A DNA stretch of 33,791 nucleotides from a virus. The DNA lies in the IMG/VR virus record IMGVR_UViG_3300037245_000492, positions 1 to 33,791 of that record, one strand, 5' to 3'. Under the pieces are notes generated by a model. The model did no database searches. It saw nothing but the letters and a program-made list of their open reading frames with translations, and was not told where the DNA came from. Shown in pieces: positions 1 to 33,791 of the stretch; the first letter of the stretch is position 1, and each line of letters begins with the position of its first letter. Made by a program: the position numbers and the translations under genes.

Positions 1-137
1 TGCCTAATATACATAATTGGCAATATACCCCAAACATCACACTTTTCAGCTATATTTGGAATTTCTGATAAATAATATGTTTTTTTAACAATACCATTAA
101 CGCTTTTAAATCCATATTCAAATTTTAATTGTCTCAT
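1..137 (-). CDS. YopX-like protein, N-terminal part (runs off window)
   Basis: The reading frame opens at ATG 137 and stays open for 45 codons to the window edge. The protein begins MRQLKFEYGFKSVNGIV and reaches ILPIMYIR. This matches in style the start of YopX-family phage proteins, which usually continue with a QxTGLxDxxGxxIYEGD segment that would lie outside the window. It follows a terminator (244-274) and a possible -7 box (159-166), so it probably heads a new transcript. The family call is from recall of such N-termini and is moderate. Confidence 0.5.
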   Translation of the reverse strand, partial: MRQLKFEYGFKSVNGIVKKTYYLSEIPNIAEKCDVWGILPIMYIR

Positions 138-158
138 AATTTTAGTTTTAATTAGTAA

Positions 159-166
159 TAAAGATA
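159..166 (-). promoter_or_regulatory. Possible -7 promoter box (TATCTTTA)
   Basis: The minus strand reads TATCTTTA, one base from the Bacteroidota -7 consensus TAnnTTTG, about 20 nt upstream of the ATG at 137 and downstream of the terminator at 244-274. No TTG is found at the usual -33 distance, so the site is weak. Position between a terminator and a gene is the main support. Confidence 0.35.
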
Positions 167-243
167 CAAAAAATAACCATGAAACACTAAGCTTTATACA
201 TATAGCTATGTAATTTTATATAAAAGCATACATATATATACTG

Positions 244-274
244 AAAAAACCCTACTGCTATGAATACAGTAGGG
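244..274 (-). terminator. Rho-independent terminator
   Basis: A perfect 8-bp stem, CCCTACTG pairing with CAGTAGGG, encloses a 9-nt loop and is followed on the minus strand by six T (249-244). It lies downstream of the small genes ending at 380 and probably ends the long leftward transcript. The rest of 138-379 holds no convincing gene. Confidence 0.88.
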
Positions 275-379
275 AAATAATCTAAAACTAATCTAAACAT
301 TATGAAAACAAAAGTAACTAGCTTTTGCTCTTCAAAGGTAATAGTTTTATTTTGATCTACTGCTGTTTATTTGGTTTAT

Positions 380-754
380 TTATTCTCTATACGAAATATT
401 ATCAAATGTTTTACCACTCTCAGTCATGATATAACTACGGACTCCTTTGTATAATGGATAGGTATTTTGACCTTCTCCGTAAATTAGAATCGCGTAAATA
501 TCCTTTTGGTCTGGGTGTGAATTAACCACCCTTAAAAGAAATTCAAACCCTTCTTTGTCGATCTCTTTGCTTACTACCTCGTACATTGTGCCGATGCACA
601 TGTTTGAGATTTTTCCTTTTTTTGTAATCTGTCTTAAAATAAACATAATATGTATGTATTTATATATCTCGCCTACTCTAGTTCGTGTTTTCGGCATACC
701 ACGTTTAATTATTCTAGTTCGTTGCTTAGTGTTATTAATTTGCTTTCGAGCCAT
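380..754 (-). CDS. Hypothetical protein (124 aa)
   Basis: This is a 124-residue basic protein of unknown function. The N-terminus (MARKQINNTKQRTRIIKR) is rich in Arg and Lys and precedes a region that could form a beta-rich domain (TMYEVVSKEIDKEGFEFLL). It contains no recognised catalytic motif. Its ATG at 754 lies inside the preceding small gene (709-840), giving a 46-nt overlap in another frame. A later start, for example Met 20 or Met 37, cannot be excluded, and removing the basic leader would leave the more ordered part. It is the last gene before the terminator at 244-274. Confidence 0.6.
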   Translation of the reverse strand: MARKQINNTKQRTRIIKRGMPKTRTRVGEIYKYIHIMFILRQITKKGKISNMCIGTMYEVVSKEIDKEGFEFLLRVVNSHPDQKDIYAILIYGEGQNTYPLYKGVRSYIMTESGKTFDNISYRE

Positions 755-840
755 TTAGTATAGTCGTTGTTATTATAACTATTAAAACTTCGCTCTCCTC
801 TTTCATTGCAGTATTCAGTCTCTAGATTTTTCTTTGTCAT
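709..840 (-). CDS. Small hypothetical protein (43 aa)
   Basis: ATG at 840 opens 43 codons ending in TAA at 709. The protein is polar and acidic, starts MTKKNLETEYCNERGERSF and ends with KWLESKLITLSNELE, a probable helix. The pattern of an Asn-rich middle (NSYNNNDY) followed by a short W-L-E helix resembles many tiny conserved phage and Bacteroidota proteins of unknown role. It overlaps the start of the next gene by 46 nt. The stem-loop at 882-924 precedes it. Confidence 0.6.
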   Translation of the reverse strand: MTKKNLETEYCNERGERSFNSYNNNDYTKWLESKLITLSNELE

Positions 841-881
841 CTTGTTTTGTTTTTATGTAGTGTTTATTTGTATATTGTTTT

Positions 882-924
882 AACTCAATCGGACATAAAT
901 TCTATGTTTTTATCCGATTGAGTT
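882..924. other. Strong intergenic stem-loop
   Basis: AACTCAATCGGA (882-893) pairs perfectly over 12 bp with TCCGATTGAGTT (913-924) around a 19-nt loop. The run TTTTGTTTT follows on the plus strand, so it looks like a terminator for plus-strand (antisense) RNA. On the minus strand it is followed by AAAACAA and would act only as a hairpin between two small genes. Confidence 0.6.
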
Positions 925-929
925 TTGTT

Positions 930-1094
930 TTAATCTAGTAACTTATCAATTACCAATTCTACATCTATGACTTTACACATCTTTGCGTATTCTCCGTCGT
1001 CTGTAGAATTAAATACATAGCCAAAAGGATGCTTCCAAACTATGTCATTTTTTTCTAAATAAGTTTCCATTTTTTTACTGTACCTGCTTGTCAT
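930..1094 (-). CDS. Small hypothetical protein (54 aa)
   Basis: ATG at 1094 opens 54 codons ending in TAA at 930. The protein starts MTSRYSKKMETYLEKNDIV and contains WKHPFGYVFNSTDDGEYAKM, then ends in a hydrophobic VELVIDKLLD. No family is recognised. Its start lies 31 nt beyond the stop of the interrupted methylase remnant, with the usual A/T-rich leader. The stem-loop at 882-924 follows immediately after its stop. Confidence 0.6.
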   Translation of the reverse strand: MTSRYSKKMETYLEKNDIVWKHPFGYVFNSTDDGEYAKMCKVIDVELVIDKLLD

Positions 1095-1125
1095 AATTAT
1101 TATTGTTTTAATTAATTATTTGGTT

Positions 1126-1287
1126 TTAAGTCCATTGTTTTGCCATTGCTTCGGCTATTCCTTTAAATGTTTTACTCCTTGCTTTTCTTCTTTCTTCTTT
1201 TGGTAATTTAAGAGTTTCAAAATGTAATCTACTATCTGTCCTTCCGCTTTTGTGTATTATAATATCAGGCTTAACTACCTCTGACGG
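1126..1287 (-). pseudogene. C-terminal remnant of methylase-like gene after in-frame TAG
   Basis: Directly after the TAG at 1290-1288 the same frame stays open for 53 codons to a TAA at 1126. It encodes PSEVVKPDIIIH and then LKLPKEERRKARSKTF and KGIAEAMAKQW. This is the characteristic end of the methylase-like family to which the upstream ORF belongs, which normally runs on after GLP-x-L as xPxxVVEPE and finishes SKTFxGIAxAMAxQW. No ATG suited to separate translation lies near its start. The segment is therefore the missing C-terminus of the 1288-1746 gene, separated from it by one codon. It may be a nonsense mutation, a sequencing error or a suppressed stop. Confidence 0.75.
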
Positions 1288-1746
1288 CTATAACTTTGGT
1301 AATCCAACAAGCCATAAGCAAGTGCTTTTTCTTTCAGTGTGACCATGTTGGTACGGTTGTATTATTTGGCTTGGTTTTTTATATAACCTACTCATTATAC
1401 CAATGGGATTTTCAATATAACCTTTTCCTATTTTGTTTAATGCAATAACGCAATTAAAGAAATGTGAAGTAGCTGTTAATCTATCTTGATGTATAGTAGG
1501 GAATCTATCAGCGTATTCTGGATTATAATACTTATTAGCAGCTACTGTCAATCTTGTGCATTCAGGATGCATCCCTAAGAAGTCAGGTTTTATCTTTTCA
1601 ATGGCTTTTAAATAATCCATTTGTAAATGCCTTTCTGGATACTTACCGCTTGTAGGTAGTAAATCACAACTGTAAGCATCGTGTCCGGCGTCTAAAAAAG
1701 CAGTCATTACTATCTGACTTTCTTCATGTGTTATTAATACTTTCAT
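1288..1746 (-). CDS. DNA methylase-like protein, truncated by in-frame TAG
   Basis: The 152-residue product resembles the phage DNA cytosine methylase-like family: HEESQ near the N-terminus with AYSCD (residues 24-28) as the cofactor-binding start, HPECTRLTV (60-68) where relatives have HPPCTYLT, IENPIGIMS (111-119), QIIQPYQHGH (127-136) and TCLWLVGLP (142-150). Cys63 would correspond to the catalytic-site cysteine of PPC motifs; the second proline is Glu here. Family members are about 200 residues long, and the missing 53 residues are present in the same frame after a TAG (see 1126-1287). A promoter-like TATCTTTG lies 20 nt upstream of the ATG. Activity is doubtful unless the stop is read through. 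Confidence 0.7.
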   Translation of the reverse strand: MKVLITHEESQIVMTAFLDAGHDAYSCDLLPTSGKYPERHLQMDYLKAIEKIKPDFLGMHPECTRLTVAANKYYNPEYADRFPTIHQDRLTATSHFFNCVIALNKIGKGYIENPIGIMSRLYKKPSQIIQPYQHGHTERKSTCLWLVGLPKL

Positions 1747-1765
1747 AATTTTAGTTTTGTTTTAC

Positions 1766-1792
1766 CAAAGATAATCCTTTTTAACTTACCAA
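1766..1792 (-). promoter_or_regulatory. Promoter: TTG-N16-TATCTTTG
   Basis: The minus strand carries TATCTTTG (1773-1766), an exact match to the Bacteroidota -7 consensus TAnnTTTG, with TTG at 1792-1790 sixteen bases upstream. The spacing is slightly shorter than usual. It sits in the gap between the 38-aa gene ending at 1808 and the methylase-like gene starting at 1746. Confidence 0.55.
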
Positions 1793-1807
1793 CCTACTAA
1801 TTTGTTG

Positions 1808-1924
1808 TTATTCCGTGTATTTCTTCAAAATCTTTTTTAACTCGGCATCGTTCTTAATCTCTTTTTGCTTTGTCTCGAATACTGTTTTGTTGTTCTTGTC
1901 TGATATTATTAATTTGTGTTTCAT
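1808..1924 (-). CDS. Small hypothetical protein (38 aa)
   Basis: ATG at 1924 opens 38 codons ending in TAA at 1808. The product, MKHKLIISDKNNKTVFETK then QKEIKNDAELKKILKKYTE, is highly charged with a likely C-terminal helix. Its ATG overlaps the stop of the C5 methyltransferase gene as ATGA, the translational coupling arrangement used throughout this window, which supports it being a real gene. Function is unknown. Confidence 0.55.
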   Translation of the reverse strand: MKHKLIISDKNNKTVFETKQKEIKNDAELKKILKKYTE

Positions 1925-2535
1925 GTTGTTTGGTTTATTGCACAATTAAGTACGTGAGTTCCTAGTTTTGGGTGTACGCAGTTTCTTAATACCTGGCATG
2001 GATCGTGATTTCCGTTGTAGTATAAATTTCCTTTGTAGTTTATTCCTAACCATTCTTTTAACTGCTCAGAACCTTTAACAGTACCTAGCATTATAAAGTT
2101 CTTAGGTTGTTTTATTTCAAAGTCTGTTATATCAAAGTTTGCCCAGAACAAATGTCTACCTAGTTTTGTGGTTGGTTTTATCGGTGCTTCGTAATATGGT
2201 ATCACGTTTTCAATACAATACAATCCTTTGAAGTTATAGTCTAAAAATATCTTTAATTCATATAGTTTTAAATCTGGTAATCTTGGTTTTCTGTTTTTAC
2301 CGCTTCTTATCATTCGTGAGTTTGCCTGGCAGGGTGGTGATAACCAAATCATATCATAATCTTCGTAGAATTCTAATAAGTGTTCTACTACATCACCTAC
2401 AATCACCGTATGAGTAGGGTTGTTTTCTTTGTACACTTTTGCTATTTTTGGGTCAAGCTCAACCGCTACAACTTCGTGACCTTCCCATTCTTTAGAGTTA
2501 CCTCCTAATCCTGCATATCCGTTTAGTATTTTCAT
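1921..2535 (-). CDS. C5 cytosine-specific DNA methyltransferase
   Basis: The 204-residue protein carries the ordered motifs of C5-MTases. Motif I is NGYAGLGGN (5-13) and binds S-adenosylmethionine. The acidic end of the next strand is AVELD (24-28). Motif IV is SPPCQ (66-70), with catalytic Cys69. Motif VI is ENV (109-111). A C-terminal block, RNCVHPKLGTHVL (184-196), fits motifs IX-X. It should methylate position 5 of cytosine in phage DNA, probably to evade host restriction. It is shorter than typical enzymes (300 residues or more), leaving little room for a target-recognition domain. No restriction enzyme gene is nearby, so it is an orphan phage methylase. It is coupled (ATGA) to the 38-aa gene downstream. 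Confidence 0.88.
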   Translation of the reverse strand: MKILNGYAGLGGNSKEWEGHEVVAVELDPKIAKVYKENNPTHTVIVGDVVEHLLEFYEDYDMIWLSPPCQANSRMIRSGKNRKPRLPDLKLYELKIFLDYNFKGLYCIENVIPYYEAPIKPTTKLGRHLFWANFDITDFEIKQPKNFIMLGTVKGSEQLKEWLGINYKGNLYYNGNHDPCQVLRNCVHPKLGTHVLNCAINQTT

Positions 2536-2569
2536 AATATTATTTTTTAAATGATTTGTTTTCTATTTT

Positions 2570-2797
2570 CTAAATATCTCCTATAGATTTAAATTCATTA
2601 GGGATTAAATACATATATCTATCTAAGTGCTTACGTCCGTCAGATAAATAATCTCTCTCAAAATCACAAGCATTACTCCATACTTGCTCACCGTTGAAAC
2701 TATCAAAATAACCAGTTACGGTGCAGTAAAATGAAAATTGATCTGCGCAATCTTCGTCTAAACTTATTTGCTGTCCTATATTTATAAATCTTTTCAT
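2570..2797 (-). CDS. Hypothetical protein (75 aa)
   Basis: A 75-residue acidic protein with no recognised family. It starts MKRFINIGQQISLDEDCADQ, has aromatic and Cys residues in the middle (FSFYCTVTGYFDSF) and ends in LIPNEFKSIGDI before a TAG. It looks like a compact beta-rich domain. It lies between the DnaC-like gene and the C5 methyltransferase, 18 nt after the former. The A/T-rich leader before the ATG is typical for this genome. Confidence 0.6.
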   Translation of the reverse strand: MKRFINIGQQISLDEDCADQFSFYCTVTGYFDSFNGEQVWSNACDFERDYLSDGRKHLDRYMYLIPNEFKSIGDI

Positions 2798-2815
2798 TGT
2801 GTGTATTTTTAATTA

Positions 2816-3721
2816 TTATTTTCTAAATGATTTTCCTTTGAACTCAACTATGTTAAACATTTCAAATATACGATCATATACTCGACTCCCATATTTAGCG
2901 CCTATTTGTTTAAGGCTCTCGTTTAAATCTTCTGCTTTTTGTGTGTTCGTTTGATCCAAATAATTGACTGTAATATACGTTCTTTTATGCTTCATATAAC
3001 GCTCCTCTAAAATGTCTTTTATTAGATTTGCTTTACCGTAGTTGTTCGCTTCTCGTTCGGATAACACATCATCAAAGCAACGTACACCGTTTAAATGCAA
3101 CTTGTAAAACTCTTTTCGTTCTGTGTTATCTGTTGTGCTCTCATACATTGATACAACCTCGTTAGCTGAATAGATTTTAAACGATACGTTTGTACCTTGT
3201 AACGCTTGTTCAAGTGCTTTTAAACTGCTCGTTTTTCCATTACCATAACCACCAATTATTAAAAGTCCTTTATCTAAACTAGGCTTTGAAACTAAGCTCG
3301 CTACGTTTTTACACACTCTAAAGTTTTCTAAATCACCAATGAAATAGTATATTAATGGCTTTATGTTTTCTAGCGAGTCTGCATCCCTGGAGTATCTCAC
3401 ATTATTTTGCTCGAAATATGCCTTTTCAAACTCTTTCCATAGCCAATCCTTAGTCATTTCTATTTTTTCAACCTCGTTTTCTACTCCGTTGTGAACGTTT
3501 TTTAAATACTCTTTAGCTTCTGAGGTTATTTCTTTGGTTCGCCACTCGTTCTTTTCCTCGTATCTAACGCACTCTTTTTCCGCTAGTGATACTGACATAC
3601 CGAATTCCTTTCTAAATTGAACTATAGCATCTGTATCTTTGTTATCTAGCGTATCAAGTCCTCTTTTTAATGCTGAGTACTTGTGATTTCCTATTATATC
3701 TTTACCGTCGTTTACTTCCAT
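2816..3721 (-). CDS. DnaC/DnaI-like helicase-loader ATPase
   Basis: This is a 301-residue AAA+ protein. Walker A is GGYGNGKT (157-164) and Walker B is VRCFDDVL (213-220). A sensor-I-like strand, TYITVNYLD (248-256), follows, and YGSRVYDRIFEMFN (277-290) is the conserved box with the arginine finger seen in DnaC, DnaI and IstB ATPases. The N-terminal 130 residues are charged and helical and are probably the partner-binding region. The likely role is to load the host replicative helicase on the phage origin. The gene starts two bases after the DUF6291-like gene, giving the common initiator-loader pair. IstB of transposons is less likely because no transposase is present. Confidence 0.82.
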   Translation of the reverse strand: MEVNDGKDIIGNHKYSALKRGLDTLDNKDTDAIVQFRKEFGMSVSLAEKECVRYEEKNEWRTKEITSEAKEYLKNVHNGVENEVEKIEMTKDWLWKEFEKAYFEQNNVRYSRDADSLENIKPLIYYFIGDLENFRVCKNVASLVSKPSLDKGLLIIGGYGNGKTSSLKALEQALQGTNVSFKIYSANEVVSMYESTTDNTERKEFYKLHLNGVRCFDDVLSEREANNYGKANLIKDILEERYMKHKRTYITVNYLDQTNTQKAEDLNESLKQIGAKYGSRVYDRIFEMFNIVEFKGKSFRK

Positions 3722-3723
3722 AG

Positions 3724-4425
3724 CTAATCTCTATTTGTGCCAAAACTTAAAGTGGGTAGTCCTTTGTTTTGGTCTGGTTGTTTATTAAAATTGTTTTTAC
3801 TAAATTCTCTCTCTATCCAATCATCCTTGAAAGATAGCCAATTTCTATCAATCATCGTTGTTATTATTTCGGACGGGGTGAATTTTGAATTTTTAATTTT
3901 GTTTTTTAAGATATTAAATGCTACTTCGCTGTTCGGTGATTTTCTTTTTTTTCTTATTTCTAAATATCCTAAAGCTAAATCTTCTGAGACGTTTAAGTCT
4001 ATAAGTGATTTTCTGAAATTAAAAGACTTTTTTTCTTCTTTCTTCTTTATTACAGTATCATTAACAGTTACAGTAACAGTATCATTAACAGTTACAGTTG
4101 TATTTGTTGGATTCTGTTCAACACTTTCAACACTTGTTGGATTTGTTGTATCTTGTTGACGCTTGTTGGCTCTAAGTTCAGCACTCTTTTTACCTGCTAA
4201 ACTTCTCTTTTCCTTGATATTATCCCATTTTTCAAGGTCTCTTTTAAACTGATTCTTAATAGGTTCAAATGCAAGATTTACCATTCCATTTTTAGATACG
4301 GGTTTCATATCGTTAACATATTCTAAGATATGTATAAACAATTCCCCTACATCTTCTTTTGATAAATGCTTGAATGAAGTAATTAAATCAGCGTATAATA
4401 TAAATGATTTTTTTCCTGTAGCCAT
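3724..4425 (-). CDS. Phage replication initiation-like protein (DUF6291-like)
   Basis: The 233-residue protein starts with KSFILYADLITSF and HILEYVNDMKP, followed by WDNIKEKRSLAGKKSAE (62-78). This resembles DUF6291-type N-terminal domains found in phage replication proteins of Bacteroidota. A Thr/Val/Asn linker with a perfect eight-residue duplication (TVTVNDTV twice) separates it from a C-terminal helical domain ending in MIDRNWLSFKDDWI, which is similar to DnaD-like or replisome-organiser C-termini. Its position directly before the DnaC-like ATPase suggests that it binds the origin and recruits the loader. The family assignment is from recall. The product ends with TAG two bases before the next ATG. 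Confidence 0.62.
   Translation of the reverse strand: MATGKKSFILYADLITSFKHLSKEDVGELFIHILEYVNDMKPVSKNGMVNLAFEPIKNQFKRDLEKWDNIKEKRSLAGKKSAELRANKRQQDTTNPTSVESVEQNPTNTTVTVNDTVTVTVNDTVIKKKEEKKSFNFRKSLIDLNVSEDLALGYLEIRKKRKSPNSEVAFNILKNKIKNSKFTPSEIITTMIDRNWLSFKDDWIEREFSKNNFNKQPDQNKGLPTLSFGTNRD
4052..4099. repeat. Tandem repeat, 2 x 24 bp, in the replication gene
   Basis: Two adjacent 24-bp units (4052-4075 and 4076-4099) differ at only the last base. They encode the duplicated TVTVNDTV linker of the DUF6291-like protein, and the internal 6-bp periodicity (CAGTTA/CAGTAA) makes the tract prone to slippage. Unit number may vary between related phages, changing linker length in frame. Confidence 0.85.
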
Positions 4426-4427
4426 AC

Positions 4428-4640
4428 CTATTTGATTTTGTTTATCTCAGTACGTACTGATTTCGCAAACCGTATAGCTGTACTTTTGTCTAGGTAAATT
4501 TCATGTACGCCTGTGCGCATGCCTAAATCATCATATAAAACCATCTCTATAAGGACTGCCTCCATATCTGTCCTATTCTTAACTGTTATGAAATCGTCAC
4601 TATCTAAACAATCTAAATGTCTTAATTCTATTTTTGCCAT
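4428..4640 (-). CDS. Hypothetical protein (70 aa)
   Basis: The 70-residue product begins MAKIELRHLDCLDSDDFITV and ends AIRFAKSVRTEINKIK. Its alternating pattern of strands then helix suggests a small alpha/beta domain. No family is recognised. It lies two bases before the replication initiation gene, so it belongs to the replication transcript. Confidence 0.6.
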   Translation of the reverse strand: MAKIELRHLDCLDSDDFITVKNRTDMEAVLIEMVLYDDLGMRTGVHEIYLDKSTAIRFAKSVRTEINKIK

Positions 4641-4701
4641 AATTCAATAACAGTTTTACTAAACTGATAAAAGTTATTGTTGTTTATTATTAAGTGTTTA
4701 A

Positions 4702-4911
4702 TTAACTGCTTATCGTTACAGTATGATTAAAAATAGATTGACTATTTAGTAATTCAAATAGTTCAAATATAGAATCTGGACTACATCTAACTTTTGATAC
4801 ACCAATAAGTAAATGCCTTCCTTTATCTTCTGCTATAATTCCGCTTTCTTCGTGTATTTCTACTATGAAATCCATATTCATAAGTTCTTGTATTATTTTA
4901 CTTTCATCCAT
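4702..4911 (-). CDS. Hypothetical protein (69 aa)
   Basis: The 69-residue acidic product starts MDESKIIQELMNMDFIVEIH and contains GRHLLIGVSKVRCSPDSIFELFELL. The arrangement of helix, strands and helix is clear but no family is recognised. It lies between a tiny membrane protein gene (4932-5039) and the replication genes. The 61-nt stretch downstream (4641-4701) holds nothing recognisable. Confidence 0.55.
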   Translation of the reverse strand: MDESKIIQELMNMDFIVEIHEESGIIAEDKGRHLLIGVSKVRCSPDSIFELFELLNSQSIFNHTVTISS

Positions 4912-4931
4912 AATCTATATTTATTAAGTGT

Positions 4932-5039
4932 TTATTTTTTTATCTTAATACAAGTTTTAACTATAACTAATACAGATATTATTAATAATACCGCTATGAA
5001 TATTATTGATATGTTTTCTTCTTCCATAAACTCATCCAT
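4932..5039 (-). CDS. Small single-pass membrane protein (35 aa)
   Basis: ATG at 5039 opens 35 codons ending in TAA at 4932. An acidic N-terminus (MDEFMEEEN) is followed by one hydrophobic segment, ISIIFIAVLLIISVLVIV (10-27), and a basic tail (KTCIKIKK). The charge distribution predicts an N-out, C-in single-pass inner-membrane peptide. It has the genome's typical A/T-rich leader. The function is unknown; superinfection exclusion or antiholin-like roles are only guesses. Confidence 0.6.
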   Translation of the reverse strand: MDEFMEEENISIIFIAVLLIISVLVIVKTCIKIKK

Positions 5040-5059
5040 AATTTATATTTATTAAGTGT

Positions 5060-5425
5060 TTATTTATTATGAAATAAGGTTACTATAACATAGTCTTTCA
5101 TTATTATACTGTGCCCTTCGTTTAAAGGGAATTTTCCAGAACCTCCAATACTAGAAACTATATCTATTAATTCGTCTGTAACTATAGCTTGCCTAATAGC
5201 GTTTAAGTCCATACCTCCTACTCTTTCCAAATACCTAAGAACTGCATGGTCTGACACTTTAATTACTTTCTTTGTATTTTCTTCTTTTTCTATCTCTAGT
5301 TTTACTTCATCTATTTCTATATTAATAGCACTCCTGTTTCTTTGCATCGTAGCTATATTTAGTTTCAGTATAGAAGATGTGTTATTTAGTTTAAATAATT
5401 TACTTTTTAATTCGTTTTGTTTCAT
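5060..5425 (-). CDS. Coiled-coil protein with conserved HAVLRYLERV motif
   Basis: The 121-residue protein has an N-terminal coiled coil (about residues 1-50) and a C-terminal domain containing SDHAVLRYLERVGGMDLNAI, then a beta hairpin ending in KDYVIVTLF. The HAxxRYLER motif recurs in phage and plasmid proteins, some resembling RelE-like or DUF4258-type folds, but no activity can be assigned. A structured leader hairpin (5446-5495) lies 21 nt upstream of its ATG and may control its expression. Confidence 0.62.
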   Translation of the reverse strand: MKQNELKSKLFKLNNTSSILKLNIATMQRNRSAINIEIDEVKLEIEKEENTKKVIKVSDHAVLRYLERVGGMDLNAIRQAIVTDELIDIVSSIGGSGKFPLNEGHSIIMKDYVIVTLFHNK

Positions 5426-5442
5426 GATATATTTTAATATAT

Positions 5443-5525
5443 AAAAAGCCTTAAAAGTTCAATCAGCTTCCACTCTGATATCCCCTCTAAGGCTTATAAT
5501 TTTTTTTAATTGCTTGTTGTGGAAG
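5443..5525 (-). promoter_or_regulatory. Structured leader RNA / attenuator-like hairpin
   Basis: On the minus strand an 8-bp outer stem (5446-5453 with 5488-5495, AAGCCTTA and TAAGGCTT) encloses an inner 5-bp stem (5462-5466 with 5475-5479) and is followed by TTTTTAT. The inner loop (5467-5473) is perfectly complementary over 7 nt to an upstream segment (5519-5525), so a pseudoknot or an alternative pairing is possible. It lies directly ahead of the gene at 5060-5425. The rest of 5426-5562 holds no gene. Confidence 0.6.
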
Positions 5526-5562
5526 TCAGCAACTTATTTGCAAGGTACGACTTATTTATTAA

Positions 5563-5739
5563 TTAATCTATCTCTATTGATTTAATTTTGCAACTGTGTT
5601 TATGTCTTATAAATTTATTCTCAAATTCACAATACCCACCGTCTATTTTTGATGTAATAAACTCTATTAATTCTTTTTCTGTTGCAGAATCAGAGTCGTC
5701 ACCTGTTAATACTATTCTTATGTTAAAATTGAATTCCAT
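5563..5739 (-). CDS. Small hypothetical protein (58 aa)
   Basis: ATG at 5739 opens 58 codons ending in TAA at 5563. The protein starts MEFNFNIRIVLTGDDSD and contains ATEKELIEFITSKID, then YCEFENKFIRHKHSCKIKSI. It looks like a small alpha/beta domain with Cys and His residues that are not in a clear zinc motif. The function is unknown. It starts 11 nt after the stop of the 75-aa gene and precedes the structured leader. Confidence 0.58.
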   Translation of the reverse strand: MEFNFNIRIVLTGDDSDSATEKELIEFITSKIDGGYCEFENKFIRHKHSCKIKSIEID

Positions 5740-5750
5740 TTTATTTGTTT

Positions 5751-5978
5751 TTAATTATCATAAATACTCATATCCTTTATCTGAAAATAACCAACCCGCC
5801 TACGGCTTAAATACTCATCCAATATCAAACTAACAACATCTACACGTAACTTTAGTTTTTTAGCTATTACAGTCGTTCTATTGTCGTGAGTGGTTAGGAA
5901 TAGATCAACAACGCAGTCGTACTCATTTTCATCTATCAACCTGGCTTTACTTCCTCCTCCTGCTGTTGTTCTTATCAT
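5751..5978 (-). CDS. Putative small helix-turn-helix protein (75 aa)
   Basis: The segment ENEYDCVVDLFLTTHDNRTT then VIAKKLKLRVDVVSLILDEY has the spacing of a helix-turn-helix: a helix, the TVIAKKL turn helix and a recognition-like helix ending in LSRRR. This suggests a small DNA-binding regulator or an RNA polymerase-associated factor. No close family is recognised. It follows the zinc-ribbon-like gene by two bases. Confidence 0.5.
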   Translation of the reverse strand: MIRTTAGGGSKARLIDENEYDCVVDLFLTTHDNRTTVIAKKLKLRVDVVSLILDEYLSRRRVGYFQIKDMSIYDN

Positions 5979-5980
5979 GG

Positions 5981-6319
5981 TTATACTTTTTGTAAATCTC
6001 TAAGTGTACCCGCTAATTCGTAATCCTCGTTTTCTACTGCTTCAGATTCTAATGCTTCTAAACTGTCGCTTGTTAGCTTTCTAAATTCTGTTGAAAACGT
6101 CCACATAAGACCGTTAGCACGACCAACATAATTACATGTACATTCAATAGTTGCGTCATTTGGTGATGCCTGACCGATATTTAATAATTGTAAACCACAT
6201 TTTGAGCAGTAACTAATATCACATACTTTATATATCTTGCCTTTAATCCTTGTTTGGGCATTTTCGCACGGGGTTGACGATAACGCTATTACATTATCAC
6301 CGATTTCAATTTTTTCCAT
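5981..6319 (-). CDS. Zinc-ribbon-like protein with UVR-like C-terminal hairpin
   Basis: The 112-residue protein starts with an IGDNVIALSSTPCEN strand pair and has cysteines at C38-x2-C41 and C60-x-C62, consistent with a zinc ribbon. The C-terminus, LESEAVENEDYELAGTLRD, matches the helical UVR-type motif (EDYExAxxLRD) found in UvrB, UvrC and ClpC-associated proteins, which mediates protein contacts. The role is unknown. It probably binds zinc and a partner protein. Confidence 0.55.
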   Translation of the reverse strand: MEKIEIGDNVIALSSTPCENAQTRIKGKIYKVCDISYCSKCGLQLLNIGQASPNDATIECTCNYVGRANGLMWTFSTEFRKLTSDSLEALESEAVENEDYELAGTLRDLQKV

Positions 6320-6334
6320 AATATTTATTTTAAA

Positions 6335-6487
6335 TTAGTTTTTAATATAGTATTCACAACCTCCCTCAGCTAAATCCTCTTTGAATCCTGCGTATGCTTG
6401 TCTGTATTTACTAGGAGTTGCGGTAAATCGGTAACATGTTTGTCTTTTTGAACATGTGATGTTTTGGCATAATGAAATATCTGGCAT
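6335..6487 (-). CDS. Small four-cysteine protein (50 aa)
   Basis: ATG at 6487 opens 50 codons ending in TAA at 6335. MPDISLCQNITCSKRQTCYR is followed by FTATPSKYRQAYAGF and a final CEYY. The four cysteines (C7, C12, C18, C44) and the TCYRFTAxPSxYxQxYA pattern recur in tiny conserved phage proteins, presumably zinc-binding. The function is unknown. It is four bases from the upstream gene's stop. Confidence 0.68.
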   Translation of the reverse strand: MPDISLCQNITCSKRQTCYRFTATPSKYRQAYAGFKEDLAEGGCEYYIKN

Positions 6488-6491
6488 GGTT

Positions 6492-6662
6492 TTAGTTTAT
6501 AGTTGAACGTAATACAATATTTACACCTCTCCATTTTCCTAAATACTTATTATCACTTCTTCGTGCTATTTTAAACCGATACGATTTAGTTCTTGGATAT
6601 GCTTTTTGCATTTCTAGTTCATTGTTAAATGCTTCTTCGTTTACTAATAGTTGTGTGTTCAT
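6492..6662 (-). CDS. Small basic hypothetical protein (56 aa)
   Basis: ATG at 6662 opens 56 codons ending in TAA at 6492. The product, MNTQLLVNEEAFNNELEMQ followed by YPRTKSYRFKIARRSDNKYLG, is basic in its C-terminal half (RTK, RFKIARR, KWRG), which could contact nucleic acid. No family is recognised. Its leader is the usual AACTAAATAATT just before the ATG. Confidence 0.58.
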   Translation of the reverse strand: MNTQLLVNEEAFNNELEMQKAYPRTKSYRFKIARRSDNKYLGKWRGVNIVLRSTIN

Positions 6663-6664
6663 AA

Positions 6665-6802
6665 TTATTTAGTTTTTAGATTAACCCTTACCACCTCGCT
6701 ACTTGGAAAATCACAATATTTAGTTGTAACGGGTGGATTCTTTACGGGTTGTTTAACTGTTGTTTTTACCTGTAATTTTTGTTTAACCAAGAAACTAAGC
6801 AT
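6665..6802 (-). CDS. Small hypothetical protein overlapping upstream gene (45 aa)
   Basis: An ATG at 6802 lies inside the end of the 80-aa gene and opens 45 codons to TAA at 6665. The product, MLSFLVKQKLQVKTTVKQPV then KNPPVTTKYCDFPSSEVV, has an internal VKxPPVTTKYC segment. The whole gap to the next start is open only in this frame, which supports a gene. A TTG or later start is possible. The 37-nt overlap is longer than most here. Confidence 0.45.
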   Translation of the reverse strand: MLSFLVKQKLQVKTTVKQPVKNPPVTTKYCDFPSSEVVRVNLKTK

Positions 6803-7008
6803 TCTTTTTTAATACCTTTTTCTTTTAAGAACTCTCTTAAAGATTCTGGTTCTTCTATTTCAGTATAAAACTCCATTCTTTCAGGGTTTGGTATATAGTC
6901 TTTAGCTGAAAATGTGTATCTAACTTCAGGATTACAATCAAAGCTAGCCACTCCAAACACTTGGACTTTCTCTAATTGCAAGTACACTTGTTTTTTTACT
7001 GTTTTCAT
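6766..7008 (-). CDS. Hypothetical protein (80 aa)
   Basis: The 80-residue protein begins MKTVKKQVYLQLEKVQVFG and contains IPNPERMEFYTEIEEPESL then FLKEKGIKKECLVSWLNKNY. The N-terminal half looks beta-rich and the C-terminal half helical. No family is recognised. It is the first gene after the promoter at 7051-7081 and so should be its main direct target. Confidence 0.58.
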   Translation of the reverse strand: MKTVKKQVYLQLEKVQVFGVASFDCNPEVRYTFSAKDYIPNPERMEFYTEIEEPESLREFLKEKGIKKECLVSWLNKNYR

Positions 7009-7050
7009 TTTGTTATAGTTTTATGTAGCGGTGAATTCCTAACTACAATG

Positions 7051-7097
7051 TAAATGTAATTCTTTTTATTAGTTCTCACAACATAAAAGTAATATTA
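7051..7097 (-). promoter_or_regulatory. Promoter TTG-N20-TACATTTA with shared upstream element
   Basis: On the minus strand TTG (7081-7079) is followed after exactly 20 nt by TACATTTA (7058-7051), one base off TAnnTTTG. The 21 bases at 7077-7097, covering the TTG and running upstream into the stop of the previous gene, are identical to 13765-13785 at the other strong promoter. The same element with the same spacing at two promoters argues for shared control. Confidence 0.68.
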
Positions 7098-7292
7098 TTT
7101 ATGTTTTTCTTTCATAGCGCAATATCCTAGCTTGTAGTTTTTGTAGCTCCAACCATTGTTACGATTAGACTCAGCTCTATTTAAAGCCTGTTCAAATGTC
7201 ATGTTTTCAATATAGCAAAAATTATCCTTAGACGCTGTTACTGTTATTAACGTGTCTAAGGATAATGTATATTTGTCTTGATTCCTACTCAA
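7095..7292 (-). CDS. Hypothetical protein (65 aa)
   Basis: The 65-residue product starts MSRNQDKYTLSLDTLITV and contains MTFEQALNRAESNRNNGWSY before KLGYCAMKEKHK. No family is recognised. The ATG overlaps the end of the metallophosphoesterase gene by 8 nt, where that gene's TAG stop lies inside ATGAGTAG, indicating translational coupling. Its TAA forms part of the shared promoter element. Confidence 0.6.
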   Translation of the reverse strand: MSRNQDKYTLSLDTLITVTASKDNFCYIENMTFEQALNRAESNRNNGWSYKNYKLGYCAMKEKHK

Positions 7293-8631
7293 AATAGTGT
7301 GGTATTTTTATTTTAGTCTGTGAGTTTTTATCTATGTTATAAAGCATAAATCCAGACTTTGTTTGTTTATAGTTGCTTTTAACCCAATTTGAAGGAGGAG
7401 AAAAAGCGGGATAACTATAATAATGAAAATCGTTACTTGTGGTATCATCAAATATTGCTTGGTGACTATCTCCTTTTGAAAATTCAATATAATTACCATT
7501 ATACAGTTTATGTTCTTTGCAGTACTGATCTATTTTCTCCGCTTGTTTTGCGTCTAATATAGGTTTAAACCCGAATTTTAAAGACTCGCTATCTTTACCG
7601 TGAGTTAAGACAAATGTATGTTTACCTATTGAGTAGTGTTCTATAAATCGCTCTAGTACATTGTATTCTATTCTGTCAGGGTGTTTAGTTTCTAGTAATA
7701 ATTTACAAGCCATGTTTACAAAATACGAAAATACACCTGAGTGATTGTCTTCACAAATACTATTACAGATAATCTTATCATAAGTAACAAGTAATGTTTC
7801 AATTAAATCTACTTTAAAAGAAATAGCCTCATTAAAAGACTCTTTATCTGACATATTCTGAGGCAAAGAATGTCCTTTTCTAGTTGTTTCACCTCCTAAA
7901 CCATCTAGTAAGTCGCCTAAATCGTCAATCACTAATGTGTTTCCTTTCTTAAAATCAAACACATGTTGTATTAATGTTCTTTTTCTGTTGTTTAATTCTA
8001 CGCTATCCCATTTACCATCATATAAAGGCGATATATTAGCGGATCCGTTAACGTCCATTCCAATATGAATGTCAGTAATTACTAATCTATCAAACCAATT
8101 ATGTTTAATCCCTCCGTTTGGCAGTGATGTTTTTAATGGTTTTACATATTTCTTAATAATATCGCTTATAAATTCTTCGTCTATACCTGTTTGCTCGTGT
8201 AGCGTTGGATTAAAAGCTATATTGTATATCATATGCCCCGCATTGTGAGAAACAAGCTTAGAACTTCTTACAGTGTCTTTGTTTAATCCGTACTTTTTAC
8301 AATATTCGTCTATATCTAAGAACTTATTTAATCCAGGTTCCCACGCTGAAGGCATAAAGAACTCTTCTTTCTTTTCTGTGTCGTTATTATATTGGATTGT
8401 TTCTGTTTTTGTGTCGTTGTCAAATCCTTCAAACACTCCAACGTTACGTAATTTCACAAGGTTTTTTTCTTGCTCGTCGTCTAGTTGGTATCTTGGGTTT
8501 CCTTCTGAGGGGCTTGATTTTACAATAAATCCTAGCGCGCTTGCTTCTTGTGGTTTTAATCGTCTGTTCATACTTAATAGATTTGTTAATGTTCTTTTTT
8601 TATTATTGAGATTTCGGATCGCATACTCCAA
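7285..8631 (-). CDS. Calcineurin-like metallophosphoesterase (phage nuclease-like)
   Basis: This 448-residue protein carries the ordered metallophosphoesterase motifs: D187-I-H189 in VITDIHIGMD, GD-x2-D in LGDLLDG (238-244), N296-H297 in EDNHSG, H344 in VLTHGKD, and GDSH (387-390). The N-terminal 160 residues include a segment like a helix-turn-helix (YCKKYGLNKDTVRSSKL). The fold is shared by Mre11/SbcD nucleases and phosphodiesterases. Given its neighbours (a Rad52-like annealing protein and a NinG-like protein) a DNA-processing role is the best inference, but the substrate is unproven. It ends with TAG overlapping the next gene's start. Confidence 0.8.
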   Translation of the reverse strand: MEYAIRNLNNKKRTLTNLLSMNRRLKPQEASALGFIVKSSPSEGNPRYQLDDEQEKNLVKLRNVGVFEGFDNDTKTETIQYNNDTEKKEEFFMPSAWEPGLNKFLDIDEYCKKYGLNKDTVRSSKLVSHNAGHMIYNIAFNPTLHEQTGIDEEFISDIIKKYVKPLKTSLPNGGIKHNWFDRLVITDIHIGMDVNGSANISPLYDGKWDSVELNNRKRTLIQHVFDFKKGNTLVIDDLGDLLDGLGGETTRKGHSLPQNMSDKESFNEAISFKVDLIETLLVTYDKIICNSICEDNHSGVFSYFVNMACKLLLETKHPDRIEYNVLERFIEHYSIGKHTFVLTHGKDSESLKFGFKPILDAKQAEKIDQYCKEHKLYNGNYIEFSKGDSHQAIFDDTTSNDFHYYSYPAFSPPSNWVKSNYKQTKSGFMLYNIDKNSQTKIKIPHYFE

Positions 8632-8906
8632 ACAACGTTGTCTATTGCTTCCATAATTTTACGTAACATTCTAATTTCTGGTACTGCTTCGTCTGCAAAT
8701 ACTTTTCCTTTTGCGGCACTTCCTTTAAACTCATACATGATTGTATTATGATTTTGAAAGTAATCTATGTTAAAAATTGTGAGTCTGTAATTTAATCCCA
8801 CCAATATACGATGGGATTTTTGTAGGTTCTCTAATGATAAATATCTACCACTTTCGTAAGTTTCGATAATTACGTCTACTTTCTCTAAGATTTCGTGTAG
8901 CCTCAT
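8586..8906 (-). CDS. Helical hypothetical protein (106 aa)
   Basis: The 106-residue, mostly helical protein contains RLHEILEKVDVIIETYES and DEAVPEIRMLRKIMEAIDN. It overlaps the metallophosphoesterase start by 46 nt and starts one base inside the stop of the upstream gene (TAATG). This tight coupling suggests a partner of the metallophosphoesterase, but no family is recognised. Confidence 0.6.
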   Translation of the reverse strand: MRLHEILEKVDVIIETYESGRYLSLENLQKSHRILVGLNYRLTIFNIDYFQNHNTIMYEFKGSAAKGKVFADEAVPEIRMLRKIMEAIDNVVWSMRSEISIIKKEH

Positions 8907-9130
8907 TAGTTGTGATCGTTTATGTAAACCTCTTTTACTCGTTTAGATTCTTTTGCGCTCTTAACTAGCTTTCTAAAATTAGGGTCTTTCTCGTAAAGAT
9001 CGTCTGTATCGGGTAATATTTTATAATCAATCACCTCGTAATTTGCTCTTAGTTTATGTTCTAATACATGTAAATCGCACGCTAGTATTTTAAGCGTGCA
9101 ATTTATAGTTAGTATATCGTTTGGTTTCAT
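8906..9130 (-). CDS. Hypothetical protein (74 aa)
   Basis: The 74-residue protein starts MKPNDILTINCTLKILACDLHVLE and ends KRVKEVYINDHN. It has a helical N-terminal half and a charged C-terminal half. No family is recognised. Its stop overlaps the next start as TAATG and it lies four bases after the 61-aa acidic gene. Confidence 0.58.
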   Translation of the reverse strand: MKPNDILTINCTLKILACDLHVLEHKLRANYEVIDYKILPDTDDLYEKDPNFRKLVKSAKESKRVKEVYINDHN

Positions 9131-9134
9131 ATTG

Positions 9135-9320
9135 TTACATTAATTGGTTGTGTACTTCCTCTTGAATAAAACAACTATCTGAGTTTATTTCGTCAAGTTG
9201 TTTATCTGTCATTTGTTTGCCGTCGTAATCAGCACTAAATACAAATGCGTCGCAGAAATCTGGATAGTCTGCTGTATCTATTCCTTCCATGCATATATTA
9301 TCTATTTTTGTATAGTCCAT
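9135..9320 (-). CDS. Small acidic conserved phage protein (61 aa)
   Basis: The 61-residue acidic protein starts MDYTKIDNICMEGIDTADYP, then DFCDAFVFSADYDGKQMTD and EINSDSCFIQEEVHNQL. Short acidic proteins with the IDxxDYPDFCDA pattern recur in phage and mobile-element recombination clusters, but their function is unknown. DNA mimicry is conceivable because of the strong negative charge. It is two bases after the Rad52-like gene. Confidence 0.65.
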   Translation of the reverse strand: MDYTKIDNICMEGIDTADYPDFCDAFVFSADYDGKQMTDKQLDEINSDSCFIQEEVHNQLM

Positions 9321-9322
9321 GA

Positions 9323-10048
9323 TTAAAGGGTGATTAGTGTTTCAGTTAGAGTTTTGTTTTGTGGCGCTGTTAGCTCGTAGTTTTTAAACTGATCAGCTGT
9401 TACGGCTCCTTTCTTAAGCGCTTCGATAGATTGTTTAAACTGTTTGTCGTTTAGTGTTTTCTTTTTAGGTTTAGGTTGTTGAGGTGTTTTAGGTTGTTCT
9501 TTTTTAGCGGGCGCTTTAGGTTTTTCTTGCATTAAAGAATCGTAGCGAATGTTTCCGTTATTATCTGTAGCGGTTAATTGTACTAATTTACTTCCATTAA
9601 ATGACGTTTGCCAAACCCATTCTCTTAGTTTTAAACCGAACGACTGCTTAAATTTACCATTATTTTCTGTCACCTCATGACCGTATAACTGAACACTAAT
9701 AACAGGATAGTCGTATAATTCTCTACCTATACCCCAATTAAAACAAGCACGTTTAAAACTATCACTAGCTAATCCTTTTTCTTTTTCAGCAAGCGACTCT
9801 GTTCCGGTATCTTCTTTTGATACCCATTCTTTTTTCTTCTCGCAATATATTGATACTATACAGTTTTTATTATCTCTTGTATGCTCTCGTTTCCAATTCA
9901 AAGCACCCGCAACATTGTCGAGTCGTTGCATATCTGCTCTAGCGTCTTTATAAGCTAGTATGGTTGCATATTTTCCTCTGTTTATAGACTGAATCCTAAA
10001 ATCTATTTCGTCGATAGATAAAGGGTCTGAAAGTTTATTTAAGTCCAT
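9323..10048 (-). CDS. Rad52-type single-strand DNA annealing protein
   Basis: The 241-residue protein has the Rad52/Sak core: ARADMQRLDNVAGALNW (36-52), a CIVSIYCEKKKEWVSKED strand region, and GTESLAEKEKGLASDSFKR (82-100) running into ACFNWGIGRELYDYP (101-115). Such proteins form rings that anneal complementary single strands in phage recombination and DNA-end repair. A Pro/Lys-rich linker (about 174-198) joins a short C-terminal tail, which in relatives contacts single-strand binding protein. The metallophosphoesterase and NinG-like genes nearby make a recombination group. The family is well supported by motif order and length. Confidence 0.83.
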   Translation of the reverse strand: MDLNKLSDPLSIDEIDFRIQSINRGKYATILAYKDARADMQRLDNVAGALNWKREHTRDNKNCIVSIYCEKKKEWVSKEDTGTESLAEKEKGLASDSFKRACFNWGIGRELYDYPVISVQLYGHEVTENNGKFKQSFGLKLREWVWQTSFNGSKLVQLTATDNNGNIRYDSLMQEKPKAPAKKEQPKTPQQPKPKKKTLNDKQFKQSIEALKKGAVTADQFKNYELTAPQNKTLTETLITL

Positions 10049-10051
10049 AAT

Positions 10052-10273
10052 TTAGTTTTTAGTTTCAAATAATTCAAAAAATCTATTCATTGGTAAATCC
10101 AACACATGTGATATTTGGTGAGCAAGTAGTAATGGCATGTCTGTATATCCTTGGCATCGGCATAGGCTATTTGCGTACGTTTCTCCTACTCGTTCAGTGT
10201 CTAGTATTCTTTGTTTGTTTTCGTCGCTTAATTGGTTCCAAGCGTTTTGTGGTTTAAATTGTTCTAGTTTCAT
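10052..10273 (-). CDS. Hypothetical protein, possible DNA-binding (73 aa)
   Basis: The 73-residue protein has helices around DENKQRILDTERVGETYANS and LLLAHQISHVLDLPMNRFFELF. The second part resembles a Cro/C1-like helix pair (A-x-I-S-x-V-L-D-L-P), but the match is loose. It is three bases upstream of the Rad52-like gene and probably cotranscribed with it. No family is assigned. Confidence 0.55.
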   Translation of the reverse strand: MKLEQFKPQNAWNQLSDENKQRILDTERVGETYANSLCRCQGYTDMPLLLAHQISHVLDLPMNRFFELFETKN

Positions 10274-10289
10274 TTTGTTTAGTTTTTGT

Positions 10290-10577
10290 TTATTTGTTTT
10301 CTCTTATATATTTCATAAATATATCCTTAGCATTATCTCTTGCGTCATCGCCAGGTGCAATTCCTGCGCCTCTCTCGCTCGGTTCATAAGCACCTTCAAA
10401 AAAAGCAGTTTCAATTTCTTCAAATAATGCATCTATCTTTTCTTCTTCCTCTATATCTTTATAGTACTCTTCGAGTGCAAAATCGTACCCTTCCCAATTA
10501 TCAACACCTCCACCTTCTAGCGCTAATAGTTTTAACTCTGCCGCTTCTAATTCTTTAATTCTTTCTTTAGTTATCAT
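10290..10577 (-). CDS. Acidic conserved phage protein (95 aa)
   Basis: The 95-residue, strongly acidic protein starts MITKERIKELEAAELKLLAL and contains GGVDNWEGYDFALEEYYKD, then EGAYEPSERGAG. The combination GGVDNWxxYxxAL and EPSERGAG recurs in small proteins of phages and prophages from diverse bacteria, function unknown. It sits upstream of the possible DNA-binding protein and Rad52-like gene in the same run. Confidence 0.65.
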   Translation of the reverse strand: MITKERIKELEAAELKLLALEGGGVDNWEGYDFALEEYYKDIEEEEKIDALFEEIETAFFEGAYEPSERGAGIAPGDDARDNAKDIFMKYIRENK

Positions 10578-10587
10578 AATATTTAAT

Positions 10588-10755
10588 TTAGATTAATTCT
10601 TTTAATTCATTCTCGTAAACATCGCCTATTAACTCCATAAAGTCCTCTTGCGTTGTCGTGTGTATTAAGTTGTCTATTACTAAACCTCTTTCGATTTCGT
10701 TGTGGTAGTGAGCTTCTAACGTGAACCCCATGAATTGTATAATTTTAGTTTTCAT
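10588..10755 (-). CDS. Small hypothetical protein (55 aa)
   Basis: ATG at 10755 opens 55 codons ending in TAA at 10588. The product, MKTKIIQFMGFTLEAHYHNE followed by IERGLVIDNLIHTTTQED and an acidic helix, has no recognised family. The ATG overlaps the preceding stop as TAATG, which supports it being translated. Confidence 0.58.
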   Translation of the reverse strand: MKTKIIQFMGFTLEAHYHNEIERGLVIDNLIHTTTQEDFMELIGDVYENELKELI

Positions 10756-10922
10756 TATAGTTCAGTTTTATAAATTATCACATAAGCTATACTTCCAACG
10801 ATAGTATTATAATGTGTGTTTACTGAAATTATAGTGTATTTATCACTGTTTTCCGATAGCCATTTATTAGTCAATGCTTCGTTGTTTCCTGAATACTCTG
10901 AAAATTCTTTTATTTGTATCAT
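10755..10922 (-). CDS. Small hypothetical protein (55 aa)
   Basis: ATG at 10922 opens 55 codons ending in TAA at 10755, sharing one base with the next ATG. The product begins MIQIKEFSEYSGNNEALTNK and continues WLSENSDKYTIISVNTHYN, ending in a strand SIAYVIIYKTEL. The layout resembles a small alpha/beta protein. The function is unknown. Confidence 0.58.
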   Translation of the reverse strand: MIQIKEFSEYSGNNEALTNKWLSENSDKYTIISVNTHYNTIVGSIAYVIIYKTEL

Positions 10923-10932
10923 AATGTTTGTT

Positions 10933-11157
10933 TTAAAGTGATAGTAATTGTTTAATCTTTATATTTACATAGCTATAGAGTTCAAATCCTTCTTTTGTTC
11001 TATTTTTTAATAATTCTTCAGCTACTTTTTGCCTATAACCTAGGAGTTCACCTAAATTAAAAAAACTATATTCATTAAAAGGCATTCTTGCTTGATGTAA
11101 TTTATTGTGAAATTCTCTTTCTTCACTTGAATCGAATGGTGTTTCTATGTATTCCAT
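10933..11157 (-). CDS. Hypothetical protein (74 aa)
   Basis: The 74-residue protein contains SSEEREFHNKLHQARMPF and LLGYRQKVAEELLKNRTKEG, both probable helices, and ends in IKIKQLLSL. No family is recognised. It follows the gene at 11200-11463 with a 42-nt spacer. Confidence 0.55.
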   Translation of the reverse strand: MEYIETPFDSSEEREFHNKLHQARMPFNEYSFFNLGELLGYRQKVAEELLKNRTKEGFELYSYVNIKIKQLLSL

Positions 11158-11199
11158 AATTATATCGTTTTAGATACTGCTAAAGTAATTCTTTTATAC

Positions 11200-11463
11200 T
11201 TAATAACCTACAAAAATGTTATTTTCTTTTAGTTTATTTTCCATCTCCAGCATTGAATTGTCATAAACCTTGAAGTATGCGACTACTTTATCATACTGAT
11301 ATTGTCTTATTTTTCCGTGTGATGCTGCGGTTCTGTATGAATTGTTTTTTAAGCATAAGATTTGTGAGATTCTACTAGACTTTAAATCTGTTCTTTTTAG
11401 GATCGCGTCAATTTTTGATTTCAATTCGTTGCTTAATTTATGTTCTTTTGTTAAGTTCTTCAT
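11200..11463 (-). CDS. Putative helix-turn-helix protein (87 aa)
   Basis: The 87-residue basic protein has an IDAILKRTDLKSSRISQIL segment with the spacing of a helix-turn-helix start, followed by LCLKNNSYRTAASHGKIRQY where a recognition helix and wing would lie. A coiled-coil-like C-terminus (MLEMENKLKEN) could dimerise. It may be a small transcription regulator. Its start overlaps the NinG-like gene stop as ATGA. Confidence 0.5.
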   Translation of the reverse strand: MKNLTKEHKLSNELKSKIDAILKRTDLKSSRISQILCLKNNSYRTAASHGKIRQYQYDKVVAYFKVYDNSMLEMENKLKENNIFVGY

Positions 11464-12017
11464 TTTAATTCTTTTAATTTGTTTAAATATTTTGCTTTTA
11501 ATTCTCGTACTTCGTCTTTTGTGAATTTGTACATACGTGCTGTTATAGCCATTGCATCAAGTTCTAATACGTAATCCATACCGTAACGTTTAATAAGTCC
11601 TAGACGGTAGTTATTTTCGTTCCCCCCAAGGAAACTATTACATTTGCGACATTGTTTATGCACATTGTTTTCGTTAAATATCATTCCTGTGTATAACTCA
11701 GCTTTGTAAAAATGCCCTCCATCCCAAATATCAGCGGTTGTACTTCCGCAACTTATACATGGTTGGTTTGCATCTCTAAATCGGATCCACTTTTGATATG
11801 GTTTTTTAGCTTCTGCAATTAGCTGTTTAATTGATTTATTATCTTCAATGTATTTACGCTTTTCTTTCCGGTTCTCTTTTTCTTGCTTCTTAACTTTCTT
11901 TTTACTGTCTTTTCCTACAAAGATTAATGCACATTTTGTAGAGCAAACTCGTTGCGTTGTTTTAAACGGTGTGAATTTAGCTTTACAAATTATGCATTTC
12001 TTTGGTTTTACAATCAT
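11460..12017 (-). CDS. NinG-like (lambda Rap family) recombination protein
   Basis: The 185-residue protein matches the NinG layout: an N-terminal zinc site C8-x2-C11 ... C25-x3-C29, a lysine-rich helix (36-72), KKPYQKWIRFRDANQPCISC with C87-x2-C90, GGHFYKA (100-106), and H120-KQCRKCNSFLGGN with C123-x2-C126. NinG/Rap of phage lambda is a structure-specific nuclease that cuts branched recombination intermediates. It would resolve structures made by the Rad52-like protein. It is coupled by ATGA overlaps on both sides. Confidence 0.85.
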   Translation of the reverse strand: MIVKPKKCIICKAKFTPFKTTQRVCSTKCALIFVGKDSKKKVKKQEKENRKEKRKYIEDNKSIKQLIAEAKKPYQKWIRFRDANQPCISCGSTTADIWDGGHFYKAELYTGMIFNENNVHKQCRKCNSFLGGNENNYRLGLIKRYGMDYVLELDAMAITARMYKFTKDEVRELKAKYLNKLKELK

Positions 12018-12229
12018 GGGTTAAGTCGTTTTATAAACGCTTCGTTACCGCCTTTTAAATGTTCTTCTAAGGCTGTGTGGTCTAGTTTCGTGCTCATGTC
12101 CAGGAATTCCTTTTGTCTCTTTTCGTATTTCGCCTTTTGGGTTTTAATTGAAGCCCAAATTATTACGGCTAAAAGACCCGCTATAGATAAAGCGTAAATT
12201 ATGAATGATATTTTTGTTAGTGTTTCCAT
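12014..12229 (-). CDS. Small membrane-anchored protein (71 aa)
   Basis: One hydrophobic segment, ISFIIYALSIAGLLAVIIWA (7-26), is followed by a basic, helical C-terminus (KTQKAKYEKRQKEFLDM). The topology would place the C-terminal part in the cytoplasm. The function is unknown. It overlaps the NinG-like gene by four bases, so it is probably translated with it. Confidence 0.6.
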   Translation of the reverse strand: METLTKISFIIYALSIAGLLAVIIWASIKTQKAKYEKRQKEFLDMSTKLDHTALEEHLKGGNEAFIKRLNP

Positions 12230-12231
12230 TG

Positions 12232-12444
12232 TTATTTATTTAAAGTGTTACCTAATTCAATTTCTTTTATTCCTATTCTTAATGCGCTTATTTGCATGTC
12301 TTTTTGTTCTAGCACTAGTCTTACTAATTCAGCAGGAGCAGTTCCTTCTTGACCGTGTTTTTCAATCATTAATTCAGATAAATCTAGCTCATTAACTACA
12401 TCTTCTAACATGTTTTCTAGTTCTTCTTTTGTCCAACAACTCAT
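12232..12444 (-). CDS. Acidic hypothetical protein (70 aa)
   Basis: The 70-residue acidic protein begins MSCWTKEELENMLEDVVNEL and contains EGTAPAELVRLVLEQKDMQI, so it is mainly helical. Short helical proteins of this type with an APAELVRLVLxQK segment occur in other phages, but the function is unknown. It lies two bases from the genes on each side. Confidence 0.6.
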   Translation of the reverse strand: MSCWTKEELENMLEDVVNELDLSELMIEKHGQEGTAPAELVRLVLEQKDMQISALRIGIKEIELGNTLNK

Positions 12445-12446
12445 AA

Positions 12447-12899
12447 CTAATAGTTTATTTGTTTAATTAATTTTCTTTTTATTTTATCTAATTCTGGCTC
12501 CTGAATTTCTAACCATTCCGTGTCCGAAAATACGCGTATGTTTTCAATGTCTTTGCAGTCGTTTATGTATAATGAAAAACGTATCGTGTGGTTTTTAGTA
12601 TTCACCTCGTAGTTTTCGTTGTCTAATACTCCGAACTCACCGTCGTACTCTTGAAAATCTATTTGTATTTCAGGTATGTTTGCTAGGATATTTCGAACTG
12701 TTTTCTTAATATCGAATTGAATTAAAAACTCTCTGCGTATTTCTGAGAATTCTGATGTATCTGACTCTATGTAATACTTATTATTCTTGTGTTGAATAGT
12801 AGTGTACATAGTGCTTCCTACTTGTTTATCAAGGTCACATAAGTACTTAATTTCTAAGTGTCCTTTTACTTCTTTTAATGTATAATATTTTAATTTCAT
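12447..12899 (-). CDS. Hypothetical protein (150 aa)
   Basis: The 150-residue protein is charged and beta-rich in the middle (YEVNTKNHTIRFSLYIND) and ends with a helical KIKRKLIKQINY. No conserved motif is recognised. It lies two bases from its neighbours in the transcript driven by the promoter at 13739-13769. Confidence 0.58.
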   Translation of the reverse strand: MKLKYYTLKEVKGHLEIKYLCDLDKQVGSTMYTTIQHKNNKYYIESDTSEFSEIRREFLIQFDIKKTVRNILANIPEIQIDFQEYDGEFGVLDNENYEVNTKNHTIRFSLYINDCKDIENIRVFSDTEWLEIQEPELDKIKRKLIKQINY

Positions 12900-12901
12900 A
12901 G

Positions 12902-13156
12902 TTATTTATTTAAAGGATGATTTCTTAAGTCATTAAAAATAGAATCTAAAACTATTACTCTTCCTTTTTCAATATAACTCCTTGCTTTTATAGGTATTCC
13001 TTCAAACGTTGGATTTTCTCCTATTATAATACTAGGTACCTTAGATTTTACTTCTTTTCTTAAAGAGTCAAAATCTTTATCATTCATTAATATAGTTGGA
13101 TATTTCATATCCTTAATTTTATTAATCCTTATTTGATGTCTTATTTTTGATTCCAT
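12902..13156 (-). CDS. Hypothetical protein (84 aa)
   Basis: The 84-residue basic protein contains YPTILMNDKDFDSLRKEV and FEGIPIKARSYIEKGRVIVLD. The FxGIPIxxxxxIxxGxVIVLD pattern resembles small phage structural or virion-associated domains, but this is loose and no function is given. It is in the small-gene run after the promoter. Confidence 0.55.
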   Translation of the reverse strand: MESKIRHQIRINKIKDMKYPTILMNDKDFDSLRKEVKSKVPSIIIGENPTFEGIPIKARSYIEKGRVIVLDSIFNDLRNHPLNK

Positions 13157-13162
13157 AATTAT

Positions 13163-13288
13163 TTAGTTTATTTTATTGTTAAATACTTCTTGAATTTCCG
13201 CTGTGACTATTATACGTCCTTTGTTTTCTTTGGTTGTGAAAAGTGTTTTCGATGCGGAGTTTTGTTTGTTGGACTTGATTGTTGTCAT
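13163..13288 (-). CDS. Small hypothetical protein (41 aa)
   Basis: ATG at 13288 opens 41 codons ending in TAA at 13163. The product, MTTIKSNKQNSASKTLFTTK followed by ENKGRIIVTAEIQEVFNNKIN, is basic at the N-terminus. No family is recognised. The leader before its ATG is A/T-rich as elsewhere. The gap 13289-13321 holds nothing else. Confidence 0.55.
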   Translation of the reverse strand: MTTIKSNKQNSASKTLFTTKENKGRIIVTAEIQEVFNNKIN

Positions 13289-13321
13289 GGTTAGTTATTT
13301 ATATTAGTGGTTTATTCTAAA

Positions 13322-13702
13322 TTATAACATTTTATAGATTATTGGTAATTTTTCGTCACATTCTTTTCTTTTTTCATTTAGTTTCTTGATAGCTTCCATA
13401 ACGTAAGTATACCCGTCAGCTTCTGGATTGTATTTGCAAGCGTTTGGATATTTCTTAGAAAGTTTAGAATAGTTTTCATCAACTTCTTTAGTAAATAAAT
13501 ATCTTTCGTTTCTTCTTTTTTGAACAGTTTCGTTTTTCTTAGTTGTGAATTCTTTTTGGGTTAACATGTATTTCTTTTTAACACAACTAGAGCCAAGGTA
13601 GTGTGTAACACCATCGGACTCGATTGCATAAGTTCCTTTCAGTTCAGTTCTACCACACATTGAACATTCTGTCATTTCTTCTGTAAATCCTAATACTTCC
13701 AT
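13322..13702 (-). CDS. Zinc-finger-like protein (126 aa)
   Basis: The N-terminus carries C13-x2-C16 in ECSMCGRTELKGTYAIES and C40 in YLGSSCVKKKY, with H34 nearby, a likely zinc-binding domain. Proteins with CxxCGRxELKGTxA ... GSxCxKK are seen in phages, function unknown. The rest is basic and helical (KKNETVQKRRNERYLFTKEV). It is the first gene downstream of the strong promoter at 13739-13769 and so is probably expressed early and well. Confidence 0.62.
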   Translation of the reverse strand: MEVLGFTEEMTECSMCGRTELKGTYAIESDGVTHYLGSSCVKKKYMLTQKEFTTKKNETVQKRRNERYLFTKEVDENYSKLSKKYPNACKYNPEADGYTYVMEAIKKLNEKRKECDEKLPIIYKML

Positions 13703-13738
13703 GCTGTTTGTTTTAGATTGTTAATGTCTTTCGATACT

Positions 13739-13785
13739 CAAAGATAATACTTTTATTCCATTCCCACAACATAAAAGTAATATTA
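13739..13785 (-). promoter_or_regulatory. Strong promoter TTG-N20-TATCTTTG with shared upstream element
   Basis: On the minus strand TTG (13769-13767) is followed after 20 nt by TATCTTTG (13746-13739), exactly fitting the Bacteroidota vegetative promoter (TTG, then TAnnTTTG). It lies between the terminator of the lysis operon (13812-13839) and the small-gene region starting at 13702. The 21 bases at 13765-13785 are identical to 7077-7097. This is the best promoter in the window. Confidence 0.8.
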
Positions 13786-13811
13786 ATTATATTTATTTAG
13801 ATTTAGCGCAT

Positions 13812-13839
13812 AAAAAAAGCCGTTAAATTAATAACGACT
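13812..13839 (-). terminator. Rho-independent terminator after lysis cassette
   Basis: On the minus strand AGTCGTTA pairs with TAACGGCT (8 bp, one G-U) around a TTAATT loop and is followed by a run of T (13818-13812). It lies 25 nt after the stop of the spanin-like gene and separates late from early transcription. Confidence 0.88.
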
Positions 13840-13863
13840 CTCTTAAACCCACCCAACTAAATA

Positions 13864-14238
13864 TTATTCTTTCTTTTTACTTCCCCATAGTTTACCGAGC
13901 CATGAGCGTTTGTCTTTTTTCGGCACCTCGTTAATAGTATCGATGATTTGTTCATTGTCTTTTACCGTGATTAGTTGCGCTTCTGTCTCAGGAACGAATA
14001 CAAGTTTACTACCTCGTTTAACTTTCGTTCCTGTGATTTGATTAGTTACGTTTAATTTCGGTACCTCAGCTATTTTAATGATAGACTCTTGCCATTGTTG
14101 CATAACTTCGTCTTGATGGTCGATTCGTGCGCTTAAAGCTCTGTTTTCGCCTTTGACGTATACGTAGCCTATTATTATTCCTGCTGTTAATAATAGTGCG
14201 TAACGTACTAATCTGTTATTTAATAGAAAATTTATCAT
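13864..14238 (-). CDS. Membrane-anchored spanin-like protein (124 aa)
   Basis: A short N-terminus is followed by one membrane segment, YALLLTAGIIIGYVYV (13-28), then a helical stretch (NRALSARIDHQDEVMQQWQE) and a Lys/Arg-rich C-terminus with SWLGKLWGSKKKE. Placement directly after the M23 endopeptidase (ATGA overlap) and the type II membrane topology fit an inner-membrane spanin (Rz-like). The protein lacks clear family motifs, so this is inference from context. It ends the lysis cassette before the terminator. Confidence 0.5.
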   Translation of the reverse strand: MINFLLNNRLVRYALLLTAGIIIGYVYVKGENRALSARIDHQDEVMQQWQESIIKIAEVPKLNVTNQITGTKVKRGSKLVFVPETEAQLITVKDNEQIIDTINEVPKKDKRSWLGKLWGSKKKE

Positions 14239-14690
14239 AATTTAAAGTATTTTAACGGATCAACTAAGACTCCGTTTATTCTTATTTCAATATGCATGTG
14301 GTTAATCATGCTTTTGTAACGTTGTGCGTTATCCTGTGCTAGTGCGAATATATCGCCTTGGCATATCTTGTCACCTTTCTTAAATAACTCTCTTAAAGTG
14401 CAGTATAGTATCTTGATTTTTACATTTGAAAACTCGCCTACTCCTTTGATATGTATACTTCTTAGCTTTTCTTTTGCATTGTCTGTTTTATATGCATAAC
14501 CAAACCAAACTATCTCGCCTGTAATTGGGGATTTTATATAGTCTCCTGGAGTTGTTATAAAGTCAACGCCTTTGTGTCTATATTTTATAACTTTTCCTTT
14601 TACTTTTCTTTTCCTAGACGCTCCGTAATTTCCATCGCCTACGCTGTCTACTCTTACTGTTGGCTTATATAGAGGGTCTGTTAATATCAT
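14235..14690 (-). CDS. M23-family peptidoglycan endopeptidase (endolysin)
   Basis: The 151-residue protein has the LytM/M23 zinc motifs: H39-x3-D43 in RHKGVDFITTPGDYIKSP and H131-x-H133 in NHMHIEIRINGVLVDP. The core contains SPITGEIVWFG and KKGDKICQGDIFALAQD, typical of the family's G-D-V-x-x-G strand. It should cut peptide cross-links in the cell wall during lysis. It has no signal peptide, so release probably depends on a holin, and membrane protein genes lie directly upstream. The length is that of a bare catalytic domain. Confidence 0.82.
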   Translation of the reverse strand: MILTDPLYKPTVRVDSVGDGNYGASRKRKVKGKVIKYRHKGVDFITTPGDYIKSPITGEIVWFGYAYKTDNAKEKLRSIHIKGVGEFSNVKIKILYCTLRELFKKGDKICQGDIFALAQDNAQRYKSMINHMHIEIRINGVLVDPLKYFKL

Positions 14691-14717
14691 TATATTATAT
14701 TTAGTTGTTTATAGAAA

Positions 14718-14742
14718 CGCCAGTAAATAAGGTTTAGTGGCG
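14718..14742 (-). terminator. Weak hairpin, possible terminator
   Basis: CGCCA pairs with TGGCG, then a G-G mismatch and four more A-T pairs close a TAAGG loop. On the minus strand it is followed by TTTCTAT. The T run is short, so it may only attenuate between the XhlA-like and M23 genes. Confidence 0.4.
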
Positions 14743-14750
14743 ATAATTAG

Positions 14751-15026
14751 TTATACTAATACTTTGGTTATAACTATTTTTAAAATCCATCCTATACCTC
14801 CACCGATTAAACCGAAAACAGCACCTATTTTAAACGTCTGCATCTGCATGTCTTTTATAGTGTCTTTGATTATTCCAACCTCTTCTACTATTCCTTTTTG
14901 ATTTGTAGCAGGGTCGCTTTCTAAGTGAAAAAGAATCCTAGTTACCTTTTCGTTAAGGTCTTTTATGTCTTTTTCTCGTCTTTCGTCTGGGGTCATTTCT
15001 TGTAATATTTTGATGTTTTGTACCAA
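14751..15026 (-). CDS. XhlA-like membrane protein (91 aa)
   Basis: A charged helical N-terminus (PDERREKDIKDLNEKVTRIL) is followed by a C-terminal hydrophobic segment, FKIGAVFGLIGGGIGWILKIVI (66-87). A soluble coiled coil ending in one membrane helix is the layout of XhlA-type cell-lysis accessory proteins. It overlaps the preceding membrane gene by 34 nt. The assignment is from layout and context, not a signature motif. Confidence 0.5.
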   Translation of the reverse strand: MVQNIKILQEMTPDERREKDIKDLNEKVTRILFHLESDPATNQKGIVEEVGIIKDTIKDMQMQTFKIGAVFGLIGGGIGWILKIVITKVLV

Positions 15027-15352
15027 TCGTAACCGCTAATTAATACGGTGACAATTATCATGTATATATCTGCTGTTGTAAATTCTCTAACGTCAAAATA
15101 CCATTTATCTATTACATTTGAAATTGCAAAACCTATACCTATTGAAAGTATAAATCTTAATATTCCTTTTTGCCCGATGTTAGCTGCTAAAAAAGATAAC
15201 GCTACAATTACAGCGTATATATTTGATTTTAAAAACCACCATCCTCTAATATCCATCTTAGAATCTGTTGGATAAAATAAATCACAAATATCGTAGTTAA
15301 ATACAAATAATAATATAGCTGATATTACTAGCGTTATCTTTAGTTTATTCAT
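14993..15352 (-). CDS. Multi-pass membrane protein of the lysis region (119 aa)
   Basis: About four hydrophobic segments are visible: ITLVISAILLFVFNY (6-20), IYAVIVALSFLAANI, ILRFILSIGIGFAISN and ADIYMIIVTVLISGY. The protein has no recognised motif. It shares one base with the holin-like gene upstream (TAATG) and overlaps the XhlA-like gene downstream, so it is probably part of a holin complex. Confidence 0.55.
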   Translation of the reverse strand: MNKLKITLVISAILLFVFNYDICDLFYPTDSKMDIRGWWFLKSNIYAVIVALSFLAANIGQKGILRFILSIGIGFAISNVIDKWYFDVREFTTADIYMIIVTVLISGYDWYKTSKYYKK

Positions 15353-15618
15353 TATCCTTTTACGTCAGGTGTTTTGTCTTTGTCAGGATCAACCGTCATT
15401 ACTGCGTTATTCGATTTACCTTTTATCTTACCCTCAAATAGAGTGATCCCTAATAGCGAGCCTCCCGTAATAACTATTGCTATCCATACCTCAAACGAGT
15501 TAATCTCGAATTTAGTAAGTTGGTCTATCGCAGCTAATAATAAAGCTGATAACATGTAAATGATTCCGAGTGTACGCTTTGAGCTGTAATTCCCGTCTGA
15601 ATCTTGAAATATATTCAT
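15352..15618 (-). CDS. Putative holin (88 aa, two membrane segments)
   Basis: The protein starts MNIFQDSDGNYSSKRTLGII and has two hydrophobic segments, roughly TLGIIYMLSALLLAAIDQLT (16-35) and FEVWIAIVITGGSLLGITLF (42-61), with a charged tail (KIKGKSNNAVMT). The F-x-D-x-x-G-N-x-S-S-K-R start and two-helix layout resemble holin-like proteins of Bacteroidota phages. It would form the membrane lesions that release the M23 enzyme. Confidence 0.65.
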   Translation of the reverse strand: MNIFQDSDGNYSSKRTLGIIYMLSALLLAAIDQLTKFEINSFEVWIAIVITGGSLLGITLFEGKIKGKSNNAVMTVDPDKDKTPDVKG

Positions 15619-15633
15619 TGTATAATTGTTTGT

Positions 15634-15723
15634 TTAAAATATGTTAACCACTGCGACATAAAGCATGAATAATGCGGTTATAAATAGTGGTACGTTTATG
15701 ATGTTAATTAGTTTTGCTTTCAT
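15634..15723 (-). CDS. Tiny membrane peptide (29 aa)
   Basis: ATG at 15723 opens 29 codons ending in TAA at 15634. MKAKLINIINVPLFITALFM followed by LYVAVVNIF is almost entirely hydrophobic after two lysines. It precedes the holin-like gene and may be a lysis-timing peptide, but this rests only on position and hydrophobicity. It has the typical A/T-rich leader. The 55-nt gap upstream (15724-15778) holds nothing clear. Confidence 0.55.
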   Translation of the reverse strand: MKAKLINIINVPLFITALFMLYVAVVNIF

Positions 15724-15778
15724 AATATGTTGTTTTTAATTGTTTTGTAGTGCTAATATACGTAAAATTAACTAATTA

Positions 15779-16900
15779 CTATAATTTATATCTTAATTCA
15801 CCTGTTGTGGTTCCGTAAACGTCTCCGGACACCAACCCTCCTGCCCCTGCTGCTGTATCATCTGCGTAAATCGGTAGTGTGGTTGTGTTTATATGTAAGT
15901 CTGGCACAGTAACCTTTCCAGAAAAAACAGTAGCTTTATCTGATCCTGTTATCCTCATGACATCATTAAACTTCCCATCCCTTACAGAGAAGTCTCTGAA
16001 ATTAGTACTAGATCCGTCTGCATTTCTTACGTTTATATGCAGTGCTGAGTCATGAGTGTTTATTTCGCTACTAATTTGTCCTAAAACTAAATTCATTGCT
16101 CTTACTTCCCCGCTTGCTGTAATATCCTTAGCATCAAAATCAAAAGCTGCCCCGTTCAAATTACTAGCATCCCAAACCTGTGAGCCTCCGTTAGCTGTTA
16201 GGTTACCTGAGAATGTTCCTGTAACTGAAAAAACATTTTTCATTTGCTTTGATACTGAACCTATATCGAAGGAATCATCAGTAAAAGGTATTACATCTAC
16301 ATAGAAAAATATATCATCATCTCCAATCTGAAAAGAAGGAATACCACTTACATTAAAATTCATTTTAGCATTAGGCGCGCTTGAATTACCCCTGTCAACT
16401 TCAAAATCTATAATACTTGCGTCTGTACCTATGTCAGGAGATGTTACTCTGTCAGAGAAATTACCCGTAACTCCGAAAACAGTATTAAATTTTTTTAATG
16501 ACGTTCCTAGATCGTGTGTACTATCGAAAAAAGGCTCTATACCTCTAAAGAAAGTAACCTCGTCCTGGCTTACATGTACCACGTCGATTAACCCTACCTT
16601 TAAGTTAATAACGCCTGTAGAGACACCTACCGCATCGTTATCTACAAATATATTTAAATTATTACCTGGATAAACCATATCAGAGGTCTCGATAAAAGAA
16701 GATTTCCATCCGAAACCTGCCCCGTTAGAGTTGCTAGCGTCAAAAACTTGACTACCTCCATTCGCTGTAATATTATTAGTTACGTTCAAGTCGCCGCCTG
16801 TAACATTTACACCATCTTTAAATTTAGCGGCATTTTGTCCGATTGCGCTAATACTTAATAGTAGTACTATTACTGTAATTATGTTTTTAAAATTTCTCAT
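15779..16900 (-). CDS. Tail fibre-like protein with N-terminal signal peptide (373 aa)
   Basis: The N-terminus, MRNFKNIITVIVLLLSISAI then GQNA, has a basic start, a hydrophobic core and a small-residue region like a Sec signal peptide. The rest is beta-rich with internal repeats: TANGGSQVFDASNSNGAGF is repeated as TANGGSQVWDASNLNGAAF, and PFFDSTHDLGTS-x(5)-FNTVF recurs as PFTDDSFDIGSVSKQMKNVF. The D-L/I-G-S ... NVF unit is typical of phage fibre shafts, and the C-terminus (LPIYADDTAAGAGGLVSGDV) resembles a common phage tail-protein ending. It is probably a receptor-binding or virion-associated protein, and the signal peptide is unusual for a fibre. Confidence 0.65.
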   Translation of the reverse strand: MRNFKNIITVIVLLLSISAIGQNAAKFKDGVNVTGGDLNVTNNITANGGSQVFDASNSNGAGFGWKSSFIETSDMVYPGNNLNIFVDNDAVGVSTGVINLKVGLIDVVHVSQDEVTFFRGIEPFFDSTHDLGTSLKKFNTVFGVTGNFSDRVTSPDIGTDASIIDFEVDRGNSSAPNAKMNFNVSGIPSFQIGDDDIFFYVDVIPFTDDSFDIGSVSKQMKNVFSVTGTFSGNLTANGGSQVWDASNLNGAAFDFDAKDITASGEVRAMNLVLGQISSEINTHDSALHINVRNADGSSTNFRDFSVRDGKFNDVMRITGSDKATVFSGKVTVPDLHINTTTLPIYADDTAAGAGGLVSGDVYGTTTGELRYKL

Positions 16901-16925
16901 TTTTATTATTGTTTATTTAATTGGT

Positions 16926-18311
16926 TTAATATTTTCTTACTACTAATTTAGTTCCTGAGTCTTGACCGTCTGTCATTGTTAATTGGTTTCCTGCTAACGT
17001 GTAATCTATTGATTCTATTTGGTACACCCTGTCCGCCCATACGTCTATATTTGTAGGTGTTGTGCTTAATACAAATAATGTTTGCGCTGCTGTTGCTGTT
17101 AGTAGTTCTTTAGTCGATAACGGAGAAGTAATTGGAAATGGTGCGTACTCGTCTGCTGTTTCTCCAGGGTTTACGATTATTGCGAAACCCGCTTTACCTA
17201 CTCTCGAACTATCCGTATCTTCTAACTCTAAATATGTACGCGCGCCTGCTATATCACCGTCAACAAATAACGTAGAGGGTAATTTTAACGTCGCCCATAC
17301 TTTCATTACAAAGTTACTGAAATATTCGAAATTAGAAGGTGATAAATATAAATCTACAAACACCCCGCTTACTTCACCGTTTAAAAATATATCTAATTCC
17401 TTTTGTCTTCGTCTATAAACCGCGTCTACTTCCTCACCTGTTGCGTGGTGAATCTCTGCTATCTTAGTTATATTAGATTTATTTCCTAGTACCGTAACAG
17501 CGTATAAATAAGCGTCCATTTTTGCATTTGAGTTGCTTATCTTATATGTAGAATCAAAGCTGCTTATTGTAATGTCGCTAACGTCATCAAATTGTTCAAA
17601 GGCTATTTGCGCAAACTTAATATTTGTTATATCTAAATCAGGCGTGCTAAATGTAAGTGATCCTTTCCAAAACTTTGTACTAATATAGTTGTCTTCGTAA
17701 TCGTGTATTACGTTTCCGTTCGAATCTGTTGTAGAATTATCTGTAGATAGTCCGTTAATTGCGACTGTTTCCGTATCTCCTGGAGTCTCGATTGCTGTAA
17801 CCCTATCAACCGATGTTCCTGATATTATTAAATCACCTATAACATCCGAACCGGCTAATACTACCATCATAACTTTAGAAACTCCGCCTTGTCCTGTTAT
17901 GTCTGTTCCTGAGTTTAATATTTGACCGCTTTCAGAATCGTTAATTAAAAACGTACCGTGTAGACTGTCTAAGTCTGTCTTGTCGTTTAACGGAAAACTA
18001 AAAGTAATGTGTTGCTTACTTTCTGAAATCGCATCCGTTTGGAGTGGCTTGTTTTTTATATAGTCGTCTTCTGTATTTACTTGTTGCGCCCAATCTACTT
18101 GCACGTTTGCGTTTGCGTTCGGGTCGAAATCTATAAGTTTAGTTTCTAAAGCGTCTGTAAAGTCGTTAGTACTTAATCCTTTTCCTGTAACCTTATCTTC
18201 TTTAGTTGCGTAAAGTTCAGTGAAGTTATTATTGCTTTTTATATTCGCGTTCCTTAGTTCGTCTCCTTGTCCGTCGTTCGGTGTTGATACGTCAATTATT
18301 TCCTGTGCCAT
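16926..18311 (-). CDS. Tail fibre or baseplate-wedge-like protein (461 aa)
   Basis: The N-terminus contains IDVSTPNDGQGDELRNANIK, then NNNFTELYATKEDKVTGKGL and STNDFTDALETKL. This start is shared by many phage fibre and baseplate proteins, where it forms a structural attachment region. The remainder is beta-rich with no catalytic motif and ends in TMTDGQDSGTKLVVRKY. Its ATG directly follows the stop of the connector gene. It is probably a distal tail fibre that contacts the host surface. Assignment is from the N-terminal pattern and context. Confidence 0.68.
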   Translation of the reverse strand: MAQEIIDVSTPNDGQGDELRNANIKSNNNFTELYATKEDKVTGKGLSTNDFTDALETKLIDFDPNANANVQVDWAQQVNTEDDYIKNKPLQTDAISESKQHITFSFPLNDKTDLDSLHGTFLINDSESGQILNSGTDITGQGGVSKVMMVVLAGSDVIGDLIISGTSVDRVTAIETPGDTETVAINGLSTDNSTTDSNGNVIHDYEDNYISTKFWKGSLTFSTPDLDITNIKFAQIAFEQFDDVSDITISSFDSTYKISNSNAKMDAYLYAVTVLGNKSNITKIAEIHHATGEEVDAVYRRRQKELDIFLNGEVSGVFVDLYLSPSNFEYFSNFVMKVWATLKLPSTLFVDGDIAGARTYLELEDTDSSRVGKAGFAIIVNPGETADEYAPFPITSPLSTKELLTATAAQTLFVLSTTPTNIDVWADRVYQIESIDYTLAGNQLTMTDGQDSGTKLVVRKY

Positions 18312-18746
18312 TTAATTCCAGTTTATTACGTTAGTAGAATCTTTTAACTTATCTTCTTCTGTCACTTCGGGTATTGTAATAGTTTTTAAATACTCCTTAA
18401 AATTACCCTCTGCATTTACTGATAATTGTCTGTATCTGCTTATTTTTCTACTTAACTTCTCGTCTGCCATATCGTCAAAAACAGGATCAAAGCTTAAAAA
18501 GTTAACCGCTGAAAAGAAGACTAAAATATCTACTAAATAATCTGTGTATATTACTAGATAGTCACCTGTTAAATCGTCGTTTTTATAATCCTCTAACATC
18601 TTATCGTACAGGGGTACACCTAACACGCGTCTTAAATTAGATATTTGCGCGTTATAAATATGTTGTTTTAATTTATCAGCGTCAATATTTCCACTTAATG
18701 CCGTAAGCGTCGGTATGTCTTTTTCTGTTAAAAATAATGTTACCAT
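18312..18746 (-). CDS. Head-tail connector-like protein (DUF6712-like, 144 aa)
   Basis: The protein starts MVTLFLTEKDIPTLTALSGN and contains LKQHIYNAQISNLRRVLGVP and LYDKMLEDYKND, an arrangement of helices seen in DUF6712-type phage proteins and in gp6-like connector proteins. It follows the portal-like gene with a 7-nt overlap and precedes the fibre gene. It would bridge the portal and tail. The family call is from recall and the functional call from context. Confidence 0.55.
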   Translation of the reverse strand: MVTLFLTEKDIPTLTALSGNIDADKLKQHIYNAQISNLRRVLGVPLYDKMLEDYKNDDLTGDYLVIYTDYLVDILVFFSAVNFLSFDPVFDDMADEKLSRKISRYRQLSVNAEGNFKEYLKTITIPEVTEEDKLKDSTNVINWN

Positions 18747-19960
18747 TTCATGTATTTTTTAAATAGTTGAAATTTGCTTTCTTCTTCCGTTATTGCTTCG
18801 GGTGTTTTTTCCTCTTCTTCTAATTTCTCTTCTTCAAAATCTTGGAACTCTAATTTTACCGCAGGATCAATTAATTTAATAACCTCCATTATCCCGTTGG
18901 TTATAATTAAGCGCATAGGGTTGATATGACGACGGTATAAAGAATTTGTAGCTACTTCTATTTCGTCAGCATTTGAGCTAAACCCGCCGCCTGTATTTGA
19001 TCCTGAGAATAGTATAGGTGGTGCCGAATGTGCTACTATTAATTTTCGTTCTGCTTCCTCTGCGTAAAACACATTTTGCTGATTAAGTTCAGGCGGCGAA
19101 ACTCTATCTACTACTACTGCCTCCTCTGGAGTGTCATTAAACGCAACTATAACTCTTGCTTGATTGTCAGTACCTACAACTTTTTTACGTACTACCTTGG
19201 CTTGTGACTTCGCCTCTAAATCGTCATGTATTCTACCATTATTATAATTGATAACAGTAATATCTGACATTGCGTTTTTGAAATGATTGATACCCGCGTT
19301 TCCTAGTTCACCCTCGACTTGTGCCCAAGGTATGCCACTTATGTAATCCGGTACAGGAAAAAACGGTTCTGCAGTTGGTCGTTTAACTACTAGTATTTCT
19401 AAGTTCTCTTCTTTATATTGTCCTGTGAATTTAGGGTATAATTTAGGTATGTAAGTTCCTTTTTTAGTCCAATCGTAAGAGTGCCAATACCCTACTATTT
19501 CGACTGTTTCCATATCGTACTTTACTCCTAGTTTCCAAATAGGGATATACTCCATTCTTAACGGTTCTCTGTCAATTTCTGAACTATTCCATATAACCTG
19601 CAACGCATAGCCTCCGTGCGTCTTGTAATCTTGCACCGCTAAGGCTATGTCCGCGTCGCTTATGTATTGGTTTATCTTTAAATCGCTAACTTTCGATACA
19701 TTTTTTAGTCCTTCTCCGTAAATATAGTTAGTAAAAGCGTTAATTATACTTTGATTTGTCGGTGAATCGTCGTATGCATCCTGATAAATCAAGAAATTAT
19801 TGTTATTAGGACCGTTCAAAACGTAATTTTTACCCTGTTGTGGCTTGACATCTATCGGTTGAAACTTAGAAAACGTTTGTTTCTCACCTTTAAACACGTG
19901 TACTTGGCTATTTTTATTGTTTGTAGTCGAATTTGACATTTGATTGGCTGTTATATTCAT
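18740..19960 (-). CDS. Portal protein (putative, 406 aa)
   Basis: The region PNNNNFLIYQDAYDDSPTNQ and SIINAFTNYIYGEGL (about 51-85) matches the start of many phage portals (N-x-x-Y-x-x-x-Y-x-x-S-P-x-x-x-x-I-I-x-G-x-G-L). The C-terminal part, SAPPILFSGSNTGGGFSSNA then NSLYRRHINPMRLIITNGIM, is the helical stem and crown layout of portals. Portals form the dodecameric DNA entry ring. The gene lies after the capsid gene, not after terminase. The extreme C-terminus is Glu-rich. The start overlaps the previous gene by 47 nt; a second Met at residue 8 is an alternative start. Confidence 0.72.
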   Translation of the reverse strand: MNITANQMSNSTTNNKNSQVHVFKGEKQTFSKFQPIDVKPQQGKNYVLNGPNNNNFLIYQDAYDDSPTNQSIINAFTNYIYGEGLKNVSKVSDLKINQYISDADIALAVQDYKTHGGYALQVIWNSSEIDREPLRMEYIPIWKLGVKYDMETVEIVGYWHSYDWTKKGTYIPKLYPKFTGQYKEENLEILVVKRPTAEPFFPVPDYISGIPWAQVEGELGNAGINHFKNAMSDITVINYNNGRIHDDLEAKSQAKVVRKKVVGTDNQARVIVAFNDTPEEAVVVDRVSPPELNQQNVFYAEEAERKLIVAHSAPPILFSGSNTGGGFSSNADEIEVATNSLYRRHINPMRLIITNGIMEVIKLIDPAVKLEFQDFEEEKLEEEEKTPEAITEEESKFQLFKKYMKW

Positions 19961-20273
19961 AATTCTGTATGCTTGTACCTGATTCTAAGATTAAAACATT
20001 ACCTCTAAACACTGTTTCTGCTCCTTTTTTAATCTCAATCTCGTATTTCTGTCTAGACTCGAACTCTGTAGGCTGTGAATCTAAAGTTATTACGTATGTT
20101 TTGTTTGATATGTTGGTAGGTGATTGAGTTATTAACGGGTTTATTACTACACCGTCTCCTGTAGACATTTCTAACCTCATTTCTAACGTTAAATTGTCAG
20201 TAACAAGTAAGTCAATACGTGATATAAAGTTAATCGTTAAAGTTTCTCCTAAGAATAGTACTTTCATTTGCAA
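19914..20273 (-). CDS. Hypothetical structural protein (119 aa)
   Basis: The 119-residue protein is beta-rich: MQMKVLFLGETLTINFISR, then a middle with Ser/Thr and Pro, then RQKYEIEIKKGAETVFRGNV. It looks like an Ig- or beta-sandwich-type domain. It lies between the terminator at 20286-20309 and the portal-like gene and overlaps the latter by 47 nt, so it is likely part of the virion or its assembly. No family is recognised. Confidence 0.55.
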   Translation of the reverse strand: MQMKVLFLGETLTINFISRIDLLVTDNLTLEMRLEMSTGDGVVINPLITQSPTNISNKTYVITLDSQPTEFESRQKYEIEIKKGAETVFRGNVLILESGTSIQNYEYNSQSNVKFDYKQ

Positions 20274-20285
20274 AAAATTTAGTTT

Positions 20286-20309
20286 AAAAAAGCCGCCATT
20301 ATAGCGGCT
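20286..20309 (-). terminator. Rho-independent terminator
   Basis: On the minus strand AGCCGC pairs with GCGGCT (6 bp, all GC-rich) around a TATAATG loop and is followed by six T (20291-20286). It lies after the 179-aa structural gene and before the next gene, and would limit transcription into the portal region. Confidence 0.82.
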
Positions 20310-20334
20310 CTCACATTTCCTTAATCAAATTCGT

Positions 20335-20874
20335 TTAAACTATAATAGCTGCTGCATAATCTACTAATCCTGCTGCGTCTAATAAGTATGATCTACTAAA
20401 TTCACCCTCTAAAGTTTGGATCGTGGCTGTGAATCCGTTTAAGTCTCCACCTTGTCCACCTGTTTGATCGTCTACTGTAATTGCTTCCGCTCCACATTGG
20501 CTACCACACGCTCTAATTGTACCGTCTTTCATTTCTAAATAAAAGACAAATAAACCTTTCATTAATTCTTTTATCATTGCTGCGGTGTCTAAATCTTCAC
20601 CGTTAGCAACGTTAAATATACAAGGTATATTCCCTGTTATACCTACACTTCTGTTGTCGCCTCCACTAATACCGTTTTCGATATAATTAGTAGTTGTGTT
20701 TTTTAGCTCTAATCTAGCTACAGATAACGCACCACTAGGTATTACGGCAACACCTGTCACGGTTGTTACTACCTTATCTAAACTATCAAAAGGCGCTATT
20801 CCTACCGCTAATACCCCAGGGAAATCTGAATTTCCTGATAACGGTCTAGGAGCTGATAATGTTACACTTCCCAT
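20335..20874 (-). CDS. Probable structural protein (tail tube- or head-decoration-like, 179 aa)
   Basis: The 179-residue protein begins MGSVTLSAPRPLSGNSDFPG and has many Gly, Ser, Thr and Asp residues, including AITVDDQTGGQGGDLNGFTA and TIQTLEGEFSRSYLLD. The composition and the position right after the major capsid gene fit an abundant virion protein, either a tail-tube or a decoration protein. Terminators flank it on both sides (20895-20918 and 20286-20309), consistent with a separately adjusted high-abundance transcript. No diagnostic motif is visible. Confidence 0.55.
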   Translation of the reverse strand: MGSVTLSAPRPLSGNSDFPGVLAVGIAPFDSLDKVVTTVTGVAVIPSGALSVARLELKNTTTNYIENGISGGDNRSVGITGNIPCIFNVANGEDLDTAAMIKELMKGLFVFYLEMKDGTIRACGSQCGAEAITVDDQTGGQGGDLNGFTATIQTLEGEFSRSYLLDAAGLVDYAAAIIV

Positions 20875-20894
20875 TTTTTATATATGTTTTAAAT

Positions 20895-20918
20895 AAAGGG
20901 TCACGTTAGCAACCCTTT
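20895..20918 (-). terminator. Hairpin terminator or attenuator after capsid gene
   Basis: AAAGGGT pairs with ACCCTTT over 7 bp around a 10-nt loop, 12 nt after the major capsid stop. On the minus strand it is followed by ATTTAAAAC, a poor T run, so readthrough is likely and it may also act by stabilising the capsid mRNA end. Confidence 0.55.
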
Positions 20919-20929
20919 GTTAATAATTT

Positions 20930-21955
20930 CTATCCTCCGTATAATACGTTAGTAGCCTGTCTTGATATATGCACACTCCAAGCGTTAATATTTCTAAAGA
21001 ATTTAACATCTGAACCGTTAGCATATTCTCCTACTTCCATTGCGTTATCGTCACTTTCTAAATCCATGTTAAGCGCAAGTGTTTTCTTAGGTGCTCCCAT
21101 TACTATATCTTCTGGTAACTCTACAAAATTAACCTCGATACCATTGTAGGATAATTTACCTCCTTCGTCTAAGAAGTTTTTATTTGTAGTTGCTCCTACC
21201 GCGTTGTTGGCAATTTTCATAAACGCTTTATGTGATAACGGAGCGTTTAAGATAAATGGAAACTCAGTACTATCTCTTTCTACTACAGGAATACCTAAAT
21301 AAATCTTAGCGTATTCTGCTGCGATATTAGAAGATGTTACAGTAGTTCCTGCTACTTTCAAATACTCACCTAATCCCGCTACTTTAGTTGCTCTAAACGC
21401 GTTGTAAATCATTACCGCAAACCATCCGTCTCGTAACGTAACGTCTAATGCTGCAACAATTGCTTGTGTAGCTGCTGAGATACTTCCTTGTCCTGCTCCT
21501 GGAGTTAATGCGGCAATAGCTGCTTTTGTTGCGGTTGTGATACCACCCCATCTTTGGGTTTTAGTAGTGTGCGCTACTCTTTTCCCTAATTGGTCTGCTG
21601 CTAATTGCATGAATCTTGAACTATCAATATTAGCTGCTCCTGCTGCCATATCGTCAGCAAACGGAGTATCTCTTAAAGTGTCCTGTAAGATGTCAATTTT
21701 AAACTCACCTTTTACATGTAAGATTTGATAGTCAAATAAAACAAAACTACCGTCAGCTGTTAACGCTTGACCTGTATAAAGCTGCTCTGTTACTGCGGTC
21801 GATGTTTCTGTTTTTGTAACTCCGTGTTTTGAACCTGTGTTAAGTTCAATAATTCCGTTTGCAATTGATGGATCAACATATAGTTGTTCAACTGCGATTT
21901 CTGCGATTTGCTTACCGCGTACTGATTCTTTACCTGTGTAATCTAATCCTGGCAT
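20930..21955 (-). CDS. Major capsid protein
   Basis: This 341-residue protein follows the protease/scaffold gene and starts MPGLDYTGKESVRGKQIAEI. It is rich in Ala, Gly and Thr and contains FVLFDYQILHVKGEFKIDIL, FAVMIYNAFRATKVAGLGEY, a long beta-rich middle and GKLSYNGIEVNFVELPEDIV near the C-terminus. Length, composition and neighbours fit an HK97-fold major capsid protein, though the N-terminal delta region is short or absent, so the fused scaffold in the protease gene may replace it. It is followed by a hairpin at 20895-20918. Confidence 0.78.
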   Translation of the reverse strand: MPGLDYTGKESVRGKQIAEIAVEQLYVDPSIANGIIELNTGSKHGVTKTETSTAVTEQLYTGQALTADGSFVLFDYQILHVKGEFKIDILQDTLRDTPFADDMAAGAANIDSSRFMQLAADQLGKRVAHTTKTQRWGGITTATKAAIAALTPGAGQGSISAATQAIVAALDVTLRDGWFAVMIYNAFRATKVAGLGEYLKVAGTTVTSSNIAAEYAKIYLGIPVVERDSTEFPFILNAPLSHKAFMKIANNAVGATTNKNFLDEGGKLSYNGIEVNFVELPEDIVMGAPKKTLALNMDLESDDNAMEVGEYANGSDVKFFRNINAWSVHISRQATNVLYGG

Positions 21956-21958
21956 AAC

Positions 21959-22195
21959 TTATTTATTTAATATTTTTAATTCTTTTACTAACCACTCTAT
22001 TTGGTCTTCTGAAATTTTACCTTTACAATATTCTGAAATTCCTTTTTTAGTTGCTTTTCTTGCATCTTCAAAAGCCTCGTATGTAACACCTTCACTAAAC
22101 GGATTTAAAAACCCTGATTTAATTTCTTTTGCGTTTCTTGCTTCTTGTTCTTTTAACAACTCTTTCGGTGTTTTAATTTTTACTTCTTTTTTCAT
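21959..22195 (-). CDS. Small protein between protease and capsid genes (78 aa)
   Basis: The 78-residue charged protein contains LNPFSEGVTYEAFEDARKAT followed by KKGISEYCKGKISEDQIEWL. Short proteins with NPFxxGVTYxxF ... VxEYCKGKLxxxQIxWL are found between protease and capsid genes of Bacteroidota phages. They are probably head-assembly factors, but this is unproven. It lies three to four bases from both neighbours. Confidence 0.65.
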   Translation of the reverse strand: MKKEVKIKTPKELLKEQEARNAKEIKSGFLNPFSEGVTYEAFEDARKATKKGISEYCKGKISEDQIEWLVKELKILNK

Positions 22196-22199
22196 CTTA

Positions 22200-23165
22200 T
22201 TAGTTTAGGTGTTGTTTTTTAAATTTCTCTAACTCTGGACTAACCTCTTTAAATTTCTCTGGTTTTGGTAATAAAGGAATTGGCTTAGCTCCTGCTATTT
22301 GAGTCTTGTATTTTTCAATATCTGACTTCATAGTTTCCAATTCTTCGCCTTCCTTAACTTTGTCAGCTTCTAGTTCCGCGATAGTCTGTTTAAGAGAAAT
22401 AACTTCATCCATTAAAGCCTTTTCGCGCTCTGTTGGTTCTTCTTCTCCTTCTTCGTGCTCTGCTTGCTCCTCAACTTTCACTTCTTCTTTCACTTCTTCT
22501 GCTTGTTCTTCAACTTTTACTTCCTCTTCTTTTTCTTCTTCTTTGTCTTCCGCCATTATTTCATGCTTAGAAAACAAAGCCTTCAAAGATTCCATAAACG
22601 TAGGTTCTTTTTTTTCTTTGGATTTTTCCATTTTTTCTGTTTTATTTTGTTCGTGTTCTTTATATTCTATATTTACCATTTCAACGGATAAACCGTCAAG
22701 TCCTTTATTCTTTACATGCTTCCATACCTCGTCGTTATCCACTTTATAAGCTTGAATCCAAGTTCCAACCTCTGAGTTAAAACCTAAAACATTAGACTTA
22801 TCATTGTCTTTATCAGCTACTTGCCAACATTCAAAAGGAAACACCCCGTTTATATTACCCATTTCTGAGTGATTAATATTAGTGTTTGCGCTACCATTAT
22901 TGCGAGCGTAATTAATCATCATTTCAGTGATTGTCTCCGATGTATAAAATACGTTCGCCTCTTCTCCGTTAATATCTTTTCTGTAAATCATCTTATTAGG
23001 AATCATTGCAGGCGCATAAATAATGCGTTTTTCTTCATCTGCGAAAAGCTGTGGTTTCTCTTTTGAAAAATGCAAAAGGTTTTCCTCTATTGCAGGGTCT
23101 TTAACTAGTGATACCTTGAACACCCCCTTACCGCCTTTCTGCATTTTTATCTCATATACTTTCAT
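22200..23165 (-). CDS. XkdF-like prohead protease fused to acidic scaffold-like tail
   Basis: Residues 1-165 resemble XkdF-type prohead serine proteases: RIIYAPAMIPNKMIYRKD (48-65), NVFYTSETI (71-79), NHSEMGNINGVFPFECWQV with H99, and GLDGLSVE with S160. The remainder is a highly acidic, repetitive coiled coil (EEVKVEEQAEEVKEEVKV near 215-235) ending in KPEKFKEVSPELEKFKKQH. It probably acts as an internal scaffold that is cleaved away. The protease matures the capsid shell. Such protease-scaffold fusions are known in tailed phages. The order protease, small protein, capsid supports the call. Confidence 0.78.
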   Translation of the reverse strand: MKVYEIKMQKGGKGVFKVSLVKDPAIEENLLHFSKEKPQLFADEEKRIIYAPAMIPNKMIYRKDINGEEANVFYTSETITEMMINYARNNGSANTNINHSEMGNINGVFPFECWQVADKDNDKSNVLGFNSEVGTWIQAYKVDNDEVWKHVKNKGLDGLSVEMVNIEYKEHEQNKTEKMEKSKEKKEPTFMESLKALFSKHEIMAEDKEEEKEEEVKVEEQAEEVKEEVKVEEQAEHEEGEEEPTEREKALMDEVISLKQTIAELEADKVKEGEELETMKSDIEKYKTQIAGAKPIPLLPKPEKFKEVSPELEKFKKQHLN

Positions 23166-23205
23166 TCTGTAACTTTTTTATACGCTTTTACTTACAATAT
23201 ATTTG

Positions 23206-23213
23206 TAAAGATA
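23206..23213 (-). promoter_or_regulatory. Possible -7 promoter box (TATCTTTA)
   Basis: In the 67-nt gap between the tape measure and protease genes the minus strand reads TATCTTTA, one base off TAnnTTTG, about 40 nt upstream of the protease ATG. No TTG lies at the -33 distance, so it is weak, but it is placed where a separate head-gene promoter would make sense. Confidence 0.4.
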
Positions 23214-23232
23214 CAATTTTTATTTCGATTTG

Positions 23233-24963
23233 TTAGAAACTATTACCCTCAATCTTCTTTCTGTCAAGTTCTTGCCCTGTTGTAACCTCAGATGTAACCA
23301 CAAATGCTTGTATTGGTTCCTGTTCGTTTGTGTTATCTGCTATTGTGGTTGCGATTTGGTTTTCACTTGACGCTTGAAAGTCTACTTGTGGTGCTGCGCT
23401 TGTCGGTGCTGATGCTGTAGACACTGAACCCGCTGATACGCTACCACCTCCTGAAAGGATTTTCTTTGCTTGCGCTACATTTGATGCAACCGTAGCAATA
23501 GAACCTACTAAACTTGCTGCTGTAACTAAAGGTCCTACTACTGCGGCTGCGGGTCCTGCTATTTTAGCCGCCTCACTACCTGCATTTAAAGCCATAGGTA
23601 TAGCTGTACTTATAGCTACCGCACTGTCAGCGGCTATCTGGGTAAGTGCTAAACCTTTCTTTATCGCTTGACTTGCTTTACTTTTTTTAAGTCCTAAAGC
23701 CTCTAATGAAGATATAAGGTTCTGCCCGTTTTGCGTGATACTTAAAATTGCATCTTGTATGTTTTGTTCGGTTTGTATTTTTTCCGCTGCGGCTTGTTCT
23801 TCTGCTTCCTTCTTTGCGTCTGCTACTATCTTATCGTCTTCCGCCTGTTCTGCTGCTAACATTCGTCTAACTTCTCTTCGTCTTCTTCCTTGCTCTATTA
23901 TCTTATCGTCTTCGTCTATTGCTTTTTGTTCTGCGAGCGCAATAGCTTCTTTGTTGCGTTTTGCTTCTTCTTCTCTTTCTTTCTTTATATTCTTTGCGTT
24001 TTCTTCTTGTATCTTTTGCTTATCCTTTTCTCTTTGTAAAAATGCGTCGTGTAGTCCTTTTTTGCGCGCTTCTTCTTCACCGTCTAAAGTCTTGTTAAAG
24101 TCTGCAACCTTACGTCTGTTTTCTGAACTTAATCTCTCTAGTTCTATAACTGCAATTCTTGCTTCTGCTTCTGCGTCTAAATCTTCTGCTCCTGAATCGC
24201 TTTGTGCATTTAGTGCTAGTATTGCCTCTAGTTTCTTCTTTGCGTTTTTTAGTTCTGCATCTGTTTGTTTCTTTTCTGCCGCCTCTACTTCTTCTAATGC
24301 TTTTTTCTTTTCTTGATATGATGCTGTTGTACTTGTTAATATTCTTTCACTTTCTGCTAAGTCTCTATCTAGTTCGGCTCTAGCTACTCCTAAATCCCTC
24401 ATAGCGTCCGTAACCTCTTGCAAGTCTTTAGTTGCTTGCATAGCTATTTTAAATTCCTTTGCTACTTCATCTCCGAAACCGTCTATTGCTTCTTTCCCTA
24501 CCTCTACGGCTCCTTTAAAATCACCACTAAAAAACTTACCTATTGCCTCACCAACTAATAAAACACGATCCCTTAGTACGTCAATAGTTGCAGAAATACC
24601 CGCCATTACTCTATCAACTTGTTCGGCTCCTGCTTTAGTACTAGTAAATGCTTTTGTTAATGTAATTAACGCTAATGCAATAGCAGCTATTACCAATCCT
24701 ACGGGATTAGCTACGATCGCCCACATTGTTTTAATTAGTCCTTTAAACCCTTTAATCGCATCACCGATACCACCGCCTAAATCTTCTAAGCTTTGTTTCT
24801 GTCCTTTGGTTGCTTTAGCATTTGACTTTTTAGCTTTTGTACTTTCTTCCGTGGCTTCCGTAGACTCGTCTATTTTTTTAGTAGTCTTATCAATCTTTTT
24901 ACTCGTCTCGTCCGCGTTTGTGTCGTACGTGATTTTAATCTTCTCTTCTCTATTGTCTGCCAT
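23233..24963 (-). CDS. Tape measure protein
   Basis: The 576-residue protein has the composition of a tail tape measure: a hydrophobic segment WAIVANPVGLVIAAIALALI (81-100), a long coiled coil with many Lys, Glu and Ala (about 200-400), and a second hydrophobic Ala-rich block (about 440-500, with IPMALNAGSEAAKIAGPAAA). The C-terminus, FVVTSEVTTGQELDRKKIEG, matches the ending of tape measures in Bacteroidota phages. It sets tail length and helps DNA delivery. By the usual rough rule of 1.5 angstrom per residue the tail would be near 85-90 nm, but that is only an estimate. Confidence 0.8.
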   Translation of the reverse strand: MADNREEKIKITYDTNADETSKKIDKTTKKIDESTEATEESTKAKKSNAKATKGQKQSLEDLGGGIGDAIKGFKGLIKTMWAIVANPVGLVIAAIALALITLTKAFTSTKAGAEQVDRVMAGISATIDVLRDRVLLVGEAIGKFFSGDFKGAVEVGKEAIDGFGDEVAKEFKIAMQATKDLQEVTDAMRDLGVARAELDRDLAESERILTSTTASYQEKKKALEEVEAAEKKQTDAELKNAKKKLEAILALNAQSDSGAEDLDAEAEARIAVIELERLSSENRRKVADFNKTLDGEEEARKKGLHDAFLQREKDKQKIQEENAKNIKKEREEEAKRNKEAIALAEQKAIDEDDKIIEQGRRRREVRRMLAAEQAEDDKIVADAKKEAEEQAAAEKIQTEQNIQDAILSITQNGQNLISSLEALGLKKSKASQAIKKGLALTQIAADSAVAISTAIPMALNAGSEAAKIAGPAAAVVGPLVTAASLVGSIATVASNVAQAKKILSGGGSVSAGSVSTASAPTSAAPQVDFQASSENQIATTIADNTNEQEPIQAFVVTSEVTTGQELDRKKIEGNSF

Positions 24964-24964
24964 C

Positions 24965-27238
24965 TTAATAGTTTAATAGCGTTAATTTGGTTTTACCCGT
25001 TGTCTGGTCTATAGTACTGTCTACTATACTAAATTTATCCTCTTGTATAATTATGTCGTTTTGCAATCTGAACCCCGTAGGAGTCTGTCCGTCGCCTTGA
25101 TCCGTGGTACTTTCGTTTAAGTATATTTCACTCGCGGGTAATGTAAGATTAAATTTTTGCGTCAATACATTAGGGTCTAGTAACCTAGTTATTTGATTAA
25201 TATACCCATTTGAAAACAGGTTGTTTGGATAACTTACTGAATTCTCAACTAATACCGAGAACCCTAAAGAGTCACCGTCTTTACTAAATGGCTGTATTTC
25301 TAAATGTGTTATTAACTCACTTACTATTAATCCAAATGTAGCGTGCTCGTTTTGAACTCCTAAAGACCTTCCTAATGACTTAATGCCGTGGAAATAAAAG
25401 ATCGTCAACTCGTCGTAGTTTGGTTCATATCTTGTTTCTCCTGTTTCTATTGGTTCACCGTCTGAATCGTCGAACCCGTAAAACGTTGTTATATTCGTTC
25501 CTACTAAATTAACAGGAGGTATAAGGCTGAAATTAGTTTCTACCGTGAAAGTTTTAGGTTCGTCTGGCGGTGTATCAGGGAATTTAACTTGCCCGTATTC
25601 GATACCTGCTGCTGTTTTGAAATCTACCGCGCTTCTGTATTTGCTATCTTGGTGTTTAAAGTTGTAAACATTATTGTCGCTTGGCACCTCTTTTGTTTTA
25701 GAGCTGTTATCTAAGTATCTCGTATAATCTAACGTGCGTTTTGAATACACTTGTTTAGTGCTGTTTATATCTTCTGGAGTTAACCAATGTAAAATATTAT
25801 CGTTTGGCGATGTATCAAATACTGAGATATTAAACATCTTGAAATAACTATTCAAAAAATCAAATACCTTTAACTCCGGAAGTGATTTAATAATATCAAT
25901 AGACGAACTGTTACCGCTTTCTGAATTAGCATTACTAAGACTCTCATACGAGTAAGTAGCTCTATCCTCTCTATTAAAGAAGCCTGTATTGTTATCGTCA
26001 AATGTAAAACGTATATAAATATGCATGTCTGCCCATGTGATAACTTGTTCGAATGATATTTCTGCGTAAAACTCTATTTCATCGTTTACGAAAAACACAT
26101 CACTAACCTCTATTGTGAATTCCCTGGCGTCGCTTAATGGATTTCCTATAACGTTTGTTGCTTCATTGTCCGCATCCTCACTGTTAAATGTTTTTGATAT
26201 TATTAGGCTGTCGTCGCTTTTTCTTTTTAATTTAATTGTCGCTTCAAATTTATCCTCACTAGTTATTATCCCGTTTAACCTAACTATGTATTTAAAAAAG
26301 TCGTCATAGTTACCGTCTCTTTGCTGAGGTGGGTTTCTTTTAGTTATAGTTATAGTATCGTTTAACGTATCTGTTGTGGCTACATATTTTTTAGGATCAG
26401 GTATTTTACTCTCGTTTTTATCTCTAAAGAACGCTAACGGGTTAAAGTCGTTTTTAATAACTATCAGCGAACTTTCGTTATTATTTATCTTTTCTGAATT
26501 ACAATAAATAACTAAATCTTTATACTCACTCCTTTCGTCTAGAGGCGCAATCACTTCTAAATTATACTTCTTTTTAATCAACTCGATTATAGTTGAGAAC
26601 GAAATACAAGGTCGTAACTCGCTAGAGTTTATCACATCGCTACTTCTAGGGTCTGCTGTGGATAAAAATGAAACGTTATCTAATGCATCGTTACCGTCTC
26701 TGTTCTGATCGTAAGCAAGTACTCTGTTGTTAGATATTAACGGCACAAAGTAATGTATAGGAACACCGTCTATAGTTGTGTTTTGTCCACTATTCATTAG
26801 TTGATATACACTCTTTGGTAGCCAATCCACAAGTAACTGTTCGTCTGCTAAGTCCACTATTAAATCATCACCTATCAATGTTTTTAAATTAGTCATTGTA
26901 GTAGCGAAGTTTGCCGTGAAATCTGTAGGTTTACCTAGTTTATATTTAATCGCAGTAACTTGCAAAGAACCTACTAGGTTTAATTGTCCTTCCGTATAAA
27001 CTTTTGCGCTAAACTTATTATCTGGATTTACTTTTATTACATCGGTATTACCAAAGAACCCAAGCGCGGCTATATTTTTAGGAGTCGCTTTAAATGTAAA
27101 ATCTTGTGAATACGGACTGAATATCTTAGATATGTCCTGCAGGTCTTTTGCAGTACTCTTCATTAAGATACTTTCATCCCTGTACAAATCTAATCTCCTG
27201 TATTCTAAACTGTCTACGCTTACGTATATTTCAGTCAT
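24965..27238 (-). CDS. Tail/baseplate structural protein (757 aa)
   Basis: The N-terminus contains RRLDLYRDESILMKSTAKDL and QDISKIFSPYSQDFTFKATP. A segment D-L-x-x-D-E-x-I-x-x-x-x-x-x-x-Q-D-I-S-K-x-F-x-x-x-S-Q-x-F-T is shared by large tail proteins of Bacteroidota phages. The rest is beta-rich, with no enzymatic motif. It is next to the tape measure gene (one base apart) and overlaps its upstream neighbour by one base (TAATG). The likely role is a distal tail, baseplate hub or adhesion component. Confidence 0.65.
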   Translation of the reverse strand: MTEIYVSVDSLEYRRLDLYRDESILMKSTAKDLQDISKIFSPYSQDFTFKATPKNIAALGFFGNTDVIKVNPDNKFSAKVYTEGQLNLVGSLQVTAIKYKLGKPTDFTANFATTMTNLKTLIGDDLIVDLADEQLLVDWLPKSVYQLMNSGQNTTIDGVPIHYFVPLISNNRVLAYDQNRDGNDALDNVSFLSTADPRSSDVINSSELRPCISFSTIIELIKKKYNLEVIAPLDERSEYKDLVIYCNSEKINNNESSLIVIKNDFNPLAFFRDKNESKIPDPKKYVATTDTLNDTITITKRNPPQQRDGNYDDFFKYIVRLNGIITSEDKFEATIKLKRKSDDSLIISKTFNSEDADNEATNVIGNPLSDAREFTIEVSDVFFVNDEIEFYAEISFEQVITWADMHIYIRFTFDDNNTGFFNREDRATYSYESLSNANSESGNSSSIDIIKSLPELKVFDFLNSYFKMFNISVFDTSPNDNILHWLTPEDINSTKQVYSKRTLDYTRYLDNSSKTKEVPSDNNVYNFKHQDSKYRSAVDFKTAAGIEYGQVKFPDTPPDEPKTFTVETNFSLIPPVNLVGTNITTFYGFDDSDGEPIETGETRYEPNYDELTIFYFHGIKSLGRSLGVQNEHATFGLIVSELITHLEIQPFSKDGDSLGFSVLVENSVSYPNNLFSNGYINQITRLLDPNVLTQKFNLTLPASEIYLNESTTDQGDGQTPTGFRLQNDIIIQEDKFSIVDSTIDQTTGKTKLTLLNY

Positions 27239-28422
27239 TATCTTGTATTATTAATCTTGTTACTTGTCTCTTCTAACTCGATGTTATAGTCTATTTTGAT
27301 TTTATCATTAATCATTGTCTTTAATAGGAATTCTCTATTCGCAATAGTTACGGGTATTTGCCTATGTGTTTTAAAGAATGATAAAAACTCCGCTCCTATA
27401 CTTGCCTCGTCTACTGTAATTGTTGTGTCGTCTACTGTGATAAATGTATTATCGACTGTGATACCAACCGTTGTTTCTGTCTGAACATCTCCTTTAAACT
27501 TGATTAAATACACTTTATCTGAGTACATTATTTCTTCCACAATGTCGGTCATATCCTCAGTAATGTAACCTGTGTTAACTATGTACTTTTGATTGATTTC
27601 TGTATTAACTCTAGTCTTATGATGGGTATATGTGTTGTCTATCTTTGACGCGTTCCTAAAAGCTAACGGTACGGAGTCGCCTGTTATCTGTCCTAGCGTA
27701 GTTATCTTACCGTGAGGTGTAAACATTTGGAATAATCCTAGTTTGTCAATGTATGCAATGAAGGAACTATCACGAGAACACCTCGAAAATGCTGCGGGCG
27801 GTGTAATATCCGTGACATTTATCATGTTTTCGGTAGTTATTACATTCGGATCAGCTTCTAAATTAAACGATTGCTCGATGTAATTGTGTATTTGTGGGTT
27901 GTAAAATCTGTTTACCGTTCTTTTAAACCCGCTTGCGCCGCCTCCTGTACCGTCAAACTCAAAGTTTTCAGTTTGTTCGTAGTTCCATAGATACCCAAGT
28001 GTAGCAAAATGCGTCGGTTCGTTTGTAATTACGGTTCCCGCATCGCTTGTTACTTCCTTTTGTATCTGATAGAATACTCCTTGCCCTGTTATTGCGGGGT
28101 TGGTTAGTTCATTGTATGCAAAATTTGGTTGGTCTGTGTTCTGTGCTGTCGTAGGAGCTACTAGAAACGATTTAACGAGTCCATCTATTTGCAACTGTAT
28201 GTAGTTATCGTTTACGCTTACTTGGTCTTTCTCCATTGTGTGGTTTGGTGATCCTAAAACCTTCTTTAAATCTCCGTGCCATATCCAAAGAAAAACACGA
28301 ACGCTTTTAATCGTTGTGTCTTTCGCTGCGTTCTGAATGTCTAATAATATAGGACTGTTGCAAAATGCAAAGTTTTCGTAATCTGGAAATGCTGTCCGTT
28401 CTGATGTTGGTAATGTTGCCAT
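27238..28422 (-). CDS. Tail structural protein (394 aa)
   Basis: The 394-residue beta-rich protein includes SPILLDIQNAAKDTTIKSVRV, IDGLVKSFLVAPTTAQNTDQ and a cysteine-containing AAFSRCSRDSSFIAY. Near the C-terminus three seven-residue repeats (ITVDNTF, ITVDDTT, ITVDEAS) probably form stacked strands. Position between the neck genes and the 757-aa tail protein suggests a baseplate or tail-tip role. No family is confidently recognised. Confidence 0.55.
   Translation of the reverse strand: MATLPTSERTAFPDYENFAFCNSPILLDIQNAAKDTTIKSVRVFLWIWHGDLKKVLGSPNHTMEKDQVSVNDNYIQLQIDGLVKSFLVAPTTAQNTDQPNFAYNELTNPAITGQGVFYQIQKEVTSDAGTVITNEPTHFATLGYLWNYEQTENFEFDGTGGGASGFKRTVNRFYNPQIHNYIEQSFNLEADPNVITTENMINVTDITPPAAFSRCSRDSSFIAYIDKLGLFQMFTPHGKITTLGQITGDSVPLAFRNASKIDNTYTHHKTRVNTEINQKYIVNTGYITEDMTDIVEEIMYSDKVYLIKFKGDVQTETTVGITVDNTFITVDDTTITVDEASIGAEFLSFFKTHRQIPVTIANREFLLKTMINDKIKIDYNIELEETSNKINNTR
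27407..27469. repeat. Tandem repeat, 3 x 21 bp, in tail gene
   Basis: Three imperfect 21-bp units (27407-27427, 27428-27448, 27449-27469) share an ACTGT-containing core and encode three consecutive ITVD-x3 heptapeptides in the 394-aa tail protein. The in-frame unit length allows copy-number change without frameshift. Confidence 0.7.
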
Positions 28423-28731
28423 TTATGTCTTTTTATAATCTCTGAGTAATTGATCTGTTATTTCTGTTATAATTATGTTAGTGGATTTAGGTACGTGTTT
28501 TTCTACTGCTTTTACTAATACGTCTGGGTCTTGGAATTTACCATAGAATACTTGCGCGACTGTTAGCACTGTATCGGGTTTAACTCTAAAGTTTTGCGAA
28601 TCTCTTAAACGTCCTGTGTCTACTCTAGAATTCTTTGTAGCATCATTGTGGATTTTCTCACCTAATACATTAAGCTCCTTTTTAATAATCTTGTCCGATG
28701 CAATTTTCTGTGGACTCCTACGTTTCGCCAT
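28423..28731 (-). CDS. HK97 gp10-like protein (102 aa)
   Basis: The motif DATKNSRVDTGRLRDSQNF (35-53) and the following VFYGKFQD are the signature of HK97-gp10-like tail-completion proteins (SRVDTGxLRxS ... YxxFxE). It overlaps the upstream paralogue by 14 nt. It should sit at the head-tail joint or tail end during assembly. Two members of the family in a row is unusual. Confidence 0.75.
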   Translation of the reverse strand: MAKRRSPQKIASDKIIKKELNVLGEKIHNDATKNSRVDTGRLRDSQNFRVKPDTVLTVAQVFYGKFQDPDVLVKAVEKHVPKSTNIIITEITDQLLRDYKKT

Positions 28732-29113
28732 CCTTTAATTTTTTAGCTTTCCTTAATCTACTAGCGGCTATCAGTGCTTTAATTTTATTAGTACCGCCTC
28801 GTAACGCGCTTAATATACTTGTGCGTCGTGTCGCTCTCCCTGCCCTAGTTCGTCCTACCTCAACCGTACCGCCTCCAAACTTTGTAGAAATTATTTTCCA
28901 CTCTGTACCGTTTGGCATTAACTTAATAGCATTCTTTTCTAATTGTGAATTTCCGAATTCACCGTAAAACAATTGCCTAAATATAACTACACCCCTAACG
29001 AATGTGTAAGAAATAGAACGTTTTAAGGCTCCCGTGTCGACTCGTGATGTTCTTTTACTGTCGTTAACAACGGTCTGCGCTATAGCTCTTATTTCCTTTT
29101 CTGTTAATGCCAT
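28718..29113 (-). CDS. HK97 gp10-like protein, second copy (131 aa)
   Basis: The motif DSKRTSRVDTGALKRSISY followed by FRQLFYGEFGNSQ places this in the same HK97-gp10-like family as its neighbour, though outside this motif the two sequences differ. The C-terminus is basic and Gly/Arg-rich (GGGTVEVGRTRAGRATRRTS, then RLRKAKKLKDG), unlike the neighbour. It may have diverged to another neck or tail position. It is six bases after the tail terminator-like gene. Confidence 0.72.
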   Translation of the reverse strand: MALTEKEIRAIAQTVVNDSKRTSRVDTGALKRSISYTFVRGVVIFRQLFYGEFGNSQLEKNAIKLMPNGTEWKIISTKFGGGTVEVGRTRAGRATRRTSILSALRGGTNKIKALIAASRLRKAKKLKDGET

Positions 29114-29119
29114 GTTATT

Positions 29120-29596
29120 TTAAAGTATTGCGTTACCTTTATTAAATATCGATAACTCACATGTAAATTTCCACCCGTCTAAATCTTTATTTTCTCCAAA
29201 TTTGGCAACCTTCTCTAAATCGCTAGACTCTAAAAGCTCTATAACGTCGGGGTTATTTTGTCTTCTAAGGAATGATAAGAAGTTATTAGCAATACTATGC
29301 GTCTCGTTTAAATTGTCTACTAGGTTTGTGTCTAGCTGTAACTTACTGTCGGTCTTTACGGGTCTAATGTCTCTCTGAGTCAATACAAATATCTCATACT
29401 TTAGAATTACAAAGTCGTCTGTAGGATCTGAGAACTGCAAATCTATATTTACAAGCGGGTATACATTCTCTTTGTTTTTGTCGATGTTATTTTCTCCTGC
29501 TAAATCTACTGTCTCGACTAATGTAATTGTATTAACAAGTTTATCTTTTTGAAACCTATCAATAGCGAAATTTTGTATTTTACTTACTTCGTTCAT
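29120..29596 (-). CDS. Tail terminator-like protein (158 aa)
   Basis: The protein contains VYPLVNIDLQFSDPTDD, YEIFVLTQRDIRPVKTDSKL and DTNLVDNLNETHSIANNFLS. The combination PLVNIDL ... QRDIxPVKTDSKLxxDTNLxDNLNETHSIANxF is characteristic of a conserved family in Bacteroidota phages that lies in the neck region next to gp10-like genes. By position it is the tail terminator or completion protein that caps the tail tube. The functional role is inferred from gene order. Confidence 0.65.
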   Translation of the reverse strand: MNEVSKIQNFAIDRFQKDKLVNTITLVETVDLAGENNIDKNKENVYPLVNIDLQFSDPTDDFVILKYEIFVLTQRDIRPVKTDSKLQLDTNLVDNLNETHSIANNFLSFLRRQNNPDVIELLESSDLEKVAKFGENKDLDGWKFTCELSIFNKGNAIL

Positions 29597-29609
29597 TTGT
29601 ATTTATATT

Positions 29610-29804
29610 TTAGTATTCTATCTGAAATACTATTTTTCTTTCTTTTGTGTCATATACATGGCAATTAAATCCACAATACACTTCTCTATCTTCGGACTCA
29701 ATTCTTTCTTTTGCACTTTCTAAGTCGTCAAAATCATCTGTAAAATCTAACATACCCCCTGTTGGGTAGTATTCCGAATAACAAAATAATAAAAATCTTT
29801 TCAT
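29610..29804 (-). CDS. Small hypothetical protein (64 aa)
   Basis: The 64-residue acidic protein starts MKRFLLFCYSEYYPTGGMLD and continues FTDDFDDLESAKERIESEDR. The KRFLLFxxxxYYPxGG ... DFDxLExAK pattern recurs in small phage and prophage proteins of unknown role. It starts 11 nt after the end of the frameshift extension, with the genome's TAAACTAAATATT leader directly before its ATG. Confidence 0.6.
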   Translation of the reverse strand: MKRFLLFCYSEYYPTGGMLDFTDDFDDLESAKERIESEDREVYCGFNCHVYDTKERKIVFQIEY

Positions 29805-29814
29805 AATATTTAGT

Positions 29815-30431
29815 TTATTTTATTTTCTCAATTCTTTTTTTCTCTAGTAAATACTCTGCTTTATACAAGAACAAATCTACACTCCATTCTGTGGGATCAT
29901 CTCCAAACGATATACCATCGTTGCAAAGTAAATAATTCATTTCTGCATAGCCTCCGTACTTCTGCGCGAACGCTTGACGTTCCATTGTTCCTTGTGTATT
30001 AACCCCACCGCCTCTAGGCGGAGGGTTAAATATATCAGGGTACCGTTCTTTTATTTTTCCTGTAATGTCAAAAAAAAACCTACGATATACTCACCATCTT
30101 GCAAGCCTACTTTGTTAACATCTATTCCTCCAAACTGATACCATTTCTTTTGTATGGCTAATTTAAAGAAGTTTCCAATCTCTTTACGTGTTAGGTATGT
30201 ATCAACATCTATAAACTGCCCCGCTGTCTTAAACTTGTCTTTAAGCTTGTATTTGAATACGTGATTCTTTTCTCTTTTTAAAACATTTCCGAACTCGATT
30301 AAATCAACACCGAAAAACTCTAATGTGATAGCGTTCTTTTCTAACGGCTCCTTATCTTTGATCGCGTCTATGTATTCAAAGAACTTTATATAGCTTATAT
30401 CGTTTCTATTTTTTAAGCTGTTGGTACTCAT
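29815..30431 (-). CDS. Tail assembly chaperone, -1 frameshift (GT-like) product, about 205 aa
   Basis: If ribosomes slip back one base on the run of nine U (30078-30070) after decoding GGU UUU UUU, they enter a frame that is open for 85 codons to TAA at 29815. The added part reads FDITGKIKERYPDIFNPPPR, then a Gly linker, and ends GGYAEMNYLLCNDGISFG and EWSVDLFLYKAEYLLEKKRI. It has no good start of its own, and codon use and composition are protein-like. The long product would be the GT-like chaperone that contacts the tape measure, as in lambda gpG/gpGT. A GC-rich hairpin (30005-30024) follows about 45 nt downstream. Confidence 0.7.
30051..30431 (-). CDS. Tail assembly chaperone, zero-frame (G-like) product (126 aa)
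   Basis: The 126-residue product starts MSTNSLKNRNDISYIKFFEY and contains YKLKDKFKTAGQFIDVDTYL, a pattern (K-x-x-x-T-x-G-Q-F-I-D-x-x-x-Y) seen in tail assembly chaperones of Bacteroidota phages. It ends at TAA (30053-30051) shortly after the U9 run. It lies upstream of the tape measure, although other tail genes intervene. Zero-frame G-like protein is expected in excess over the frameshifted form. Its start overlaps the preceding small gene by 26 nt. Confidence 0.66.
   Translation of the reverse strand: MSTNSLKNRNDISYIKFFEYIDAIKDKEPLEKNAITLEFFGVDLIEFGNVLKREKNHVFKYKLKDKFKTAGQFIDVDTYLTRKEIGNFFKLAIQKKWYQFGGIDVNKVGLQDGEYIVGFFLTLQEK
30070..30078 (-). promoter_or_regulatory. Slippery site: run of nine U for -1 frameshifting
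   Basis: The minus strand reads GGTTTTTTTTTGAC. In the zero frame this is GGT TTT TTT TTG, containing the heptamer T-TTT-TTT that fits X-XXY-YYZ. A downstream GC-rich hairpin (30005-30024, CCGCC pairing with GGCGG around TAGA) stands out in an AT-rich region, though its 45-nt spacing is longer than usual for a stimulator. Confidence 0.65.
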
Positions 30432-30633
30432 AGATTGTTTTTAGTTTAAGCGGTGTGTAATCTTCGTTCGGGAATAGCTCTTTAAATGTTTCCTTGCTTC
30501 GTAGCTCGTCTTTCTTTAACTCTCGATAGTCTTGTCTAAGATATGGTACAAAGTGCTTTAAAAGCTTTAATTTGTTTTTAGTCTTTTTGCTTAGTTCTTG
30601 ATCGGGTTTTGATTCTGTTTTCTTTTTTGTCAT
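30406..30633 (-). CDS. Hypothetical basic protein (75 aa)
   Basis: The 75-residue lysine-rich protein starts MTKKKTESKPDQELSKKTKN and contains HFVPYLRQDYRELKKDELRS before a C-terminal EYQQLKK. It is helical and strongly basic at the N-terminus. No family is recognised. It overlaps the chaperone start by 26 nt and so is probably coupled to it. Confidence 0.58.
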   Translation of the reverse strand: MTKKKTESKPDQELSKKTKNKLKLLKHFVPYLRQDYRELKKDELRSKETFKELFPNEDYTPLKLKTIYEYQQLKK

Positions 30634-30645
30634 GATGTTATTTTT

Positions 30646-30933
30646 TTATCTGAACCATAGTTCTAAAGCTCTCAAATCTACTGCGCTCATTTGTTTTGGC
30701 TCGTATTGAATAACTCCTTTAATCGCTCTTATCTGCGCTTGTATATCTTCCATTGTGTTGAAGCATTCGATACGACTACCATCATTAAACTCAACAAACA
30801 TACCTGTCTTTGCTTTTATAGATGCGGTAACGTCCCCAAAGTTTTCTATTATCTTTTCTTTTCTAATGTCTTTAATGTCTTCGTACTTGTGTAGGCACCC
30901 TACTTCTCCTTCTTTGTTTTTTAGTTCTATCAT
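30646..30933 (-). CDS. Hypothetical protein (95 aa)
   Basis: The 95-residue protein begins MIELKNKEGEVGCLHKYEDI and contains GMFVEFNDGSRIECFNTMED then IRAIKGVIQYEPKQMSAVDL. The middle looks like a small beta domain. The ATG is preceded by TAAACTAAATATT, the most common leader in this genome. No family is recognised. Confidence 0.6.
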   Translation of the reverse strand: MIELKNKEGEVGCLHKYEDIKDIRKEKIIENFGDVTASIKAKTGMFVEFNDGSRIECFNTMEDIQAQIRAIKGVIQYEPKQMSAVDLRALELWFR

Positions 30934-30943
30934 AATATTTAGT

Positions 30944-31099
30944 TTAAGTTGTTAGTAATAATATTATAGTTAATGTACCAAAAGTAATTGGCGCAATCTT
31001 TGATATTTTCTCTAACTTGTCATTTTTGAAATCTACGAAATGATAAGTCAACGATGTTATATAAAATAACACTAGTATTACTGTTGTGATTGTATTCAT
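30944..31099 (-). CDS. Small two-pass membrane protein (51 aa)
   Basis: ATG at 31099 opens 51 codons ending in TAA at 30944. Two hydrophobic segments, TTVILVLFYITSLTYHFV (5-22) and APITFGTLTIILLLT (36-50), flank a charged loop (DFKNDKLEKISK). It lies between terminase and the tail genes, far from the lysis cassette. The function is unknown; superinfection exclusion is a possibility only. Confidence 0.6.
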   Translation of the reverse strand: MNTITTVILVLFYITSLTYHFVDFKNDKLEKISKIAPITFGTLTIILLLTT

Positions 31100-31111
31100 A
31101 ATATATTTAGT

Positions 31112-32503
31112 TTAAGTTACTTGTGATTTCTTTCTGCTTAGTAAGTTTCGTTCTATAGAATAACATGTTAAATCTACATGCTCGTCGTGTTTTCCGTTTG
31201 GGAATGTAGCAATCTGTTTTAAAAATGCATCGTTCCAATATCCTCTAACTAGAAAAACTCTACCTCCTTCAATAGATGGACTCGATGCCCTTGCCATTTC
31301 TACCTTACTCATATTTACAAATGGTGTTCTTATCTCTGTAGCGTTTATACTTGTCGCTGCTATTAATAACTGTTTTAAAGACGAGCCCGACGCTTTAGGT
31401 TCAATCAATGTCAGTTTTATATCAAGTCCTGATGCTTCAATATGTGGAGATACGAACTTTAAAAGCTCTGGCATTTCTAAATATTTGTCTATTGAACTGT
31501 AAATATACAAATTATTTTTGTAAACGCCAGATATTTGTAGTCCTGTTGGGTCATTTTTTGTTAACTTAGTATACGCACCGTCAATAAATAACTCCCACTT
31601 AACAGCCTGCGGAACTTCTTCTTTACTTATTATACTAAACCAATCCTTGCGCCATTCTCCTCCCTCGTCAGGTGCAGGAGTCTGCATGTATTGACCTGCA
31701 AATGTATAACGGTCTGCTTGTCTAATAGATTCTAATTGCTCGAATGTGTGCTTATGTGGGTATAACGGATTGTTCTCTTCATCTAATGCGGGTAAACATA
31801 AATGCGTCCATTTCTCACCGCTTCCGCCTGCTAATAGAAACCCGCTTAGATCGTCCTCGTGTAGTCGCTGCATGATAACGATTATAGGTGTGTCGTCTGT
31901 GTTTATTCTTGAGCGTATAGTATTATTATATCGGTTGTTTACTTTGTTCCTCTCAACGTCTGAAAATGCGTCGTCTGGTTTTAACGGGTCATCAATTAAT
32001 ATTGCTCCTGCGAATCCCTCAACTCCATCAACACCTGCTCCAAATCCTGTAATTGCTCCACCTGCTGCGGTTGCGTAAACTCCTCCTCCTTGTTCGTTAA
32101 ACCATTTCTTTTTAGATTGCGCGTCTTTCTTTAATTCCATTTGCCAAAGTGCCTGGAACGCCTCGCTTTGGATATACTCTTTTGTTTGGCTTGAATTATC
32201 TAAGGCTAGCATGTCGCTGTATGATAATTCTAAGAACTTACATACAGGTTGTTTAGCTAAACACCATGCAATAAATATCTTTATAACTAATTCAGTCTTT
32301 CCGTAACGAGGTGGCATGTTTATAATACCTCTTGTAATTTCACCACGATAAACAGCCTCTAAAAATAGAGCTATCTCTTCAAAGTGTTTAGATAATATAA
32401 ACTTTCGGTTGTGGTTTTCTTTATAGATGTATCGAGCGAAGAACAAAAGACTGTTTTCGCATTTGTATTTTAAGACTTGTTTATATTTAATAGTCTCCTT
32501 CAA
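31112..32503 (-). CDS. terL: Terminase large subunit
   Basis: The 463-residue packaging motor has Walker A MPPRYGKTE (63-71), Walker B AILIDD (167-172), the coupling motif VIMQRLHEDD (209-218) and a C-terminal RNase H-like nuclease domain with D308 in LFIDGAYT, E369 in LIEPKASGSS and HDEHVDLTCYS near 440-450. It pumps DNA into the prohead and cuts the concatemer. It overlaps the small-subunit gene by 17 nt. The length and motif order are complete, so the gene looks functional. Confidence 0.94.
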   Translation of the reverse strand: MKETIKYKQVLKYKCENSLLFFARYIYKENHNRKFILSKHFEEIALFLEAVYRGEITRGIINMPPRYGKTELVIKIFIAWCLAKQPVCKFLELSYSDMLALDNSSQTKEYIQSEAFQALWQMELKKDAQSKKKWFNEQGGGVYATAAGGAITGFGAGVDGVEGFAGAILIDDPLKPDDAFSDVERNKVNNRYNNTIRSRINTDDTPIIVIMQRLHEDDLSGFLLAGGSGEKWTHLCLPALDEENNPLYPHKHTFEQLESIRQADRYTFAGQYMQTPAPDEGGEWRKDWFSIISKEEVPQAVKWELFIDGAYTKLTKNDPTGLQISGVYKNNLYIYSSIDKYLEMPELLKFVSPHIEASGLDIKLTLIEPKASGSSLKQLLIAATSINATEIRTPFVNMSKVEMARASSPSIEGGRVFLVRGYWNDAFLKQIATFPNGKHDEHVDLTCYSIERNLLSRKKSQVT

Positions 32504-33044
32504 TGGATTTATTTAGTTTGTCTGCTTCTGCTTGAGATAGTTCTCCTGCGTCTATGTTTATATTAGTTTGTTTTACATCTGTCTTGTCTGTAAGCCCTAA
32601 ATCCCTTGCTATAATATTAGGGTTTAAGAATCCAGACGCAGCACCTTCAAACTTTTGATTGTAGATAATTTGCCTTACACGTGTTGTGACTCCGATAAAA
32701 TCTTTACGCTCATCATATAAACCAAAGCAATCCATACTAATATCTATGAAGTTACAAAGTCCATGAAGCGTAAAAGCTCTCATCTTTGGAAGCTGTGCAA
32801 TATCGTAAGGAATAGTAGTTTTAGATTTAACATTCTTTGTCTTTCCTTCTTCATCTTTAGTTGGTACGCTTACTTCTTCTGTTCTGTTTCCTTTTACAAT
32901 AACTGATTCTAGTAATGGGTTTTCAATACACCACTCAAAATATTCATTGCACGCAGAAACCAAGTCTTCGGGGGTTTCAAATATTTTATCCCTTCCGTCC
33001 TTGGTTCTTAACTTGTAGTATTCATTTCCTATTGGTGCTGCCAT
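32487..33044 (-). CDS. terS: Terminase small subunit (putative)
   Basis: The 185-residue protein contains FETPEDLVSACNEYFEWCIE and AFTLHGLCNFIDISMDCFGL, the latter shaped like a DNA-binding helix pair, then RVRQIIYNQKFEGAASGFLN and IIARDLGLTDKTDVKQ. This layout (E-T-P-E-D-L ... FxxxHGLCxFIDIS ... NPNIIARxLGL) is that of phage small terminases that recognise packaging sites. It directly precedes and overlaps the large subunit. A possible -7 box lies about 20 nt upstream. Confidence 0.85.
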   Translation of the reverse strand: MAAPIGNEYYKLRTKDGRDKIFETPEDLVSACNEYFEWCIENPLLESVIVKGNRTEEVSVPTKDEEGKTKNVKSKTTIPYDIAQLPKMRAFTLHGLCNFIDISMDCFGLYDERKDFIGVTTRVRQIIYNQKFEGAASGFLNPNIIARDLGLTDKTDVKQTNINIDAGELSQAEADKLNKSIEGDY

Positions 33045-33063
33045 TACTTTTGTTTTATACCCG

Positions 33064-33071
33064 TAAAGGTA
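33064..33071 (-). promoter_or_regulatory. Possible -7 promoter box (TACCTTTA)
   Basis: The minus strand reads TACCTTTA, one base off TAnnTTTG, about 20 nt upstream of the small terminase ATG. No TTG lies at the expected -33 position. Late transcription of the packaging operon may start here with an activator, or the match may be chance. Confidence 0.35.
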
Positions 33072-33079
33072 GTGTATTA

Positions 33080-33214
33080 TTATTTAAGTGTTGTTTTACC
33101 TTCTTTAAGCCCTTTTCTGTAAGCCTCTCCAGATACTTGATTTAGATAGTATTCTATGTAGTGAGCTTGGTTTATCTTGTTAGCTAGAAGTTTTGCTATG
33201 TCTTTAATGTTCAT
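33080..33214 (-). CDS. Small hypothetical protein (44 aa)
   Basis: ATG at 33214 opens 44 codons ending in TAA at 33080. MNIKDIAKLLANKINQAHYI followed by EYYLNQVSGEAYRKGLKEGK is a helical, basic peptide. No family is recognised. It sits directly before the possible promoter of the terminase genes. Confidence 0.55.
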   Translation of the reverse strand: MNIKDIAKLLANKINQAHYIEYYLNQVSGEAYRKGLKEGKTTLK

Positions 33215-33221
33215 ATCTCGT

Positions 33222-33371
33222 TTACTTTAAATTATTTATAAATTCCTGTTGTAATATTCTATACTTTAGTTTATGTTTTGGCTCCCATCCAACTTTATGT
33301 AACCTATCTCTATTGTATATAAATCTACCTTTTTGTTTTCTTGGCTCCACACATTTATAAACTGCTCCCAT
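33222..33371 (-). CDS. Small basic hypothetical protein (49 aa)
   Basis: ATG at 33371 opens 49 codons ending in TAA at 33222. MGAVYKCVEPRKQKGRFIYN then RDRLHKVGWEPKHKLKYRIL is strongly basic, so nucleic-acid binding is possible but unproven. It is four bases after the 98-aa gene's stop and seven bases before the next ATG. Confidence 0.58.
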   Translation of the reverse strand: MGAVYKCVEPRKQKGRFIYNRDRLHKVGWEPKHKLKYRILQQEFINNLK

Positions 33372-33375
33372 AATC

Positions 33376-33672
33376 TTAGTTTAAATTATTAAATATTTCA
33401 TTTGCCTTATGTATTGCTGCTGTTCTTGCTTTATATCTATGATTAGTAAGGCAATCTTTAAGTTTTTCGGATATCTTCTTATATTCACTATCGTAAATAC
33501 CGTCTATATCTATTCTTACACTGTCTAGCCAATCTGTTAAAACACCGTACTTCATTGAAGAGTCGAGCGAATTGAAATTAACAATATAATACAATGCAAA
33601 CATCATATATTTAAACCTGTTTTCATTTAGCCATTTCTTAAACTCTTCTTTTGCTTTTCCTGTCAGTTTCAT
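33376..33672 (-). CDS. Hypothetical protein (98 aa)
   Basis: The 98-residue protein begins MKLTGKAKEEFKKWLNENRF and contains YMMFALYYIVNFNSLDSSMK then GVLTDWLDSVRIDIDGIYD. It is mainly helical with an aromatic middle. Proteins with this KLTGKAKxxFxxW start are common small phage proteins of unknown role. A long inverted repeat (33703-33759) lies upstream, 31 nt from its ATG. Confidence 0.6.
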   Translation of the reverse strand: MKLTGKAKEEFKKWLNENRFKYMMFALYYIVNFNSLDSSMKYGVLTDWLDSVRIDIDGIYDSEYKKISEKLKDCLTNHRYKARTAAIHKANEIFNNLN

Positions 33673-33702
33673 ATCGTTTTGTTTTTATTGTCTCTACGCT
33701 GT

Positions 33703-33759
33703 GGGCAGTATGTTGCTATTTATTAGTTAATATACATGTTAATTAGCATTATATTGCCC
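33703..33759. repeat. Long imperfect inverted repeat upstream of the first gene
   Basis: GGGCAGTATGTTGCTA (33703-33718) and TAGCATTATATTGCCC (33744-33759) form 16-nt arms in which 13 positions pair as DNA and 15 as plus-strand RNA if G-U pairs are counted. The 25-nt loop is A/T-rich. It may be an operator, a terminator of an upstream unit or a packaging-related site. Nothing else is seen in 33673-33791. Confidence 0.6.
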
Positions 33760-33791
33760 GTGGAGCATGTTGACTTAGTTGTTGATTGTTA

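Follow-up and report, generated by a model that had tools for sequence, protein, structure and literature searches.

The late region of the virus recorded as IMGVR_UViG_3300037245_000492 raises the question of whether two overlapping reading frames, here called A and B and meeting at a run of nine U's, are a broken gene, two separate genes, or one gene read in two ways and, in the last case, how the second frame is reached and what its products do. The window, i.e., the whole stretch of 33,791 nucleotides that was analysed, corresponds to one IMG/VR virus record, and the features of A/B are all on its minus strand, a point that the initial annotation left unstated. ORF A, the short form made in the 0 frame, spans 30431-30051 and encodes 126 aa, the last six codons lying beyond the U run. 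The run itself (30078-30070, GG-U9-GA) contains an in-register U_UUU_UUU and is read in the 0 frame as GTA GGT TTT TTT TTG ACA, with GGT TTT TTT TTG at 30080-30069. The stop codon of A (30053-30051) comes six codons past the two full Phe codons of U9, whereas the -1 frame (ORF B, 30078-29815) is open from the run to a stop codon at 29817-29815, adding 85 codons to A. The joined A-B would be 205 aa long, with a predicted junction peptide of ..EYIVGFFFDITGK... The initial annotation had described a 126-aa ORF ending shortly past GGT TTT TTT TTG, which these coordinates bear out, and its figures of 85 open codons in the -1 frame and a 205-aa fusion were both reproduced.

No A/T run of nine or more other than the U9 of A/B exists in the window, and when 22 other ORFs of the window were read in the -1 frame, none of 4,899 positions had an open stretch of 85 codons. 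The claim that B had no suitable start needs qualification, as in-frame ATGs exist at 29985-29983, from which a 56-aa ORF would be made, and at 29940. However, neither is conserved in relatives and both are downstream of the conserved IKxxYxxIxNPP with which B begins; B has no conserved start of its own, and an independent start is therefore unlikely.

Relatives of A and B

Neither a direct tblastn search of phages with A-B nor scanning IMG/VR for the pattern yielded relatives, which were instead reached via neighbouring genes. A wider group was joined by the terminase, then by A, and a close group was joined by a 757-aa tail protein and later also found by B itself. The wider group comprised 91 loci, of which at least six duplicate a contig already included, leaving about 85 distinct contigs with A directly after the terminase. 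B was in the -1 frame in all 91 loci, with a junction run of U9 in 79 loci, U10 in 11 and U8 in one (L028, position 3883, the sole wider-family locus of this kind). Thus, the pure U9 that the initial annotation took to be unusual is not so at the family level, where U8-U10 is the rule, and the conservation of the run in relatives, which it had proposed as a check, was found as a pure U run in about 85 distinct related contigs. The same A/B arrangement with U9 was present in three Flavobacteriaceae genomes, and U9 was kept at 50% GC in the prophage region of Flavobacterium sp. MFBS3-15. Two cultured Nonlabens phages, P12024L (gp40 and gp41) and P12024S (gp38 and gp39), belong to the same family (phrog_32199), with U9 in A at the A/B junction, B at -1 and the pair directly after the terminase, but the pairs are annotated as two unrelated hypothetical proteins with the frameshift unrecorded. 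The pairs, joined by U9, are at 7926-8620 of locus L090 (P12024L) and 2926-3620 of locus L091 (P12024S).

Within the close group, the frames of A and B differed by -1 in 15 contigs and formed one ORF in 10. The junction of the 15 frameshifted relatives carried no homopolymer and consisted only of U5 or UCUUUCU (CUU UUU or UCU UUC), i.e., U_UUY, and the joined length at the junction was identical in frameshifted and one-ORF close relatives. The initial annotation had held that relatives lacking both the slippery run and the overlapping frame would speak against frameshifting. Formally, the 10 are such relatives, yet A and B make up one ORF in them, and the full-length ones are of the same joined length, so that they support the fusion product rather than refute it.

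A third group consisted of one-ORF proteins of 259–301 aa in Duneviridae, Polaribacter phage Leef and a Microcystis phage. The one-ORF proteins of Duneviridae and Helgolandviridae (gp10 of Flavobacterium phage 23T, gp17 of phage laban6-1, gp05 of Cellulophaga phage Ingeline and gp02 of Leef), all from siphophages, matched the joined A-B of the wider family over its whole length but are made without a frameshift, and the Ingeline gene differs further in following an adaptor gene, three genes ahead of the tape measure. Profile comparisons, each of a single pair, aligned the joined products across the A/B junction for the wider and third groups (probability 97.9%, E = 4.9e-13) and for the wider and close groups (probability 95.7%, E = 8.8e-9), while the direct comparison of the close and third groups was not significant. 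As judged from these profiles, homology extends over A and B across phrog_32199 and the Duneviridae relatives.

Shortened or interrupted forms were also seen. In loci L190-L193 (about 2810-3270), a one-ORF form of about 150 aa, comprising the last part of A plus B, lies directly after the terminase. In Flavobacterium phage 6H, the one-ORF A-B gene is interrupted where a short patch, about 40 bases long, departs from the near-identical 23T (L195 about 10310-10430, L196 4981-5200), and the annotated 6H protein AGN89393 has 191 aa instead of 293 aa.

Only the fused A-B ORF is present in ten close relatives and the Duneviridae, and for this reason the short product seems dispensable there. The window is the only close-group member with U9 and branches outside the other members, on a long branch with weak support (83/51). 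Most simply, frameshifting on a U run like that of the wider group would have given way to U_UUY or to fusion in the other close-group members. The Duneviridae show that one ORF is workable too, and over the family as a whole the change may have run either way.

Selection on the two frames

Across 550 kb of wider-family loci, 90 of 93 coding-strand runs of at least nine T's fell at the A/B junction (repeated contigs being counted twice). U9 with identical flanks occurred in 66 IMG/VR contigs, and no U8 or U10 with identical flanks was found there. Among close pairs, 60–77% of substitutions before the run were at the wobble position of the 0 frame, those in the first 30 nt past the run were at both wobble positions, and 58–83% of those farther on were at the wobble position of the -1 frame. 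The same switch from 0-frame to -1-frame wobble occurred in three close-family groups without a homopolymer. Dual coding of the entire overlap was rejected, as constraint on both frames together extends no farther than roughly 30 nt past the run. This comparative codon signature shows that translation covers both A and B, that B is read at -1 relative to A and that the switch is at the run. Since the arrangement, the U run and both frames are conserved and the constraint switches at the run, a frameshifted A/A-B pair is well supported, and from these comparisons a -1 frameshift of A/B is very probable.

Two other accounts of the split frames have to be set against this evidence. The true gene could be a single ORF, as in loci L005-L007, split in the window by a sequencing or assembly error or by a recent inactivating indel in the homopolymer. 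Single ORFs do occur in some close relatives, nine identical bases in a row are a well-known source of such errors, and the U9 of the window virus rests on one assembled record; however, about 85 contigs, the two cultured phages among them, and three bacterial genomes share U9 with the -1 arrangement, no variant run lengths were seen between the same flanks, and the selective frame switch sits at the run, which makes such an artefact or lesion very improbable. Alternatively, translation of B as a protein of its own could begin at an internal ATG, which is how GenBank annotates gp41 of P12024L, and the ATG at 29985 is indeed in frame for 56 aa. This ATG is, however, not conserved, the conservation of B and its -1 codon signature already begin at the run, upstream of the ATG, and the same two parts are joined in the one-ORF relatives; a separately initiated B is hardly credible.

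Ribosomal or transcriptional slippage

By the proposed mechanism, normal decoding would give A and a -1 slip on U9 would give A-B, the two products having identical N-termini. The slip would be made by tRNA-Phe moving one base back on U_UUU_UUU, a step common to homopolymer and U_UUY relatives. In-register shift sites of the kind expected for programmed -1 ribosomal frameshifting, X_XXY_YYZ or Z_ZZN, were present at the frame switch as U_UUU_UUU in 49 rows and as U_UUY in 15 relatives, and Z_ZZN tetramers of the types U_UUU and U_UUC are shift-prone in Escherichia coli (PMC4066793). On the 49-row tree, the seven positions of the in-register U_UUU_UUU had no changes, compared with two to six at flanking positions; a TTT at +14 to +16 was equally invariant, and the invariance of the heptamer may come in part from dual coding. 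Neither a conserved downstream RNA structure (mean z +0.39/+0.21) nor an upstream Shine-Dalgarno-like stimulator (SD-like sequence in 4 of 48) was found as a family feature, and downstream structure in the window alone had a z of -2.58 over 100 nt. Frameshift stimulators are common, not obligatory. Hosts from the phylum to which the Flavobacteriia belong make little use of Shine-Dalgarno pairing, so frameshift stimulation must differ there.

The alternative is that RNA polymerase slips on the nine T's, adding one U or dropping two, and that some transcripts thereby carry A-B in frame. A/B resembles genes expressed by transcriptional slippage (Thermus dnaX, Shigella spa13 and some IS elements) in that a coding homopolymer joins two frames. 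A run of at least nine A/T was present in the window and in 90 of the 91 wider-family loci, and nine A/T is an efficient length for slippage by bacterial RNA polymerase in vivo (PMC5009743). This length was kept in all wider-family loci but one despite at least four changes of register relative to the codons on the tree, and where a U was lost after the heptamer an extra U upstream nearly always brought the run back to nine. The failure to find ribosomal stimulators in the family also fits slippage by the polymerase, and U7 is under-represented in E. coli in all frames, for which slippage has been named as a possible cause (PMC4066793). On the other hand, the compensation of run length may stem from only one or two events, locus L028 has only U8, and the core that shows no change at all coincides with the in-register heptamer, a point on which A/B differs from the transcriptional slippage genes. 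In addition, the homopolymer is lacking in the 15 close relatives that keep the -1 arrangement on U5 or UCUUUCU, where polymerase slippage is unexpected. Because these relatives keep U_UUY at the same place, a ribosomal slip is the most likely mechanism; ribosomal rather than polymerase slippage is probable from the sequence comparisons, and transcriptional slippage as the route to A-B is unlikely. Slippage by the polymerase on the nine T's may nevertheless contribute to the ribosomal slip or replace it. A doubtful extension is that one family uses three interchangeable decoding solutions: the polymerase would slip on T9 in the wider family and the window, the ribosome would slip on U_UUY in the 15 close relatives, and the fused genes would be the third. 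If the polymerase case were true, a tail-assembly-type gene would be recoded in RNA and not on the ribosome. The occurrence of homopolymeric, short-motif and fused forms within one family makes both the choice between ribosome and polymerase and the need for a short product directly testable.

The fused ORF of locus L006 (4360-4395) carries an in-frame A_AAA_AAC at the junction, where slipping by -1 would end translation within a few codons and leave a truncated, A-like product. A reverse arrangement of the dnaX type from this A_AAA_AAC was considered and dropped, as it was absent in L005, L007 and L009.

Gene neighbourhood and possible role of A and A-B

The late genes of the window, all on the minus strand, are arranged in the order terminase small and large subunits, two small ORFs, A/B, a 64-aa ORF, a 158-aa ORF, two HK97-gp10-like genes, proteins of 394 and 757 aa, and the tape measure, past which lie an XkdF-type protease, the presumed capsid and the portal. 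The large terminase subunit (31112-32503, minus strand; phrog_38, E = 5.6e-87) is the upstream neighbour in nearly all relatives. Downstream neighbours are the two tandem HK97-gp10/Neck1-like genes (28718-29113 and 28423-28731, minus strand; PF04883 and phrog_5), and the tape measure protein (23233-24963, minus strand; phrog_1538, E = 2.1e-6) is separated from A/B by six ORFs. The initial annotation had placed the pair before the neck genes and not directly before the tape measure, and A/B is indeed located between the terminase and neck-type genes, several genes away from the tape measure.

The frameshifted pair, the start of the tail module and the long-tailed phages that carry it are chaperone-like points. 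Phage lambda makes a short gpG and an extended gpGT by frameshifting (PMC5009743). Like gpG/gpGT and their equivalents, A/B would yield two N-terminally identical products by -1 frameshift, the slip in the window falling close to where the short ORF stops, and the gene is part of the tail module of a long-tailed phage, ahead of the tape measure. The presence of a tape measure gene in the window points to a long tail, and the relatives Leef and Ingeline are siphoviral by TEM (PMC8776804). A/B differs from gpG/gpGT in having no detectable sequence homology and at most weak fold similarity to such chaperones, in shifting on a pure U run or on U_UUY, in lying beside terminase and neck genes rather than next to the tape measure, and in forming one fused ORF in several relatives. 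By this analogy, A in many copies and A-B in few would be the counterparts of gpG and gpGT and act as chaperones of the tape measure and tail tube while the tail is assembled, B corresponding to the T domain.

Comparison of A/B with Pfam and PHROGs revealed no match to tail assembly chaperones, PDB sequences gave no credible chaperone match, and an AlphaFold model of a wider-family A (pLDDT 78.8) matched no PDB structure. Among the named fold neighbours of the same model in BFVD, just two were tail-related, both of them weak: the tail assembly chaperone of ctCpR1 (E = 0.2) and the tape-measure chaperone of phage Seuss (E = 0.24); a model of the fused L006 protein (pLDDT 45) was not used. The gene order expected of G/GT (major tail protein, chaperone, tape measure) was not seen, as no tape measure or identified tail-tube gene adjoins A/B. 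A/B is therefore likened to G/GT and not filed as a member of the family, because it has no match to a chaperone family or solved structure, only weak fold matches and six ORFs between it and the tape measure. Of the tail assembly chaperone made by -1 frameshifting that the initial annotation proposed, the frameshift stands, given the conservation of arrangement, U run and both frames, while the name chaperone is plausible by analogy.

The same neighbourhood suggests that the pair could instead be a head-tail connector (neck) protein made in two lengths, since A/B lies between the terminase (an adaptor gene in Ingeline) and gp10-like neck genes, away from the tape measure, and matches no chaperone family. 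Nevertheless, a small C-terminal extension on A, as in the A/A-B layout, is typical of gpG/gpGT, and the only names among tail-related fold neighbours are, though weak, those of chaperones. No neck protein is known to us to arise by a frameshift. A neck protein is accordingly a tentative and rather improbable assignment, and the analogy with lambda leans towards a tail-assembly-chaperone role of A and A-B. As a whole, the explanation we consider likely is that A/B is a gene of a Flavobacteriia siphophage that makes A and A-B by a -1 slip on U9, the two acting in a G/GT-like manner.

A literature search, to which most subscription journals were beyond reach, found no published account of the A/B family as frameshifted. 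The results would add, for phages of marine and freshwater Flavobacteriia, a large family of late genes whose frameshift has gone unannotated and which public annotation splits, as in gp40 and gp41 of P12024L. Two further features of the late region of the window are its unusual module order (18740-33044), in which the terminase is followed by tail genes and the tape measure and these by the protease, presumed capsid and portal, and the overlap between the tandem HK97-gp10/Neck1-like genes (28423-29113), which possibly arose by duplication.
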